A DNA stretch of 64,000 bases from Bacteroidales bacterium (GTDB taxonomy: Bacteria > Bacteroidota > Bacteroidia > Bacteroidales > JAQUTK01), in NCBI GenBank assembly GCA_028709785.1, contig JAQUTK010000014.1, positions 1-64,000 of the forward strand. The letters are read 5' to 3'. Made by a program: the position numbers and the translations under genes. Positions within the stretch are counted from its first letter, which is position 1. Each line of letters opens with the position of its first letter. The notes beneath the pieces were generated by a model. It searched no databases, was not told the origin of the DNA, and saw only the letters and a list, made by a program, of their open reading frames with translations. Below are positions 1 to 64,000 of the stretch, one piece after another.

Positions 1-131
1 CTGATGAAAAGAAACTATTTTTTATCTGTACGATTGCCGGATACGGGAATGTTATTTTATTCCCTGTTTTTGAAACTAACAGCTTAGATGTATATTCGCT
101 AATATCAAATAATTCAGTGAACCCTATTTAA
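1..131 (+). CDS. C-terminal end of an unidentified protein (partial)
   Basis: The frame starting at base 3 is open from the window edge to a TAA at 129-131 and gives about 42 residues, beginning DEKKLFFICTIAGYGNVILF and ending SNNSVNPI. The composition is protein-like, and a bidirectional terminator follows directly, which supports a real gene end. No family can be recognised from so short a tail, and the rest lies left of the window. An alternative frame (from base 1) also stays open to base 90, so the frame choice is not certain. Confidence 0.5.
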   Translation, partial: DEKKLFFICTIAGYGNVILFPVFETNSLDVYSLISNNSVNPI

Positions 132-134
132 CCA

Positions 135-168
135 AAAGTGGCCCTGATTTGACTTTCAGGGCTACTTT
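135..168. terminator. Bidirectional terminator between convergent genes
   Basis: The arms 135-147 and 156-168 form a 13-bp stem with one G:U pair and an 8-nt loop. The stem has A residues at its 5' side and T residues at its 3' side on both strands. It lies between the partial plus-strand gene and the minus-strand GH2 gene, which converge here. Confidence 0.65.
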
Positions 169-216
169 CTGCTTGAAAAAACCTATATTTTTCAGATGGT
201 TCAACTATAACGAAAC

Positions 217-2709
217 TTATCTGACAAACTTAAAGCTATGAATCTCATTCCGATCATTGATCTGAAGTGTATATATTCCCTCTGAAAGTGAAGATACATC
301 AATCGAACTGAATCTTCCTGATTTCTGATTTACCACACTCCCCTTTGCATCATAAATGGTGGCAGATGCATCATCAGAATCCAATCCGTTTATGAAAAGG
401 GTATCGTGAGAGAGATTGGAGAATATGGAATAACGATTCAAAGAAACCTCCGACAAACCCAGGAAGGGATCCTTCTGAAAAGTGCGAAGTGCTAATCCTG
501 CATCAATGTACTGACCTCCGGTTACCTGATTGCAATGAATCGCGATCACGTTACTCGCATTCGGAAGTAACGCGCTTTTTGCGTTCGCACTCAACGAAAG
601 TGTACTATAACCGGTCGTATAGCCGGTTAAAGAAGTGGCCAGTACTCCATTTATATACACCTCACAAGCCTCATCATGATGCAAGTATAAAAGCAGACTG
701 TCAACAAGAGAACCGGGAAGAGCACCAAGACTGAATTGCTTGCGTATCCATATATCACTCGTGTTCCAAACTGTCCGCACAGTGGTGCCGGGAGTATTGG
801 CTGTGCCAAATCCGGCCTGACCGCTTCGCCAGGATGAATCATTGAAAGAGGTGGTATTCCATCCTGAGGAGGGTGTGGAAGTGGTATATTTCCACATTGT
901 GGCACTTTCAGGAGCTATCGGAAGGACATTTGTCAGAAACAGTTCCTTGTTGATTATCTTGCTGTTTGATTCAAAGATCCTTTTCGGATCCGCTTTCGTT
1001 ACGGCCCTGTCATAGGTCAAAAGGCCATTCAGTTCAATCTCAACATCGGTAATCTGGGTATATACAGCCGCACTCATCCCGTTATTTGTCTTGAATTGCG
1101 TTACATCATTCGCATAGACATCGTATAGATTGGCCAACGCATTGGAAGTATAGACCTTCGTGTATCCAAAGCCGGGGCCCCAAATATGTTTGTTCACCGA
1201 ATAAGCAATACCTCCATATTCTCCACAAGCCAAAGCCTGAGTAGTGCTCGAGGGTGCTGAAGGAGCCGGATAATTATGATAATCCTTCACTTCTCCTGAA
1301 CCATATAAATTCCATCCACTCGCCTCATTGACAATTCGGGAAGGATCCATAGCCTTCACCTCTTTTGCATAGTTCTCGGTATTATGCTGTCCTTGTCCCT
1401 CATTAAACAGTACCCACATAATAATTGACGGACAATTCCAGTGCGTCTCAATCATTTTGCGAAGTTCGGTATGGAACTCCAGTGTATCAATTGCTGGAGG
1501 ATTATCTATGTATGAATTGGGTGAAGGCATATCCTGCCACACCATCAGACCCAGTTTGTCCGCCCAGTAATACCAACGATAAGGCTCTACCTTGATATGC
1601 TTGCGCACCATATTAAATCCAAATTCTTTCATTTTCTCAATATCATACCGCAATGCAGAATCTGTCGGTGCGGTATAAAGTCCATCAGGCCAAAAGCCCT
1701 GATCCAGCGGTCCGATCTGAAAAAGAAATTCATTGTTGAGCAACAGCTTCTTGTACCCATCCACAGTACCTACAGAAATCTTTCGCATTCCAAAATAACT
1801 GGTCAAAGAATCAATGCCTGCACCTTCACTGTTGAGAGTGATAGATAAATCATATAAGAAGGGAGAATCGGGTGTCCAAAGTTTGGCATTGGGGACGGGG
1901 ATTTGCAACTTACTGTTCGCTGCTCCCTCAAAAGTTGTCACGACCACATCGCCCTCTTTAACGACAGCGGTAATGGACTGATTTGTGGCAGATCCTTCGG
2001 TTGTGACCGTCAGATTCAGGAGTGACTTGTCGATATCGGGAACAATCCGGATATTGGATATAGCTGTTTGAGGCACCGGCTCCAACCATACAGACTGCCA
2101 GATACCGGAGGTACAGGTATACATAATACCACCCGGCGTCAAGGATTGTTTTCCGCGCGGCTGACCACCATTACTGGTTGGATCATATACCCGGACTGTT
2201 AACTCTTGCGGACCTGTACCGGTCAGATAAGGAGTGATGTCAAATGAAAACGGATCATATCCACCTTTATGAATACCCAGTGTATGACCATTTATAAACA
2301 CCTCGGATTCATAATCAACTGCTCCAAAGTGCACCAGAATACGTTGGCCATCCCATGTTGAAGGAACGGTGAATGTGCGGCGATACCAAAGTCTTTCGTA
2401 ATGCTGCATCACGCCGGAAATAGCCGACTCGACAGGGAAAGGTACAAGTATCTTACCGGAAAGAGGCTTCGCAGGCAAACCTTCCGTAGCGGAAGTGCCG
2501 GGTTGAAATTGCCAGATACCATTCAGGTTCATCCAATTCTGACGAACCATCTGCGGACGGGGATATTCACCCAACACATTGGAGGTATCAATGGTAGCAG
2601 CAAAAGGTGTCATTAGTTTGGCACTCTTCATAGACCAATCTTGCCCGAATGAAACAAACGTGGCAAGAAAAACACATACAACAACAAACAACGTTCTTCT
2701 TTTTTTCAT
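217..2709 (-). CDS. Secreted GH2-family glycosidase with T9SS-type C-terminal sorting domain
   Basis: This is an 830-residue GH2 enzyme (beta-galactosidase/beta-glucuronidase-like), predicted to cleave a terminal beta-linked sugar outside the cell. A signal peptide covers residues 1-22. The sugar-binding jelly roll spans about 50-210, the immunoglobulin-like domain 215-310 and the TIM barrel 315-590. The acid/base Glu is E437 in MWVLFNEG and the likely nucleophile is E497 in CGEYGG. An extra jelly-roll module lies at about 595-745. The last ~75 residues (start SLNRYSIFSNLSHDTLFING, end GIYTLQINDRNEIHSFKFVR) have the layout of a type A type IX secretion sorting domain, so the protein is probably exported through the Por machinery and anchored at the surface. 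It is convergent with the gene to its left and follows rlmI, whose terminator separates the two. The exact substrate cannot be deduced. Confidence 0.9.
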   Translation of the reverse strand: MKKRRTLFVVVCVFLATFVSFGQDWSMKSAKLMTPFAATIDTSNVLGEYPRPQMVRQNWMNLNGIWQFQPGTSATEGLPAKPLSGKILVPFPVESAISGVMQHYERLWYRRTFTVPSTWDGQRILVHFGAVDYESEVFINGHTLGIHKGGYDPFSFDITPYLTGTGPQELTVRVYDPTSNGGQPRGKQSLTPGGIMYTCTSGIWQSVWLEPVPQTAISNIRIVPDIDKSLLNLTVTTEGSATNQSITAVVKEGDVVVTTFEGAANSKLQIPVPNAKLWTPDSPFLYDLSITLNSEGAGIDSLTSYFGMRKISVGTVDGYKKLLLNNEFLFQIGPLDQGFWPDGLYTAPTDSALRYDIEKMKEFGFNMVRKHIKVEPYRWYYWADKLGLMVWQDMPSPNSYIDNPPAIDTLEFHTELRKMIETHWNCPSIIMWVLFNEGQGQHNTENYAKEVKAMDPSRIVNEASGWNLYGSGEVKDYHNYPAPSAPSSTTQALACGEYGGIAYSVNKHIWGPGFGYTKVYTSNALANLYDVYANDVTQFKTNNGMSAAVYTQITDVEIELNGLLTYDRAVTKADPKRIFESNSKIINKELFLTNVLPIAPESATMWKYTTSTPSSGWNTTSFNDSSWRSGQAGFGTANTPGTTVRTVWNTSDIWIRKQFSLGALPGSLVDSLLLYLHHDEACEVYINGVLATSLTGYTTGYSTLSLSANAKSALLPNASNVIAIHCNQVTGGQYIDAGLALRTFQKDPFLGLSEVSLNRYSIFSNLSHDTLFINGLDSDDASATIYDAKGSVVNQKSGRFSSIDVSSLSEGIYTLQINDRNEIHSFKFVR

Positions 2710-2916
2710 TGGTATAATAATAAATTAGTTCATGGTATATAAAGCCTGCAATTTAGCATTTAATTTATATGTTTTTTTGTTTTTGAAAAAAATCACCTCT
2801 GTGTTTAAACGTATTTAATATGGTACGCAACTGCAGTGGGGTCAGGAAACTATTTTTAATACTCCATGTTTCTGAATACAGGAAGATATGACCTGCATGA
2901 TGGGGCTATTTAGAAA
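2710..2916 (-). promoter_or_regulatory. AT-rich leader and promoter region of the GH2 gene
   Basis: About 200 bp of AT-rich DNA lie between the rlmI terminator and the GH2 start and must contain the GH2 promoter. I find no convincing TTTG/TAnnTTTG pair in it, and no coding frame. Confidence 0.35.
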
Positions 2917-2976
2917 TAAAAAAGCCTGGCACTGATTCCGGTTGGCTTTGAAGCTCAACTAAGATCAGTGCCAGGC
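2917..2976 (-). terminator. Strong terminator of the rlmI operon
   Basis: The arms 2924-2936 (GCCTGGCACTGAT) and 2964-2976 are perfect 13-bp complements. On the minus strand the hairpin is followed by a run of six or seven T (2917-2923). The 27-nt loop contains its own short inverted repeat (around 2941-2960). It lies directly downstream of the rlmI stop codon. Confidence 0.85.
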
Positions 2977-3028
2977 ACAAGAACGAATAATTGGATCGAA
3001 AACAGAGTTTCGAATCCGAATCAGAAGT

Positions 3029-4213
3029 TTATTCCACAAAAAGGACCAATCCTTTCAGATACTCACTTTCCGGATGATAAATGTTTATCGGATGATCGGC
3101 AGGCTGCGTAAGTTGATGCAAGATGCGTACAGTTCGTCCCGATTGAGCGGCAGCACTAAACACAGCTAAACGAAAATCATCTTTAGAGACAACCTGCGAA
3201 CAGGAGAAAGTAAAGAGTATTCCTCCCGGACGTATTTTCTCAAAAGCTTTGGCATTGAGTTTGCGATAGCCCTGCAAGGCATTACGAAGCACATTGCGAT
3301 GCTTAGCAAAGGCGGGAGGATCCAGAATGATCAGATCATAACGATCGCCCATCGCATCCAGAAACTTAAAAGCATCTTCCGCGTAAGCCTCATGCCGTTT
3401 ATCACCGGGGAAATTCAGTTGCACGTTCTGATTGGTCAGATCAATCGCCTTCGACGAACTATCGACAGAATGCACCAATTTGGCATCGCCCCGCATCGCA
3501 TAAAAAGAGAATCCTCCTGTATAACAAAACATGTTAAGCACAGAACGTCCTGCAGCATATTTCTCCAGTAAAGCACGATTCTCCCGTTGATCCACGAAGA
3601 AACCGGTCTTCTGCCCTTTCAGCCAGTCCACATGAAACTTCAGCCCATTTTCCAAAGCTAAATCAGCAGAAGGGCCCCCACAGAGATAGCCGTTTTCTTG
3701 TTGCAGATCCGCCTTGAAAGGCAAAGTTGTTTCCGACTTATAATAGATGTTCTTAATCGTATCTCCCATGACAACACAAATGGCTTCAGCAAGATCCTTT
3801 CTCGCCAAATGCATTCCCACAGAATGCGCCTGCATGACAGCGGTATCGCCGTAGATGTCAACAATCAAGCCCGGCAAACAATCGCCTTCGCCATGCACCA
3901 ACCGATAGGTATTCGTTGTATCGCTATGCGCCAGTCCGAGCACACAACGCACGTCATACGCACTCTGAAAACGTTTTTTCCAAAAAGCTTTGTCAATGGC
4001 CTCTTCTGTAAAGGTCAAAACACGAATGGCGATACTCCCAATCTGGTAATGACCTGCTCCAAGATAGTTCTTTTGGCAATCATACACCTCCACGAGATCT
4101 CCCTCTTCCGGATTGCCTTCCAAACGACCAATGGCCCCGGAAAAAATCCAAGGATGATACCGTCTGGCAGATTCATCTTTTCCACTTCGCAGATAAGCTT
4201 TCTTACTATACAT
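3029..4213 (-). CDS. rlmI: RlmI-family 23S rRNA cytosine-5 methyltransferase
   Basis: This 394-residue class I SAM-dependent methyltransferase is of the RlmI type, whose E. coli member makes m5C1962 in 23S rRNA. An N-terminal PUA-like RNA-binding domain covers about residues 1-75. The catalytic domain has a SAM-binding NMFCYTGGFSFYA segment, LIILDPPAFAK (motif IV) and FTFSCSQ, which carries the family's conserved Cys. The length is normal for the family. It is the last gene of a minus-strand operon, 11 bp after the exonuclease gene, and a strong terminator follows. The long plus-strand frame opposite it is an antisense shadow. Confidence 0.93.
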   Translation of the reverse strand: MYSKKAYLRSGKDESARRYHPWIFSGAIGRLEGNPEEGDLVEVYDCQKNYLGAGHYQIGSIAIRVLTFTEEAIDKAFWKKRFQSAYDVRCVLGLAHSDTTNTYRLVHGEGDCLPGLIVDIYGDTAVMQAHSVGMHLARKDLAEAICVVMGDTIKNIYYKSETTLPFKADLQQENGYLCGGPSADLALENGLKFHVDWLKGQKTGFFVDQRENRALLEKYAAGRSVLNMFCYTGGFSFYAMRGDAKLVHSVDSSSKAIDLTNQNVQLNFPGDKRHEAYAEDAFKFLDAMGDRYDLIILDPPAFAKHRNVLRNALQGYRKLNAKAFEKIRPGGILFTFSCSQVVSKDDFRLAVFSAAAQSGRTVRILHQLTQPADHPINIYHPESEYLKGLVLFVE

Positions 4214-4224
4214 ATTGAATTCTC

Positions 4225-4890
4225 TTATTGTTCTTTTGATTCGTTCTTCACCGGCTTTTGCTGACTCTTTTTCAGCTTTGCCTTCTCATAATTCTCTTTT
4301 TGTCTTCTTTTTTTCTCCAAGTGGAGATAAAGCTCCAGACAAGCGACAGCATCTAATGCTGCGTAATGTGCCTGTTTGTCGGTCAGCTCTTCGGCCTCCC
4401 AGTTGGTAAGGCGTTGCGCTTTGGTAATCTTCTTTTCAAATACGATCGCATAGATCTTCTGCAAACTGTTATCCTCTATATCAAACTGCTTTACATAGCT
4501 CTGCAACTCCACAAAGGAGGAGGGTGCGAATTCAAAACATTTGTTGATCGCATGAAAATCATCCTTGATGGAAAGTCCGATCTTCAGAATATCCGGATTC
4601 TCCAGCAGATCCATCAGCGCAGGATGAAAACCGACTTTGTTCAATCGAAAAAGATAAACCACATTCTCAGAAGCCAACTGCAGCAAAGAGACATCATACA
4701 TCACCCCTTTCTTGAAACTGGGTCGTGTTTCGGTATCAAAGCCAATGACTTTACTACGCAGTAAAGCATTCACAGCTATCGGAACCGCTTCTGGAGAATC
4801 GACTATAATAATCTCCTTCTCTAAAACTAAAATCGGAAAAGCATTGAGTTCCTCTTTCGTGATGCTTTGCCTAAATTTTTTTCTAGTCAT
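4225..4890 (-). CDS. 3'-5' exonuclease of the DnaQ/RNase D fold
   Basis: This 221-residue protein is a DEDDy-type 3'-5' exonuclease domain with little else. The metal-binding acidic motifs are visible as VIGFDTETRPSF (ExoI), SIKDDFHAINK (ExoII) and HYAALDAVACLEL (ExoIII, with the Y of the DEDDy class). The C-terminal ~30 residues are a Lys-rich tail that could bind nucleic acid. It overlaps the preceding DUF5063 gene by 4 bp (ATGA) and precedes rlmI by 11 bp, so the three are translationally linked. The context suggests an RNA-processing or RNA-quality role, but whether it acts on RNA or DNA is not shown by the sequence. Confidence 0.9.
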   Translation of the reverse strand: MTRKKFRQSITKEELNAFPILVLEKEIIIVDSPEAVPIAVNALLRSKVIGFDTETRPSFKKGVMYDVSLLQLASENVVYLFRLNKVGFHPALMDLLENPDILKIGLSIKDDFHAINKCFEFAPSSFVELQSYVKQFDIEDNSLQKIYAIVFEKKITKAQRLTNWEAEELTDKQAHYAALDAVACLELYLHLEKKRRQKENYEKAKLKKSQQKPVKNESKEQ

Positions 4891-5402
4891 TCATGTGTTT
4901 TCATTATGGCATGGAAGGCACGCATTGCATTTGTCAGACGTTGCCCCCAATACTCCTTAAAATTTTCTTTACACAAATACAGTGCGTCATTCATAGTCTC
5001 CGGATTCTCGAGGCGGAAAACACTAACAAAGTTCTTGATATCTTGATAGATATCAGCAAGGTCTTCTGACAAAGTAACCAAAACCGGTGTATCACTGTAA
5101 GGCATATCCGGATGAAAAACTTCCAGATAGTCATCCTGTTCACCTAAAATTCCGGCAATTCTTTGTCTCAATGATTCATACTCCTCTTCAGACACCATAC
5201 TCTCCGGCTCATAGTCGCTGAGTAATTCAACCTGCGGAAGCATCATCGCTTTCAAATAGAGTAACGGCAATATTTTTTGACACCTATCCACCATAGTCTC
5301 TTTCGTAACAGTTTCCTGTGACTCCAAGAGTGCGCAAAAGCTTACTGCTACTGCTACAAACTCTATCGTGTTTTTCTCGTAAATAACATTTTTACTACCC
5401 AT
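4887..5402 (-). CDS. DUF5063 domain protein
   Basis: This 171-residue helical, acidic protein belongs to the Bacteroidetes family DUF5063; its function is unknown. I place the start at MGSKNVIYEKN (5402) rather than the longer frame starting at 5450, because a well-spaced promoter at 5428-5458 predicts transcription starting near 5420, inside the longer version. It is the first gene of the operon with the exonuclease and rlmI, and it overlaps the exonuclease gene by 4 bp. No signal peptide, membrane segment or enzymatic motif is seen. The operon link suggests a cytosolic partner in RNA metabolism (inference). Confidence 0.8.
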   Translation of the reverse strand: MGSKNVIYEKNTIEFVAVAVSFCALLESQETVTKETMVDRCQKILPLLYLKAMMLPQVELLSDYEPESMVSEEEYESLRQRIAGILGEQDDYLEVFHPDMPYSDTPVLVTLSEDLADIYQDIKNFVSVFRLENPETMNDALYLCKENFKEYWGQRLTNAMRAFHAIMKTHE

Positions 5403-5427
5403 GCGAACAATAATCTCAAAAATTTTA

Positions 5428-5458
5428 CAAATGTACCTATTATAAAGCACTATTCAAA
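5428..5458 (-). promoter_or_regulatory. Promoter of the DUF5063-exonuclease-rlmI operon
   Basis: On the minus strand a TTTG (-33 box, 5455-5458) is followed after exactly 19 nt by TACATTTG (-7 box, 5428-5435). This matches the Bacteroidales sigma-ABfr consensus. It sets the start codon at 5402 with a short leader. Confidence 0.7.
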
Positions 5459-5548
5459 AGAATGAATGCAAAAGTACACATAATCTACCTTCATCCGGCA
5501 CTCTTTCAACAAAATAACGCTTGTTATCTCCAACGAAAAGGAATTTTG

Positions 5549-5556
5549 TATCTTTG
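5549..5556 (+). promoter_or_regulatory. Probable -7 box of mntH
   Basis: TATCTTTG lies 23 bp before the mntH start and fits TAnnTTTG. No clear TTTG is present at the expected -33 position, so upstream activation or a weak promoter is possible. Confidence 0.5.
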
Positions 5557-5579
5557 TCAAAAAGAAAAAATAAAACAAT

Positions 5580-6836
5580 ATGATTCGATTCATCAAAGAC
5601 TTGTACAGAAAAGATCACATCCATTACCTTGGTGGCATTGATTTCTTTAAATATATCGGTCCCGGTCTATTAGTCACCGTTGGTTTTATTGATCCGGGCA
5701 ACTGGGCATCCAATTTTGCTGCCGGATCAGATTTCGGTTACACGCTGTTATGGGTAGTTTCTCTTTCCACTATTATGCTGATTATCCTGCAACACAATGT
5801 AGCACACCTGGGTATCGTTACCGGACTCTGTCTTTCCGAAGCAGCTACAAAATACACCCCCAAATGGATCTCTCGTCCGGTGTTAGGAAGTGCGATACTG
5901 GCTTCCATCTCCACTTCTCTGGCTGAGATACTGGGAGGTGCGATTGCTCTGAAAATGCTTTTCGACATTCCAATTACAGTCGGTGCAATCATTGTCACAC
6001 TCTTTGTACTCATCATGCTGTTTACCAACTCCTACAAAAAGATTGAACGCGCCATTATCGCTTTTGTCTCTGTTATCGGACTCTCATTTATCTACGAACT
6101 ATTTCTGGTAGACATCGAATGGGGTGCCGCAGCAAAAGGTTGGGTAACTCCCTCCATTCCTGAAGGTAGTATGCTGATTATTATGAGTGTATTGGGAGCT
6201 GTAGTCATGCCTCACAACCTCTTTCTGCACTCCGAAGTCATACAAAGTCATGAATACAACAAGGAAGACGATAAGTCCATTCGTCACCTGCTGAAATACG
6301 AGTTCTTCGACACCTTCTTTTCCATGATGGTGGGTTGGGCAATTAATTCCGCAATGATCATTTTGGCGGCTGCCACCTTCTTTAAGTATGGAACCCAAGT
6401 GGTAGAGTTACAACAAGCGAGCAGCTTATTAGAGCCTCTTTTGGGCAGCAACGCCGTCAAGATCTTTGCGCTTGCCCTGCTCATGGCCGGTATCTCTTCC
6501 ACGATCACCAGTGGTATGGCGGCAGGATCCATCTTTGCCGGTATCTTTAATGAGCCCTATCACATACATGACAACCACTCTCGTCTGGGTGTAACGATAT
6601 CGCTGGGCATTGCTTTGCTTATCATCTTTTTCATCAGCAATCCATTTAAAGGATTATTGATCTCTCAGATGATCTTAAGCATGCAACTCCCATTTACTGT
6701 TTTTCTCCAGGTGAGCCTCACCTCTTCCAAACGGGTGATGGGAAAATACGTGAATGGAACATTTTCTACCATCGTCCTGTTTACTATCGCAGCCATCGTA
6801 TCCATTCTCAACATCATGCTGCTGATAGGAATGTAA
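5580..6836 (+). CDS. mntH: Nramp-family divalent metal transporter (MntH-like)
   Basis: This 418-residue inner-membrane protein of the Nramp/SLC11 family imports Mn2+ (or Fe2+) coupled to protons. It has about 11 hydrophobic membrane segments. The family's two metal-binding signatures are visible: DPGN in TM1 (FIDPGNWASNFAAGS) and MPH in TM6 (VVMPHNLFLHS). It is transcribed alone, divergent from the rlmI operon. No clear MntR or Fur operator is recognised upstream. Confidence 0.93.
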   Translation: MIRFIKDLYRKDHIHYLGGIDFFKYIGPGLLVTVGFIDPGNWASNFAAGSDFGYTLLWVVSLSTIMLIILQHNVAHLGIVTGLCLSEAATKYTPKWISRPVLGSAILASISTSLAEILGGAIALKMLFDIPITVGAIIVTLFVLIMLFTNSYKKIERAIIAFVSVIGLSFIYELFLVDIEWGAAAKGWVTPSIPEGSMLIIMSVLGAVVMPHNLFLHSEVIQSHEYNKEDDKSIRHLLKYEFFDTFFSMMVGWAINSAMIILAAATFFKYGTQVVELQQASSLLEPLLGSNAVKIFALALLMAGISSTITSGMAAGSIFAGIFNEPYHIHDNHSRLGVTISLGIALLIIFFISNPFKGLLISQMILSMQLPFTVFLQVSLTSSKRVMGKYVNGTFSTIVLFTIAAIVSILNIMLLIGM

Positions 6837-6851
6837 TATACTGGACAAGCA

Positions 6852-6884
6852 TTTGCGATTATTACAATTATTTGTTTATCTTTG
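6852..6884 (+). promoter_or_regulatory. Promoter of the small winged-helix gene
   Basis: TTTG at 6852-6855 and TATCTTTG at 6877-6884 are separated by 21 nt and fit the Bacteroidales -33/-7 consensus. The box lies about 60 bp upstream of the start at 6945. Confidence 0.65.
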
Positions 6885-6944
6885 CTTTCGAATTAACTAA
6901 GCCCGGATAAATGGGCCTATATTCTTAACTAAAATTTCAAACAT

Positions 6945-7145
6945 ATGTTGAAAGAGAAAGCTGGAATTATAGCAGGAGCTATTTGGACCGCGCTGAATGA
7001 GTCTGGCGCACTTGAATCCAAAGTATTGAAGAAAGTTACAAAAACAACGGACAAAGACCTTTTCTTAGGTCTGGGATGGTTGCTTCGCGAAGACAAAATT
7101 GTGATCACTGAAACAGAAAAAGATCTATTGATCGCATTAAAGTAA
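6945..7145 (+). CDS. Small winged helix-turn-helix protein (DUF2582 family)
   Basis: This is a 66-residue stand-alone winged-helix domain of the family annotated as winged HTH (DUF2582, PF10771), common in Bacteroidales. Helices at about residues 6-17 and 22-31 and the recognition-like segment 37-49 (DLFLGLGWLLREDK) are followed by a beta wing (IVITETEKDLLI). It is probably a small DNA-binding or nucleoid-associated regulator; no target is known to me. It has its own promoter and is separated from convergent mutS2 by a terminator. Confidence 0.85.
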   Translation: MLKEKAGIIAGAIWTALNESGALESKVLKKVTKTTDKDLFLGLGWLLREDKIVITETEKDLLIALK

Positions 7146-7152
7146 AAACATG

Positions 7153-7187
7153 TAATGGCGGAATTTTTGAAGAAGATCCCGCCATTA
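7153..7187. terminator. Bidirectional terminator between the wHTH gene and mutS2
   Basis: TAATGGCGG (7153-7161) pairs with CCGCCATTA (7179-7187). The 17-nt loop contains T and A tracts. It lies between two convergent gene ends. Confidence 0.7.
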
Positions 7188-7208
7188 TTGTGTTCTGTTG
7201 CTATTGAA

Positions 7209-9674
7209 TCAGTCAAATTCGACCACCGTCACCCCTGCCCCACCAAATTGAACATGTTCGTCTCTGAAGCTCTTCACACCCGAAGTCACTTTCAGATAAT
7301 CCCGAATCAATTGCTTCAGGATGCCTGTTCCCGTTCCATGTACAATACGTACCTGCGCTACTCCAACCTGAATAGCATCATCAATATAATAAGTCACAGC
7401 CTGCATTGCCTCATCACCACGCATTCCGCGAACATCAATCTCTTGTTTGAAATTCAGTTTCTTCGTATGCACCTGATCCATCGTGACATTTCCCACAAAA
7501 GAGACCTTCTGTGTCTCTTTCTTGAGCGCACGGTTGCTCACCTTTTCCAGTTTCTCCAGAGGAACCGTCGATTTAAGCATACCAAAAGCCACCAGCACAT
7601 TCTTTCCTGAGAGTTCCAAGATCTGCCCCAGCGAAGTCTGTCCCTTCAACCGCACCACATCTCCGACTTTATAGACCAAAGGTTGAAACTCGTTCTGCAA
7701 CGGCTTTTTCTCTTTCTGACGTTGTTGTTTCTCCTTTATCTTTCGCATCTTTCGCGCGATAGCATCTTCCTCCAGCAGATCGTCACTGAGCATCTCTTTC
7801 TTAAAATCTTCCAGCTTCCGACGGATATCCTTCGTTTTCTCTTTCTCCGCGCCCGCCTCTTTAATCTCACGGATCGTATTTTCAATGCGGGCATTTGCAT
7901 CTTTCAGCAAGGAGTCAGCCTGCTGTTTCGCCTCTTTGATAAGTACTTTCCGCTGCTTATCCAATGTCTGTAGTTCGCTCTCATACCCCTCAGTCAGTTC
8001 CTCGAGCTTTTTCTCTTTCTGACGGATGCTCTGCCGTTTTCCTTCCCAATAACGTTTATCACGGGCAATATCCTGCAAGTACTTATCCAGATCAATAAAA
8101 TCCTGTCCCACCTTATCGGTAGCAGACTGGATCACATCATCCGGCAAACCGATTTTACGAGCGATCTCAATTGCAAAGGAACTACCGGGATTACCAATAT
8201 TCAGTTGAAACAGCGGACGCATCTCATGTCGGTCATACAACATGGCACCATTGATAACACCTTCATGTCCCTCCGCAAAATGCTTCAGATTACGATAATG
8301 GGTCGTAATCACTCCATACGAATTATTTGCATATATCTTCTCCAGTACAGCCTCAGCGATAGCACCACCAATCTGCGGCTCGGTACCGGTACCAAACTCA
8401 TCAATCAGTATCAGGGTCTTCTCCTGACTATTCTTCAGAAAGAACTTCATGTTTTGCAGATGCGAACTGTAGGTACTCAAATCATTTTCGATGGACTGTT
8501 CATCGCCAATATCCACAAAAAGCCGTTCGAAGATACCCGCATGCGAACTCTCATGCATCGAGACAAGCAATCCGCATTGAAGCATATATTGCAGCAATCC
8601 GACCGTCTTCAGACAAACAGACTTACCACCGGCATTCGGACCCGATATGATCAGTATACGTTGTTTTTCATTGAGTGAAATATCCAGGGGAACCACCCGT
8701 TTATTCTGTTTTTTCAGAGACAAGAAAAGCAAGGGATGCATGGCCCGTCCCCAATCAACCATGGGTTTCTCTTCCAACGACGGACGGATACCTTCTGTTT
8801 CCAAAGCAAAAAGAGCCTTGGCTCGAATAAAATCAACCTCAGCAAGAAACAGATAGGAATAAATCACATCCGGAACAAAAGGGCGCAATGTATCAGCAAA
8901 AGCTGTCAGAATACGGATGACCTCTCTTTTCTCTTCAATCTCCAGTTCGCGGATACGATTATTCGCCTCTACCACCTCGGCCGGTTCGATATAAACCGTC
9001 TTTCCACTGGCAGACTCATCATGCACAATACCTTTGATCTTCCTTTTATAGGAAGGCGAAACCGGAATCACCAGTCTGCCGTCGCGCATTGTAGGGGTCA
9101 CATCACTCTCCACATACCCTTCGGCACGCGCTTTATTTAATATTGAAGAGAGATTGCGTGAAATACCGGAAGAAGTAGTAAGCAATTCGCGACGAATACG
9201 TGCCAGATCAGCAGAAGCATTATCCTTGACCTTTCCAAACTTATTCAGGATTCCATCAATAGCGGCAATTAATTCCGGAAAGACCATTACCTCTCCGGCG
9301 AGCCGGCGCAAAGCCGGATAAAGAGCAACCTCCTCCCCTTTCCTATTCAGAAACGCCAGTATCGCACGGATCGTATCCAGCGAACGGCGCAAGTCAAAAA
9401 GTTCATCTTCGGTAAGATACATTCCTTCCACGCGAATCCGTTTCAAAGCCGGACGCACATCAAAGAAATAACTGGCAGGAAAGGAATCTTCCTCTTGCAG
9501 CACGCGGACAAACTCTTCCGTCTGGAGCAACCACTCATTAATCTCCGCATACGAAGAAGAAAAAGAGATTTCATTTACTTTTTCCTCTCCCAAGGTACTC
9601 AGGCACTTCTCTCTAAGAAATCCCCTGATCTTATCAAAGCCTAGCTTCTGTTCAAAATGAGCCGGATATATCAC
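7209..9674 (-). CDS. mutS2: MutS2 family ATPase/endonuclease
   Basis: This 821-residue MutS2 homologue belongs to a family linked to suppression of homologous recombination and, in Firmicutes, to rescue of collided ribosomes. The core/lever domains cover about residues 1-300. The ATPase has Walker A GPNAGGKS at 345-352 and a Walker B-type LILIDEFGTGTE near 425. A long coiled coil lies at about 515-640, a KOW-like segment at 655-720, and a C-terminal Smr nuclease domain at about 745-821 with EIDVRGM and HGTGTG. There is no mismatch-binding domain, as expected for MutS2. The length is typical. It is transcribed toward the wHTH gene. Which role it plays in this organism is unknown. Confidence 0.95.
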   Translation of the reverse strand: MIYPAHFEQKLGFDKIRGFLREKCLSTLGEEKVNEISFSSSYAEINEWLLQTEEFVRVLQEEDSFPASYFFDVRPALKRIRVEGMYLTEDELFDLRRSLDTIRAILAFLNRKGEEVALYPALRRLAGEVMVFPELIAAIDGILNKFGKVKDNASADLARIRRELLTTSSGISRNLSSILNKARAEGYVESDVTPTMRDGRLVIPVSPSYKRKIKGIVHDESASGKTVYIEPAEVVEANNRIRELEIEEKREVIRILTAFADTLRPFVPDVIYSYLFLAEVDFIRAKALFALETEGIRPSLEEKPMVDWGRAMHPLLFLSLKKQNKRVVPLDISLNEKQRILIISGPNAGGKSVCLKTVGLLQYMLQCGLLVSMHESSHAGIFERLFVDIGDEQSIENDLSTYSSHLQNMKFFLKNSQEKTLILIDEFGTGTEPQIGGAIAEAVLEKIYANNSYGVITTHYRNLKHFAEGHEGVINGAMLYDRHEMRPLFQLNIGNPGSSFAIEIARKIGLPDDVIQSATDKVGQDFIDLDKYLQDIARDKRYWEGKRQSIRQKEKKLEELTEGYESELQTLDKQRKVLIKEAKQQADSLLKDANARIENTIREIKEAGAEKEKTKDIRRKLEDFKKEMLSDDLLEEDAIARKMRKIKEKQQRQKEKKPLQNEFQPLVYKVGDVVRLKGQTSLGQILELSGKNVLVAFGMLKSTVPLEKLEKVSNRALKKETQKVSFVGNVTMDQVHTKKLNFKQEIDVRGMRGDEAMQAVTYYIDDAIQVGVAQVRIVHGTGTGILKQLIRDYLKVTSGVKSFRDEHVQFGGAGVTVVEFD

Positions 9675-9725
9675 AGTCTTCAGTTATTTAGGCTGCAAAG
9701 ATAGAGATTTTTTATCGTCGGAAAG

Positions 9726-10754
9726 CTACTTCTTTTTATTAATCACTGTTTGCTGATTCTCCGCTACCAGCACCTTCGTGGTCGCTGTCGGCGTCAGAGT
9801 GGGCCAACCCTCCTCATCCATATACATCGGTTTGATATTGAGTAAGGAAGCACCTCCTGCCGAACGGGTATATGCATGGTAAACAATAAACGTGGTATCT
9901 CTTTCCGTAAAAAAGCCATTATGACCCCTTCCCGGTTCCTCGTAGTTTCCCTCCAAAAACATCGTTGAGTTACTTTCCACCCAGCTCTCCCCCTTCTTAT
10001 TCAGATAAGGACCTTTGATATCTTTCGAACGTCCCATCACCACATGATAGGTGCTTTCAATACCTGCGCAGCACTTTCCCTCTGAAGCAAAGATATAATA
10101 ATAGCCGTTCACCTTGATGACAAACACACCTTCGCCGAGATGATCGGTAAGCACGGTTATCTCCGGGTTTTCCGGATTCTTCAACATTCCGGTCTCCGCA
10201 TTCAGTTCAACCAGTCTTAATCCGGCTTTGTAAGAACCATAAAAGAGCCATACCCGTCCGTCAGAATCCACAAACAGGTTCGGATCAATACAATTAACCC
10301 CTTCTCCTCCATTTCTGAAATCAATCACCTTGCCGTGATCTACCCATTTATAGTTTGGATCTTTAGGATCGAGCGTTGTGTTGGTTGCATATCCAATGCT
10401 CGAATTAAAATCCATCCATGCCGACACAGAGTAATACATGTGAAACTTCCCGTCCCTGTAACTGATATCCGGTGCCCAGATACTGCCATCCTGTTTGGGA
10501 ATATCCTGTTTCCACCAAGCCAACGGTTGCGCAAACGCACTACCTGCCCGCGTCCAGTCGGTCCGGTTCGTTGACGTGATTATACTGACACCCCGTCCGG
10601 TGCCAAGTACATAATACGTATTTCCCTCCTTGATCATTACCGGGTCGTGCACACTATTGACCGGACGCTGAGGTCTCTGTCCCTGAGTGGTTGTCTGAGC
10701 CACTGAAATTGCGACAACCGTCATGGCTGTCAACGCAAACATCAATCGTTTCAT
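9726..10754 (-). CDS. GH43 arabinan endo-1,5-alpha-L-arabinosidase-like enzyme
   Basis: This secreted 342-residue five-bladed propeller hydrolase resembles GH43 endo-arabinanases. The signal peptide is residues 1-20. The three catalytic acids are in place: general base D37 (VHDPVM), pKa modulator D157 (NCIDPN) and acid E209 (GEGVFV). The SIWAPDIS segment also fits the subfamily. There is no accessory domain. It is the second gene of a pair with the double GH43 gene, 9 bp after that gene's stop, and probably acts with it on arabinan or a related arabinose- or galactose-containing polymer. Substrate assignment is by family resemblance only. Confidence 0.88.
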   Translation of the reverse strand: MKRLMFALTAMTVVAISVAQTTTQGQRPQRPVNSVHDPVMIKEGNTYYVLGTGRGVSIITSTNRTDWTRAGSAFAQPLAWWKQDIPKQDGSIWAPDISYRDGKFHMYYSVSAWMDFNSSIGYATNTTLDPKDPNYKWVDHGKVIDFRNGGEGVNCIDPNLFVDSDGRVWLFYGSYKAGLRLVELNAETGMLKNPENPEITVLTDHLGEGVFVIKVNGYYYIFASEGKCCAGIESTYHVVMGRSKDIKGPYLNKKGESWVESNSTMFLEGNYEEPGRGHNGFFTERDTTFIVYHAYTRSAGGASLLNIKPMYMDEEGWPTLTPTATTKVLVAENQQTVINKKK

Positions 10755-10763
10755 ACTATTAAT

Positions 10764-13148
10764 TTAATTTGTCTGGCTTTCAACAATCAAAACCTTGCAT
10801 ACTGAGGAGCGCCCATCATCGTACAAATCCTTACGGATATAGAGTCCCGCTTTAAGAGCAGAAAATGCATTTCCGGCATAAACGCCATCCAGTCTGTAAT
10901 AGTTCGAAGAGACAATCTCACCTTCCAGCGGAAGAACATTCGGTTGCTCACCGGTAATATGGTAACTCACTGGCTGAATACCGGAGCGAGACGGGCGAAC
11001 TGCCAGAATTGTATCAGCGCTAAACACCAACGAATCCATGCATACTTCTCTCGAATAGAGCGCACCATTGGGAATCGCAAAGCGATTATAAGCAATATAC
11101 CACTCATCTTTCTCCGGAATCTGAACAACCGAAGCTTGTCCCGGTGAAATGATACCCTTCGTCGCATCTCCTGATAGAATACTATATCCAACAGGCACCG
11201 TAATCGGACCGACAGGAGAATCAGACATTCCATATACCGTACGATACAGATTAGAGGAAGAAGTACCCCGCGACCAAACAAAATAATATTTCCCCTCGCG
11301 GAAAAAGACTTCCACACCTTCTTTAAAAGCGCCGGCGGAGGGAGTAATCACCTGCGTCGAACCCTCTTTGAGTGAAACCATATCCTCATTCAGTTCGGCG
11401 ACTGCCAGATAGCGTTGCCCCCAATAGATATAACTCTTACCAGAGAGTGGATCTGTAAATACATCCGGATAAAGCGGAGCACCTGTAGTTACAGAAGAAG
11501 GATTGATTGTGATCAATGGCGAACCGGAATCCACAAAAGGGCCCTTCGGACTATTACTTACTGCCACTCCAATCTTTTTGTCTGCACAATAATAAAAGTA
11601 ATATTTATACTCGCCATTCACACGCTTCTCCACAACAGAAGGAGCCCAGGCATACGACTCTGCCCAGGAAACATCAGCCAGATCCAAGGCCGTTCCCTCC
11701 TCCGCCCAGTTCAACATATCTGTGGAAGAAAACACCTTAAAAGCCGTACTTGCACCATCTGCAATACCGTCTGTTGTCGGATACATGTAATATTTGCCAT
11801 CCGAATGAGACAGCATCAGTTCAGGCTCTGCATAGTTTCCATTAATCACTGGATTATTTGCCAACTCAGCAGTTACGGTATACGTCTTGGAAGCCTGTCC
11901 ATCCATTGAAACCGTATAGCTCACACTACCCAGAGTGAAGTTCTGAGGTCCTGAAGGTGAGATCGTCATCACGGAGTCATTCCATGAATAAAACTGTGGA
12001 TCCAATGCCCCAACATCAGCACCCGATGTCAAAGGCAAGAAAATCGTACGACTGGTATTATCAATCTTCATTGCTTTCTGATTGATATACGGATTGCGCG
12101 CACCTCTCAGGGAAACAAAAGAAGCCCCCCATTTCTGTAGCAATGCCCCCTCTTCCGACATTGTAATCGGGATGACCGTACCATGTCGCGGAGTAAAGTC
12201 CATCGAGATATCTTTTACCACGGAGAAGTTCGTCAGGTCTGTAGAGGAACAAAACTCATAATAACCGGAACCATACACGTCATACATCAGAATATAGGTA
12301 TCAGAGTCTATGAGTTGAAAGACAGCCGGACCTTCCACGCCGCTTGCATTCTGATCAAGATATTGATTGTTTAGCGTCCACGGACCGGTTGCCGATGTTG
12401 AAGTCACCTTCTTAATCCCTTTGGGAGTCTCATCTTCACCTTCCGTCTTGAAAAACAGATGATAGGTACCATCCTTAAACACCATATTGCCATCAATCGT
12501 CGGTTTACCTCTGTCATAGAGCACTTTGGGTTCGCTGATATAAGTAAAGTCCTTATTTGCATACGCATAATAGATGATATCTCGATCCGGAGTGGGCTGT
12601 CTCATGGAGAAATAAAGCATATATTTCTGAGCTACCGGATCATAGATCGTCTCAGGAGCCCACACCCGAAGTACATCGCTATACTTGGCAAATGTTGTTG
12701 AGATATTAATCGCCGAAGCAGTCCAGTTGACCAGATCCGTTGATTTCAGCATCACCAAGCCACGATTGGACGACCATCCATCCGAAGACTTCATATCCGT
12801 CACCACCATATAAAATGTCTTGCCATCCTGAGCCCGGAGGATATGCGGATCACGCACCGCCCTCTTCTCCGCTATCTTGTCGGAAGGAATCACCGGATTG
12901 CCACCATTCAACGTAAAATAATGAAGTCCATCACGGCTGATTGCAAAATGAATCTGTTCCTGTGATTGAGCATTGCCGGTAAAATAGACAAAGAGATACC
13001 CTTTCATGGGCTCATCCACAGCGGCAATAGTCTTTGCAGGAGTTAATCGTTGAGCAGGGATACTCGTTACAGCCTGTCCATTGGTAGCACTCCACACCAG
13101 AGAGAGCACTGATGCTGCGAACACTCGCAACCAAGTAGTTGTTTTCAT
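10764..13148 (-). CDS. Tandem-domain GH43-type glycosidase
   Basis: This is a 794-residue secreted protein with two GH43-like propellers. I start it at MKTTTWLRVF (13148), which gives a good signal peptide (to about residue 24); the longer frame to 13229 begins with non-signal residues. The first propeller (about 35-340) has RDPHILRAQDGKTFY, TIDGNMVF and GVEGPAVF, an intact catalytic triad. A small beta-domain follows at about 340-420. The second propeller (about 425-760) has NYAEPELML where the general base should be Asp, then YPDVFTDP and EGVEVFF. The Asp-to-Glu change may weaken or abolish activity in that half. It is first in a pair with the smaller GH43 gene downstream. Confidence 0.85.
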   Translation of the reverse strand: MKTTTWLRVFAASVLSLVWSATNGQAVTSIPAQRLTPAKTIAAVDEPMKGYLFVYFTGNAQSQEQIHFAISRDGLHYFTLNGGNPVIPSDKIAEKRAVRDPHILRAQDGKTFYMVVTDMKSSDGWSSNRGLVMLKSTDLVNWTASAINISTTFAKYSDVLRVWAPETIYDPVAQKYMLYFSMRQPTPDRDIIYYAYANKDFTYISEPKVLYDRGKPTIDGNMVFKDGTYHLFFKTEGEDETPKGIKKVTSTSATGPWTLNNQYLDQNASGVEGPAVFQLIDSDTYILMYDVYGSGYYEFCSSTDLTNFSVVKDISMDFTPRHGTVIPITMSEEGALLQKWGASFVSLRGARNPYINQKAMKIDNTSRTIFLPLTSGADVGALDPQFYSWNDSVMTISPSGPQNFTLGSVSYTVSMDGQASKTYTVTAELANNPVINGNYAEPELMLSHSDGKYYMYPTTDGIADGASTAFKVFSSTDMLNWAEEGTALDLADVSWAESYAWAPSVVEKRVNGEYKYYFYYCADKKIGVAVSNSPKGPFVDSGSPLITINPSSVTTGAPLYPDVFTDPLSGKSYIYWGQRYLAVAELNEDMVSLKEGSTQVITPSAGAFKEGVEVFFREGKYYFVWSRGTSSSNLYRTVYGMSDSPVGPITVPVGYSILSGDATKGIISPGQASVVQIPEKDEWYIAYNRFAIPNGALYSREVCMDSLVFSADTILAVRPSRSGIQPVSYHITGEQPNVLPLEGEIVSSNYYRLDGVYAGNAFSALKAGLYIRKDLYDDGRSSVCKVLIVESQTN

Positions 13149-13269
13149 GTTATTCCATTTTAGTTTACAATCACATCCATTGCCACAGTCGAAAATAAAT
13201 GCGGGAGAGTAGTGGTGCAAAAATAACACTTATTCTGTAATTACATAAGATTCAGACAAATTAAATACA

Positions 13270-14511
13270 TTACTCCTTCCAGTAGTAGGTACGGATGATT
13301 GGGTTGGCATCATCAGGCAATGGCTCGAAGAGGCGCTGAAATTTGCCTTCCTGATCCTTCAGCTTAGCTTCTACTCCGTCAGTAAAATAGCTTTTGTATA
13401 TCTCTTCATCGTTCTTTAGGTCTTCAACGTTGAGACTATAAATATCTTCCACCCGATAAATAGGGATTAAAACATTCGGACCGCCATCCAGGTCGTTTAT
13501 AATATAATTGGTATGATATGTCACGCTTCCATCTTTCAAGTCACAGACTACCCAATAACAGTACTTCATATTCTCCTTCGGTTTTGTATGAAAAGTCAGA
13601 GCTTCTTCAAAAGAAGGATAGTATCTTACCGATAAGAGTAGTTTATTCTTGCAGAGATATATTCGGAGAATTAAGGGTTGAAGGAGATCCTTGAAATTTT
13701 TTGAATAACAATCTTCAGGCGAATATTTATTTTCAGGTATTATCCGGCATAAAGGCTTTGCTTCTTTACCTCTTGCCATCATAACTGTATCATAAAAAAC
13801 GCTCCAAGTGTAACATGCATCATTTGAAATAAAACGTACGGGATCAGTCCCTTCATGCTCGCAAAAACCCTCTTTTCTATATTTGTCATATAAATCTATC
13901 CAAATCTTGTTGTTATTATCTATTACCTCTTCATAATTCGTCAGGCTCTGATTGGCACGTTCATCAACAATTTCTATTATGGGATTGAGAGAAGGTGTAA
14001 AATACGCCACGTGATTATAAACCAACGTAGGACGGAAGTCCCAGAATCCTCCTGTTAGTTTTTTTACAAATTTGCCGTTCTCGTCATAAACTTGCGTGCA
14101 GTTGTTTGACTCGACATATATCCAACATGTAACAGGATCGACTTTAATACTACTATAATCATCATACAACCACGGATATTCCTCAGGCCCTTTTCCTTTC
14201 CGACCTATCTGATGTAAAAACTTCCCGTTTTTATCAAAGCAAAGCAGTCTCTCTTCATTGATAATAGTATAGTAACGATCACCATACCGGACAGCATCTT
14301 TTGTCAATGTCTCCTTCGTTGTTTCCAACGCCACATAACTCACGCTATCCGCTAATTCAGATAGCAGCAGTGGTTCAACTTTGGACGGAGGCGCATTCAG
14401 ATGAAAGGTGACAAGTTGTCCATCACCGGTAGTTCCCGAATCATTTCCTTTGTTTTGTACATTTGTACACCCTACCAATAATGGAAGCAAAGCGAAGATT
14501 AATTTTCTCAT
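13270..14511 (-). CDS. 6-bladed beta-propeller lipoprotein, copy A
   Basis: This 413-residue lipoprotein (lipobox LLVGC, Cys15) is of the 6-bladed beta-propeller family common in Bacteroidetes (DUF5128 type). Its function is unknown. Residues about 30-125 (HLNAPPSKVEPLLLSELADS onward, through LLCFDKNGKFLHQIGRKGKG) and the last ~90 residues closely match copy B at 20369-21652, while the middle is strongly diverged. It is the last gene of the four-gene cluster, 8 bp after MG2 copy A. It is probably exposed on the periplasmic or outer face of the outer membrane and may partner the MG2 proteins (inference from linkage and shared duplication). Confidence 0.8.
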   Translation of the reverse strand: MRKLIFALLPLLVGCTNVQNKGNDSGTTGDGQLVTFHLNAPPSKVEPLLLSELADSVSYVALETTKETLTKDAVRYGDRYYTIINEERLLCFDKNGKFLHQIGRKGKGPEEYPWLYDDYSSIKVDPVTCWIYVESNNCTQVYDENGKFVKKLTGGFWDFRPTLVYNHVAYFTPSLNPIIEIVDERANQSLTNYEEVIDNNNKIWIDLYDKYRKEGFCEHEGTDPVRFISNDACYTWSVFYDTVMMARGKEAKPLCRIIPENKYSPEDCYSKNFKDLLQPLILRIYLCKNKLLLSVRYYPSFEEALTFHTKPKENMKYCYWVVCDLKDGSVTYHTNYIINDLDGGPNVLIPIYRVEDIYSLNVEDLKNDEEIYKSYFTDGVEAKLKDQEGKFQRLFEPLPDDANPIIRTYYWKE

Positions 14512-14519
14512 TTGTTATC

Positions 14520-17381
14520 TTATTTGATCCGAATGTCCTGTCTGAATGTACCGATATGTCCGTTGAGATCAGTGCCTTCTATCTCCAGCTGCAGGTTCCC
14601 CTTCATATAGGCACCTACCGGGAAGGAGACTTCCACTTCGCGTTCACCATTAGTTAGCAAAGCAGGATTCCAGTAATAGACGTGCTTTCCGTCGTAGTTG
14701 ATCTGATCAATCTGATCTTTCGGATAGTATTTTGGCACATAAAAGTTTTTGGGTATGGAGCCACCGAGCAGTTCTGTGTAGTAGGTACTTAGATCTGTCC
14801 TGTCCCGCGCACCTCTTCCTGATTTCGTTGTGATAATAATGACGGAGGCTATTGGACGACCGTCATTATCAAGTACAAGTGTCTGAATAGGGCTAATTGT
14901 GTCCAGCTCATTATTGTTATAATTAAAAAGATTATCTCTTGTTGTTAAAACTTCTATTCCTCTGACTTCCTTTCCGGGTATTTTCTTCAGTATATTTTCA
15001 AGCCTTGCCATCTTTCCATACTCGGAATCATCGGCATTTACTGTGCCAATGGTTGATATGGGGTCACCAACAAGATTTGGTGTTGCAACACCAAAGTACT
15101 GTTTTCCCTTTAGGCTTTTTACATTGCCCACAAAGTCACTCACTACCGCATCGTTGGATGCGGAAGTAGTACTACTATTCCTATTGATAATCTCCGCGTC
15201 AATCTGAAAGTAAACAGGTCTACCGTTGATATTGTAGTTATCAAATTCCTTGAAGAAAGAACTTCCATCTGTATTTAACTGTGTGCTGTTGTCTTTCTTA
15301 AACCCGGGAATCTCCGCTTTGAGAATATCGATCACATTGGCATAGGCATCGTATCGTCCGATCTGTACTGAGTCGATCACGATATCTGCCACTCCGCTAC
15401 CGCTTTTGTTGTATGAGTTCTTGATAACCTTTCGTTCGGTTACGGTGACTTCTCTAAGCAGATGAATCCCTTTTTGTTTGCGAAGACTGTCCAGATAAGC
15501 ATTGTCTTCCTCCTTTTTCTCTTCATAACCAAACATCAGGGAATCAACCTCTTCCGATTCATAGAGGTAATCTTCAAGAGGTACAATGGGGAATTTGGGC
15601 TTTTCATATATGCTATCCAGTTTTATGCCGAGTCCCAGATTCCTTTTATTCTTTGTCTTCTCAATATTGATTCTGGCAAACGAGGTCTCCCTGATATCCA
15701 GATTCTCAAAAGCGAACCGCCCGTTCTTATCCGTTTTGGTATCTTTGGCAATCGTCTTTCCTCCCTGCACAAACAAAGAGATCCTTCTTCCTACAATTGG
15801 TTTTAAGAGGAGGTTGACAACACTTCCTGAGACCGTGAAGGAAGTGTCGGGCCGATGTGTGAAACTCTTTCTAGTGACATCATTCCAGTTGTAACCTCTC
15901 CATCCGTGCGTGAGCAGGAGCAGATCGAGTTGCTTGCAGATGCTGTCATAGGGATTATTGAAGTAATATCCCGGTGTTTCTATGAAACCATTCAGATCGG
16001 AAGAGAGGAGCATCTCTGATCGGAAAGTCTTCTGAATGGAATCTACCGGCACCCGGTTCTTGTTGGTGACGCTCACAGCAAAGGATCCGGCAACAGACTG
16101 TCCGCTGAGCTGCGGACGGATCTTCAGGGTCATCATCTGATCGGTGTCGGACTTGATCTCCCAGTTTGCTTTAACATCAAACTTCAGTTCGTCTTTCCTG
16201 TCAATGTATACCAGCCGTTCGCAGAGTGGCTGTCCGTTGGCAGTGAAGAGGGTGAGCCGATTGATGCCGGACTTCAGGTTCTCTTTGGGAATTCTCAGTA
16301 GGACGCGGGACTTGTTCATCCGGATGTTATATGCCTCTCTGGTGGGCAGTCCGCGGGATTCGGCAAGGAGGGTAAACTGTGTTTGGTTGGAGACAACTCC
16401 CGTAGAACCATTGACTGCAACAACCAGTGTATCAGAAGTTGGTTTGGATACAACCATGAGTGTGACTCCTTCCTTTTCGACAGCAGGCAGAGGGATGAGC
16501 TGGTCGTTAAACAGACGGGCGGAGTACTGTTTACCTGTGTCCGGTAGCAACACGAACGATCCCATTCCTTTGTGTTCGGAGGTAAAGGAAACAATATCGT
16601 TTCCTTTCTGATCGACAATAGTACCCTCTACGGCAACGCTTCTTCCATCGGGAAACAGTGCTTTGTATGCCACCCGGTTGGGTACCCCTGCAATCAGTTT
16701 GCCTCCTTCGGGCAGGAACTGCACATCCAGTTCCAACTCCCGGTTAGCTTTCTTCTGTGCTTCCAGCAATTTCTCTTCTTCTGCTTTCTGTTTGCGTTTC
16801 TGAAATTGTCCCTGTGTGATAAAGACCTCTTTATTGGACGCATTGGTTATAAATACGAACCTTTTGTTTTCCTGTTCCTTGTCTTTGTCTCCCCAGATCG
16901 GAATGATCTTCTCGAAACAGACGGAGTCGCCGAAGTTCTTCTGCCAACGGGTATAGGCACGGATGCGGTAGATTCCTTTGTCCTGAATGGCTTTGGTGAG
17001 CACAAACTGTCCGTTGGCACTTCCTCCTTTGAGTGTGTATTGTGCGCTTTGGGTCACCCTGTTTGCTTCATTGATCAGATCGACATAGACCAGCTGACTC
17101 TTTTCGGTGGGCAGGAGTGTTCCTGCCTGCATGACCCATACCTTGTACCAGATGGTGTCATAGAGGTTATAGATGGGACGGTCCATTTGAATATAGATCT
17201 TCTCGGGATAGTTGTCCCTCATCAGAGAGGCCATGGCGGTGATCCGCTGACCCAGAGTTATTTGGTTGTTTCCTGTTTCAGTATTCTCGGGTAAAGTTTT
17301 GCTTCGTCCATTGATGGTTGTCAGGACTAAAGTAATCAACATCAGTGTGCTTAGTAACTTCTTACGGCTTAAATCTTTCAT
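14520..17381 (-). CDS. MG2/plug-domain surface protein, copy A
   Basis: This 953-residue exported protein has a signal peptide (about 1-27) and then an alpha-2-macroglobulin-type MG2 beta-sandwich. The MG2 domain starts near residue 55 at YPEKIYIQMDRPIYNLYDTI, and more beta-sandwich domains follow. A carboxypeptidase-regulatory-like segment lies near 525-575 (FTVSGSVVNLLLKPIVGRRI). A TonB-receptor plug-like region comes later (YDAYANVIDILKAEIPGFKK; IIITTKSGRGARDRT). No C-terminal beta-barrel follows, so it cannot be a normal TonB-dependent transporter. Its sequence is nearly identical to copy B except for a variable stretch around residues 720-800. It sits 28 bp after copy B and 8 bp before propeller A. 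Function unknown. Confidence 0.8.
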   Translation of the reverse strand: MKDLSRKKLLSTLMLITLVLTTINGRSKTLPENTETGNNQITLGQRITAMASLMRDNYPEKIYIQMDRPIYNLYDTIWYKVWVMQAGTLLPTEKSQLVYVDLINEANRVTQSAQYTLKGGSANGQFVLTKAIQDKGIYRIRAYTRWQKNFGDSVCFEKIIPIWGDKDKEQENKRFVFITNASNKEVFITQGQFQKRKQKAEEEKLLEAQKKANRELELDVQFLPEGGKLIAGVPNRVAYKALFPDGRSVAVEGTIVDQKGNDIVSFTSEHKGMGSFVLLPDTGKQYSARLFNDQLIPLPAVEKEGVTLMVVSKPTSDTLVVAVNGSTGVVSNQTQFTLLAESRGLPTREAYNIRMNKSRVLLRIPKENLKSGINRLTLFTANGQPLCERLVYIDRKDELKFDVKANWEIKSDTDQMMTLKIRPQLSGQSVAGSFAVSVTNKNRVPVDSIQKTFRSEMLLSSDLNGFIETPGYYFNNPYDSICKQLDLLLLTHGWRGYNWNDVTRKSFTHRPDTSFTVSGSVVNLLLKPIVGRRISLFVQGGKTIAKDTKTDKNGRFAFENLDIRETSFARINIEKTKNKRNLGLGIKLDSIYEKPKFPIVPLEDYLYESEEVDSLMFGYEEKKEEDNAYLDSLRKQKGIHLLREVTVTERKVIKNSYNKSGSGVADIVIDSVQIGRYDAYANVIDILKAEIPGFKKDNSTQLNTDGSSFFKEFDNYNINGRPVYFQIDAEIINRNSSTTSASNDAVVSDFVGNVKSLKGKQYFGVATPNLVGDPISTIGTVNADDSEYGKMARLENILKKIPGKEVRGIEVLTTRDNLFNYNNNELDTISPIQTLVLDNDGRPIASVIIITTKSGRGARDRTDLSTYYTELLGGSIPKNFYVPKYYPKDQIDQINYDGKHVYYWNPALLTNGEREVEVSFPVGAYMKGNLQLEIEGTDLNGHIGTFRQDIRIK
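16534..17204 (-). repeat. Identical tract shared by the two MG2 genes (copy A)
   Basis: By direct comparison these 671 bp match 19496-20166 without a mismatch at a constant offset of 2962. Differences begin at 16533 on one side and 17205 on the other. This is the 5' part of the coding sequence. Confidence 0.85.
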
Positions 17382-17409
17382 GATAGCTTGATATTATATT
17401 CTTTATTAC

Positions 17410-20343
17410 TTATCGATCCTTCGGTTTCAGATTAATCTCTTCTCTTTGTGTACCGATATGTCCGTTGAGATCAGTACCTTCTATCTCGAGTTGCAGGTTT
17501 CCTTTCATGTAAGCACCTACCGGGAAGGAGACTTCCACTTCTTGCTCGCCATTTGTCAGCAAAGCAGGGTTCCAATAATAGACATGTTTTCCATCGTAGT
17601 TGATCTGATCAATCTGGTCTTTCGGATAATACTTCGGCACATAGAAGTTCTTGGGGATGGAGCCGCCGAGCAGTTCTGTGTAGTAGGTGCTTTGACCTGT
17701 CCTGTCTCGCGCACCTCTTCCTGATTTCGTTGTGATAATAATGACGGAGGCTATTGGACGACCGTCATTATCAAGTACAAGTGTCTGGATAGGGCTAATT
17801 GTGTCCAGCTCCAGATTGTGATAATTAGAAAGATTATCTCTTGTTGTTAAAACTTCTATTCCTCTGACTTCCTTTCCGGGAATTGTCTTTAGTATATTTT
17901 CAACTCTTGCCATTTTCCCATATTCCATATCTTCGGCATTCATTATACCTTTAACAGAACTTGGTTCATTTAATTGCATTGAACCTGCGGAAGACATATA
18001 GGTGCTTGAACTTCGTTTCCGATAATCAGTAGAATCAGGAGAATCAGTACCCAAATAATATTGTTTTTTTCGTAGGCCGTTGCTTTGACCAACAAAACTG
18101 CTCACTACTGCATTATTGGAAGCCGAAGTAGTGCTATTATTCCTATTGATGATCTCCGCGTCAATCTGAAAGTAAACAGGTCTACCGTTAATGTTATAAT
18201 TGTCGTATGCTTTAAACTCTGAGGCTCCGTCTCCTTCTAGCGGCGAACTGTTGTCTATCTTAAACCCGGGAATCTCTGCTTTGAGAATATCAATCACATT
18301 GGCATACGCATCGTATCGACCGATCTGCACCGAGTCAATCACGATGTCTGCCACTCCGCTACCGCTTCTGTTGTATGAGTTCTTGATAACCTTTCGTTCG
18401 GTTACGGTGACTTCTCTAAGCAGGTGAATCCCTTTTTGTTTGCGAAGACTATCCAGATAAGCGTTGTCTTCTTCCTTTTTTTCTTCATAACCAAACATAA
18501 GGGAATCAACCTCTTCCGATTCATAGAGGTAATCTTCAAGAGGTACAATGGGGAACTTGGGCTTTTCGTATATGCTATCCAGCTTTATGCCGAGTCCCAG
18601 ATTCCGTTTATTCTTTGTCTTCTCAATATTGATTCTGGCAAACGAGGTCTCTCTGATGTCCAGATTTTCAAAAGCGAACCGTCCGTTCTTGTCCGTTTTG
18701 GTATCTTTGGCAATCGTCTTTCCTCCCTGCACAAACAAAGAGATCCTTCTTCCTACAATTGGTTTTAAGAGGAGGTTGACAACACTTCCTGAGACCGTGA
18801 AGGAAGTGTCGGGCCGATGTGTGAAACTCTTTCGTGTGACATCATTCCAGTTGTATCCTCTCCATCCGTGCGTGAGCAAGAGCAGATCGAGTTGTTTGCA
18901 GATGCTGTCATAGGGATTGTTGAAGTAATATCCCGGTGTTTCGATGAAACCTTTCAGATCGGAAGAGAGGAGCATCTCGGAACGGAAGGTCTTCTGGATG
19001 GAATCTACCGGCACCCGGTTCTTGTTGGTGACACTCACGGCAAAGGATCCGGCGACAGACTGTCCGCTGAGTTGCGGACGGATCTTCAGGGTCATCATCT
19101 GATCGGTATCGGACTTGATCTCCCAGTTTGCTTTGATGTCAAACTTCAGTTCGTCTTTCCGGTCGATGTACACCAGCCGTTCACAGAGTGGCTGTCCGTC
19201 GGCAGTAAAGAGGGTGAGGCGGTTGATACCGGACTTCAGGTTCTCTTTGGGAACAGGAACGAGGACGCGGGACTTGTTCATCCTGATGTTATATGCCTCT
19301 CTGGTGGGTAGTCCGCGGGATTCGGCAAGGAGGGTAAACTGTGTTTGGTTAGCAACGACACCCGAAGAACCATTGACTGCAACGAAAAGTGTATCAGAAG
19401 TTGGTTTGGAAACAACCATGAGCGTGACTCCTTCCTTTTCGACAGCAGGCAGAGGGATGAGCTGGTCGTTAAACAGACGGGCGGAGTACTGTTTGCCTGT
19501 GTCCGGTAGCAACACGAACGATCCCATTCCTTTGTGTTCGGAGGTAAAGGAAACAATATCGTTTCCTTTCTGATCGACAATAGTACCCTCTACGGCAACG
19601 CTTCTTCCATCGGGAAACAGTGCTTTGTATGCCACCCGGTTGGGTACCCCTGCAATCAGTTTGCCTCCTTCGGGCAGGAACTGCACATCCAGTTCCAACT
19701 CCCGGTTAGCTTTCTTCTGTGCTTCCAGCAATTTCTCTTCTTCTGCTTTCTGTTTGCGTTTCTGAAATTGTCCCTGTGTGATAAAGACCTCTTTATTGGA
19801 CGCATTGGTTATAAATACGAACCTTTTGTTTTCCTGTTCCTTGTCTTTGTCTCCCCAGATCGGAATGATCTTCTCGAAACAGACGGAGTCGCCGAAGTTC
19901 TTCTGCCAACGGGTATAGGCACGGATGCGGTAGATTCCTTTGTCCTGAATGGCTTTGGTGAGCACAAACTGTCCGTTGGCACTTCCTCCTTTGAGTGTGT
20001 ATTGTGCGCTTTGGGTCACCCTGTTTGCTTCATTGATCAGATCGACATAGACCAGCTGACTCTTTTCGGTGGGCAGGAGTGTTCCTGCCTGCATGACCCA
20101 TACCTTGTACCAGATGGTGTCATAGAGGTTATAGATGGGACGGTCCATTTGAATATAGATCTTCTCAGGATAGTTATCTCTCATGAGAGAGGCCATGGCG
20201 GTGATCCGTTGCCCCAGAGTTATTTGGTTTTTTCCTGTGTTACTATTCTCCGACAAAGCCTTGCTCCATCCATTCAGACTTATAATAAACAAGACTGTAA
20301 TGAGTGCCAGGAAGTAAACCTCCTTTTTGAATGCTTCTTTCAT
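17410..20343 (-). CDS. MG2/plug-domain surface protein, copy B
   Basis: This 977-residue paralogue of 14520-17381 has the same order of signal peptide, MG2 domain, beta-sandwiches, regulatory-like domain and plug-like region, again with no barrel. It is 24 residues longer. The extra length is in the variable region (about residues 725-815), where copy B has an insert around SFVGQSNGLRKKQYYLGTDS. The mature N-terminal third is identical to copy A at the DNA level for about 670 bp, and flanking parts differ by scattered substitutions. It follows propeller B by 25 bp and precedes copy A by 28 bp on the minus strand. A long plus-strand frame across it is antisense coding shadow, also seen in copy A. 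Function unknown; perhaps a surface receptor or anti-protease-like structural protein. Confidence 0.8.
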   Translation of the reverse strand: MKEAFKKEVYFLALITVLFIISLNGWSKALSENSNTGKNQITLGQRITAMASLMRDNYPEKIYIQMDRPIYNLYDTIWYKVWVMQAGTLLPTEKSQLVYVDLINEANRVTQSAQYTLKGGSANGQFVLTKAIQDKGIYRIRAYTRWQKNFGDSVCFEKIIPIWGDKDKEQENKRFVFITNASNKEVFITQGQFQKRKQKAEEEKLLEAQKKANRELELDVQFLPEGGKLIAGVPNRVAYKALFPDGRSVAVEGTIVDQKGNDIVSFTSEHKGMGSFVLLPDTGKQYSARLFNDQLIPLPAVEKEGVTLMVVSKPTSDTLFVAVNGSSGVVANQTQFTLLAESRGLPTREAYNIRMNKSRVLVPVPKENLKSGINRLTLFTADGQPLCERLVYIDRKDELKFDIKANWEIKSDTDQMMTLKIRPQLSGQSVAGSFAVSVTNKNRVPVDSIQKTFRSEMLLSSDLKGFIETPGYYFNNPYDSICKQLDLLLLTHGWRGYNWNDVTRKSFTHRPDTSFTVSGSVVNLLLKPIVGRRISLFVQGGKTIAKDTKTDKNGRFAFENLDIRETSFARINIEKTKNKRNLGLGIKLDSIYEKPKFPIVPLEDYLYESEEVDSLMFGYEEKKEEDNAYLDSLRKQKGIHLLREVTVTERKVIKNSYNRSGSGVADIVIDSVQIGRYDAYANVIDILKAEIPGFKIDNSSPLEGDGASEFKAYDNYNINGRPVYFQIDAEIINRNNSTTSASNNAVVSSFVGQSNGLRKKQYYLGTDSPDSTDYRKRSSSTYMSSAGSMQLNEPSSVKGIMNAEDMEYGKMARVENILKTIPGKEVRGIEVLTTRDNLSNYHNLELDTISPIQTLVLDNDGRPIASVIIITTKSGRGARDRTGQSTYYTELLGGSIPKNFYVPKYYPKDQIDQINYDGKHVYYWNPALLTNGEQEVEVSFPVGAYMKGNLQLEIEGTDLNGHIGTQREEINLKPKDR
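19496..20166 (-). repeat. Identical tract shared by the two MG2 genes (copy B)
   Basis: Partner of 16534-17204. No mismatch was seen in 671 bp, in contrast to substitutions every 10-40 bp elsewhere in the pair. This is the pattern expected of recent gene conversion or very recent partial duplication. Confidence 0.85.
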
Positions 20344-20368
20344 AGTATTTCAGTTTTGAGCGTTTTTA

Positions 20369-21652
20369 TTATTCCTTCCAGTAAATAGTTCGGATGATTG
20401 GATTGGCATCATCAGACAATGGCTCAAGGAGGCGCTGGAACTTTCCATCCTGATCTTTTAGTTTAGCTTTTACACCGTCAGTGAAATAACTGTTGTATAT
20501 CTCTTGATCGTTCTTTAAGTCTTCAACGTTGAGACTATAAATATCTCTTACATCGAAAACGGGATAATAATTGATAGATATGAGATTGGGGCCACCATCT
20601 AAGTCGTTTATGATATAGTTTGCATGGTATGTCACACTTCCATCTTTCAAGTCACAGACTACCCAATAACAGTACTTCATATTATTTTCATAATAAAACT
20701 CATTACGTTCTTCTTCAGAAGCATAATATCTTACAGATAAAAGGATTTTATCATTGAAAACATACATTCTTAGGATCATAGGTTGAAGAAGCGTTGACTT
20801 ATAATCACCATAAAGATCTTCGGGTTTGTATTTGTTTTTAGGAATTATCCGACAGTAAGGTTTAACTTCTTTGCCCTTCGCCATCATCACTGTGTCATAG
20901 TAAACAGTCCAATAATAAATTCTATCATTTGAAAGATAGGAAACATAATTAGATCCTTCACCATTGTGGTACCACTTTTTCTTCTCTTTTTCGACTTTAT
21001 CAGCAAATTCTGTCCAAAACTTCGTCCTGTATTCCATTTCAATATTGTTCTTCACAATCTGATTGTCGCGTGTATCTAATATCTTAAACGGAGAATAATG
21101 ACGCATAAAATAAGCGAGGCTATTATATATAAAACAAGGAATAAAAAGCCACATTTCTCCAGTAAGAGTTTTCACATATCTCCCCTCCTCATTATAAACT
21201 TTCGTATAGCTCTCATCTGAAGTGATATAGACCCAATTATTTGTAGGATCAACTTTAAAACTGTAACAATCCATCCATGGATATTCCTCAGGTCCTTGTC
21301 CTTTCCGTCCTATCTGATGCAAAAACTTCCCGTTCTTATCAAAACAAAGCAGTCTCTCTTCATTGATAATAGTATAGTAACGGTCACCATACTGAACAGC
21401 ATCTTTGGTCAATGTCTCTTTCGTTGTTTCCAATGCCACATAACTCACGCTGTCCGCTAGTTCGGAGAGCAACAGTGGTTCAACTTTTGATGGAGGAGCA
21501 TTCAGATGGAAAGTGACAAGTCCGTTTTGACTATCTGTATTTGCCGGATCTGCAACCTTCTTTCCGCCACAAGCAAACAGAAGTGGGCATAGCAGTAAAA
21601 GAATTGACTTTCTGTACATTTGATGTTTTCTGGTCATTAGATTCTCTTTCAT
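20369..21652 (-). CDS. 6-bladed beta-propeller lipoprotein, copy B
   Basis: This 427-residue lipoprotein has its lipobox at LLFAC (Cys28 from this start). Starts at MTRKHQ (21637) or MYRKS (21619) are also possible and would give a shorter signal peptide. It is a paralogue of 13270-14511. The strand-1 region (LNAPPSKVEPLLLSELADSV, GDRYYTIINEERLLCFDKNG) and the C-terminal region (CYWVVCDLKDGSVTY, NVEDLKND) are almost the same, while residues about 130-320 are diverged, with different charged loops. It is the first gene of the cluster, downstream of a TATATTTG -7 box, with MG2 copy B 25 bp behind it. Function unknown. Confidence 0.8.
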   Translation of the reverse strand: MKENLMTRKHQMYRKSILLLLCPLLFACGGKKVADPANTDSQNGLVTFHLNAPPSKVEPLLLSELADSVSYVALETTKETLTKDAVQYGDRYYTIINEERLLCFDKNGKFLHQIGRKGQGPEEYPWMDCYSFKVDPTNNWVYITSDESYTKVYNEEGRYVKTLTGEMWLFIPCFIYNSLAYFMRHYSPFKILDTRDNQIVKNNIEMEYRTKFWTEFADKVEKEKKKWYHNGEGSNYVSYLSNDRIYYWTVYYDTVMMAKGKEVKPYCRIIPKNKYKPEDLYGDYKSTLLQPMILRMYVFNDKILLSVRYYASEEERNEFYYENNMKYCYWVVCDLKDGSVTYHANYIINDLDGGPNLISINYYPVFDVRDIYSLNVEDLKNDQEIYNSYFTDGVKAKLKDQDGKFQRLLEPLSDDANPIIRTIYWKE

Positions 21653-21694
21653 TGTGATGTTTATCAGTAACTTTTAGTTCGGATTATCGTGCGA

Positions 21695-21702
21695 CAAATA
21701 TA
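21695..21702 (-). promoter_or_regulatory. -7 box of the propeller/MG2 cluster
   Basis: On the minus strand TATATTTG lies 43 bp upstream of the first start codon and matches TAnnTTTG exactly. No TTTG -33 box is visible, so an activator may be needed. Confidence 0.55.
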
Positions 21703-21811
21703 GTTTTTATTATTTATATAGAACTAGATTTATTTTACATTTATTCTAGAAACTATCTGTTTTTACTAATAGATACAAATGATTACAATAAAACAACCTG
21801 AAGAGTTTTTA

Positions 21812-21873
21812 TTTTCATACGGACTCCTTCTCCGTTTCACAGTTGTGAAACGGAGAAGGAGTCTGTATGAAAA
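21812..21873. repeat. 30-bp near-perfect hairpin in the 376-bp intergenic region
   Basis: The arms 21812-21841 and 21844-21873 pair over 30 bp with a single G:U wobble and a 2-nt loop. The arms begin TTTTCATAC and end GTATGAAAA, so neither strand has the T-tract that should follow a terminator stem. It lies downstream of the HAD gene and about 110 bp upstream of the -7 box of the propeller/MG2 cluster. The remainder of the gap (21653-22028) is non-coding and AT-rich next to the hairpin. Confidence 0.9.
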
Positions 21874-22028
21874 GAGACAATCGTCCTGATCCCTTCGGCA
21901 ACGGATCCTAATGGATGGCTAAAGAGATACAGATGCTGGTATATAGACTATGAGCCTACACCAAACATGATAGGGTAAAAAGAAGTGATGCAACTCTGTT
22001 AGTAGGAAAGATCGTACCGATTAAACAA

Positions 22029-22922
22029 TTAGTCGGCGTCCGGCGCATTGGTAAGAGCCTTCTCTTTGTGGCTTAACATCAGGTTGTTAAACTCATAATC
22101 AGCCTTTATCTTGTCAAGAATCGTCTTTACGACCTGATCAATCTCTTTGCCTTCCGAATAATCGGCTTTACAAACAAAGTTGACCCGCTCATCTTTAATG
22201 AGTTTCTGTGTGATATCTTTGACGTTGCTCTTTGAATGATGAATCGCAATGGAATGTCCACCTTGTTGCTTGACCAACTTCATACAAGGGATATCGGTCT
22301 CGCCATCGCCAAAGTAAATCATCCGGCTGAAAGGGACACGACGATCAGACTCTTTGACAAACTCATTGACTTTGTGGATCTCTTTCATGCTTTCCACTCC
22401 TTTGTTGATTCGGAAAAGGAACTGAGTCTTTGTGGTAAAATTGACAGCGACCGCAGGCCATTGAGCCACACCATCCACACTATACATATACGAACAGGCG
22501 TATATCTGTTTGAATTTGCCGGCAATGACAGTACCTTCAATCATCTCTTTCAGTCCGGAGGAGTTGATATAGTGTTCGATGATGATCCCCCGGCTTTCGG
22601 CATAGGCATCGATACGGTCAAACCAATGCTCCACTCCTTTAAATAACGGCACCGAAGCACCAAACTTCTGAAAGCTTTCCCGCTTCAAAGAGACACCCTT
22701 ACCCATTGCCTTGCGCATCATCATAAACATATAGGTGAGCACAGGATCGGCATCCTGTGCTTCGGCAAGCTGATTGTTTTCTGCCCAAAACTCTTCCTTA
22801 TTGGTTCCTATCGCCTGAATGAAAGCATATTCCTGCATGTTGCCGGGCGACAAGGTGCCGTCAAAGTCATAGATCAGCGCAACAATGGGTTTTTCCTTAT
22901 TTGAAGGGTTCTGTCTTTTCAT
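22029..22922 (-). CDS. HAD-superfamily hydrolase
   Basis: This 297-residue cytosolic haloacid dehalogenase-like phosphatase has motif I YDFDGTLSPGN, with both catalytic Asp. A Thr/Ser-type motif II lies near EHYINSSG, a Lys (motif III) near TTKTQFLFRINKG, and motif IV is YFGDGETDIPCM. I start it at MKRQNPSNKEKP (22922). The longer frame up to 23186 overlaps the upstream GH43 gene and reads as non-coding. The start is 8 bp after the GH43 stop, so the two are co-transcribed. The substrate is unknown; a sugar phosphate or nucleotide is typical. A 30-bp hairpin lies downstream. Confidence 0.85.
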   Translation of the reverse strand: MKRQNPSNKEKPIVALIYDFDGTLSPGNMQEYAFIQAIGTNKEEFWAENNQLAEAQDADPVLTYMFMMMRKAMGKGVSLKRESFQKFGASVPLFKGVEHWFDRIDAYAESRGIIIEHYINSSGLKEMIEGTVIAGKFKQIYACSYMYSVDGVAQWPAVAVNFTTKTQFLFRINKGVESMKEIHKVNEFVKESDRRVPFSRMIYFGDGETDIPCMKLVKQQGGHSIAIHHSKSNVKDITQKLIKDERVNFVCKADYSEGKEIDQVVKTILDKIKADYEFNNLMLSHKEKALTNAPDAD

Positions 22923-22930
22923 CGTTATAG

Positions 22931-24412
22931 TTATTTCCCATACACTTTCCACTCCCAGAGACCCGGAACTCCTTGTGTGATCTTCAGTCGCAGATAACGT
23001 GCATGACCTATCCCTTTGGCGATATGAGGAGAGCGTATGGCTATCTTTTCTTCCTGAGCACAAGTTGTCCATTTGACACCGTCCAATGATTTTTCCAACA
23101 CCCAGGCATGACCCAGTGTGGGTTGTGTGAAGAAGAAGTCGCACTCCGATACCTTGATTTTCTTTTGAAAGTCCAGCATGATCCACGGTTTATCATCACC
23201 CGGAGCAGCTATCCAACGCGACCCATTAGAGTTATCAATAGCATTTTTGCCCACGTAGGTATGGGTACGCTTAACCTCCTTCAGCGAACCTCTATCCGGT
23301 AACGGATCATTGGGTTGTGTCTCGATGGTGCGGGTTATATCTCTATTCTCTGTTGCACTGGAGACTTTAACAACGGCCGTTGTGGCCAGATTCGTTTTCT
23401 TATTCTTGTTCTTCCCCAGATAACCGACGCCTTTCCAATCCGGTGTGATCGTTTTAATGGTACCATCGGAATTAAACTCCATCTTATTGGCAAAAACCTG
23501 ACGGGTGGTGCCTCCTTCTCCATATTCGAGATAAATGAAATAATAGTTGTCATTCTTCTCATCATAAAACACATTCCCGTGTCCCGGTCCCCACACATTG
23601 TTGGGTATCGAAGAATAGATAAAAATATCATTCCCTTCCGGTGCTTCCAAACCGGAAAGAGGTCCCTCCTTACTCATCATATAGGCATTGACATAATTTT
23701 GATCACCACTCAGTGTATACACATAGTAGTAAATGCCTTTACGTTTGAACATCAATGGTCCCTCGGAATAAGGTGTCCGTTTGGTGGAAAGAGTACGTTC
23801 CGGTCCTTCCAACGACAGATAGTCCGCGCTCAATCGTCCGGCTTTCCGTCTGCGCCAAAAGATGTAGCCGGAGCCATCTTCATCCACAAAGGGCTCACCG
23901 TCAATATCAGACAGAATGGGTGTGGTCTGTATCTTGCTACCTTCCGTTCCTTTGGCAAAAATGCCATCTCCATTGGTCACGCGAAAAGGGCCCTCCGGTT
24001 TATCCGCCACAAATACATAGGTCGGACAGGTTCCGTCGGGACTGACTATGGTCGCATAAAGTAAATATTTACCATCCTTCTTTATCACCTTTCCGGGTGC
24101 CCAGTAACGGAAATAGCCCGTTCTCTCTTTTCCGTTCTGATCGGTATATGCATAGGCTTTTGCCCAGTCAATACCGTACATCATCGGTCCCTCAAAACTC
24201 CAGTTTACAAAGTCTTTTGATTTCCATACCACAGGAGTACCGGCCTGCGATAGTCCTCTGTTGATATCTGAAGTGGCATACAGATAATAGGTATCACCAA
24301 ACTTCGAGATAGAAGGATCGGCAATGTTATCCGGAACAAGCGGGTTAAAGTTCTGCGCGCCCACAGTGAGGGTGAGCAGGACAAACAAAGCGGTGTAAAC
24401 TAGATGTCTCAT
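22931..24412 (-). CDS. GH43-family glycosidase with C-terminal discoidin-like domain
   Basis: This secreted 493-residue enzyme has a signal peptide (residues 1-19, ending VGAQ). The propeller at about 22-335 has general base Asp in NIADPSISK, modulator Asp in PFVDEDGSGYIFW and acid Glu in YSEGPLMFKR. The C-terminal ~140 residues (NAIDNSNGSRWIAAPGDDKP onward, ending GVPGLWEWKVYGK) form an F5/8 type C (CBM32-like) domain. The likely role is removal of arabinose or xylose side groups, or an exo-galactosidase-type activity; the subfamily cannot be fixed by eye. It follows mgsA by about 100 bp and precedes the HAD gene by 8 bp. Confidence 0.87.
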   Translation of the reverse strand: MRHLVYTALFVLLTLTVGAQNFNPLVPDNIADPSISKFGDTYYLYATSDINRGLSQAGTPVVWKSKDFVNWSFEGPMMYGIDWAKAYAYTDQNGKERTGYFRYWAPGKVIKKDGKYLLYATIVSPDGTCPTYVFVADKPEGPFRVTNGDGIFAKGTEGSKIQTTPILSDIDGEPFVDEDGSGYIFWRRRKAGRLSADYLSLEGPERTLSTKRTPYSEGPLMFKRKGIYYYVYTLSGDQNYVNAYMMSKEGPLSGLEAPEGNDIFIYSSIPNNVWGPGHGNVFYDEKNDNYYFIYLEYGEGGTTRQVFANKMEFNSDGTIKTITPDWKGVGYLGKNKNKKTNLATTAVVKVSSATENRDITRTIETQPNDPLPDRGSLKEVKRTHTYVGKNAIDNSNGSRWIAAPGDDKPWIMLDFQKKIKVSECDFFFTQPTLGHAWVLEKSLDGVKWTTCAQEEKIAIRSPHIAKGIGHARYLRLKITQGVPGLWEWKVYGK

Positions 24413-24451
24413 AGCATTTAAGTGAATTTACAGGTAAAAACGGATCAAACA

Positions 24452-24479
24452 GGATGAACAACACGGTGGTTATTCATCC
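24452..24479 (-). terminator. Possible terminator downstream of mgsA
   Basis: GGATGAA (24452-24458) pairs with TTCATCC (24473-24479), and the stem can be extended inward past one mismatch. On the minus strand it is followed by a T-containing stretch (TGTTTGATCCGTTTTT). It lies between mgsA and the GH43 gene. Confidence 0.45.
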
Positions 24480-24514
24480 CTTTGGTCCACAAAAGTATAT
24501 TCTCACAAGAGATT

Positions 24515-25030
24515 TTATTTTGTCTTTTTGGCAACAGTCTTCTCAACCGCCTGAGTGACGATTTCTTTCTCTTTGAGACGGTTGGTATAGAAGCTGTAAT
24601 CTTTTTTGATTCTGGTATAGGTCGGATCTTCAAACAACGGACTGGATATAATATGATCAGCTGTTGAACGATTGCAGCAAAAGATAATATTTTCCACACC
24701 GGCAAGGCGGGTCAATGCCTTCACGTCGGTATCATGCGGCTGAAGGGTCATCGAATCCGTAAAAAAGAAAAGATAATCCACTTCTCCTTCGACAATACGT
24801 GAACCCATCTGCTGGTCACCTCCCAGAGGACCGGATTTCAATATCGTAATGTCCCACTCTTCGTCGGGATGCTTCTCAGCCAATGCTTCTTTAATCAATC
24901 TACCTGTTGTTCCTGTACATAAGAACTTATGCCCTTTCAGTCGCTCAGAATTCCAGAGTACAAATTCAATCAAGTCCTGCTTCATTGCATCGTGAGCAAC
25001 AAGGCCAATCTTCCATACAACTTTTTCCAT
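24515..25030 (-). CDS. mgsA: Methylglyoxal synthase
   Basis: This 171-residue cytosolic enzyme converts dihydroxyacetone phosphate to methylglyoxal and phosphate, a bypass that relieves sugar-phosphate stress. Family signatures are clear: GLVAHDAMK at the N terminus, CTGTTG for phosphate binding, KSGPLGGDQQMG with the catalytic Asp, and QPHDTDVKALTRLA. The C terminus has a short Lys-rich extension. It lies among glycoside hydrolase genes with its own probable -7 box (25061-25068), 49 bp after the GH95 stop. The association suggests control of carbon overflow during rapid sugar release (inference). Confidence 0.95.
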   Translation of the reverse strand: MEKVVWKIGLVAHDAMKQDLIEFVLWNSERLKGHKFLCTGTTGRLIKEALAEKHPDEEWDITILKSGPLGGDQQMGSRIVEGEVDYLFFFTDSMTLQPHDTDVKALTRLAGVENIIFCCNRSTADHIISSPLFEDPTYTRIKKDYSFYTNRLKEKEIVTQAVEKTVAKKTK

Positions 25031-25060
25031 TCTAATCTAAGTTTTAGTGCTTCAGTGACA

Positions 25061-25068
25061 CAAAATTA
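25061..25068 (-). promoter_or_regulatory. Probable -7 box of mgsA
   Basis: TAATTTTG on the minus strand lies 30 bp upstream of the mgsA start, in the gap after the GH95 stop. No convincing -33 element is seen. Confidence 0.45.
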
Positions 25069-25079
25069 CTCTTTTATTA

Positions 25080-27497
25080 TTACATAGCCGTTAAAGAGAC
25101 ATTTAATCGATCTCCTTTTTTCAAAGAGATTTGAATAAAACCATCTTCTGCAACGATCTTTTTGTCTTCTTTTCCATTAACGAGCGCTTTGAATTCCGCA
25201 AAAGGAAGCTTGATAATGAATGTATTATCTGCTGTGGCACGCAATTCTATTTGTTTCAAAACACCTTTTTCCCACATTGCATCCGTTTCGGCTCCTCCTC
25301 TTACCCGAAATCCATGAAAAGATCCATCAGACAGAGCATCCGGTAAGGAAGGGAGATATTCAATAAAACCGGCATGACTCTGAAGCAACATCTCGGCAAT
25401 ACCGCTGCATCCTCCAAAGTTACCGTCAATCTGGAAAGGCGGGTGCGCATCAAACAGATTGGGATAACTGCCACCACCATTGCTATAATTATAGCCACCA
25501 TCTGAAACGGGATGGAGCAACTCAGTCAGCATTTTATAAGCATGGTTGCCATCGCCCAAACGGGCCCAGAAGTTTACTTTCCAGGCACGTGACCAGCCTG
25601 TGCCGCTATCACCACGACGTTCAAGGGTGACACGGGCGGCAGCGGCCAGTTCGGGTGTCGAAGAGGGTGTGATCTGATTACTGGGATGTAAACCATAGAG
25701 GTGCGACACATGACGGTGATGGATATCTGTCTCTTCGTAATCTTCAAGCCACTCCATCAACTGACCGTATTTACCGATTTGATGGGGAGGAAGTTTTGCT
25801 TTCGCAGCTTCTATATCTTCGCAAAACTTTTCATCCACTCCCAGTATTTTGGCTGCCGCGGCAGTATTGGTAAAGAGTTCGCGGATGATCTGATTATCCA
25901 TTGTTGGTCCCATGCAGACATTCAACGCTTTTCCGTCGAGCAGATAGGCATTTTCCGGAGATGAAGAGGGAGCGGTCACCAGCCAACCATTCTTTGGTTC
26001 TTCGATCAGCATACTGAGAAAAAAGTCACATGCTCCCTTTAAAACGGGATAAACGCTCTTCAGGTATTCCTTGTCCATGTTATAAGCATAATGATCCCAG
26101 AGATGTTCGCAATTCCATCCTCCTCCGGTATTTGTAGCGCCCCATGACGGACTCTCTCCCGGTTCGGTAAATCCCCAGATATTGGTCATCATGTGAGCCA
26201 CCCATCCCTGAGCCTTATAAAATACCCGGGCAGTCTCCTCTCCCGGATTGACCAACGACTTGGTCTGATCAATAAATGGCTCGTGAAGTTCGGCCAGATT
26301 GGTCATTTCAACCGGCCAATGGTTCATCTGCACATTGATATTCATGTGATAATCGCCATTCCACGGAGTCTGAATGGTATTGGCCCACAATCCCTGAAGG
26401 TTGGGTGGCAGTAATCCGGGACGGGTACTGCTTATCAGCAGGTAACGACCATACTGGAAGTATAATGCCGCAAAGAAAGGGTCCTGGGTGTTATCTTTGT
26501 AAAAAGCGTTCAAACGTTGCAGCGTTGTCAGTGAATCAAATTTACTTGTACCAAAGTTTACATCTGCCCGGTCAAACAAGGCCTGAAATTTCTTACTATG
26601 TGCTTTTAGTTCTTTCGTATAGTTTACCTTACTTGCTTTCAACAACAGGTCCTTGCTGACGGCCAGTTCATCGACTCCTCTGAAGTTTGTCGCGGCCGAC
26701 AGATAGAGCGTCGCGGTCGAAGCAGAAGTAACCTCCATCACATTGCCCCGCATAGTTTGCAACCCGTCTGTCTTTATCTTCAGAACAGCCGCATACTTCA
26801 TACCCGGTATTCCTGCTGCTCCACTGTTTAATTCTCCCTGCATGAGCAGCGCGTCTCCATCCGGTTTGGTGACAAAACGTTCGGGACGATCCATTGTCGC
26901 GGTGAAATTGAGTTTACCTTTCTTGTTGGCCTTTAGCCGGACAATCATCACATCATCAGAAAAAGAGGTCAGGTATTCACGTGTATAGTTTACTCCGTTT
27001 AAGGTAAATGAGGTATGTGCCATGGCATTATCAAGCACCAGATCGCGCTTGTAATCGGCCACTTTATCAATACTTGCATCATACTGATAGGTCAGTTTCA
27101 GATGACCGAGAATCTGAAACGAGCCATACCGCGGATTGGAACTTCCTCCACCGCTACAGGCAAATGTTTTATATACCAGACTCTGCGCCTCTTCATTCTT
27201 ACCTTGTTTGAGCAGTTCGCGGATCTCGGGCAAAGCACTGGCTGCATCAGGATTACTGTTATCGGTAACACATCCCGACCAAAGTGTAATGTCGTTCAGC
27301 ACAATCGTTTCATTTGCTATACCTCCATCCGGCATCATTCCCAAACGGCCATTGCCAAGGGGGAAACTCTCTTCAAAACGAGTGGCAGGCTGATCTGCCC
27401 ACAAACGGTATTTGGCAGAGACCTGATCACTATCCAGCAATCCGCAGGACGAAAAGAGAAACACGCCGAATAACAAGATCCCTACTTTCTTTTTCAT
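25080..27497 (-). CDS. GH95 alpha-L-fucosidase-like lipoprotein
   Basis: This 805-residue GH95 enzyme (alpha-1,2-L-fucosidase or alpha-L-galactosidase type) has a lipobox at FSSC (Cys19), so it is predicted to be lipid-anchored. The N-terminal beta domain begins RLWADQPATRFEESFPLGNG and covers about residues 30-270. An (alpha/alpha)6 barrel follows with NINVQMNHWPVEMTNL (the Asn pair of the family), NCEHLWDHYAYN and FQIDGNFGGCSGIAEML (catalytic Asp region). The C-terminal beta domain covers about 715-805. The first gene of its unit is DUF418, whose stop lies 6 bp before this start. The likely substrate is fucosylated xyloglucan, pectin or host glycan. Confidence 0.92.
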   Translation of the reverse strand: MKKKVGILLFGVFLFSSCGLLDSDQVSAKYRLWADQPATRFEESFPLGNGRLGMMPDGGIANETIVLNDITLWSGCVTDNSNPDAASALPEIRELLKQGKNEEAQSLVYKTFACSGGGSSNPRYGSFQILGHLKLTYQYDASIDKVADYKRDLVLDNAMAHTSFTLNGVNYTREYLTSFSDDVMIVRLKANKKGKLNFTATMDRPERFVTKPDGDALLMQGELNSGAAGIPGMKYAAVLKIKTDGLQTMRGNVMEVTSASTATLYLSAATNFRGVDELAVSKDLLLKASKVNYTKELKAHSKKFQALFDRADVNFGTSKFDSLTTLQRLNAFYKDNTQDPFFAALYFQYGRYLLISSTRPGLLPPNLQGLWANTIQTPWNGDYHMNINVQMNHWPVEMTNLAELHEPFIDQTKSLVNPGEETARVFYKAQGWVAHMMTNIWGFTEPGESPSWGATNTGGGWNCEHLWDHYAYNMDKEYLKSVYPVLKGACDFFLSMLIEEPKNGWLVTAPSSSPENAYLLDGKALNVCMGPTMDNQIIRELFTNTAAAAKILGVDEKFCEDIEAAKAKLPPHQIGKYGQLMEWLEDYEETDIHHRHVSHLYGLHPSNQITPSSTPELAAAARVTLERRGDSGTGWSRAWKVNFWARLGDGNHAYKMLTELLHPVSDGGYNYSNGGGSYPNLFDAHPPFQIDGNFGGCSGIAEMLLQSHAGFIEYLPSLPDALSDGSFHGFRVRGGAETDAMWEKGVLKQIELRATADNTFIIKLPFAEFKALVNGKEDKKIVAEDGFIQISLKKGDRLNVSLTAM

Positions 27498-27503
27498 ACG
27501 AGT

Positions 27504-28697
27504 TTATTTATTGATGACTATTTTTCTTTTGGAACCAATCCAGGTTGCCTTCTTCCATAAGTACTCCATAGGACCATGTGAATGATGTTTCATCCACATG
27601 GTACAAAATGCAAGTTGCACAGCAAAGAGACAAACCCCGATCAAAGCACTGCCGGTCGTGCCAACGTCAAGTTTCAATCCCCAGTTGTAAAAGAGGAAGG
27701 AACCTATCAATGATTGTGTAATGTAATTGGTCAGACTCATCTTTCCATAGGGTAATATCTTGTTGAGCAATGATCTTAACGGACTAAGATAGTATACCAG
27801 TACGACTCCTGAGACAAGAAACAACATAAAGGAAAGATCGGAATAGGACTTGAGAATCAATGAAAGAGGGGTCCGCAATACTTCATTCTGAACATAATCG
27901 GGCACCATGCTCCGTAGTCCGTAAATGGGAAAGAAACAAATGAGAGAGAGTCCCAGCAGTCCCAACCAAAAATGAATGTTTTTCTCGCTGTATTCAAATA
28001 GCTTCTTACGACCAATCCACAGTCCCAGCAAGAATAACCCGGGAGTCTGAAAGATACGGCCATTTTCCCAGGCCCATGTAAGACTGGCAAGTTGACCTTC
28101 CCAAAGATTCACCTTTACTGTTTCCAGAAAGGTTCCTCCACTCTGGGCCGCACCGGTGGCACCCCAGTATTGCCCGCTGGAAAGTGTTGCCGGCACATAA
28201 TCCGGATTTATCATCCCATAAATAAGTTTGCTCCACTCCATCGGCTGAATAAGAAGCAGTACTGCAATCAAAAACAAAAGCTTGTTGGGTAGTCTTGAAC
28301 AAAGAGGCAATACAAAACCGAGAAGGGCATACATTACCAGTACCTCTCCGGTAAAGAAAGAAGCATTCAGCTGACCAAATAGAAAAAGAAGCACCAGGCG
28401 CCACAGGAAACGGAGACGGAAGTCACCACCCCGTTTTGTCGTATTGCAATCCTGAATATAAAAACTGAAACCAAACAATAACGCGAATATCGCATACGCT
28501 TTTCCGCCCAGAGTAAAAAAGAGTCCGTTCCAGATAGCGGTATTCGAGAAATTCAGCCACGCACTATCCGTGGGAGGAAATGAATAGAAATTAAAATGCT
28601 CAATACTGTGTAAGATGACAATGCCCATCACGGCGAGTCCCCGTAAGGCATCAGCCACATCGATACGTCCGGGAGTCGTTTGAATCTGTTTTTCCAT
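27504..28697 (-). CDS. DUF418 multi-pass membrane protein
   Basis: This 397-residue integral membrane protein has about 8-10 hydrophobic segments. The N-terminal RIDVADALRGLAVMGIVILH and C-terminal YGKMSLTNYITQSLIG signatures belong to the DUF418/YeiB family, distantly related to membrane acyltransferases. It may transfer acyl groups to or from a sugar or envelope component, but no activity is established for the family as far as I know. It is the first gene of a unit with the GH95 fucosidase. A well-formed promoter lies at 28739-28768. Confidence 0.88.
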   Translation of the reverse strand: MEKQIQTTPGRIDVADALRGLAVMGIVILHSIEHFNFYSFPPTDSAWLNFSNTAIWNGLFFTLGGKAYAIFALLFGFSFYIQDCNTTKRGGDFRLRFLWRLVLLFLFGQLNASFFTGEVLVMYALLGFVLPLCSRLPNKLLFLIAVLLLIQPMEWSKLIYGMINPDYVPATLSSGQYWGATGAAQSGGTFLETVKVNLWEGQLASLTWAWENGRIFQTPGLFLLGLWIGRKKLFEYSEKNIHFWLGLLGLSLICFFPIYGLRSMVPDYVQNEVLRTPLSLILKSYSDLSFMLFLVSGVVLVYYLSPLRSLLNKILPYGKMSLTNYITQSLIGSFLFYNWGLKLDVGTTGSALIGVCLFAVQLAFCTMWMKHHSHGPMEYLWKKATWIGSKRKIVINK

Positions 28698-28738
28698 TTT
28701 CTTAGATTGTGTAGATAGGTGGTATTAACTAGCAGGGA

Positions 28739-28768
28739 CAAAAATACAACAATTCTGCTATACACAAA
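28739..28768 (-). promoter_or_regulatory. Promoter of the DUF418-GH95 unit
   Basis: On the minus strand TTTG (28765-28768) and TATTTTTG (28739-28746) are separated by 18 nt, close to the Bacteroidales consensus. It lies about 40 bp upstream of the DUF418 start. Confidence 0.65.
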
Positions 28769-28782
28769 GAAAAGGAAATAAA

Positions 28783-28823
28783 AAACCGTCGGACAACTTG
28801 AATAACAAGCGCTCCGACGGTTT
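28783..28823 (-). terminator. Terminator of the RND efflux operon
   Basis: AAACCGTCGGA (28783-28793) pairs with TCCGACGGTTT (28813-28823). On the minus strand the stem runs into a T-rich tail. It lies 20 bp after the stop of the PG0541-like gene. Confidence 0.85.
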
Positions 28824-28843
28824 ATTCTATCTATTATTGTTTA

Positions 28844-29137
28844 TCAGATACTTTTCTCTATATTCCAGACAAAAGCACGTAACCCAAGTTTCTCCGTAGC
28901 CAGATCCAGTTTATGTAATTCTTCCAGCAGTGGATCGACTTTTTCATCCTCCACAACTGACATTATCGCCGAACACATAGCAGGCCATGCATGGCTTCCA
29001 TAATGCGGCTCTCCTTTTTTTGAGCCACGACCTTTTACCTGTTCGATATAAGAAAAACCGCGACAATTAAAGTGATCGAGCATCGTGATAATGCGATCAT
29101 AATAGGCCTGATCAAATGTGATAAATACTGATTTCAT
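28844..29137 (-). CDS. PG0541-family transporter-associated protein
   Basis: This 97-residue cytosolic protein matches the PG0541 family found next to RND pumps in Bacteroidetes. The alternating strand/helix pattern (KSVFITFDQAYYDRIITML, then SAIMSVVEDEKVDPLLEEL) resembles a PII-like ferredoxin fold. It is the last gene of the efflux operon, 11 bp after the pump gene. A regulatory role on the transporter is suspected only from linkage. Confidence 0.85.
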   Translation of the reverse strand: MKSVFITFDQAYYDRIITMLDHFNCRGFSYIEQVKGRGSKKGEPHYGSHAWPAMCSAIMSVVEDEKVDPLLEELHKLDLATEKLGLRAFVWNIEKSI

Positions 29138-29148
29138 ATTCTGTTTCT

Positions 29149-32100
29149 TTATTTTTCTGTTTTACTTTTCTTTCTCGATACCATTTCAGACTTATGAGCC
29201 TCATAGTATGCAGCTATTTCACGTTTATGAACCATAGACTTACGTTCACGCTTGATACCCACACTTGCAAAGACGCAATAGATGGAAGGTACAAGAAGCA
29301 ATGTCAGAACCGTTGACACCAAAAGTCCACCAATCACTGAAATAGCCATAGGTCTCCACATTTCTGCACCTTGTCCATGAGAAATTGCCATTGGGATCAT
29401 ACCCAACAACGTCGTCAGTGTGGTCATCACAACCGGACGGAGACGGCTTCTTCCTGCAGCAATAGCGGACTGAATGGCAGACATACCCCGTTCCCTACAC
29501 AAGTTTGTATAGTCGATGAGCACAATACCATTCTTTACCACAATACCAATCAGCATAATTCCTCCCAGCAAACTCATAACGCTCAATGTGGTGCCGGTAG
29601 CAAATAATGCAAGGATCACACCACTGAAAGCGAAAGGTATGGAGAACATAATAATAAACGGAGATGTCAATGATTCAAACTGAGCTGCCATAACAATGAA
29701 CACCATGATAAGAATCAAAAGTCCCAAGGTCGCAAGATCCGCAAAAGATTCCAATTGATCCTCATACGAACCGGACACAGCCACAGTCACACCATCAGGA
29801 ATGTTTAACTTCTTGATAATCTTCTGACCATCGGCAACCACATCCCCAAGAGCAGCACCAGAGATTACTGCAGAAACAGTTACTATACGTTGACGGTCTT
29901 TACGCTCAATGGTAGGCGGGCCAAAGCTTTCGACAACTTTACCTAACTCTTTGATACGAACACCTTCACCCTTGTTGTTATAAATAAGTATATTCTCAAA
30001 ACTTTCCAGACTCGTACGGAATTCAGGCGCATAGCGAACCTTTATATTATACTCATCCCCATCTTCACGATATTTGGAAGCTGTCGCACCATTAACTCTA
30101 TTTCTGAGATAGGTACCTGCCGTTGAAAGATTCAAGCCATGCAAGGCAAGTTTTTCTCTGTCAAACTCAACATGATATTCAGGCTGATAATCTCCACGAC
30201 TTATATTAACCTCTGAGACGCCTTTTACTTTCAACAGTTCTCTTTTCATCTGTTGAGATATACTGTCGGTTGCATTCATATCATACCCATACACCTCAAA
30301 GTCAGCAGTAGACTGACCAGAAAGTCCATTATGTCCTCCACCCAAGATTACTTGTTTCTTTACAAACTCAGGATAAGCATTCAGATCTTCACGCATCATG
30401 TCACAGACGGTTGCAAGCGAGCGTTTACGTTCAGCAACATTATACAAACTGATCTCAAATGATACAATGTGTGAGCCATTATCAGATAATGAAGCCCAGG
30501 TATTGTCAGAGCCAGCTTGTCCAACACTATAACTACATACTTTTATTTCGTCTTTATACTTTACCATCCACTCGTCATTCAATTTTTGAGCAAGTTTTTG
30601 CGCATATTCAGTACGTGTTCCAACCGGCAATTGCAGCTTCACAGCCACCCGGGCATTATCCTGTGAGGGAAAAAACTCGGTTCCGATTCCACCTAAGCTA
30701 AGTAAACTGACAACAAAAAAGACAACACAACCAGCGATAACTGTCCAACGATGACGTACGCCCCAGCTTAACAACTTCTCATAACCATCATCCAATGCAT
30801 CCAACATCTTTTCGACCGGTGTATAAATGACCTTGAACGTTTTGCTCTGTTTTTTCTGAAGTCTTAGCATCTTTGCACACAACATAGGTGTCAATGCCAA
30901 AGAAGCAATAAGTGAAATAAGCATAATCACACACATCATCCAACCCAACTGTTTGAACAATACCCCGGTCATACCTGTGATCATAGTCAAAGGAAAGAAC
31001 ACGGCAAACATCGTCATGGTTGATGCTACAACGGAAAGCGCAACTTCATTGGTACCATGTATCGCAGCCTGTTTCGGATCAGATCCCCGTTCTATATGGG
31101 TGGTGATATTCTCCAGTACCACAATTGCATCATCCACCACCATACCGATAGAGATTGATAGGGCCGAAAGAGATATCACATTCAACGAGTTTCCTGTAAT
31201 TGCCAGATAAATAAACGAGGCGATCAATGAAAGAGGGATGGTAATACAGATAATCAATGTGGCACGCCATCTTCCCAGGAAGAAAAACACAACCAGAACG
31301 ACAAAGAGCAAAGCAAAAGCAACTGTTTCCTTTAAACTATTTATCGTATTAATAATATTATCGGAAGTATCAACAATCACACCTAATTTCACATCACTGG
31401 GCAGTTTGGCCTGTAGTTCGGGAAGAACCTTATTCACAGCCTTAGATATCTCGACCGAATTGGCTCCGGACTGTTTCTGAATAACAACCATCGCACCCTT
31501 AACACCATTGTTATAGGTCTGCTGAACACGTTCTTCTATTGTATCCACTACCGTGGCAACATCCCGAAGATAGACATTGGAACCATTTTTGGAACCAACC
31601 ACCACATCTTTCAGTTGACGTGAATCATCGAACTCGCCTTCTACACGCAGAGAATAGGTTTCATTTCCAATATCAAAACTACCACCCGGAATATTCTTGT
31701 TTTCAGCACCGATAATTGAGCTGATTGTTTCCACACTCAGATCAAATGCTTCCAGTTTATTCGGATCGCAATACACCTGAATCTCTCGCTTTGGGGCACC
31801 GGCAATCGAAACTGTTCCCACACCGGGGATACGCGCCAAAGAGTTTACCAGGTTTTCATCCAGTATCTTATAGAGTGCAGACTGACTCTCGTTTGCCTGC
31901 ACGGATAGCATGACAATTGGAATCATATCCGTGCTAAACTTAAAGATAATCGGAGTCTCCGCATCATCCGGAAGCATGGAGTTGGTCATATCCAATTTAT
32001 CTCTCACATCATTGGTTATCTCATCAATATCATTACCATATTCAAACTCCAATGTAATCAAAGAAACATTTTCAGATGATTTGGACGTGATGTGCTTCAG

Positions 32101-32328
32101 ATTACTTACAGAGTTGAGTGAGTTTTCCAGCGGACGGGAAACATTGTTTTCAATATCAGTCGCACTCGCTCCCGGATAATACGTGATAACCATGATGGTA
32201 TTCGTATCAAAATCAGGATAGAGGTCGATCGGCAATTTCGATAACGAAAAAAGCCCCATTATCACCACTGCCAGGAAGCAGAGTGAGGTCATAATCGGTT
32301 TCTTAACCGAACCTTCGTATAAACTCAT
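29149..32328 (-). CDS. RND-family efflux pump, inner-membrane permease
   Basis: This 1059-residue AcrB/HAE1-type pump is proton-driven and exports drugs or other hydrophobic compounds through an adaptor and outer-membrane channel. It has the usual tandem halves. TM1 is near the N terminus (PIMTSLCFLAVVIMGLFSL), a large periplasmic loop follows, and the TM block includes GMVVDDAIVVLENI with the conserved proton-relay Asp pair. The second loop ends near AAQFESLTSPFIIMFS, and the last TMs finish in LLLVPSIYCVF. The length is normal. Gene order after TetR is TolC-like, adaptor, pump, PG0541-like. The substrate is unknown. Confidence 0.93.
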   Translation of the reverse strand: MSLYEGSVKKPIMTSLCFLAVVIMGLFSLSKLPIDLYPDFDTNTIMVITYYPGASATDIENNVSRPLENSLNSVSNLKHITSKSSENVSLITLEFEYGNDIDEITNDVRDKLDMTNSMLPDDAETPIIFKFSTDMIPIVMLSVQANESQSALYKILDENLVNSLARIPGVGTVSIAGAPKREIQVYCDPNKLEAFDLSVETISSIIGAENKNIPGGSFDIGNETYSLRVEGEFDDSRQLKDVVVGSKNGSNVYLRDVATVVDTIEERVQQTYNNGVKGAMVVIQKQSGANSVEISKAVNKVLPELQAKLPSDVKLGVIVDTSDNIINTINSLKETVAFALLFVVLVVFFFLGRWRATLIICITIPLSLIASFIYLAITGNSLNVISLSALSISIGMVVDDAIVVLENITTHIERGSDPKQAAIHGTNEVALSVVASTMTMFAVFFPLTMITGMTGVLFKQLGWMMCVIMLISLIASLALTPMLCAKMLRLQKKQSKTFKVIYTPVEKMLDALDDGYEKLLSWGVRHRWTVIAGCVVFFVVSLLSLGGIGTEFFPSQDNARVAVKLQLPVGTRTEYAQKLAQKLNDEWMVKYKDEIKVCSYSVGQAGSDNTWASLSDNGSHIVSFEISLYNVAERKRSLATVCDMMREDLNAYPEFVKKQVILGGGHNGLSGQSTADFEVYGYDMNATDSISQQMKRELLKVKGVSEVNISRGDYQPEYHVEFDREKLALHGLNLSTAGTYLRNRVNGATASKYREDGDEYNIKVRYAPEFRTSLESFENILIYNNKGEGVRIKELGKVVESFGPPTIERKDRQRIVTVSAVISGAALGDVVADGQKIIKKLNIPDGVTVAVSGSYEDQLESFADLATLGLLILIMVFIVMAAQFESLTSPFIIMFSIPFAFSGVILALFATGTTLSVMSLLGGIMLIGIVVKNGIVLIDYTNLCRERGMSAIQSAIAAGRSRLRPVVMTTLTTLLGMIPMAISHGQGAEMWRPMAISVIGGLLVSTVLTLLLVPSIYCVFASVGIKRERKSMVHKREIAAYYEAHKSEMVSRKKSKTEK

Positions 32329-32376
32329 ATTTTATTTTTTATAATTAAAAGTGATTTTCTTCTTACAGGCAAATTG

Positions 32377-33396
32377 TCATTTTTCAATGTCAACTTCCAT
32401 GCCGTTATTTAAATTACTCTGACCGGCAATCACTACTTGTGAATTATGCTCCACACCGGATATCAACTCATATTCAGCTCCCAGACGTTGACCGAGTTGT
32501 ACTTTATTATAACTAACCTTACCATCTTTGTACACATAGACATATCGGTCGCCGGAGCCCACTTGTTTGATAATAGATTGATCGGGCACTACAACACGGT
32601 CTTTGCTGCCAAAGTCGAGTGTGACACGAGCAAACATGCCCGGACGAACCTTCATATTACTGTTTTGGAGTTTGACTTCAACCGGAAATGTCCGGGTGTT
32701 TGGATTAATTGTTGGATATACCAGACTAATGATACCGTCAAACTTTTCATCTCCATAAACATCCAGTTTGACACTGACTTTCATGCCCTTCTTAACCTGT
32801 GTGAAATAGGCTTCAGAAGCATTAACCAGCAGTTTAACCGGTGTGATACGTTCGATGGTCAGTACCGGATTGGAAGCACTGTACATGTCGCCGTCATCAT
32901 AGTTACGAGCTGTGACAATACCACTGATCGGGCTCAGCAACTGTGTATTCTCCAATAAGTTTTTATAGGTAGTCTTCTTCACATCCAAAGCCATTTTGGA
33001 AGCATCCAATTCTGATTGAGAAGCACCTCCTACCTTGAAAAGTTCGTTCACACGATTGAACTCACTCTCCTGATTGGCAAGTTGCAATTCCAGATTCTTC
33101 AGATTGGAAGCATCCATTTGTACCAGTTTCTCCCCTTTTTTCACCCGATCACCCACTTCCACAAATATTTTGCTGATGCGAACAGGAGATGCAGGAGCTA
33201 TATTATTTTTAATATCCGCCTCAACTGTCGCCGTATACTCCTGTGTCTGAGGCACCGGACGAGATAGGACGGATGTTACTTTTACTTTTGGTTTACCCGC
33301 GTTTACCGATGCGGTTGCCTCTTTTTCCTGTCCACTTGTACAAGAACCTAACAATACAACGGCCATACATAATGCCGCTTGAATAAATCTCTTCAT
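32377..33396 (-). CDS. RND efflux periplasmic adaptor (membrane fusion protein)
   Basis: This 339-residue lipoprotein (lipobox LLGSC) links the pump to the channel. It shows the barrel-sandwich/lipoyl half KIFVEVGDRVKKGEKLVQMD, a coiled-coil hairpin at about 100-150, the returning lipoyl half LLSPISGIVTARNYDDGDMY, and beta-barrel and membrane-proximal domains to the C terminus. It is in the operon, 19 bp after the TolC-like gene and 48 bp before the pump gene. Confidence 0.92.
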   Translation of the reverse strand: MKRFIQAALCMAVVLLGSCTSGQEKEATASVNAGKPKVKVTSVLSRPVPQTQEYTATVEADIKNNIAPASPVRISKIFVEVGDRVKKGEKLVQMDASNLKNLELQLANQESEFNRVNELFKVGGASQSELDASKMALDVKKTTYKNLLENTQLLSPISGIVTARNYDDGDMYSASNPVLTIERITPVKLLVNASEAYFTQVKKGMKVSVKLDVYGDEKFDGIISLVYPTINPNTRTFPVEVKLQNSNMKVRPGMFARVTLDFGSKDRVVVPDQSIIKQVGSGDRYVYVYKDGKVSYNKVQLGQRLGAEYELISGVEHNSQVVIAGQSNLNNGMEVDIEK

Positions 33397-33415
33397 ATTC
33401 TATCCTGTTAATTTA

Positions 33416-34762
33416 TTATTTCTTACTTTCGATATCTTTTCCTATCAACTTATCCAGATCAGCCTTTGACGTCAGATAGTCATAAATTGACTGATTGTAG
33501 GTAAGTTCTGCTTGTGTCAGCGACACTTCTGAATCATTCAACTCAAGAATGGTTCCCGCACCCACTTCATATCTTTTCTGAGCGATCTCGCGTCCCTTGA
33601 CCGCTTGTTTCACATTTTCTTTATTACTCTCGATCTGTTCGGCACTAGCCTGCATATTATTCATATAACTTGTGGCCTGCATCTTTAACTGTTTCTCTGT
33701 GTAGTTTCTATTTTCTACCAGCTGATTCATCTGTATCTTTACTTTCTTGATTTTTGTATAGTTAGATGCTTTGAACAGTGGAATAGAAAGATTCAGACCC
33801 ACTGACGAATAAGGGAACCATTCGTAGTGTGCGATGTTATAATCATCATTCAAGGAGGAATAAGAGTAGTTGAATGAGGCTGCCAATGTCGGCAAAAAGT
33901 TTGTTCTCGTCAGACTCAGCGTATTTTCGAGCATCTTTTTATTCAGATCCAACTGTTTCAAAGCACTGTTATTCTCTATACTGACAGGATCATTGCTCAG
34001 CGCGGCAACATACATTTCCTGTTCATAATCCTTCAAATTTCCTTCTACCTCTATCTCCAGGGAAGCAGAGACCCCCATCAGCACTTTTAATTGTAACAGA
34101 GCAAGATTAACTCCATTGCCCGCAGAAACAACACTTGGCTTAAGGCTTCTCACCTGCACTTCCGCACGAATTTTATCATATTCACTCACACGTCCTTGCT
34201 CATACTTGGCATTCACAACTGCAAAGTTTGCCTCGCTTTGAGCAAAGCTCTTCTTGAGTACCTCATAACTATCTTGAGCCAGTAATAACTGATAATAGGC
34301 TTTTGTCACCTCATTGATCATATCCAATTTTGACGCACGCGACTTCTCTACCGCCAGGTTAACATCTGTCTCAGACAGATTGATGGCTTTGTATAGTGCC
34401 GGAGCATATACGGGAAGAGCAAGTTGCAATCCGGCGTTGTAAGAGTTTGCTGTTCCTACCTTTATTTTCATCGCCGAACCACCAAATTTCATAGCCATCG
34501 TCTGTTTTTCAATTACCCGTGAATAAGAGCCTGCGATTGATGCTTCAGGAAACAGTCCGGCATAAGCTTCTTTCATCGATTCTTTTTTCAGTGCAATTTC
34601 CTGACCGGCCACTTTGATTGTTGGATTCTCACTGAGAGCAATTTCTATCGCCTTATCCAATGTCAACGACAACTTCTCCTGTGCACTGACTGAAACACCG
34701 GAGCATACCAGTGTAATGACAAGCAGCAGATTCTTCACTCTGAAACATTTCTTTTTTATCAT
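33416..34762 (-). CDS. TolC-family outer-membrane channel
   Basis: This 448-residue outer-membrane efflux protein has a signal peptide (about 1-28). Two related halves carry long alpha-helical coiled coils and amphipathic beta strands, as in TolC/OprM. Typical pieces are LTLDKAIEIALSENPTIKVA at the start and VGAGTILELNDSEVSLTQAE near the C terminus. It is the second gene of the operon, 35 bp after the TetR stop. Confidence 0.92.
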   Translation of the reverse strand: MIKKKCFRVKNLLLVITLVCSGVSVSAQEKLSLTLDKAIEIALSENPTIKVAGQEIALKKESMKEAYAGLFPEASIAGSYSRVIEKQTMAMKFGGSAMKIKVGTANSYNAGLQLALPVYAPALYKAINLSETDVNLAVEKSRASKLDMINEVTKAYYQLLLAQDSYEVLKKSFAQSEANFAVVNAKYEQGRVSEYDKIRAEVQVRSLKPSVVSAGNGVNLALLQLKVLMGVSASLEIEVEGNLKDYEQEMYVAALSNDPVSIENNSALKQLDLNKKMLENTLSLTRTNFLPTLAASFNYSYSSLNDDYNIAHYEWFPYSSVGLNLSIPLFKASNYTKIKKVKIQMNQLVENRNYTEKQLKMQATSYMNNMQASAEQIESNKENVKQAVKGREIAQKRYEVGAGTILELNDSEVSLTQAELTYNQSIYDYLTSKADLDKLIGKDIESKK

Positions 34763-34797
34763 ACCAAATACCCTTTTGAATTACGTTTTAATATATG

Positions 34798-35397
34798 TTA
34801 CTCATTTGTTTGGATAAACTCCTCCAGAATCTCCTGCCCCTTTGGCGTTGAGATTCCCCTCATGTACGTATATAGAATTGAACGGAACACTTTTACAAAT
34901 GGAAACTGCTCTTTGAGCTTAGAGTGCATCAGCCAATTTATCTGTTCAGTAATCAACATGGAGATAATATCAAAGTCAAGATCATTTCGAAAGATGCCCT
35001 GCCCAACTCCTTTCTCAAAGAACGCTCTTGCTTCTTTCTGGTGTTCCACCTGATCTTCTTTGATCATTTGCTCTACCCGTGGATAATACTTAAACAAATC
35101 ATCAAAAAACCGTTGATTAACATTGAGCAAATCCTCTAATTGTTTTTTTTGAACTTTCAGTATCACGTCCAACACGTTCTCTGATTCCTTCATCACTTCC
35201 AGTGCGTAGTCATTCCGAAGTTTCTTCTTATAGAGATAACATTCCATAAGGATTGACTCTTTGTCTTTGAAGGTCTCATAAAGAGTCCGTTTGGAGATAC
35301 CTAATCCGCAAGCAATTTCATCCATCGTAATGCTCTTGATTCCATACTTTCCAAAGAGCACCAGTGCTGTTTGTATAATCCGTTCCTTTAAATCCAT
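34798..35397 (-). CDS. TetR/AcrR-family transcriptional regulator
   Basis: This 199-residue regulator has an N-terminal helix-turn-helix (ITMDEIACGLGISKRTLYET, residues about 24-43) and a helical ligand-binding C-terminal domain. It is the first gene of the efflux operon, so it probably represses its own promoter and the pump genes and is released by a pump substrate. No operator was identified with confidence around the -7 box at 35429-35436. Confidence 0.92.
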   Translation of the reverse strand: MDLKERIIQTALVLFGKYGIKSITMDEIACGLGISKRTLYETFKDKESILMECYLYKKKLRNDYALEVMKESENVLDVILKVQKKQLEDLLNVNQRFFDDLFKYYPRVEQMIKEDQVEHQKEARAFFEKGVGQGIFRNDLDFDIISMLITEQINWLMHSKLKEQFPFVKVFRSILYTYMRGISTPKGQEILEEFIQTNE

Positions 35398-35428
35398 TCT
35401 TTTTTACCTTTCTTGATTGAAGACGGCG

Positions 35429-35436
35429 CAAAGGTA
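35429..35436 (-). promoter_or_regulatory. -7 box of the TetR-efflux operon
   Basis: TACCTTTG on the minus strand lies 31 bp upstream of the tetR start and fits TAnnTTTG. The -33 region (around 35455-35465) has T-rich sequence but no exact TTTG at standard spacing. The rest of 35398-35580 is AT-rich and holds no gene I can support. Confidence 0.5.
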
Positions 35437-35580
35437 TTAATTGTTCTGAAACAGAAAACTACAAAAACCAGAATAGTTTTCTTGTTTACTGAAATTTAAC
35501 AGAATTAGTTCGAAGAAGGAAACTGACAAGGGCTTTTCGGGGTTCGTTTCTTTTGAGAGGGGACGTACAAAGATTCACCT

Positions 35581-35712
35581 TTATACAATCTCCACTTTTA
35601 GCCTCAACTTCAACGCTTCGGAAATCTTTTCTATCTGTTGGCGTTTCTGTACAGTTGAGCTATGCGTAATTAGGTACAGCCCTTTGCCTATTTCCTTTTG
35701 ACACAAGCAAAA
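35581..35712 (-). pseudogene. In-frame remnant after the Fic stop codon
   Basis: The reading frame of the Fic gene continues past its TGA (35713-35715) for 43 codons to a TAA at 35581-35583. It includes GKGLYLITHSSTVQKRQQIE and ends in ALKLRLKVEIV. The stretch is protein-like and ends like some small XRE antitoxins, but that resemblance is weak. It has no start codon of its own. It is either a remnant of another gene or the lost tail of a longer Fic protein. Confidence 0.4.
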
Positions 35713-37086
35713 TCATTCATCCATTTTATGGATGGCCTTTTCAACAGGTTCCGTTAGCACCTGTTTGAACAAGGACGTAATCGTATCCATTTCCTCCTTA
35801 GAAGGGACTTCCCCATACGCAAAATCTTTTTCGCAAAAGTCTGCTATGTGATACTTATCTTTTAAAAAAAGGATATGAAAAGAGAGTTTTATTTCCAATT
35901 GACCCAGAACTTCTTTTTTTTCTTTTTTTGGTGAGGTAATGTGGCAATTGAACCATACGGATTTTGCTTCTCTGATATAGTCTTCGGCATTTCTCAAATC
36001 GGGTCCGACATTCAGTCCACCTTCAGCACACGTGCTTTTTGACAGCCTTGTAGATTTTGTCAAATAACAAAACCATTGGTTAGAAAGGGAGATTATAGCC
36101 TTATCAAATTGGGAGACTAAAGGAAAATACACCGCCCCCAACACTTTACGAACCTCTTCTTCACTGATATATTTCTTTTCCTGTTTCATCTTTTGTTGCA
36201 ATTTACGATCCAATAGGGTCAACCGCTTATCAAAATCATCTTCCTCTTCGATACTTTCACCTTTAGCCGCCTTTATTGACACTTCCAAAGAATGGATCAG
36301 GCAACTTTCCAGATAGTCAACGAAAGGTCGTATTTTGTTCAACGGAGCATTGGCACCATCCGAAGGCATAAGACCGACTTCCACATCGCATTGATGAAGT
36401 ACGCTCAAATAACGATCTTTATCTTTTGTCTGTACCACAATCATCGGGTATTCGCAACGATGCAACACAAAATTTGTCAATAAACGGGCAATTCGTCCGT
36501 TTCCATCTTCAAATGGATGGATACGGATATAACGGTAGTGCAGTAGAGCGGCCAATTGAAGAGGCGACATCTCACTTTTCTCGGATACTACATTATACCA
36601 CTCCACCAACGAAGTCATAAAAGACGGCGTTTCCTCGGGTGCAGCATAGTCGAAGATTTCACCTGTAACCGTGACAACGGAATTCGGACGTGTTTTATAT
36701 GTTCCCGTTTTCACAAACATTCGAATATTCTGACCATCCGGAGTACGGGCATTTTTCCAATAATCCTGAACCAGAATGGTGAGATTGAGATTACGAATGA
36801 AATTCTCGGTTAACGGGCGTTGCTTATCCTCTGCTTCTTGTTTCATCAATTCCAGCCCAATGTTGTGTGCTTTCATCTCTTCATAATCTCTCAGTTTAGC
36901 GCTACCAGACGTTTCTCCGAACAGAAGCAACAATTCGGTTTGTCCGTAAGACAGTGTATTACCCTCAATGTGATTGGAGTTATAATTGAACTCGAGCCGG
37001 AATTTATCATCTAATCTCTTTCGATCTTTCACTTGGAGTGGTTGAAGCGACAACCATTCATTATACAGTTGATTAATTTTTTCCAT
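35713..37086 (-). CDS. Fic-family protein (probable AMPylator, self-inhibited)
   Basis: This 457-residue Fic-domain protein has the complete active-site motif HPFEDGNGRIAR, with catalytic H189. An N-terminal SNHIEGN motif (residues 37-43) fits the inhibitory [S/T]xxxE[G/N] element, so it is probably a class II, self-inhibited Fic enzyme. Such enzymes transfer AMP or a related group from a nucleotide to a protein hydroxyl. The C-terminal ~190 residues are charged and include a long helix rich in Lys/Glu (DKRLTLLDRKLQQKMKQEKK). It follows the HEPN-type gene by 2 bp and belongs to the AT-rich accessory block. The target is unknown, and a host-defence or toxin role is inferred from the neighbours. 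Confidence 0.88.
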   Translation of the reverse strand: MEKINQLYNEWLSLQPLQVKDRKRLDDKFRLEFNYNSNHIEGNTLSYGQTELLLLFGETSGSAKLRDYEEMKAHNIGLELMKQEAEDKQRPLTENFIRNLNLTILVQDYWKNARTPDGQNIRMFVKTGTYKTRPNSVVTVTGEIFDYAAPEETPSFMTSLVEWYNVVSEKSEMSPLQLAALLHYRYIRIHPFEDGNGRIARLLTNFVLHRCEYPMIVVQTKDKDRYLSVLHQCDVEVGLMPSDGANAPLNKIRPFVDYLESCLIHSLEVSIKAAKGESIEEEDDFDKRLTLLDRKLQQKMKQEKKYISEEEVRKVLGAVYFPLVSQFDKAIISLSNQWFCYLTKSTRLSKSTCAEGGLNVGPDLRNAEDYIREAKSVWFNCHITSPKKEKKEVLGQLEIKLSFHILFLKDKYHIADFCEKDFAYGEVPSKEEMDTITSLFKQVLTEPVEKAIHKMDE

Positions 37087-37088
37087 AC

Positions 37089-39041
37089 TTAATCTTTTAG
37101 TTTCAAAATTTCATTGTCAATATTCAATATGAACTCATCGTATTTTGAGGATACGTCGATAAGAATCTCATCTAATCCTCGATTTGATGTTCTAAGTCTT
37201 TCTATTAAAGCTCTGATAATGCTACCGCTGATATTCTGTGCTTTGTTTGCATATATACCGATTAAATATTGGGGATATACAGCATTATGTGCTATCAGGT
37301 TTCTTAATCTGTATATTAATATGATGTCATTAAATATTTCCTTTTCCTTCTTATTAATACCATCCTTGTTCTTGTAGAAAGAATTAAGCTCGTGTAGTTT
37401 CGTTTTTAGAATTTCGTCATTAATATTCTCTTCAATCTCTTTTATGTGATTAAAAAACTTATTAATATGGACTTTATCTCCAACTTTCATATTTAGAGAA
37501 GCCTTTTCAATGATGACTTCTGGAATATCAAAAAAATTATTATTGAATTGAGTGTTGTTATAAATGTTTGTATATGTGTTAAACCAGTAGTTGTAAAAAA
37601 AACTTTTAACTATTATTGAAGCTGCAATTTTCTGCACAGTTTTAGTTTGAATATTATTTGCCTCCTTATTTTCAGTATGAGAGACTCCAATAGTAACATC
37701 GGTTTTAAGCAGACTTTCAATGGCAACCCAATGAAACAACAATTTATCTTCTGTTTTCTTGGGATACTTTCCTTTTTGGTACCAATGTGCAGCTGTAGCA
37801 AGTTTTAATGTATCACAAGTCGGGTTTTTATGAATAAAAGTGAAGCGTTCATCTATCTCAGCTAAGTCATTTTCAAAAGGGGAAACGTCTAAAGATTTCA
37901 TATATCCAACAAATTCCTGATGTTTTGATGAAGTGGCTTCGTCTCCGATTGTTAAATTAATTCCACCGATGCATCTACCATTTTCGACAATCGAAACATC
38001 TCTGTCGCTATATTTAATTGGTGCGGATGTATTGAACGATAATGATAATAAATCGATAACGTGCTCTAATCTCTGCTTTGCATAAGAAACGGAGGATCGC
38101 AACATCTTATGTTTGACAGGTATCGCAGCGTTTATCACTTTTCGATCAGAAGTAGTTTGTTCTATTTTCGAAAATGTTGGAGTTTCAGCAATATATTGTT
38201 TTAAATGAGGATCATATATATTAATATCATCTATCATACAATTAGTAAATCCTTTTATTCCTTTCAATCGGAATAAGACAAAGCAATCTTTAGGTTCAAT
38301 GTTGTAGTAATCACTTAAAATTGAGATTCTTTCTTCTATAGACCTTTTCTCTATATAATCCTCTATGGCTTTGTGGTAAGATTTTTTATTGTCGTAATCC
38401 TCCCTGTTTAATCCTTTATAAGTATTGGGAGCACTTGAAACAGTTCCACCCTCAATTCTTAAAATATCCGGTATATCATGCTGAATAGATTTAATATCAT
38501 CAATGTCAAAGCCATTTGCTATAAACTCTGAGATAATTAATTCGGTGTATTTATTTATTTCTTTCTTTGTATCATAGTCCAACGTTTGGGCGTTAGTGAT
38601 AGTGCTAATTAATTTCTTTAGTAAGCCATCAAAGTAAGTTCCTTTATTAAACTCGGCGTTAATTTGCTTGCACAGAGATAAAATGTGTTTACAATAAGTC
38701 TTCCTGTTTTCTTTCTTTTGATTTTTCACCTGTTGAAAGAATTCATCCCATTTCTGCTGAAGTGATGTTACATTGTCATGGAATAGATCGTTAAAAACCG
38801 CATCCTTATTATCCCATTCACTTAATTGATCCTTAAAAAGTTGGCTATTGTCTTTATTCTTTAGGTTATTGTATTCAATCTCAGATATTATGTTATCAAT
38901 GAGAAATCTGGGGCTATCAAGTGTAACCTCATAGTTGCCCTCTTCACCTAATTTTTCAGTGAAATAACTCCAATACTTTTCCCAGTATTCAATGGGAGTT
39001 TTTATAGGTAAACGTAGTATTTTTCTTATAGAATCATTCAT
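37089..39041 (-). CDS. Large HEPN-type protein of an accessory defence-like block
   Basis: This 650-residue cytosolic protein has no signal or TM segments. Near the C terminus, RLRNLIAHN holds the R-x4-H motif of HEPN ribonucleases (R580, H585). Upstream of it, LLFHWVAIESLLKT resembles the first helices of ApeA-like HEPN domains. The first 400 residues are not recognised; they are Asn/Lys/Ile-rich and probably helical, with a beta-rich part around 250-380. The gene is markedly AT-rich compared with its neighbours, a sign of transfer. Its ATG directly abuts the TAA of the methylase remnant, and it is 2 bp from the Fic gene. I infer a toxin or abortive-infection RNase; the HEPN call rests on one motif and context. 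Confidence 0.65.
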   Translation of the reverse strand: MNDSIRKILRLPIKTPIEYWEKYWSYFTEKLGEEGNYEVTLDSPRFLIDNIISEIEYNNLKNKDNSQLFKDQLSEWDNKDAVFNDLFHDNVTSLQQKWDEFFQQVKNQKKENRKTYCKHILSLCKQINAEFNKGTYFDGLLKKLISTITNAQTLDYDTKKEINKYTELIISEFIANGFDIDDIKSIQHDIPDILRIEGGTVSSAPNTYKGLNREDYDNKKSYHKAIEDYIEKRSIEERISILSDYYNIEPKDCFVLFRLKGIKGFTNCMIDDINIYDPHLKQYIAETPTFSKIEQTTSDRKVINAAIPVKHKMLRSSVSYAKQRLEHVIDLLSLSFNTSAPIKYSDRDVSIVENGRCIGGINLTIGDEATSSKHQEFVGYMKSLDVSPFENDLAEIDERFTFIHKNPTCDTLKLATAAHWYQKGKYPKKTEDKLLFHWVAIESLLKTDVTIGVSHTENKEANNIQTKTVQKIAASIIVKSFFYNYWFNTYTNIYNNTQFNNNFFDIPEVIIEKASLNMKVGDKVHINKFFNHIKEIEENINDEILKTKLHELNSFYKNKDGINKKEKEIFNDIILIYRLRNLIAHNAVYPQYLIGIYANKAQNISGSIIRALIERLRTSNRGLDEILIDVSSKYDEFILNIDNEILKLKD

Positions 39042-39194
39042 TTATATCATTGGTTTTATCATTGATTCGATAAATGCGATTTCTTCATCTGTCAAACCAT
39101 ATTTTGCATAGAGTTCTGCGTCTGTCCATGATTTTGTAAAGTTTTGGAAAGTAACAAACGCAAAATTTAACTTTGAAAAGTGCTGGGTGGATGT
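39042..39194 (-). pseudogene. C-terminal remnant of a restriction-modification DNA methylase
   Basis: A frame open from after a stop at 39195-39197 to the TAA at 39042-39044 encodes FAFVTFQNFTKSWTDAELYA followed by KYGLTDEEIAFIESMIKPMI. The WTD-x-x-LY-x-KYGLT-x-EEIAFIE ending is very typical of large type II adenine methylase/restriction proteins. The rest of the enzyme is missing and the frame has no start. The remnant overlaps, in another frame, the tail of the XRE frame at 39085-39354. The HEPN-type gene starts immediately after the stop, as a downstream operon partner would. Confidence 0.72.
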
Positions 39195-39354
39195 TTATTG
39201 AGCAATAAGGAAGCGTGCAAATTTCGTTCGGTCGAGGGTGGTTATTATACCATCTTGAGACCGTAGCAGGAACTTTCCCTAATTGTTCGCCAAACGATTT
39301 CTCGTTCATAGTCTTCTCAACAAGAAGTATTTTCAGCCTGTTTATCTGCTTCAT
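39085..39354 (-). pseudogene. XRE-family regulator truncated by a deletion
   Basis: Residues 1-45 (LKILLVEKTMNEKSFGEQLG, then VPATVSRWYNN) match the XRE regulators that commonly precede type II methylase/restriction genes in Bacteroidales. After NIHPALF (about residue 58) the frame runs into the out-of-frame methylase remnant, so the last ~30 residues (FCVCYFPKLYK and on) are not native. The structure is best read as the front of the regulator joined to the back of the methylase by an internal deletion. A shortened DNA-binding protein could still be made. Confidence 0.55.
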
Positions 39355-39696
39355 ATCAGCTTTTGTAATGACCTAAAGCACAAAGTTATTAATTTAATTG
39401 ATATTATGTTATAGTGACGAAGTGATAAAAAACCAAAAGTAATTTATTCTTCAGACCGAAAAGCAATTGGAGATTTTTTCTGTTTGATTAATGCAGTACT
39501 TTCTATTAAAGCTCGATAAAACGGAACTCAATGAAAGGATTGTCTTTCCCTCAAAGCGTTCATTGCGCTTGACCCGGGTCTCTCTCCCGTTTGCCTACGG
39601 TTGACTTTCCGTTCAACGAACGTCAAACGGAACAAACGTCCTTGTGCGCGGATTCATGCATAAGGACGCGTGAATCGGTTTGTCGGTCTGTTCTAA

Positions 39697-39762
39697 TTTG
39701 TATTGTATGATACTCCCATTTGTACTGTATGTTCTTCCGGTTTGTATTGTATGTTCTTCCGG
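39697..39762. repeat. Three tandem 22-bp repeats
   Basis: The copies are 39697-39718, 39719-39740 and 39741-39762. The last two differ at one base (TTTGTACTG versus TTTGTATTG), and the first diverges in its second half. There are no spacers, so this is not a CRISPR array. The copies are two helical turns apart, as in iterons. Confidence 0.85.
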
Positions 39763-39870
39763 TTTCATCAAGTAGTTTTTGGCGGTTGACCTTTTCTGAA
39801 GTAAGTCTGGGAAATTCCTGTTGTTTTTTTGAATTTCGATTTAGGAATGAGTAAAAAAGTACTATTTTGC

Positions 39871-39910
39871 TGCACCTCTGCACCTCCGAGCTGCCTTCCA
39901 GCATACTGTA
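39871..39910 (-). repeat. Inverted partner of 40229-40268
   Basis: Read on the minus strand this begins TACAGTATGCTG and contains AAGGCAG and two GGTGCA units. It is about three quarters identical to the plus-strand segment at 40229-40268, allowing small gaps. Confidence 0.6.
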
Positions 39911-40032
39911 TGGCATGTCAGTAACGTCAAAAAAACATTGCTCTCCGATTTTTGCATCCATTTTTATTTGCTCAAAGGCCCTTTTTCATACATTCTCAGT
40001 TACACTTTCCATTTCTATGTAGAAATTCGTCC

Positions 40033-40068
40033 AAAGATATACGGTTAACTTCGGAAAGATATACGGTT
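40033..40068 (+). repeat. Two 14-bp direct repeats with 22-bp period
   Basis: AAAGATATACGGTT occurs at 40033-40046 and again exactly at 40055-40068. The 22-bp period equals that of the tandem repeats at 39697-39762. Confidence 0.85.
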
Positions 40069-40076
40069 CGCTTGAC

Positions 40077-40118
40077 AAAGTTTTCTAATAGTTAGGAACC
40101 AAACTATTAGAAAACTTT
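40077..40118. repeat. 17-bp perfect hairpin
   Basis: The arms 40077-40093 and 40102-40118 are perfect complements with the 8-nt loop AGGAACCA. Both arms contain the T4/A4 tract of AAGTTTTC, so it could act as a terminator, but no gene ends beside it. Confidence 0.8.
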
Positions 40119-40228
40119 TGGGATTGATGGGGTCAGATTGCAGAAATGGTTACAAAATGCCCTCGAGCAAACAAAAATGGAAGCAATTATTGACCGAGCA
40201 AGTAAAAAGTCGAAAGGCCAAACTACCC

Positions 40229-40268
40229 TACAGCATGCTGTAAGGCAGGTCTTGGTGCACTTGGTGCA
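40229..40268 (+). repeat. Palindrome-containing repeat, partner of 39871-39910
   Basis: It opens with a perfect 14-bp palindrome (TACAGCATGCTGTA, 40229-40242), then AAGGCAG and two GGTGCA units. See 39871-39910 for the inverted relative. Confidence 0.65.
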
Positions 40269-40542
40269 TTGAAATTGGGGGTATTAGCCTTTTGAAGAAT
40301 GAAAATAAAAAAAAATCCAGGAAGAGTTTCCGTCAGAAGCATTCTGAAATCTTTGTCGATGCATGCTACTACAAAAAGTGAGAGTAAAAGCTTCATTCTT
40401 TTGAATGATTTGAAACTTTTTATTAATTTCGTGCCGATCACATCTGCAAACTATTTACCGAACTCTCGTTTCGAGAGAAAAAAGGAAAGTAACGAGTGTT
40501 ATCCCGGCAGCAATATTTGAAACTTAATTAGGAAGTACTACA

Positions 40543-41085
40543 ATGAAACGTATCGGTGAAAGAATAAATGCAAAAAGAAAACAGCTGAACCTGCAATTAA
40601 ATGATCTGGCAAAAAAGGTAGGTATAAGCCCCAGTGCTCTTTCGCAGATTGAAAAAGCCAAAGCTTTTCCATCCATTATTACCCTAAAATCTATTGCTGA
40701 AAATTTATATACGACAGTAGGTGAACTGATTGGTGAAAATGAGACTCTGAGCAAGAATCCTGTTATGCAGAGAAACGAAATGAAATTCGTGGAGAGAAAC
40801 AGTTCAGGTACTGAAATATTTTTGATTACGCACCACGACCTTAACAAACAAATGGACACCTACTTTGTGCGATTCATTCAGGGTTCTGATTTGGTAGATT
40901 TATTCACTGCCAATTCCGGTCAGATTTTTTGTTACGTTGTTTCCGGCGAAATATCTTTCAACTTAGATGCCAAAGATTATTTGCTACATGTGGGTGATAG
41001 TATCTATTTTAATTCGAAAACAACGTACTCAGCCATCAATAATTCAGATAGCATTTGTGAATTACTCTGGATTATATCTGGTTAA
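40543..41085 (+). CDS. XRE-cupin transcriptional regulator
   Basis: This 180-residue cytosolic regulator has an N-terminal XRE helix-turn-helix (about 5-60; LAKKVGISPSALSQIEKAKA) and a C-terminal cupin fold (about 100-178; FCYVVSGEISFNLDAKDYLL, then VGDSIYFNS). This architecture senses a small molecule, often an amine or amino acid, and controls nearby catabolic genes. It lies upstream of and co-directional with the aminotransferase cluster, 220 bp away, and a 14-bp palindrome sits in that gap. I infer that it controls the cluster. The left side is the repeat-rich region, so it marks the start of this unit. Confidence 0.88.
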   Translation: MKRIGERINAKRKQLNLQLNDLAKKVGISPSALSQIEKAKAFPSIITLKSIAENLYTTVGELIGENETLSKNPVMQRNEMKFVERNSSGTEIFLITHHDLNKQMDTYFVRFIQGSDLVDLFTANSGQIFCYVVSGEISFNLDAKDYLLHVGDSIYFNSKTTYSAINNSDSICELLWIISG

Positions 41086-41196
41086 AAAACTTACAAAAGA
41101 GTAATATCCCTTATCCGTTTTCAAACAATGACACTTAAAACCTACTAAATATAAATGTATAACTTTCCTGAAAGATATATCAAAAATTAAGCACAA

Positions 41197-41210
41197 CTTA
41201 ATTAATTAAG
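41197..41210. promoter_or_regulatory. Candidate operator palindrome upstream of the aminotransferase
   Basis: CTTAATTAATTAAG is a perfect 14-bp palindrome. It ends 12 bp before the -7 box at 41223-41230, so a bound protein would cover the -33 region. The XRE-cupin protein encoded just upstream is the obvious candidate binder (inference). Confidence 0.45.
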
Positions 41211-41222
41211 AAGAAAAATCAT

Positions 41223-41230
41223 TACCTTTG
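41223..41230 (+). promoter_or_regulatory. -7 box of the aminotransferase-DUF4914 cluster
   Basis: TACCTTTG fits TAnnTTTG and lies 75 bp upstream of the aminotransferase start. The -33 position lacks TTTG. Confidence 0.55.
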
Positions 41231-41305
41231 TCGCTCAATAGGAGACTAAACTAAAATATATCAGCATCTTTTTAAAAGGGATAGCACTATAAATACACAA
41301 TAAAA

Positions 41306-42610
41306 ATGGACAATCAAGCTTTGACTCTAAACAACACAATCGAAAAGACTAATTCAAACGTGTTGGAAATGCTCTCTGAACGTGGTAAAAATATTTTCTT
41401 CCCTAAACTTGGCATTTTAGCTCAATCGGCTCAGGCAAAAGGGAAAAAGATAAATGCAACTATCGGCGAAGCTGTTGAGGACGATGGCTCATCAATGCAT
41501 CTTCCTGAGTTTGATGCTTTGCTTAATATGCCAACGGCAACTATTTTTCCGTATGCACCGAGTTTTGGTAAACCTGAACTGCGGACGCTTTGGAAAGATT
41601 CTATCTATCGTAAGAATCCATCACTGAAAGATACTGTTATCAGTAATCCAATTGCGACCAATGGACTTACACATGGCATTAGTATGGCAGGCTACCTGTT
41701 TGCTAACGAAGGTGATACAGTTTTACTATCTAACCATTACTGGGAAAATTACAATTTGATATTCGAAAACAACTACGGTGCGAAAGTTTCAACCTTCGAA
41801 CTTTTTGATAACGGAGGTTTTAATGTGGCCGATTTCTCAAAACAACTAAATAAGATTGAGAGAGAGAAAATCATTACACTCCTGAACTTTCCAAACAATC
41901 CATCCGGTTACACACCACTTACCTCGGAAATTAAAGCTATTGTAGCTGAAATCAAGAAAGTGGCTGATAAAGGTAAAAAAGTGGTCGTGCTTATTGATGA
42001 TGCTTACTTTGGTTTGGTTTATGAAGAGGGTGTTTTCACGGAATCCATCTTTGTTGAGCTAGCTAATCTGTCGGAAAATGTGCTGGCTGTTAAAATGGAT
42101 GGGGCAACCAAAGAGGATTATGTATGGGGATTTCGTGTAGGCTTTATAAGTTATGCGATAAAAGGTGGCACGGCTGAATTGTATGAAGCACTTGAAAACA
42201 AAACGGCTGGTGCTGTACGTGGAAATATTTCAAACATCAGTCAATTGTCTCAATCGTTATTGTACAAAGTATATTCTGCTCCAACATATGACGAGTCAAA
42301 AAAGAAAAAATTTGAGATCCTAAAGAATCGGTATCAGGTTCTTCGCACCGAAATATCAAGATCTCAATATGCAGACTATTTTTGCGCTCTTCCTTTCAAT
42401 TCAGGATACTTTATGTGTATCGAACTAAAAAAAGGATTACAGGCAGAAGAAATACGTAAGCATCTTCTCACAGAATATAGTACCGGTGTCATTGTTCTTG
42501 GAAATGTGATCCGTCTCGCGTTTTCAGCTGTACCTCAGTCTCAATTGCCACTATTGGTTGAAAACCTCTATAAAGCATGTGTTGATTTAGACACAAAGAG
42601 CAAAGCTTAA
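41306..42610 (+). CDS. PLP-dependent class I/II aminotransferase
   Basis: This 434-residue cytosolic fold-type I aminotransferase has the expected cofactor and substrate residues: NFPNNPSG (N194-N198), IDDAYFGLVY (D231/D232, Tyr234), the probable Schiff-base Lys K269 in GATKED, the phosphate-binding WGFRVGF, and a C-terminal NVIRLAFS with the carboxylate-binding Arg. The sequence most resembles the aromatic/broad amino-acid branch, but the specificity is open. It is the first structural gene after the XRE-cupin regulator and is followed by DUF4914 after 66 bp. It would convert an amino acid to a 2-oxo acid, or the reverse, in whatever pathway this cluster serves. Confidence 0.88.
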   Translation: MDNQALTLNNTIEKTNSNVLEMLSERGKNIFFPKLGILAQSAQAKGKKINATIGEAVEDDGSSMHLPEFDALLNMPTATIFPYAPSFGKPELRTLWKDSIYRKNPSLKDTVISNPIATNGLTHGISMAGYLFANEGDTVLLSNHYWENYNLIFENNYGAKVSTFELFDNGGFNVADFSKQLNKIEREKIITLLNFPNNPSGYTPLTSEIKAIVAEIKKVADKGKKVVVLIDDAYFGLVYEEGVFTESIFVELANLSENVLAVKMDGATKEDYVWGFRVGFISYAIKGGTAELYEALENKTAGAVRGNISNISQLSQSLLYKVYSAPTYDESKKKKFEILKNRYQVLRTEISRSQYADYFCALPFNSGYFMCIELKKGLQAEEIRKHLLTEYSTGVIVLGNVIRLAFSAVPQSQLPLLVENLYKACVDLDTKSKA

Positions 42611-42676
42611 CAACGCGTCAGCTAACTGAATTCACGAAGTAATAAAAGTTTAATAACTATTTAAAAGACAAGCAAC

Positions 42677-44599
42677 ATGAAAGATTTCTTTAAGGTATTG
42701 GAGAAGAAGCGAATTACTTTGCCGGATGATGTGTATGTATTATTGAATAGTTGTAAAAAGTTTACTGTTTACAACTCAGTGGAGCAATTGGCTGAAGCAG
42801 CAGTAGGAGGTCCGAACGAAACAAGCTATGAGGTTAAATATGATATTCCCGGAAAAGGAGAATACACAGAAGCAATCATTCACAAGGTGACAAACGGAAT
42901 CTCTGCGAATTACACGGACGCATACATGCGGAGGCGTGATCCGGATACAATGGTAATTGCGGATAACCTGCCCAGCGACAAAACTCGTTTCAAGGATAAA
43001 TATGGTTATGAATTTGATTTGCTGAAAGCAGAGACCTTTGAATGGATGAAGAATCAGGAACTGGCGGTTTTCTTCTATTTTGCCGGTAATAATGGAATTG
43101 GCGTGAGCGGAATTGCTATCGCACCTGCCAACGCGGGATTTTTCGCAATGGGTTTGGCTATGTTGCAGCGTATTGTTCCGATTGCCGATTTAGTCGATGA
43201 ACTGAACATTGATTCTATTATTTATGTGGCTCCTACTTTCCGCCATACACATTTCAACGGGAAACAAGTGGTGGTGCATAACCGCACAGAGAATCGCCAC
43301 GAAATCTATTCCTATAATCTTTATCCGGGTCCAAGTGCCAAGAAGGGATTGTATGGCGCATTACTGACCAAAGGTGAAAGAGAAGGATGGATCACGGCTC
43401 ATTGTTCTACGGTACAGGTCATTAGTCCCTATGATAATATAACGACTTTTATGCACGAAGGTGCAAGTGGTGGTGGCAAAAGTGAAATGTTGCAACACAT
43501 CATTCGTGAGCCAAATGGCCAGGTGATGATTGGTGAAAACATCATGTCCGGCGAAAAACGTCTGATTAATTTATCGCTGTTTTGTTCCTTTAATCCGGTG
43601 ACTGACGACATGGCATTATGTGCCAAATCGATTCAGAAGGACAATGGGAAAGTGACGGTTTTGGATGCAGAAAACGCTTGGTTTATCCGGGTGGACAGTG
43701 TCAATGAATATGGAGACGATCCGGCACTTGAGAAACTGACCATTAAGCCTAAAACTCCATTGTTGTTTTTGAATATAAAGACTTATCCCAATTGCACAGC
43801 ATTGATCTGGGATCATACAGAAGATGAACCCGGCAAAAGATGTCCTAACCCAAGGGTTATTGTTCCACGAAACATTGTACCATCGGTAGTCAACAAGCCT
43901 GTGACTGTTGATGTAAGAAGTTTTGGGGTGCGCACCCCGCCATCTTCCATGGAGAACCCAAACTATGGTATTTTCGGACTTTTCCATATCTTACCTCCTG
44001 CCCTGGCTTGGCTATGGAGATTGGTATCGCCACGTGGACATGCTAATCCAAGTATTATTGGCGGCGACGGAATGGCATCGGAAGGTGTTGGCTCCTACTG
44101 GCCTTTTGCTACCGGCAAAATGGTGACGCATGCGAATCTTCTGTTGGAGCAGATTGTACAAACACCACGTATGAGATATACCTTGGTTCCCAATCAATAT
44201 ATTGGTGTATGGAAAGTCGGATTTAAACCTCAGTTGCTTATGCGCGAATACCTGGCTCGCAGAGGAAACGCACAGTTGCGTGCCGACCAATATCAGCCCG
44301 CCAGATGTCCGTTGTTGGGGTATGAATTGAATTATCTGACCATTGAAGGTGCTAAAATCCCGTCCCGATTTCTTCAGGTTCACCGCCAACCGGAAGTGGG
44401 AGTGGTTGGATATGATGCGGGAGCTGAGATGCTGACTGAGTTCTTCAAAAAAGAGTTACAGCAGTTCCTGACACCGGAGTTAAATCCATTGGGACGGAAA
44501 ATCATTGAAGCGTGTTTGGCTAATGCTTCCGTAGAAGAATACAATGAAATTATTCCAATGAATTATCAGTATTCATTTCTGACAACAAAAGAACAATGA
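42677..44599 (+). CDS. DUF4914 P-loop protein
   Basis: This 640-residue cytosolic protein of family DUF4914 has no established function. A clear Walker A motif GASGGGKSEM spans residues 262-271 (nucleotide-binding K268, S269). The G-x-SG-x-GKSE form is that of HPr kinase/PEP carboxykinase-type P-loops rather than of ABC or AAA ATPases. The C-terminal half has a Pro-rich segment (FGVRTPPSSMENPNYGIFGL) and a hydrophobic ILPPALAWLWRLVSPRG. It sits 66 bp after the aminotransferase and 13 bp before the Sua5 gene, clearly one operon. I infer a kinase or carboxykinase-like enzyme acting on a small organic acid. This is inference from the P-loop type, not an assignment. Confidence 0.85.
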   Translation: MKDFFKVLEKKRITLPDDVYVLLNSCKKFTVYNSVEQLAEAAVGGPNETSYEVKYDIPGKGEYTEAIIHKVTNGISANYTDAYMRRRDPDTMVIADNLPSDKTRFKDKYGYEFDLLKAETFEWMKNQELAVFFYFAGNNGIGVSGIAIAPANAGFFAMGLAMLQRIVPIADLVDELNIDSIIYVAPTFRHTHFNGKQVVVHNRTENRHEIYSYNLYPGPSAKKGLYGALLTKGEREGWITAHCSTVQVISPYDNITTFMHEGASGGGKSEMLQHIIREPNGQVMIGENIMSGEKRLINLSLFCSFNPVTDDMALCAKSIQKDNGKVTVLDAENAWFIRVDSVNEYGDDPALEKLTIKPKTPLLFLNIKTYPNCTALIWDHTEDEPGKRCPNPRVIVPRNIVPSVVNKPVTVDVRSFGVRTPPSSMENPNYGIFGLFHILPPALAWLWRLVSPRGHANPSIIGGDGMASEGVGSYWPFATGKMVTHANLLLEQIVQTPRMRYTLVPNQYIGVWKVGFKPQLLMREYLARRGNAQLRADQYQPARCPLLGYELNYLTIEGAKIPSRFLQVHRQPEVGVVGYDAGAEMLTEFFKKELQQFLTPELNPLGRKIIEACLANASVEEYNEIIPMNYQYSFLTTKEQ

Positions 44600-44612
44600 A
44601 CAACGTGGTAGA

Positions 44613-45578
44613 ATGATAGAAACCGGAACTGATATAGCATATGCTGCAAAATGTATTGCTGAAGGCAAATTAGTGGCATTTCCGACAGAAACTGTGTATG
44701 GATTGGGTGCAAATGCATTCAATCCATTGGCAGTTGCACGTATTTTTGAGGTGAAACAACGCCCTACTTTTGATCCATTGATTGTTCATATCTCAGAAAT
44801 AAGCCAGATAAATAACTTATATGACAGTAATATAAGCGATTTAGTTTATGCATTGGCTCAAGCTTTTTGGCCGGGACCGCTCTCTATTGTGCACAAAAAA
44901 TCGTCTGGCGTGCCTGATATTGTGACTGCAGGAATGGACACTGTCGCCGTTCGAATGCCCTCCCATCCTATTGCTTTGGAATTAATCCGATTGTCTGGCA
45001 CACCTATTGCAGCTCCAAGTGCCAATCGCTTTGGTCAGCTCAGTCCTACCCGACCGGAACATGTGCAAAAGCAACTGACCGATGTAGCCTATCTGTTGAA
45101 GAATGACTATGAAATGGTAGGTGTTGAGTCTACTGTTGTTTCAATTCAGGATGGAAAATGTGTATTATTGCGTCCCGGTGCTATCTCATTGACCGATATA
45201 CAAAAAGTGGTTCCTTGTACTGCTATCGCAAAAGACTCTTCACAGGATAAACTTCATGCACCCGGATTATTGAAAAGTCATTATTCACCCAATAAGCCCT
45301 TGTATATCCTTAAAGGAGATATAAATAATCTGCCTCTCAACTCGGGACTTATTTTGCATCAAAAACGAACTACTTTTACAAACGCGAATAGTGTTCTTTA
45401 CACTTCAGACACTCTTAACTCAGTAGAAATTGCAGCCAATTTATTCATTGCATTGCATACGATGGAGGACGATCCTACTGTCTCTCAGATATTCATTGAA
45501 TCAGTAGAAGAAACTGGTTTGGGAGTTGCAATAATGGATCGAATTCGAAAAGCGAGTTATAGATATAGACAAGTTTAG
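44613..45578 (+). CDS. L-threonylcarbamoyladenylate synthase (Sua5/YrdC-family)
   Basis: This 321-residue enzyme makes threonylcarbamoyl-AMP from threonine, bicarbonate and ATP, normally the first step of t6A37 tRNA modification. The YrdC domain (about 1-205) has FPTETVYGLGANAF, VKQRPTFDPLIVHI (the K-x-R motif), AAPSANRFGQLSPT and GVESTVVSI. A C-terminal Sua5-type domain follows from about 215. The placement is unusual, in an operon with an aminotransferase, DUF4914 and a carbonic anhydrase that could supply bicarbonate. Whether this is the housekeeping copy or an extra one cannot be told from the window. Confidence 0.9.
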   Translation: MIETGTDIAYAAKCIAEGKLVAFPTETVYGLGANAFNPLAVARIFEVKQRPTFDPLIVHISEISQINNLYDSNISDLVYALAQAFWPGPLSIVHKKSSGVPDIVTAGMDTVAVRMPSHPIALELIRLSGTPIAAPSANRFGQLSPTRPEHVQKQLTDVAYLLKNDYEMVGVESTVVSIQDGKCVLLRPGAISLTDIQKVVPCTAIAKDSSQDKLHAPGLLKSHYSPNKPLYILKGDINNLPLNSGLILHQKRTTFTNANSVLYTSDTLNSVEIAANLFIALHTMEDDPTVSQIFIESVEETGLGVAIMDRIRKASYRYRQV

Positions 45579-45606
45579 TGGGTATATTTATACAAAAGAG
45601 AAAGAT

Positions 45607-46149
45607 ATGACTCCTCTGATAGCCGTTCAATCAATGGAAAATATTCTTCCTGTTTATCGTCAAACGCCAATCGGACTACTTTTTGAATATCACAATCTAA
45701 ACCGACAGTTCGATGCGTTTGACAATGCTCAGCTTTTGGTGGGTATGTGCATGGATAACCGGAAACATCTACACATGCCTGACAATTTTGCTTATATTAT
45801 TCGTTCGGGTGGTGCAAACTTACGATACAGTGAGTTCAAAGTTTCTTATGCCATTGCTGTTGGTCAAGTTCGCTATATTGCGCTGATTGGTCATAACAAT
45901 TGCGGAATGGTCAATTTAAATTCCCGGAAAAAACTCTTTATAGATGGACTCGTTGAAAATGCCGGTTGGAAAAGAGATAAAGCCGAGGAACATTTTATGC
46001 AATTTGCACCCATGTTTGAAACAGGTAACGAGACAGAATTTATTTTAAGCGAAACAAGACGTCTGAGATTACTTTATCCGAAAGTTATAATTGCACCCAT
46101 GTTTTACCTGGTCGAAGACAATAGGCTTTATTTTGTAAAAGAAGAGTAG
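45607..46149 (+). CDS. Beta-class carbonic anhydrase-like protein
   Basis: This 180-residue cytosolic protein has the zinc ligands and dyad of beta-carbonic anhydrases: C48 and D50-x-R52 in GMCMDNRK, and H96-x-x-C99 in GHNNCGM. The RSGGANLR loop fits too. It is slightly short for the family. It interconverts CO2 and bicarbonate. It is the last gene of the operon, 28 bp after the Sua5 gene, and a large nested hairpin follows. The operon suggests that it feeds bicarbonate to Sua5 or to a carboxylation step (inference). Confidence 0.85.
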   Translation: MTPLIAVQSMENILPVYRQTPIGLLFEYHNLNRQFDAFDNAQLLVGMCMDNRKHLHMPDNFAYIIRSGGANLRYSEFKVSYAIAVGQVRYIALIGHNNCGMVNLNSRKKLFIDGLVENAGWKRDKAEEHFMQFAPMFETGNETEFILSETRRLRLLYPKVIIAPMFYLVEDNRLYFVKEE

Positions 46150-46179
46150 AGAATCGATTGTGCCTTCACATCGTCTGCT

Positions 46180-46259
46180 CCGATCCAAAGATTATCTACT
46201 AGTTTTGTGCAAAACCAATAGATAATCTTGTTGTTTTATGCGGATATATTTTGGATCGG
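46180..46259. terminator. Nested double-hairpin terminator
   Basis: An outer stem CCGATCCAAA (46180-46189) / TTTGGATCGG (46250-46259) overlaps an inner stem AAGATTATCTA (46188-46198) / TAGATAATCTT (46219-46229), which itself encloses GTTTT/AAAAC. On the plus strand the inner stem is followed by a T-rich stretch. It lies between convergent gene ends (carbonic anhydrase and GH29). Confidence 0.75.
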
Positions 46260-46279
46260 GTCTCTCCTCTTTTTAGCGG

Positions 46280-48358
46280 TCAGTTCGTAATTACATCTAC
46301 TTCGGCATATCCGGTAGTATTGTTTTCTTCCGTATTCTTTAATGCAGTAAACTTGATGTAACGGGCTTTCACGGGTGCAAACTTCTTGATTTGCCACAAA
46401 GGGTTGTTTTTAATGTTGGAAAACTCTCCTTCACTCATCAATTTCCATTCTATGTTGTCGGCAGAGACATAGAACTGGTAGTGAGTAATAATGCCGGGTC
46501 CCCACATACCCTGATCCGGGAAGTATCTGAAACCACACAGGTTATGTTCTTTTCCCAAATCAATGACTAAATCAACCGGCATTTTTTTCTCTCTGCTTTG
46601 ATGCCATGCCGTTGAGGTATTTCCGTCGAGAATAGCCTTTGACTTCTCATCATTGATTCCGACAATTTTCCACTCTTTTCGACAAATGTCAAATTCTTCC
46701 GTACGCACAGGACTGCTTTTTCCTGTACCGGGATCGTAAGAAATGGCCTTCACCGTCACTTTCCCTTCTGTTTGAACAGGAGCGTCATACTTCTTTGATT
46801 TCGGAGTTGGGGCACTTCCGTCAGTTGTGTAGTAAAATAGCGGACCTATATCGTCTGTAGTAATTGAGATCTCCCCTGATTGATTTCTGATTATGGAGGG
46901 AGCATTCAAAAAGGACGGAGCATTATATAGACCAACATTAGATATAAGCGGACAACTTTTCGAATCAGTTATGCTGAGACGAACTTGTGTTGCCTTGACA
47001 CTCGGGAACCGAAGAATGCGTTTGTATCCGATCGTTGTTCCTTTAGCCACCTCTACCCATTTGCCATCAACAAAGGCCTCAACAGTGAAGGCTTTCACGC
47101 GTTGTCCTAAACGGATGTACTCCTGTGCCAAAAAGCGGTTGAACAAAGTGGGTTTTCCAAGATCTATTGTCAATGAAGCCTTTGAAACAGCATCATCAGT
47201 AGCCCAATATGTATCCTGACTGCTATCTATGGCCTTATCTGCTCCAAATTCTTTTGCGTTACCTCGAACATTCGATGCATTTGCTTTCTTTTTTGAAACG
47301 AGATTGACGGCAAATGTTTCTTTCACGGCTTTGCCAAATTCTTGGGCTGCCTTCTCATCATTCGGATGGATCAATCCATTGGGCATAATCGGGAAGTTGA
47401 GAAGCATAGTACCATTGCGACCAATGGAGTTGTAATAAAGGTCCATCAACTGAGGCACTGTCTTTACTTTGGTGTCTTCGCTTGGATGGTAGAACCATTC
47501 GGGACGGATGGAGGTGTTTACTTCGGCAGGTACCCATGCATTCCCGTTTTCCAAACCGAAATGCAACATATTCCACTCTACCTCTCCGGTCGCATTCAGC
47601 AAACTCCAGTTTGTTTCACCCACATAGCCGGCTTCTGTTCCGACCCAACGAAGATCGCCTCTGTCGCCGCCATCATTCCAAATCAAGCAATTGGGTTGTA
47701 ACTTGTGGATCAGTTCGTAGGTGTTTTTCCAGTCATAATAGGTTTTTCGATCAATGGTGCGGGTTTCATTTGCTCCACCGTAATATCCATTCCCTCCATT
47801 GGCTCCATCAAACCATACCTCGAAAACAGGTCCGTAGTTAGTGAGAAGCTCGGTGAGCTGATTACGGAAGTAGGTAATATACTCAGGTTTTCCATAATCA
47901 GCACAATTTCTATCCCAAGGCGACAGATAGATTCCTAATTTCAAACCGTATTCCTTGCAGGCATCAGCCATTTCACGTACCATATCTCCTTTCCCGTTTT
48001 TCCACGGAGCGTTTTTAACAGAGTACTCGGTATATTTAGAGGGCCACAGACAGAAACCACAGTGATGCTTTGCAGTAATAATAATTCCCTTCAAACCAGC
48101 TTCCTTACAAATACGAGCCCATTGACGACAGTCTGCTTTTTCCGGGTTAAATAGTTTTACGTCTTCATTTCCAAAACCCCACGACTGGTCTGTGTAGGTA
48201 TTTAATGAAAAATGTACAAATGCATAACTTTCCATGTTCTGCCATACTATCTGATTGTCGGAGGGAACCGGACCAAAGGATGATGGAGCTTTCGTTTGGG
48301 CAAACGAGGTGCTAACCAACAATGAGAAAAACAAAATTCTCAGCAATTTTACATTCAT
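46280..48358 (-). CDS. GH29 alpha-L-fucosidase
   Basis: This 692-residue secreted fucosidase has a signal peptide (1-21). The GH29 TIM barrel (about 30-345) has the active-site His pair H98/H99 (AKHHCGFC) and nucleophile D184 (EVWFDGANGG). Two C-terminal beta-sandwich/discoidin-like domains follow (about 360-480 and 565-692), separated by a chitobiase-type segment (YYTTDGSAPTPKS). This layout resembles GH29 subfamily B, which prefers alpha-1,3/1,4-fucosyl branches; subfamily placement is by architecture only. It is the last gene of the right-hand PUL, 49 bp after the GH141-like gene, and probably trims fucose from the same glycan. Confidence 0.93.
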   Translation of the reverse strand: MNVKLLRILFFSLLVSTSFAQTKAPSSFGPVPSDNQIVWQNMESYAFVHFSLNTYTDQSWGFGNEDVKLFNPEKADCRQWARICKEAGLKGIIITAKHHCGFCLWPSKYTEYSVKNAPWKNGKGDMVREMADACKEYGLKLGIYLSPWDRNCADYGKPEYITYFRNQLTELLTNYGPVFEVWFDGANGGNGYYGGANETRTIDRKTYYDWKNTYELIHKLQPNCLIWNDGGDRGDLRWVGTEAGYVGETNWSLLNATGEVEWNMLHFGLENGNAWVPAEVNTSIRPEWFYHPSEDTKVKTVPQLMDLYYNSIGRNGTMLLNFPIMPNGLIHPNDEKAAQEFGKAVKETFAVNLVSKKKANASNVRGNAKEFGADKAIDSSQDTYWATDDAVSKASLTIDLGKPTLFNRFLAQEYIRLGQRVKAFTVEAFVDGKWVEVAKGTTIGYKRILRFPSVKATQVRLSITDSKSCPLISNVGLYNAPSFLNAPSIIRNQSGEISITTDDIGPLFYYTTDGSAPTPKSKKYDAPVQTEGKVTVKAISYDPGTGKSSPVRTEEFDICRKEWKIVGINDEKSKAILDGNTSTAWHQSREKKMPVDLVIDLGKEHNLCGFRYFPDQGMWGPGIITHYQFYVSADNIEWKLMSEGEFSNIKNNPLWQIKKFAPVKARYIKFTALKNTEENNTTGYAEVDVITN

Positions 48359-48407
48359 AATTCTAATCTTTAGATGTCACTTGTTTTAAATACATCGGTC
48401 AAATATA

Positions 48408-50756
48408 CTATTTTTCAATCAAATCAATTCGCATGGTAATTACTTTCTGGTTTCGAAACACTACTACATCTGTGGTCGAACCTATTACAGACATTCTTGC
48501 TTCAAGTAAATCCCGGACTCTATTGGTCTGCTTTCCATTGAGCGAAAGGATTACATCATTCAACTGAAAAAAACCGGATGCCGCTGACTGTGGTTTGATT
48601 TCGAGGATCAAGACACCACGTTCAGCATCCATTCCTGTCGCAGAACGTTCGCCAAGGGTATTCAGATTTTTGACTTTTGCTCCCATAAAATCAATAACTT
48701 CATTACTCTCCATTTTATGGAGCGCAATAACCTCGGGAATGCTGACTTTTTTAGAGATCGCTTTCAATGCTGGAGAAACAACGCCAAAACTATCCATTGC
48801 AAAATTCTTAAATCCGACGGTCAATGCTGCCGAACCGGACTTTAATCTGAAATCTCCTTTCTGAGGATTTTCAAAGTTCTGATTCCCACTGACAGAGTTT
48901 TTGTCCGTACCACGGCTTCTCGCCTCCTGCAGCGAAACAGAGTCCGGGAACGAATTATAATCAATTTCCTTGCCCCAGTTTGAAATATTGATAGGCATAT
49001 AACCGGATGTTACAACATTGTAGCGAAAGACATCATTACTATTTTTAAACCACACATGAGGGTGAAACGAATTATTGATCATAATGTTATTTTCAACGAT
49101 CCGGTTTACCCCTTCACGAAGTTTTATTCCTCCATTCAGACAGAGGTTGTTGTAAATTTGATAGTTGCTTGAGCCATCATCCAGATCAATATCCCATCCA
49201 TGGTCGCAACGCATGCGGTTATTGCGGATAACGATGGGCTTGACCACATCGAGCATGGTCATATCATACTGGGTATAAACAATTGAGTCAAGAATCCTTT
49301 TGTCCGGATGCCAGTATCGGTCGCGTCCCCAAGAATTAAACGAACCGTGATCCCCACTTTCCTTTACAGTATTGAATACATCATTGTACTCTATGACATG
49401 TCCGCCCCAGGTTCCTTCGCTCACATTGATTCCGGCACGTGGCACATCATAAATCGTATTGTGACTTACGGTTATACTTTGGCACATAGAGAGTTCCACG
49501 CCGGCAGATTGTTTTTCTACCAATCCCAAATCAAACATCAGATTATCAAACAAGGTACAATTTGCCGGATAATTATTATTCTTCGGACCGGGAGTATGAT
49601 CTATCTGTGCCAATGGTGTAAACTCCCAATACTTAAAGTTAGGTGAACGAACCGCATCGGGATCACCGACAAAACAAAAAGCGCTTGCCCCAATTTCTGA
49701 GACTAAACATCCCGAGACTTCACAATCCCGATTGAATTTATTGAAGAAAACGGCGTTGCCACCAAGATCAACAAGCGAACAGTTTTTCATATTGCAATTT
49801 ACTGCACCATCGAAAAGCACAGCGCCTCCTCGGCATATCGTCCAGTCACTTCGCAATAATGGTTCCTTGTTTTGCATGAACGTACGCAAGGTTTGTGTTA
49901 GTTTAATACCTGTTAGCGTGATATTCTGAACCGGATTAGCTTCCGAACCTCTGAATTCTATCAAATGAGCGAGTTGTGGAACTTCAATTTTTGCGGTTCT
50001 AAGATCAATTCCTTTCGGGGGATAATAATACAAGACGCCACTTTTCTTATCATAGAACCACTCATTAACCGTATCCAATTCCTCAAAAATATTTTCTACA
50101 AAATAATATTTTTGATGCATACCCATCGGGCGATTGTTTTGCCAGCCACCTTCTAAGTCAAGCTCTCCTTTTTCATTTTTCCCCTTAATCACATAATGTA
50201 TGTCGCCCCATTCACTAGGGTGCAAGGCATGCACATATCCTCCTTCAGGAGCCTTCCATTGAGCGATTCTCTCTTTTGAGAGAGCATCTGCCGCAGTTCC
50301 TCCCAAATAGTGAGCCGTTGAATCATAATTCGGATATCGCGCCATGCGCTGCAATTGTCCATTGACAAATAAAGCATCAAAAAGAAGGTCTTGACTTACC
50401 TTTGCCTGCCAGATACCGTCTTTATACTTTTTCCAGTTTAGTTTTAAAACAACTCCTCCACTAATGGTAACTTTATGGTTATCATAATTTCTCAAAGTAA
50501 GTGTTTCACCTTCCTTTCTTGAATCCTCAGGCAAAAAAACGATGGGCTGACTTAAATGATACTCCCCTTCCAAAAGGTATATAACCACAGAACCAGTTAC
50601 TTTTTGTGCTTCAAGCTGAGCCATTTTAATTGTAGCAAAGGGCTTGGCTAATGTTCCCTGGTTCACATCATTACCTTTGGGAGATACATAGAAGTTTGTT
50701 TGCGCAAACAGACTCGTTGCCCAAAACAGGCATATAAAAAGAAGCAAGTTTCTCAT
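48408..50756 (-). CDS. GH141-like parallel beta-helix enzyme with C-terminal PDZ domain
   Basis: This 782-residue secreted protein has a signal peptide (1-18). It begins FYVSPKGNDVNQGTLAKPFA, as in GH141-type right-handed beta-helix glycosidases. The beta-helix spans roughly 20-640, including an Ig-like insertion near 100-290 and N/D-rich rungs such as IYNNLCLNGGIKL. A C-terminal PDZ-type domain follows (about 695-782; VLILEIKPQSAASGFFQLND). GH141 members include an alpha-L-fucosidase from pectin (RG-II) degradation and xylanases. It lies between GH2 and GH29 genes with short gaps of 23 and 49 bp. GH141 is my best family guess; GH120-like or other beta-helix families are alternatives. Confidence 0.75.
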   Translation of the reverse strand: MRNLLLFICLFWATSLFAQTNFYVSPKGNDVNQGTLAKPFATIKMAQLEAQKVTGSVVIYLLEGEYHLSQPIVFLPEDSRKEGETLTLRNYDNHKVTISGGVVLKLNWKKYKDGIWQAKVSQDLLFDALFVNGQLQRMARYPNYDSTAHYLGGTAADALSKERIAQWKAPEGGYVHALHPSEWGDIHYVIKGKNEKGELDLEGGWQNNRPMGMHQKYYFVENIFEELDTVNEWFYDKKSGVLYYYPPKGIDLRTAKIEVPQLAHLIEFRGSEANPVQNITLTGIKLTQTLRTFMQNKEPLLRSDWTICRGGAVLFDGAVNCNMKNCSLVDLGGNAVFFNKFNRDCEVSGCLVSEIGASAFCFVGDPDAVRSPNFKYWEFTPLAQIDHTPGPKNNNYPANCTLFDNLMFDLGLVEKQSAGVELSMCQSITVSHNTIYDVPRAGINVSEGTWGGHVIEYNDVFNTVKESGDHGSFNSWGRDRYWHPDKRILDSIVYTQYDMTMLDVVKPIVIRNNRMRCDHGWDIDLDDGSSNYQIYNNLCLNGGIKLREGVNRIVENNIMINNSFHPHVWFKNSNDVFRYNVVTSGYMPINISNWGKEIDYNSFPDSVSLQEARSRGTDKNSVSGNQNFENPQKGDFRLKSGSAALTVGFKNFAMDSFGVVSPALKAISKKVSIPEVIALHKMESNEVIDFMGAKVKNLNTLGERSATGMDAERGVLILEIKPQSAASGFFQLNDVILSLNGKQTNRVRDLLEARMSVIGSTTDVVVFRNQKVITMRIDLIEK

Positions 50757-50779
50757 AGCTAATAATCCTCTATCTATTG

Positions 50780-53233
50780 TTATTCAACCTCTAATAGAAC
50801 TTCAGCATCCTTAAGAGCTTCGGACGTTGCTTTCAATTTGACAGTTCCGGCCTTTCTGTCTGATTGCACAAGTACCAGACAATATCCATTAAAAGCCACC
50901 CGCTGACTCGCTTTGTCAGGTTCATGACTACTCGGATTGCCATTGCCGGTACCAATTATCTTTCCCGGACCTTCAATTTCAAAATGAACAAGATTGCTGG
51001 CAGTTGGCACCACTCTCCCTTTGGCATCTTTGATAGCCACTCTGACAACGGCTACATCGCATCCATCAGCTTTGAGCCTGTTACAATCGCTGCTTAATGC
51101 TATTTGAGCGGGATTCGTTGTAGTTTGAACGATATCTTTCGTGATCACTTTTCCTTTTTTATATCCTCTGGCTTCCAATTTTCCGGGTTGATATGTCAGA
51201 GACCAAATTAGTTTGGTGTAAGGAATTGCTTTTTGCTTTCCAATACTTTTACCGTTGAGCAACAACTCCACTTCCTCACAATTGGTATAACAGTGCACTT
51301 TGATACTGTCTCCCTCTTTCCCTTTCCAGTTCCAATGAGGGAAAATATGTACCACCGGTTGATTCGTCCAGGCTGCTTTGTAAGCATAATACCCATCTTT
51401 GGGGAAACCACAGATATCCATAAAACCAAAATGAGAAGTGACACAGGGCCATCGGTATGGAGTAGGTTCGCCGCGATAGTCAAAACCAGTCCAAACAAAT
51501 AACCCTCCGAGATAAGGATATTTGACTATATCTGCCCAATCTTCACCAGGTAGTGGTCCCCAGTTAGGCTGCCATAACCCCAGGTTTGACACATATCCTT
51601 TTTCCCAATTGTTCTCATATTCACCACGGGTTGAAATGAAACTTGTCGTTTCTGTACAGAATTCAACCCGCTGAGGATTATTTTCGTGATCTTTCACGTA
51701 TGCCAGTCCTTTGTCCCCGTAGTTATATCCCACAACATCCAGCACATCGCTATATCCACCCTCATTGCGACCATGATTCATCGCAGCAGTCACCGGACGG
51801 GAAGGATCAATCTGATGGGTAATATCAACCAGGGTTTTCAGTATTCTGGTTCCGGTCACCGTACCTTGAATTCCTTCCTCATTTTCCATACTCCACATAA
51901 AAATTGAAGGATGGTTACGATCCCTGTACAACATGCTGGTCAAATCTTTTATCCCCTCTTCGCTACTGGATAGCGTACGGTTTTCATCCAGAACAAGCAG
52001 TCCCATCCGGTCACACATAGTAAGCAGTTCGGGTGTAGGAGGATGATGCGAACAACGGTATCCATTGCTACCCATCTCTTTGAGTAGCTTTAATTTGTAT
52101 TCATTGATTTTATCGGGAAGGGCAACTCCAATCCCCGCAAAATCCTGATGGTTGCAGGTACCTTTGATAGGATACAATTTGCCGTTCAGGAATAAACCGT
52201 TGCGATTGATTTCAATGGTTCTCACTCCAAATGTGGTTTCGTAGGTGTCTATGATCTTTCCGTTGTCAGAAACTTCGGTCATGACTTTATACAGATTGGG
52301 TGTTTCAGGAGACCAAAGCAGCGGTTTTTGAATCGCACCTTGTTGTGCAATTTCAATCTGACTCAAAGGATTGATCGTCAGAGAAGAGGTTTTTGTATCC
52401 ATTAAAACGCCCTTGTCATCCATAATTTTTGAGATAAGCGTCACCGTTTTTACCTGTTCATACTCGTTTTTCAGAGTGGTTTTTATATCAACAACAGCTT
52501 CCTTTGGTGAAATCACAGGCGTAGTAATGTATGTGCCAAAACGATCGACGTGAAGCCGGTCTGTTTTAACGAGCCAAACATGCCTGTAAATACCGCATCC
52601 TTCGTACCACCACCCTTCGTATTCGGTAGCATCAACCTTTACAAGAATCACATTCTTACCTTCTTTTCCATATCGCAAAACATCAGTCAGGTCATAATTG
52701 GAAGGAGTGTAACCACTCTTGTGATTACCTATAAGGTGACCGTTTACCCAAACAGTACTGTTTCTGAAGATTCCATCAAACTCAATGGAGATTTTCTTTC
52801 CAAGATCTGTTTGCGGTATTTCAAATTCTTTTCGGTAAAACCCGATACCACCGGGCAAATATCCGCTGACAGCAGGTGCGCTCCCAATAGAATTATCATT
52901 CACAAAAGTTCCCTCAACGCACCAATCGTGCGGTATAACAACTTCTTTCCAGTCTTCGGGCTTAAACGTGGCAGCTTTATCAACATCCGTATATGCTATC
53001 ACGGCTTCTTTGTTCGTTTCTACTTTTACATTGATATCCGTTAAGCCACCCTGTCTGCCCGCTTTCACTGCACGTTTGATCGCGATCTCACCTTTGTGGA
53101 ACAGCCAACCAATATCAAAGTTCTCTTTCATCCTTTGTGAGGAAGCTGTTTGTTGGACTATTTGTGACATTCCTTTTATAGGAAATAGTATCAGTAAAAG
53201 GAAGAGTGTCAAATTTCTTGTTGCTGTGATCAT
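50780..53233 (-). CDS. GH2-family beta-galactosidase-like enzyme
   Basis: This 817-residue secreted GH2 enzyme starts at MITATRNLT (53233) with a good signal peptide. The longer frame (53266) has a poor N terminus. The jelly roll is about 30-225, the Ig domain 230-340 and the TIM barrel 345-625, followed by C-terminal DUF4982/Ig-like domains. The acid/base is E452 in WSMENEEG and the nucleophile E528 in FCTETTS. It has its own probable promoter (-7 at 53280) and a candidate HTCS site, and is followed by the GH141-like gene after 23 bp. The exact sugar is not known. Confidence 0.92.
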   Translation of the reverse strand: MITATRNLTLFLLLILFPIKGMSQIVQQTASSQRMKENFDIGWLFHKGEIAIKRAVKAGRQGGLTDINVKVETNKEAVIAYTDVDKAATFKPEDWKEVVIPHDWCVEGTFVNDNSIGSAPAVSGYLPGGIGFYRKEFEIPQTDLGKKISIEFDGIFRNSTVWVNGHLIGNHKSGYTPSNYDLTDVLRYGKEGKNVILVKVDATEYEGWWYEGCGIYRHVWLVKTDRLHVDRFGTYITTPVISPKEAVVDIKTTLKNEYEQVKTVTLISKIMDDKGVLMDTKTSSLTINPLSQIEIAQQGAIQKPLLWSPETPNLYKVMTEVSDNGKIIDTYETTFGVRTIEINRNGLFLNGKLYPIKGTCNHQDFAGIGVALPDKINEYKLKLLKEMGSNGYRCSHHPPTPELLTMCDRMGLLVLDENRTLSSSEEGIKDLTSMLYRDRNHPSIFMWSMENEEGIQGTVTGTRILKTLVDITHQIDPSRPVTAAMNHGRNEGGYSDVLDVVGYNYGDKGLAYVKDHENNPQRVEFCTETTSFISTRGEYENNWEKGYVSNLGLWQPNWGPLPGEDWADIVKYPYLGGLFVWTGFDYRGEPTPYRWPCVTSHFGFMDICGFPKDGYYAYKAAWTNQPVVHIFPHWNWKGKEGDSIKVHCYTNCEEVELLLNGKSIGKQKAIPYTKLIWSLTYQPGKLEARGYKKGKVITKDIVQTTTNPAQIALSSDCNRLKADGCDVAVVRVAIKDAKGRVVPTASNLVHFEIEGPGKIIGTGNGNPSSHEPDKASQRVAFNGYCLVLVQSDRKAGTVKLKATSEALKDAEVLLEVE

Positions 53234-53279
53234 AGTATTTGTTTTTTGACCCGTAAAACCGGGCAATCAGTTTGTGCAG

Positions 53280-53287
53280 CAAATATA
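53280..53287 (-). promoter_or_regulatory. -7 box of the GH2-GH141-GH29 unit
   Basis: TATATTTG on the minus strand lies 47 bp upstream of the GH2 start in a 218-bp gap after the GH127 stop. A short GGATGT/ACATCC inverted repeat (around 53350-53375) may end the GH127 transcript. Confidence 0.55.
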
Positions 53288-53394
53288 GAGTATTCTTCCA
53301 ATAAGATAGATTTACAAATTCGACGAACAATAGAATAAAATCGACAAATTAAGGATGTTTTATTTTGACACATCCTCATTGCTTATGAATCGCC

Positions 53395-53413
53395 GAATTC
53401 ACAGAACCCTAAG
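53395..53413 (-). promoter_or_regulatory. Candidate HTCS-binding site upstream of GH2
   Basis: On the plus strand this reads GAATTC, 4 nt, AACCCTAAG. The same two blocks, 8 nt apart, lie upstream of the GH127 gene (55406-55428). It sits about 110 bp above the GH2 -7 box, where an activator could act. Confidence 0.4.
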
Positions 53414-53451
53414 TAACTCGTTTTTTTTATTGACCAAATCTCTGTAGCCGG

Positions 53452-55326
53452 TCATTCTGTTTTTCTTAAGGTCGCATATACTCCATATGTAGCATCCTTC
53501 ACTTCATAAAAGGGCAGCAGTTTATACTCTGTACCTCCGTTTTTAAGAGTAAAAACCATGTCGTTTCCATGCTTAGTCATTGAATGTAAGATACCCGCAG
53601 TATCTCCTTGAAGAATCAATTCCTTGTCGGTTTGGAATGCTAAAAGCACTGGGCCATAATATATAGCAAGCATATTTGGATTGTCGGGCGTGGTTTTAAC
53701 ATGAAGCTCGTAATCAAAGATCAAGTCTATCTGATCGCCATATTTCCATGACCGTTCAAGTGTGATATATGAAAGAGGTTTACTGTCAACGGAAACCGGT
53801 TTGCCGTTGATCAATACTTTCGTTGGTTTGGTCGCCCATGCCGGTACCAATAAATTGAGAGCAAATCGGGACGGCTTTTGAGATGAAACCGTAAATCGGA
53901 CCGTAGAGTTTGCAGGGAAATTACCTGTTTGACGGATGGTTACTCCCTGTTTTTCCCAGTTCACTTCAGAAGGAATATACAGATTTACCCAAAGACTGTG
54001 CTTTTTCCAAAAATAGATATTCGAATTGAGGTGTGTAAAAGCTTCAATGGTCGATCCGTTGCAGCAACGAAAATCTGTCTCTTTTAAAAACTTCTTATTT
54101 TGAGGACTACTTAATGGAAGGTGATAAACACATGTTCCGTTTTCACTATTCTGCAAGGCCATTACCGCGTTGTAAAAAGTATTCATATACACATCGGCAT
54201 ATTGGGGTAATGCTGTCCATCGGAACAATGCGCTTGTAACTTTCTGGGTATTGTGCGATACACAGGATTCGGCTATTTCGCTGGTAAGTGTTGCACTTAT
54301 GCTATCGGCATCTCCCCAATGCTCCGCCGTACGGGAGGTGGGAGTTGTTTTGATCGGACGGGGACCGCTACTCGAACCGTTCACAAAGCAATGATGATGA
54401 ATCAGAATATCCCAAAAATGAGATGTGACATCACGATAATATGCTTCGTCCGTATTTTCGTATCGCTTGGCAAAGCCAATGACAAGAGGCAAATGAGTAT
54501 TCGAGTGTAAACCGGCCAAAATATCTTTGCCTTCATACAGAGGCTGAGTAAACCACTTTCGGTCAAAAAGGGATGCAAGCTTCAGATGTTCGGGATCTTT
54601 TGATACCGCATACAAATTGTGCAAAACATCGTTCATTCCTCCAGGTTCATTGCTTGGATTCGCATCAACGGTATAAAGCATCTTTTCTATAACCTCAGGC
54701 GATAGCTTATCCATTCGTTGCTTCACATACTCAGCCATTTTCAAAACCATGGAGTATGCTTTTTTATTTCCGGTAAGGGTGTAGACATCAAGCAGACCCT
54801 GCATTATTTTATGGTAGGTATAGTATGGAGCCCACACACCACCAAATTTGGTTTCCAGAATTGTAAAATCATTTTCGGGAAAGGCACTCAGGTATTTTCC
54901 TCCCAGTTTCTGCTGACATTCGCTTAATGCGTCAACCATGTAATTGATTCGTTTCAGCAAAAGAGTATCTCCATTTTTTTCAATTAACGAGGCACAGGCA
55001 GATAAATAATGACCGGTGAAATGACCGCGTAATCCGATATACGGAGCTTCCCAACCATCGAGTGGCTTGGCATCAGATTTTATTCCGGCATTTATCCTGA
55101 AATTATGCAATAACCGCTCAGGGTCTAACTGATACAGATAATTCGTATTAAGTGTTTCGCGCTGTTTTATCCAGGAATCGCAAAGCGCGACCTCTTTATT
55201 TGAGAATGCAATCGGTCTGTTCCCTTTTTTTAAAAATTGATTTCCGGCATAACAACTTAGATTGCAGAATACAGTTGCAAGCATTAGAGCAGACATCATA
55301 AAATCTTTGAACGAGGCGTTTTTCAT
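53452..55326 (-). CDS. GH127 beta-L-arabinofuranosidase-like enzyme
   Basis: This 624-residue secreted protein (start MKNASFKDFMM, signal peptide to about residue 27) belongs to GH127 (formerly DUF1680), which cleaves beta-L-arabinofuranosides and related linkages. The (alpha/alpha)6 barrel shows AESCVSHNTQKV and FRCCNGSTIEAF. These contain the zinc-binding Glu and Cys residues (E-x-C and the Cys-Cys pair, one of which is the family nucleophile). Beta-sandwich domains follow to the C terminus. The longer frame to 55383 lacks a good N terminus. It lies directly downstream of the HTCS gene, with a candidate regulator site at 55406-55428. Confidence 0.9.
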   Translation of the reverse strand: MKNASFKDFMMSALMLATVFCNLSCYAGNQFLKKGNRPIAFSNKEVALCDSWIKQRETLNTNYLYQLDPERLLHNFRINAGIKSDAKPLDGWEAPYIGLRGHFTGHYLSACASLIEKNGDTLLLKRINYMVDALSECQQKLGGKYLSAFPENDFTILETKFGGVWAPYYTYHKIMQGLLDVYTLTGNKKAYSMVLKMAEYVKQRMDKLSPEVIEKMLYTVDANPSNEPGGMNDVLHNLYAVSKDPEHLKLASLFDRKWFTQPLYEGKDILAGLHSNTHLPLVIGFAKRYENTDEAYYRDVTSHFWDILIHHHCFVNGSSSGPRPIKTTPTSRTAEHWGDADSISATLTSEIAESCVSHNTQKVTSALFRWTALPQYADVYMNTFYNAVMALQNSENGTCVYHLPLSSPQNKKFLKETDFRCCNGSTIEAFTHLNSNIYFWKKHSLWVNLYIPSEVNWEKQGVTIRQTGNFPANSTVRFTVSSQKPSRFALNLLVPAWATKPTKVLINGKPVSVDSKPLSYITLERSWKYGDQIDLIFDYELHVKTTPDNPNMLAIYYGPVLLAFQTDKELILQGDTAGILHSMTKHGNDMVFTLKNGGTEYKLLPFYEVKDATYGVYATLRKTE

Positions 55327-55405
55327 TATAAATACCGTTAATATTAATACTATAGTCCGATGAATATCCATAGCTTTAGTCACAAATTCGTGATTTCAGC
55401 TTCCT

Positions 55406-55428
55406 GAATTCAGCAAACTAACCCTAAG
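55406..55428 (-). promoter_or_regulatory. Candidate HTCS-binding site upstream of GH127
   Basis: GAATTC, 8 nt, AACCCTAAG on the plus strand, 80-100 bp upstream of the GH127 start. See the similar pair at 53395-53413. The TAnnTTTG box of GH127 is not obvious. Confidence 0.4.
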
Positions 55429-55542
55429 AATTTTAATCATTTACGTAATTATTAATCAACTCAACATAAATGATACCGTAAAAGTATCAAAACTTTTAAA
55501 ATACAAAGAGGCATTATGTGTTTTATCAGGTATACGTATGTC

Positions 55543-58500
55543 TTATTTTTCTTCATGCTGTTGTTTTTGCATACGAAGATACTCCGATGGTGACATTCCA
55601 AACTCTTCACGGAAATTGACAGTAAACCTTTTAGGAGAATTGTAACCAACCTCATAAGCGATTTCAGCAATTTGCAATTGGCTCTTTTCAAGAAGTTGAC
55701 GCCCTCGTTTTAACCGTATGGTTCTGATAAATTCCGCCGGACCTTTTCCTGTAATCACAATTAGTTTCTTGTATAAGTGCCCACGACTTAGGCCAACCGC
55801 CTCTCCGAGTGTTTCAACAGAAAAATCAGGATCACTCATGTGCACTTCTACAACATGGATCGCTTTTTCAATCAACTTCTCATCCAACGATGTAATAGTA
55901 ATCTCAGCAGGGGAAACATCCAGCTTCTGGCTAAATGTCTGATGGCTCTTCTTATTCCATTCTATGAACTTTTGAATACGGAGTTTTAGAATTTCAAAGT
56001 TAAACGGCTTCGTTATATAATCATCTGCACCCAACTCTAGTCCTTCAATTTTATGTTCATCAGCAGTACGAGCAGTCAATAAGATAACAGGAATATGAGA
56101 CCAAAGAATATTTGTTTTTATCTGTTTGCAAAGTTCAGTTCCACTCATCACAGGCATCATTATATCGCTCACCACAATGTCTATATTGGTTTTCTGCAAT
56201 TTATTGATCGCCTCAATCCCATTACCCGCTGTGATTACCGAATAATCAGCACTAAGATTATCCTCAATAAATTCGCATAAATCTTTATTGTCATCCACAA
56301 ATAATAAACTTGGCTTCTCAGCACCCATTGCAGGATTTATATAACTATTTTCGTGATCGTCATCTACGATTTCTTCCTGCATCGTATGATCAGATACTTC
56401 CGCTTTTCTAACAGGAATTGAAAACGTGAAGATGCTGCCTTCCGGCACATTGTCTTCCACTTTTATGGATCCTCCATGAAGATTGACATATCCGTGCGCA
56501 ATATGCAAACCAATTCCACTGCCGGTCTTTTCTTGTTTTTGAGGAGCTTGATAGAATCGTTCAAAGACATATTCTTTAGCTTCATTGCTAATACCAGTTC
56601 CTGAGTCTGACACGCTCACACACACATTTTCTTTCTGTTGAAATATATTGAGGCAGATAGTTCCACCATCAGGAGTATATTTGAATGCATTTGAGAGTAA
56701 ATTAGTTAATACTTTTCGTATTTTATCTTGATCAAACTGCATAAAAAGAGTATCCATTTCACTGGAAAACAAAAAGTTAATACCTCTTTCATTTGCGTAG
56801 ACACAAAAAGAGGTGTAAGTATCTCTGACAATATAAACGAAATCGTCATTCTTTAAGTTCAATCGCTCTGCGCCAACATCTAATTTGCGAAAGTCAAGCA
56901 ATGCGTTTATCAACGAGAGCAGTTGTTGTGCATTCTTATACATAGTACTCAACTTTTTTCGCATACTATCGTTCGTTGTTTCATTCAGCATTATTTGTAA
57001 TGGCATCATAATGAGTGTAAGCGGTGTGCGTAAATCGTGGCTGATGTTCGTAAAAAAGCGCAGCTTCATCTCATTGATATGTATCTCCTTTTCATGGTCT
57101 ATTTGAATACGCTGTTGTTCTAATTCAATGCGTTGACGTTTCTCTTTTCTACGAACATAATATACTACTAGTCCGATAATCAAAACTGTATATACAACAA
57201 ACGCCCAAACTGAAGAATAGAATGGCGGAGTTACATGTATGGATAATATCGTAGGGACATTATTCCAAACTCCGTCACTGTTGCAGGCTTTTATTAATAG
57301 TCTGTAATTCCCTGAAGGAAGTGTGGAAATTACTATTTTGTTTTCTTGGGTTGGTATCCACTGGGTATTAAAACCTTCTATCTGATAAGCATATTTTACT
57401 TTGTCTGAGGTCAATAAATCGCCTGTGGTAAACTGGAACAATATCAGTTTATCATTGTATTTAAAATTTAACCGGGAGGTTAATTCCATTGGTTGTTCGA
57501 GTATCTTATGACCATTATAAAGTGAATCAACTTGAATAGTCGTATTTCCGATGGTTAATCCTGTAAATATAACTTTTGCTGTTGGTTGATCTTTTTCGGC
57601 CATTTTGTTAGGATCAAGAACGGTATATCCATCTACACTCCCAAGTAGGATGTCTCCATTACGCAATTTGCATATAGAATGTCCATTAAAGTAACTATCC
57701 TTTAGACCATCCTTGACTGAATAATTTTTGCTTGTGAGAGTCAGATTATCATTCAATTCTCGCTTAACCGTTACTATTGAGAGTCCGTTACTTGTAGTCA
57801 CCCACATATTCGTGAGATTATCCTCTATGATACCTCGAATTGAGTTGTCACATAAACCGTTTTCCTTATTAAAGTAATAAAGAGTATCCTTTCTTTGATC
57901 CCATATAGTTAACCCCTCATTGTGCCCAATCCACAAGAGGCTCCGTTCATCTTTATATACATTTGAGATTCGATTCTCTTTGAAGCGTTGGCTTCCATTT
58001 TTATTTCCATAATATTTAACCTTCTTGTTGTTTGTAACATCAATGACCGAAAGTCCGTCAACTGTACCAACATATATTTTATCCCCTCCATCATAAAACA
58101 TATCTAATACATAATCATGGTCATTAAATGGCGACAGTAAAGAGTCAAAATCAGTTGATTCGGATTGAAACAGTTGAATTTTTCCTCCTAATGTTCCTAT
58201 CCATATATTTCCAAATCGATCTTCCCTTAAGCTCCAAATGTCATTGTTTGTTAGTTTACTGTTTTTTGTAGTGTATTGGACTATTCTACCATTATCAAAA
58301 CAAAACAGACCCTTTTGATAGGTACCAATCCAGACACGCCCTTTTTTGTCTTCCAATATTGAGATTATAGCGGTGTTTGGTACAGGAAGTTTCTTCACAA
58401 CACTGTCAGTATATTTTCTCTGTATATATAATCCTTTGCCATCTGTCCCCAACCAAATATTACTTTGATGATCTTCCATTATTGTACTAATATCTGAACA

Positions 58501-59571
58501 CTCCTTATGTTGGAAGTTGAAAAAATTGCGAAAACTTTCATGATAAAAAGAGAGGCCTTTCTTATTATGCCCGATCCAGATTGTTTCTTCATTATCCCGA
58601 TATAAACAGGCTATGCTATTCGATGATAAAGAGGTATATGTCCATGGATGATATATGATATTCGTTATTACGTCCTTCGATTTGTCATAAACAAACACTC
58701 CTTTATGGTCTGTTCCTATCCAGATTTTCCCGAATTGATCTTCGACAATACTCGTAACATAATTATTTTCAGTTTTTATTGCCGAAGTTAATTCTATGGT
58801 CTTCCATTCTTGATTTGATTTCATTCTATAAAAAAACCGATCTATTTTACTTGAATAAAGCCATAGATCATCATTACTGTCTACATAGATCTTATTATTG
58901 TTTTCTACCAGATCTTGTTTGATAAAATCGGGTAACATGATCAAAGTCTGGGCACCTGTTTGTTTATTCAATTGCCAACAAGCCCCTGACTTTTGAATAG
59001 TATACAAGAAATCATTATTATCTGTTATATCGGTAGTTGAAAGATCATCCAATGGAGTGTTTAAATGGATCTCAGAGGTACTCTTCTTCTGAATATTATA
59101 ATGAAATACTTTTTGTTTGTTGAATACCCATAGATCATGCTTTTTATCCACAAAGACTTTACAATTCGGATCGGATGGTATGCTTAAATCCAGCAATAAC
59201 GGTTTTATATCAGACAGAAAGCAGTCTTTTTCTCTTTTATATACCATGTAAGAATATCCAAAGCCAACCCAGATATTGCCCAAACCATCTTCCTGAAGTT
59301 CCAATATATCATTGGAGATCGACGGATTGTGAATATCCGAACGCATTGTGTAATTTTTAAACTCATACCCGTCATATCTATTTAATCCGGCCTCAGTACC
59401 TATCCATAGAAAGCCATAACTATCTCTTAGTATTGTTTTTACAGTGTTATTTGAAAGGCCGTTACTGGTATCTAAATGATGAAAAACATAAGATGACTGT
59501 CCTATGACACCTTGGAAGAACAGAATCCAAAATAGTCCAAGTATAAAAAACGGTCTTTTATATCTTTTCAT
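55543..59571 (-). CDS. Hybrid two-component system regulator (HTCS) of the PUL
   Basis: This 1342-residue protein is a complete one-polypeptide sensor-regulator. A signal peptide/anchor (1-25) precedes a two-bladed periplasmic propeller sensor of Reg_prop repeats (about 30-670; many DxxGxxWIGT units such as DQFGKIWIGTDHKG). A Y_Y_Y domain (about 680-770) and a TM segment (about 775-800, SSVWAFVVYTVLIIGLVVYY) follow. The cytoplasmic part has a histidine kinase (phospho-acceptor H845 in NISHDLRTPLT, HATPase with SDSGTGIS), a receiver (D1136 in VVSDIMMPVMSG), and a C-terminal AraC-type HTH (about 1230-1340). It is predicted to bind an oligosaccharide from the target glycan and to activate the surrounding GH genes. 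It has its own promoter. Confidence 0.96.
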   Translation of the reverse strand: MKRYKRPFFILGLFWILFFQGVIGQSSYVFHHLDTSNGLSNNTVKTILRDSYGFLWIGTEAGLNRYDGYEFKNYTMRSDIHNPSISNDILELQEDGLGNIWVGFGYSYMVYKREKDCFLSDIKPLLLDLSIPSDPNCKVFVDKKHDLWVFNKQKVFHYNIQKKSTSEIHLNTPLDDLSTTDITDNNDFLYTIQKSGACWQLNKQTGAQTLIMLPDFIKQDLVENNNKIYVDSNDDLWLYSSKIDRFFYRMKSNQEWKTIELTSAIKTENNYVTSIVEDQFGKIWIGTDHKGVFVYDKSKDVITNIIYHPWTYTSLSSNSIACLYRDNEETIWIGHNKKGLSFYHESFRNFFNFQHKECSDISTIMEDHQSNIWLGTDGKGLYIQRKYTDSVVKKLPVPNTAIISILEDKKGRVWIGTYQKGLFCFDNGRIVQYTTKNSKLTNNDIWSLREDRFGNIWIGTLGGKIQLFQSESTDFDSLLSPFNDHDYVLDMFYDGGDKIYVGTVDGLSVIDVTNNKKVKYYGNKNGSQRFKENRISNVYKDERSLLWIGHNEGLTIWDQRKDTLYYFNKENGLCDNSIRGIIEDNLTNMWVTTSNGLSIVTVKRELNDNLTLTSKNYSVKDGLKDSYFNGHSICKLRNGDILLGSVDGYTVLDPNKMAEKDQPTAKVIFTGLTIGNTTIQVDSLYNGHKILEQPMELTSRLNFKYNDKLILFQFTTGDLLTSDKVKYAYQIEGFNTQWIPTQENKIVISTLPSGNYRLLIKACNSDGVWNNVPTILSIHVTPPFYSSVWAFVVYTVLIIGLVVYYVRRKEKRQRIELEQQRIQIDHEKEIHINEMKLRFFTNISHDLRTPLTLIMMPLQIMLNETTNDSMRKKLSTMYKNAQQLLSLINALLDFRKLDVGAERLNLKNDDFVYIVRDTYTSFCVYANERGINFLFSSEMDTLFMQFDQDKIRKVLTNLLSNAFKYTPDGGTICLNIFQQKENVCVSVSDSGTGISNEAKEYVFERFYQAPQKQEKTGSGIGLHIAHGYVNLHGGSIKVEDNVPEGSIFTFSIPVRKAEVSDHTMQEEIVDDDHENSYINPAMGAEKPSLLFVDDNKDLCEFIEDNLSADYSVITAGNGIEAINKLQKTNIDIVVSDIMMPVMSGTELCKQIKTNILWSHIPVILLTARTADEHKIEGLELGADDYITKPFNFEILKLRIQKFIEWNKKSHQTFSQKLDVSPAEITITSLDEKLIEKAIHVVEVHMSDPDFSVETLGEAVGLSRGHLYKKLIVITGKGPAEFIRTIRLKRGRQLLEKSQLQIAEIAYEVGYNSPKRFTVNFREEFGMSPSEYLRMQKQQHEEK

Positions 59572-59586
59572 TGTAGAGCAAATTAT

Positions 59587-59627
59587 GAGAACTTTAAGAC
59601 AGATGGTACCGTCTGAGAACCTTTAAG
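59587..59627. promoter_or_regulatory. Repeat/palindrome element in the HTCS leader
   Basis: GAGAACTTTAAG (59587-59598) and GAGAACCTTTAAG (59615-59627) are direct repeats. They flank an imperfect 16-bp palindrome centred on GGTACC (59600-59615). The element lies between the HTCS -7 box (59630-59637) and its start codon, a position suited to repression or autoregulation. Confidence 0.5.
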
Positions 59628-59629
59628 TG

Positions 59630-59637
59630 CAAATATA
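59630..59637 (-). promoter_or_regulatory. -7 box of the HTCS gene
   Basis: TATATTTG on the minus strand lies 58 bp upstream of the HTCS start, within the 114-bp gap after the GH42 stop. No TTTG is found at normal -33 spacing. Confidence 0.55.
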
Positions 59638-59685
59638 TTATTCAAAATTTGATTCTTCCTACTTATGATTCTACTATCATGGAGC

Positions 59686-61734
59686 TTACTCTTTTATTTC
59701 AACAAATTCCGGCTCGTAAGGATCAATTGTGAATTTGTCAATATAGTTTTTGTCCAAGAGCAAACTTCTCGATTTTCCTTTCAATGAGATCGTTTTAGGT
59801 TCACCGCTGACATTCAGATACAGGTAGTGGTTTTTGTCAATCTTCCTGGCCATTACACCTGATGGAACATCCGGACCTTTTCTAATGCCCAACTCACTGA
59901 TAAGCTCTTCAAGCAGTGGATTCAGAATATTGCCATCAGCAGGAAGCCCAACATATATGGCCCGACCTTTACCGTATTTGTGAGAGGTCATAATCGGATA
60001 ATCTTTATCTAAACTGGTGATGTTCCCTACAACTTCAGCTCCTTTGGGTTCAATCACATCAAACCGTGTTGATTCCGTATCAATGGCTTTCCCTTTGTAT
60101 GTACATTCAATTTTTTTCCCTTTATATGATTTCCTAGATATTTCATTGAGTGCTTCCGTTTCTTCAAAACTGGCCACCCTTATGCCGAAAACATCATTCA
60201 ATCGCCCGGGGTGTGTGGAAGCAAAGACTTTTCCTGTTTCGTCAACAACTGCCGAATTACTTGTCATTATAACAGTACCCCCATTATTCACATAATCTCG
60301 TATTTTTATAGCAGTTGCTTCATCCATGACTGTTACACCCGGAACAAAAAGCAATTTATACTGTAAAGAACTTCGGCTGATCTCGACAATTTTAGTATCC
60401 ATGTTTCGCCAATATAACAAATCCCAACATGCTTGCAATTGATTGTCTTGTTGTACTTGGAAAGAACTGCTCGCAATCTGGCTTGGAAAAGAAAAAGCCA
60501 GACCCACTTCTGCCTGCGGTTTGTATGGGAAGTATTTTCCAATCTTTTTAAACTCGGATGCAATTTTCTTATATTCGTCATATTTACGGTTGGGTATTCC
60601 GTCCCAATCCAGCATTCCTTCCAGATACTGCTCTTCACCGGCCCACATACTTTGCCAGGTCCATCCGCAGACCATCTGATTTCCATACATTAGCGTAGCA
60701 TAAGCAGACTTTCGAATAGAATTAGGTACGGCAGTCATGGTCGTAAACTCACTACACCAGAAGGGGGTTGTATTTTCAAACTGGATCCGTGAGATTCCAA
60801 AGGCGGAATTCATGACCCCCCAATTAGTCGTTAAAGAGTTTCCCGGATAGAATCCTGCACCATGTCGTGTCATTTTACCTGAATAGGCAATCTCCGAATA
60901 ATCAAAGTATTTTAATGAACTGTAGTACCATGCATTGGTATTTGTCAATACACCGGGAGCATTGGACCTTACTTTGTCGAGCACTTTGATCAAGAGCTGA
61001 TTTATTTCATCAGATATAAACCGACGAAAATCAAGAATTCTTTCAGGAGCACCGCTCACAGAACCTGATACCGGAAGCCCTACTTCTTCGAAATTATTAA
61101 TTCTACGTGACCAACGCTGCCCTGCCCAAGCTGAGTTTAAGTTTTCAGAAGTAACGTATTTCTTCTTTAGCCAACTAACAAATCTCTCTCTTACAGTCTC
61201 TGAGTAAGATATCGGACCATCACCGGACTCGTTATCGATTCCGAAGGCCAATAAGGCCGGATGCTTTGCGTACCGTTTGCTTATCATATCAGTATATCGC
61301 AAAGCATATTTTTGATAGTTTGGATCGCCAACATCATCCATATAACGATGATTGGGGTAAAGCTGATTTCCACTTGGATCAACAATATTGATGGATGGAA
61401 ATTTGTTGTGTAGCCAGATTGGTGCAGGACGTATTGCTATGTCCAGAATCACTTTGATTCCGGCTTGATCCATCATGTCCATCACCTTATCAAACCACTC
61501 GAAGTCAAACTGTCCCTCTACAGGTTCATAACTATCCCAAGCCAAATGCCCCATACGGACAACATTAAACCCGGCAGCTTTCATCTGCTGAATATCACTT
61601 TGAATTTTCTCAAGATTCTTATCATCATGTGGATGATAATTAGCTCCTACATACAATCCCTGCGCTTTTGACACGAAGCAAAAAAAGAAAGAAATTGCAA
61701 ACAACATCAAAAGTAGGCTCTTACTCGTTTTCAT
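59686..61734 (-). CDS. GH42-family beta-galactosidase-like enzyme
   Basis: This 682-residue secreted enzyme has a signal peptide (1-25, ending SKAQG). The GH42 TIM barrel (about 26-395) has acid/base E169 in FGIDNESGDG and nucleophile E329 in FWCSEFTTM. A trimerisation-like Rossmann domain covers about 400-610 and a small C-terminal beta domain about 620-682. Most GH42 enzymes are intracellular, so the signal peptide suggests periplasmic or surface action on galactose-containing oligosaccharides. It follows GH39 by 7 bp and forms the promoter-proximal part of the PUL with it. Confidence 0.9.
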   Translation of the reverse strand: MKTSKSLLLMLFAISFFFCFVSKAQGLYVGANYHPHDDKNLEKIQSDIQQMKAAGFNVVRMGHLAWDSYEPVEGQFDFEWFDKVMDMMDQAGIKVILDIAIRPAPIWLHNKFPSINIVDPSGNQLYPNHRYMDDVGDPNYQKYALRYTDMISKRYAKHPALLAFGIDNESGDGPISYSETVRERFVSWLKKKYVTSENLNSAWAGQRWSRRINNFEEVGLPVSGSVSGAPERILDFRRFISDEINQLLIKVLDKVRSNAPGVLTNTNAWYYSSLKYFDYSEIAYSGKMTRHGAGFYPGNSLTTNWGVMNSAFGISRIQFENTTPFWCSEFTTMTAVPNSIRKSAYATLMYGNQMVCGWTWQSMWAGEEQYLEGMLDWDGIPNRKYDEYKKIASEFKKIGKYFPYKPQAEVGLAFSFPSQIASSSFQVQQDNQLQACWDLLYWRNMDTKIVEISRSSLQYKLLFVPGVTVMDEATAIKIRDYVNNGGTVIMTSNSAVVDETGKVFASTHPGRLNDVFGIRVASFEETEALNEISRKSYKGKKIECTYKGKAIDTESTRFDVIEPKGAEVVGNITSLDKDYPIMTSHKYGKGRAIYVGLPADGNILNPLLEELISELGIRKGPDVPSGVMARKIDKNHYLYLNVSGEPKTISLKGKSRSLLLDKNYIDKFTIDPYEPEFVEIKE

Positions 61735-61741
61735 ATTGCTC

Positions 61742-63337
61742 TTACTGTTTTATCAATTTTAGGAAGAGAACATCATTTTCCCTCATATCAAGTTCTTTTT
61801 TAAAGGGTTGATTTGCTTTCACCTCAATTGTTTCAGTTGAGATGGCTGAGCCATTATTTTTTTTCTTCAAGAAATCAACCTGTTGTCTGTTAAGTTGTTG
61901 TGGTTTACCCATATCAATATAATCTGTATATGAATCATTCACACGATAACCCACTTTATAAATCTCCATCGTATATTTTCCTTCCGGCACATTAGAAACT
62001 TTTACTGACACCTTGCCCTTTGATTTTGAGGGCAAGTCTTGTATATAATATTTCTGATTATGTACTGAATCACCCGGATGCGTATTCGTAAAATCCCAGC
62101 AAAGGACTTGCACACCGCCATTATCAGTTTTGCTTGCCCACGAACGTGTATCCGAATTTTTTAATTCCGTTTTTCCGAGTTTATTCAGAAACTGATAAGC
62201 ATAAAACGCCGATTTGGGGATACCTTGAATCGTAAGTAATCCAAATCCTCCATGAAAAGGAGTGAAGCGTGGTCCAGGCTCTTCAAAAACATCCGTAAAC
62301 ACCCAGTAAGACATGGAATTAGCTGCATTACCTACCTGCTTTATTTTTTCTAATATATAGGCTGCCTCATGATAACTATCATGAAGAGGGTCAGCCGGAG
62401 TATAAGAGGAACTCCATTCTGTATAATGTAATTCCAATTTATTTTTCGTTGAAGCATCAATCTCTTTACGCGATTGAAGTACGTCACCGCTCACACTCAT
62501 CGGATCTTTACTCAATACGGTGCCACCATTACCATATTCATCAAGGAATCCTTGTTTCACACCATATGAATGGGTACTTATAAAATCGATAGGTAAATTG
62601 TTTTTTGTGCAATATTCTATCATTTCACTTTCCCACGCCGCACCAGCTGTGCCAGGTCCGCCTACTTTGTAATCAGGATTTACACTTTTAACAGCCTGCA
62701 CAGAATATTTGTACAATTTAAAATACTCCTCTTGTGTACCAGTCCAGAATCCCGGAGAAAGATTTGGTTCATTCCATACTTCAAAATACCATGTTTTTAC
62801 CTCTTCAACACCATAACGTTCGGTAAAATGTTGTGTCAGATTGCGTATAAGATCTCCCCATTTGTTATAATCCTTAGGAGGAGTAACATTTCCTCTCCAC
62901 CAAAAAATGGTTTGACTGCCACTTGCAAGAGCAGAAGGCATAAAGCCAAGTTCTACAAAAGGTTTTATCCCTATCGACAGTAAATAATCAAACAATGCAT
63001 CAATGTACATATAGTTATATTGAGAATTTCCTTTGTTGTCTTCAGTATAGACAGCCATATCATCCGTTAACAGACCATGCATGCGAATATATTTAAAATC
63101 ACACTCTTTTTTTACAAATGCCAATTGCTGTTGCCAGTCAGCTCGAAGACCTTCATTGGCTCTGCCGGCTCCAACACATTGCTTGAACATTGTATTTATA
63201 AGACCATTCTCCAAATTATAATCAACACTGATTATCCGGTGAGGTATTTCCGCTTTGTTGCTCTTTTTACTCACTGCAAAAGCAGAGTTCGTAGCCACAA
63301 GGGCTGTTACAAGTAAAAGAAAATGACTTAATTTCAT
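61742..63337 (-). CDS. GH39-family glycosidase
   Basis: This 531-residue secreted enzyme has a signal peptide (about 1-21). The GH39 TIM barrel (about 33-400) has acid/base E190 in VWNEPNLSPGF and nucleophile E307 in YTEWSSSYTP. A C-terminal beta-sandwich follows (about 405-531). GH39 members are beta-xylosidases, alpha-L-iduronidases or exo-acting arabinosidases/galactosidases; the PUL context favours an arabinose- or galactose-directed activity (inference). It is separated from the partial GH2 gene by 107 bp and from GH42 by 7 bp. Confidence 0.9.
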   Translation of the reverse strand: MKLSHFLLLVTALVATNSAFAVSKKSNKAEIPHRIISVDYNLENGLINTMFKQCVGAGRANEGLRADWQQQLAFVKKECDFKYIRMHGLLTDDMAVYTEDNKGNSQYNYMYIDALFDYLLSIGIKPFVELGFMPSALASGSQTIFWWRGNVTPPKDYNKWGDLIRNLTQHFTERYGVEEVKTWYFEVWNEPNLSPGFWTGTQEEYFKLYKYSVQAVKSVNPDYKVGGPGTAGAAWESEMIEYCTKNNLPIDFISTHSYGVKQGFLDEYGNGGTVLSKDPMSVSGDVLQSRKEIDASTKNKLELHYTEWSSSYTPADPLHDSYHEAAYILEKIKQVGNAANSMSYWVFTDVFEEPGPRFTPFHGGFGLLTIQGIPKSAFYAYQFLNKLGKTELKNSDTRSWASKTDNGGVQVLCWDFTNTHPGDSVHNQKYYIQDLPSKSKGKVSVKVSNVPEGKYTMEIYKVGYRVNDSYTDYIDMGKPQQLNRQQVDFLKKKNNGSAISTETIEVKANQPFKKELDMRENDVLFLKLIKQ

Positions 63338-63444
63338 TCTGAATTTGTTTATTTAATTAGTATATAATCGGGATAAAAAAGAGTCCTCTATTATTTAGTT
63401 TTTATCACACGCACATTTGTTATAACCTATTGTATCTTTCTCTT

Positions 63445-64000
63445 TCAGTTACTTTTCTCAGATGAAGATTTGATGGTTAAACGATCGCTGGATAACCCCG
63501 GCGAAGTAATTGTAAGCTGAATATCGCCAGCACTGTGTGTACTTTTTATTACCACTAATGCACGCCCGTGCCATGCTTTACGTGTATTACCCACATACTG
63601 TTCGCAGTCTTTCAAATCGGCATTGTCTAGACCTGCAATTATACCGGGACCCTCAATTTTGAAATTCAAATGATTAGTGGCATTCGGTTGAAATACCCCA
63701 TCCTTGTCAGTTAATTCCACAGTTACGTATGATAAGTCCTGCCCGTTGGCAAGTATCTCTTTTCGGTCAGCTTTGAGCTTAATTTTGGCAGCATCACCTG
63801 CTGTTTGCAGTACGGTTGATTCCATTTCCTGATCATTTTCAATCCCAACCGCCTTAAGTGAACCCGGAAAATATGGAATAGAAAAAGTTGCTTTATACTG
63901 CTGATCACGGGTGGTTGGCTGTTCACCAATTATTTTGTTGTTCAGGTATAGTCTTACTTTCGGATATTTGGAATATACTTCAACCTGAACTGTTTTCCCT
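63445..64000 (-). CDS. GH2-family enzyme, C-terminal part (cut by the window edge)
   Basis: The frame is open from the right edge to the stop at 63445, giving about 184 residues starting KTVQVEVYSKYPKVRLYLNN. It contains a DUF4982-like domain (LYLNNKIIGEQPTTRDQQYK) and a terminal Ig-like domain (FKIEGPGIIAGLDNADL). These are the usual last domains of large GH2 beta-galactosidases; the GH2 enzyme at 50780-53233 ends the same way. The catalytic part lies beyond 64000, and internal ATG codons (e.g. at 63825) are not the start. It is probably the upstream gene of the PUL transcript. Confidence 0.85.
   Translation of the reverse strand, partial: GKTVQVEVYSKYPKVRLYLNNKIIGEQPTTRDQQYKATFSIPYFPGSLKAVGIENDQEMESTVLQTAGDAAKIKLKADRKEILANGQDLSYVTVELTDKDGVFQPNATNHLNFKIEGPGIIAGLDNADLKDCEQYVGNTRKAWHGRALVVIKSTHSAGDIQLTITSPGLSSDRLTIKSSSEKSN

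Follow-up and report, generated by a model that had tools for sequence, protein, structure and literature searches.

Results

Organization of the operon

The window, a 64,000-nucleotide stretch of a contig from a 3.55-Mb genome whose closest named relatives are Bacteroidales (several of them labelled Paludibacter), contains five plus-strand open reading frames encoding an XRE-cupin regulator, an aminotransferase, a DUF4914 protein, a Sua5 protein, and a short carbonic anhydrase (Table 1). The genes are separated, in that order, by gaps of 220, 66, 13, and 28 bp, just as the first-pass annotation of this DNA had it. The palindrome and the large terminator that it placed on either side of the operon were also recovered, the former as CTCTCGTTTCGAGAG upstream of the XRE gene (approximately positions 40463-40477, read from the sequence) and the latter as a long hairpin after the last gene. 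A HAD phosphatase and PurE, both recurrent in DUF4914 loci elsewhere, are absent from the operon in the window.

Table 1. Genes and sequence features of the DUF4914 operon in the window
Feature	Position	Strand	Evidence
XRE-family HTH and cupin regulator, 180 aa	40543..41085	+	HTH_3 and Cupin_2 above cut-off
Operator AATTAAGCACAACTTAATTAATTAAG	41185..41210	+	Contains the perfect palindrome CTTAATTAATTAAG; motif AATTAAGYANNACTTNATTWATTAAG
TACCTTTG, Bacteroidota-type -7 promoter box (TAnnTTTG) of the enzyme operon	41223..41230	+	
Class I PLP aminotransferase, 434 aa	41306..42610	+	NF006388, 536 bits; 2x5f, E 6e-106
DUF4914, 640 aa	42677..44599	+	PF16260; ATP-PEPCK structure match; hhalign to PckA
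DUF4914 P-loop GASGGGKS, residues 262-269	43460..43483	+	Sequence; aligned with PEPCK P-loops
Sua5, threonylcarbamoyl-AMP synthase with C-terminal domain, 321 aa	44613..45578	+	PF01300 and PF03481; TIGR00057
Short divergent beta-carbonic anhydrase, 180 aa	45607..46149	+	Pro_CA, 24.1 bits; CxDxR, HxxC
Long hairpin, likely terminator	46180..46260	+	Fold -25.9 kcal/mol, z -3.1

DUF4914 and the PEP carboxykinases

The DUF4914 protein covers the whole PF16260 profile (E 1.5e-295), which is its sole Pfam match, as neither PEPCK_ATP nor PEPCK_GTP scored above its cut-off. Sequence searches of the PDB with the single protein and with an 18-member profile returned no PEP carboxykinase (PEPCK), and a 36-member profile placed Thermus PckA first with a weak score (E 0.063). 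Outside the PDB, the DUF4914 profile matched, weakly, PckA-like proteins of about 540 residues. Profile-profile alignment with hhalign linked DUF4914 to ATP-PEPCK at E 1.1e-6 with 18 sequences, 5.7e-8 with 40 sequences, and 8.4e-10 for the N-terminal half. The alignment with GTP-PEPCK was weaker (E 0.003) and set P-loop on P-loop and the TDDMA segment (T-D310-D311-M-A) on GDDIA.

Two AlphaFold (AF2) models of DUF4914 (pLDDT 59.4 and 68.8) were compared with known structures; confidence in the better one is moderate, with its minimum around residues 430-480. Every listed top PDB match of both models is a PEPCK, with best Foldseek E-values of 6e-12 and 2e-18. By VIA-align, the better model matched Thermus ATP-PEPCK at Z 24.6 (476 residues, 3.2 Å), and the scores were Z ~21.5 against GTP-PEPCK and Z 21.2 (566 residues, 3.4 Å) against PPi-PEPCK. 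The P-loop had been described as being of the HprK/PckA form. The motif itself and the PckA superfamily hold. An HprK fold was set aside, since the alignment with PEPCK takes in both domains over model residues 4-618, the full length of the protein, and the listed top structures are all PEPCKs. It is thus nearly certain that DUF4914 belongs, over its full length, to the PEPCK superfamily, of which it is a divergent member; it forms a separate branch rather than a PckA.

The metal-binding and catalytic residues of PEPCKs (Lys-Lys, His, P-loop Lys-Ser/Thr, and Asp-Asp) are all found in DUF4914, where the counterparts of the tyrosine, lysine pair, histidine, and aspartate pair are Y216, K222/K223, H242, and D310/D311. 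In hhalign, PckA aligns the lysine pair, the histidine, and the P-loop, and GTP-PEPCK aligns the histidine, the P-loop, and the aspartate pair, with the lysine pair a few columns off. R85-R87, Y216, K222, K223, H242, K268, S269, D310, D311, and R419 are invariant in 40/40 DUF4914 homologues reaching down to 52% identity, and so are the residues of the P-loop, apart from one glycine that is kept in 39/40. Judged by eye, R85-R87 and R419 would be the substrate arginines. The coexistence of DUF4914 with canonical PEPCKs described below would suit a catalytically inactive relative that has taken a role in regulating metabolism, but such invariance makes this highly improbable. The earlier suggestion that DUF4914 acts as a carboxykinase is therefore plausible, given the modelled PEPCK fold and the conserved catalytic residues.

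DUF4914 differs from each known type of PEPCK. With ATP-PEPCK (PckA, PF01293, EC 4.1.1.49) it shares the whole fold, the tyrosine, lysine, histidine, and P-loop residues, and central-carbon neighbors; however, it is only ~14% identical, is not matched by PF01293 in the Pfam scan, is about 100 residues longer, has a longer stretch between the P-loop and the aspartate pair, and is linked to PurE, Sua5, and carbonic anhydrase. GTP-PEPCK (PF00821, EC 4.1.1.32) has the same fold, a similar length, and the GDDIA segment that aligns with DDMA of DUF4914, but the sequence similarity is marginal and the guanine-site residues are not assignable. PPi-PEPCK (6k31, 8e1u; EC 4.1.1.38) gives the largest aligned part of DUF4914, whereas the known enzymes have about 1100 residues and no sequence match to the PDB chains appears at E ≤10. 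At the donor site, the C-terminal part of DUF4914 is unalignable to PEPCK by sequence, and the structural comparison gives the largest overlap with PPi-PEPCK and the top Z with ATP-PEPCK. In the portion consulted, a review of the PEP-pyruvate-oxaloacetate node lists ATP-, GTP-, and PPi-dependent PEPCKs and no further type (PMC8100219). A search of the open literature returned no paper for DUF4914, PF16260, or IPR032583, and the broader open PEPCK literature yielded reviews and nothing on the DUF4914 family.

Regulator, predicted operator, and promoter

The XRE-cupin protein is probably a local repressor, and its homologues occur in 11 other DUF4914 loci, mostly at 54-84% identity. The idea that it senses an amine gained no support, as the protein scored 61 bits against the PuuR equivalog model of NCBIfam, whose cut-off is 211. 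A 26-bp motif, AATTAAGYANNACTTNATTWATTAAG, occupies the gap between the XRE-cupin gene and the gene that follows it, and in many cases it is also found 5' of the XRE-cupin gene. It was built from 15 instances, whose high scores are therefore so by construction. As independent support, the operator of Table 1, located between the XRE and aminotransferase genes, is the only site in the window and the sole match at ≤3 mismatches in the whole genome. Its palindrome, which the first-pass annotation did not mention, is more informative than CTCTCGTTTCGAGAG. Weaker sites outside the training set were found 5' of DUF4914 in loci L028 and L032. A genome-wide search of G342 returned two similar loci, which may represent two strains in one MAG, each with XRE-cupin, HAD phosphatase, and aminotransferase genes followed by citrate synthase. 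One match, in a ribosomal-protein cluster (L163), is clearly false. As a TAnnTTTG box lies 29-38 bp past the start of the operator in 18/18 sites inspected, the operator covers the -33 region; this predicted overlap with the expected -33 box suggests that the operon may be repressed through it.

The close relative L025 has neither an XRE-cupin gene at the corresponding place nor the operator. A segment of about 5.2 kb within window positions 35501-41286 is missing at the same place in this relative (6070-6609). It comprises a Fic-like gene (35713-37086, named by eye), a neighboring minus-strand gene (37089-39041) for a 650-aa protein that matches no Pfam family, and the XRE-cupin gene with the operator.

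Aminotransferase, Sua5, and carbonic anhydrase

The aminotransferase belongs to the class I/II family, with 2x5f as its nearest solved relative, and is probably of the aspartate type. It turned up in Paludibacter-like loci and in G342 only, in the latter together with the operator, the HAD phosphatase, and the XRE-cupin gene.

The Sua5 protein resembles the threonylcarbamoyl-AMP synthases Sua5/TsaC in having both domains (YrdC, 184 bits; Sua5 C-terminal, 74 bits) and the motifs of the family, and it scores 185 bits against TIGR00057 (cut-off 123). Unlike those enzymes, it lies inside an accessory operon, in a genome with three YrdC-family genes in all; the other two are a copy in an fmt cluster (C11), presumably the housekeeping TsaC, and a copy beside fabI (C65); the fmt and fabI neighbors were named by eye. 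Full-length Sua5 is present in 219/296 genomes of the phylum and in 6/41 Bacteroidales relatives, and in three of these six it stands beside DUF4914. This adjacency is modest evidence, because the window genome and a congener account for two of the three.

The last gene of the operon falls just short of the Pfam Pro_CA cut-off of 25.7 bits; it carries the zinc ligands and the Asp-Arg dyad (C48-x-D50-x-R52, H96-x-x-C99). Its product appears to be a divergent relative that may work like a beta-carbonic anhydrase rather than a certain member of the family. Three carbonic-anhydrase families occur beside DUF4914, namely the short form of the window, PF00484 in L034 (with a homologue in L037), and PF20393, encoded some 5 kb upstream of DUF4914 in L139 and in overlap with its end in L143. 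With roughly three independent cases in about 35 loci and a handful of carbonic-anhydrase genes per genome, this linkage is, by rough estimate, well above chance. Together with the recurrent PurE, these families strengthen the CO2/bicarbonate theme that the first reading had drawn from Sua5 and carbonic anhydrase. In L026, a 29-residue carbonic anhydrase fragment with stops in three frames follows Sua5 (6443-6529) and represents a decayed copy.

Distribution and coexistence with canonical PEPCK

DUF4914 is patchily distributed. It is present in 7/41 relatives, gave eight full-length matches in a set of 296 genomes from the phylum of the window, and was found in 12/285 genomes of the L041 phylum (once as a short broken match only). 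The latter phylum is probably a different one, since the two sets have no genome in common. Thermotoga maritima is the only one of 14 control genomes to carry DUF4914, which was also found in a Phycisphaerae MAG. A search of plasmids for DUF4914 gave no match. In a viral collection, one DUF4914 gene was seen in a Firmicutes-like record (L156, 1-3372), where it directly adjoins a tyrosine-recombinase-like integrase of a prophage.

The window genome also carries PckA, and a canonical PEPCK coexists with DUF4914 in most genomes: among 14 DUF4914 genomes, nine have ATP-PEPCK and five have GTP-PEPCK. Simple replacement of PEPCK by DUF4914 was rejected as a general rule on these counts, and the activity of DUF4914 may be redundant or different, since a normal PEPCK is present in most of its genomes, including that of the window. 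Neither ATP- nor GTP-PEPCK was found in G029 or, in the control searches, in T. maritima, both of which have DUF4914.

Recurrent neighborhoods

The linkage expected from the first reading recurs in other genomes. The arrangement seen repeatedly in Bacteroidota is XRE-cupin, HAD phosphatase, DUF4914, class II PurE, Sua5, and sometimes carbonic anhydrase, and G037 has MFS-PurE-Sua5-DUF4914 with a divergent XRE-cupin gene. In the L041 set, the genes DUF4914-MFS-PurE-HAD are all present in L149, while L147 has no HAD gene and the PurE of L148 came from a separate search; L139 of the same set has Por/Kor-DUF4914-x-PurE-PurK-MFS, with Por/Kor upstream (its PorA-like subunit named by NCBIfam below the cut-off) and PurK named by eye. 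Central-carbon enzymes are also found, such as an OadA/PycB protein and malate dehydrogenase upstream of DUF4914 in L034, aconitase-citrate synthase-isocitrate dehydrogenase (IDH) downstream in L029 and L030, and pyruvate dehydrogenase (PDH) upstream in L136; PurC lies downstream in L141 and L144. Aconitase, citrate synthase, IDH, OadA/PycB, malate dehydrogenase, PckA, PurC, and PDH E1 beta were named by NCBIfam. In Flagellimonas (L040, 8001-11771), DUF4914 is immediately followed by PckA, and a second PckA is present at another place. In L028 (1-2727), DUF4914 is preceded at a distance of about 5 kb by a LarB/LarC/LarE-like gene set for the nickel-pincer cofactor, named by eye.

At many DUF4914 loci these partners are all missing, which weighs against the module proposed below. 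Several loci have unrelated neighbors, which, together with the wide occurrence of full-length Sua5 in Bacteroidota, would be expected of a chance grouping of housekeeping genes. However, the linkage is not due to chance, since XRE-cupin, DUF4914, Sua5, HAD phosphatase, and PurE recur across genomes, in different orders and lineages. The genome-unique operator and the scarcity of full-length Sua5 in Bacteroidales relatives, half of whose copies adjoin DUF4914, also argue against chance, and a sole Sua5 gene, once named as a sign of it, is not what this genome has. Taken together, a chance grouping is very improbable.

The first-pass annotation had proposed a pathway in which a carbamoylated or carboxylated amino-acid derivative is built or degraded by Sua5, DUF4914, and the aminotransferase. 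Sua5 does adjoin carbonic anhydrase, and the aminotransferase shares the operator with the system, but nothing points to such a product: many DUF4914 loci lack Sua5 and the aminotransferase, the set has no enzyme to use a carbamoyl-AMP product, and the neighbors are enzymes of oxaloacetate/TCA metabolism and purine carboxylation. We consider this pathway very improbable.

The PurE of the Bacteroidota operons, which lies outside the window, is closest to the class II AIR carboxylase of Treponema denticola (3rg8), with which it shares the SAHK and AGRSNALSG motifs, and it usually occurs beside a separate class I PurE. G037, G340, G342, G343, G539, G548, G581, and G607 have it in addition to another PurE, and in G345 it is the sole PurE found. 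Deviations in the operon PurE were seen in L147, L149, and L033-L037, with AAALPG, in which the histidine is lost, for AAHLPG and AGMSN for AGRSN; at a conserved site, these may mean a changed function. Purine-base degradation was considered as a reason for the PurE link, and no supporting gene was found.

These PurE features bear on another explanation, in which DUF4914 retains the fold and metal site of PEPCK but either has a different beta-keto acid as its substrate or phosphorylates some other metabolite, the operon being an undescribed pathway with PurE-like, HAD, and MFS steps. The usual presence of a canonical PEPCK, the mostly second-copy and sometimes deviant PurE, and the recurrence of the HAD phosphatase and the MFS transporter in DUF4914 loci are in its favor. 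It is nevertheless unlikely, as the main PEPCK catalytic residues are retained and ordinary oxaloacetate/TCA enzymes are neighbors in several lineages.

Discussion

PEP carboxykinase is a CO2-using enzyme that connects the breakdown of sugars with the TCA cycle. On balance, we lean toward reading the operon as a regulated CO2/oxaloacetate module built on DUF4914 as a PEPCK, and DUF4914 itself probably performs the PEPCK reaction. The enzyme would convert PEP plus CO2 to oxaloacetate and back, with transfer of the phosphoryl group, and the carboxylating (anaplerotic) direction is the most likely one here. The aminotransferase would then convert oxaloacetate to aspartate, and in relatives the citrate synthase, aconitase, and isocitrate dehydrogenase of the neighborhood or regulon would carry oxaloacetate to 2-oxoglutarate. 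Carbonic anhydrase may balance CO2 and bicarbonate for DUF4914, for Sua5, which uses bicarbonate, and, in relatives, for PurE, which uses CO2. The XRE-cupin protein, bound to the operator over the -33 region, would repress the operon until some small molecule is sensed. The HAD phosphatase, Sua5, MFS, and TerC proteins have no clear place in the oxaloacetate scheme.

A more speculative proposal, which we regard as possible though somewhat doubtful, is that DUF4914 constitutes an undescribed further class of PEPCK, possibly PPi-dependent, and perhaps the only PEPCK in Thermotoga maritima. The XRE-cupin operon would then be a switch for CO2-dependent isoenzymes (carboxykinase, AIR carboxylase, carbonic anhydrase, and Sua5) when CO2 or oxaloacetate-derived metabolites change.

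DUF4914, a family of so far unassigned function in Bacteroidota, Planctomycetota, Thermotoga, and others, is now tied to the PEP-oxaloacetate junction of metabolism. If active, it would fill or duplicate the PEP-oxaloacetate step, including in organisms that lack a known nucleotide-dependent PEPCK, and the operon would bring together, under a predicted operator, a small group of enzymes that consume CO2.

Elsewhere in the window, two pairs of neighboring open reading frames may be tandem paralogues, one at 7209-9674 and 10764-13229 (821 and 821 aa) and the other at 14520-17381 and 17410-20343 (953 and 977 aa).
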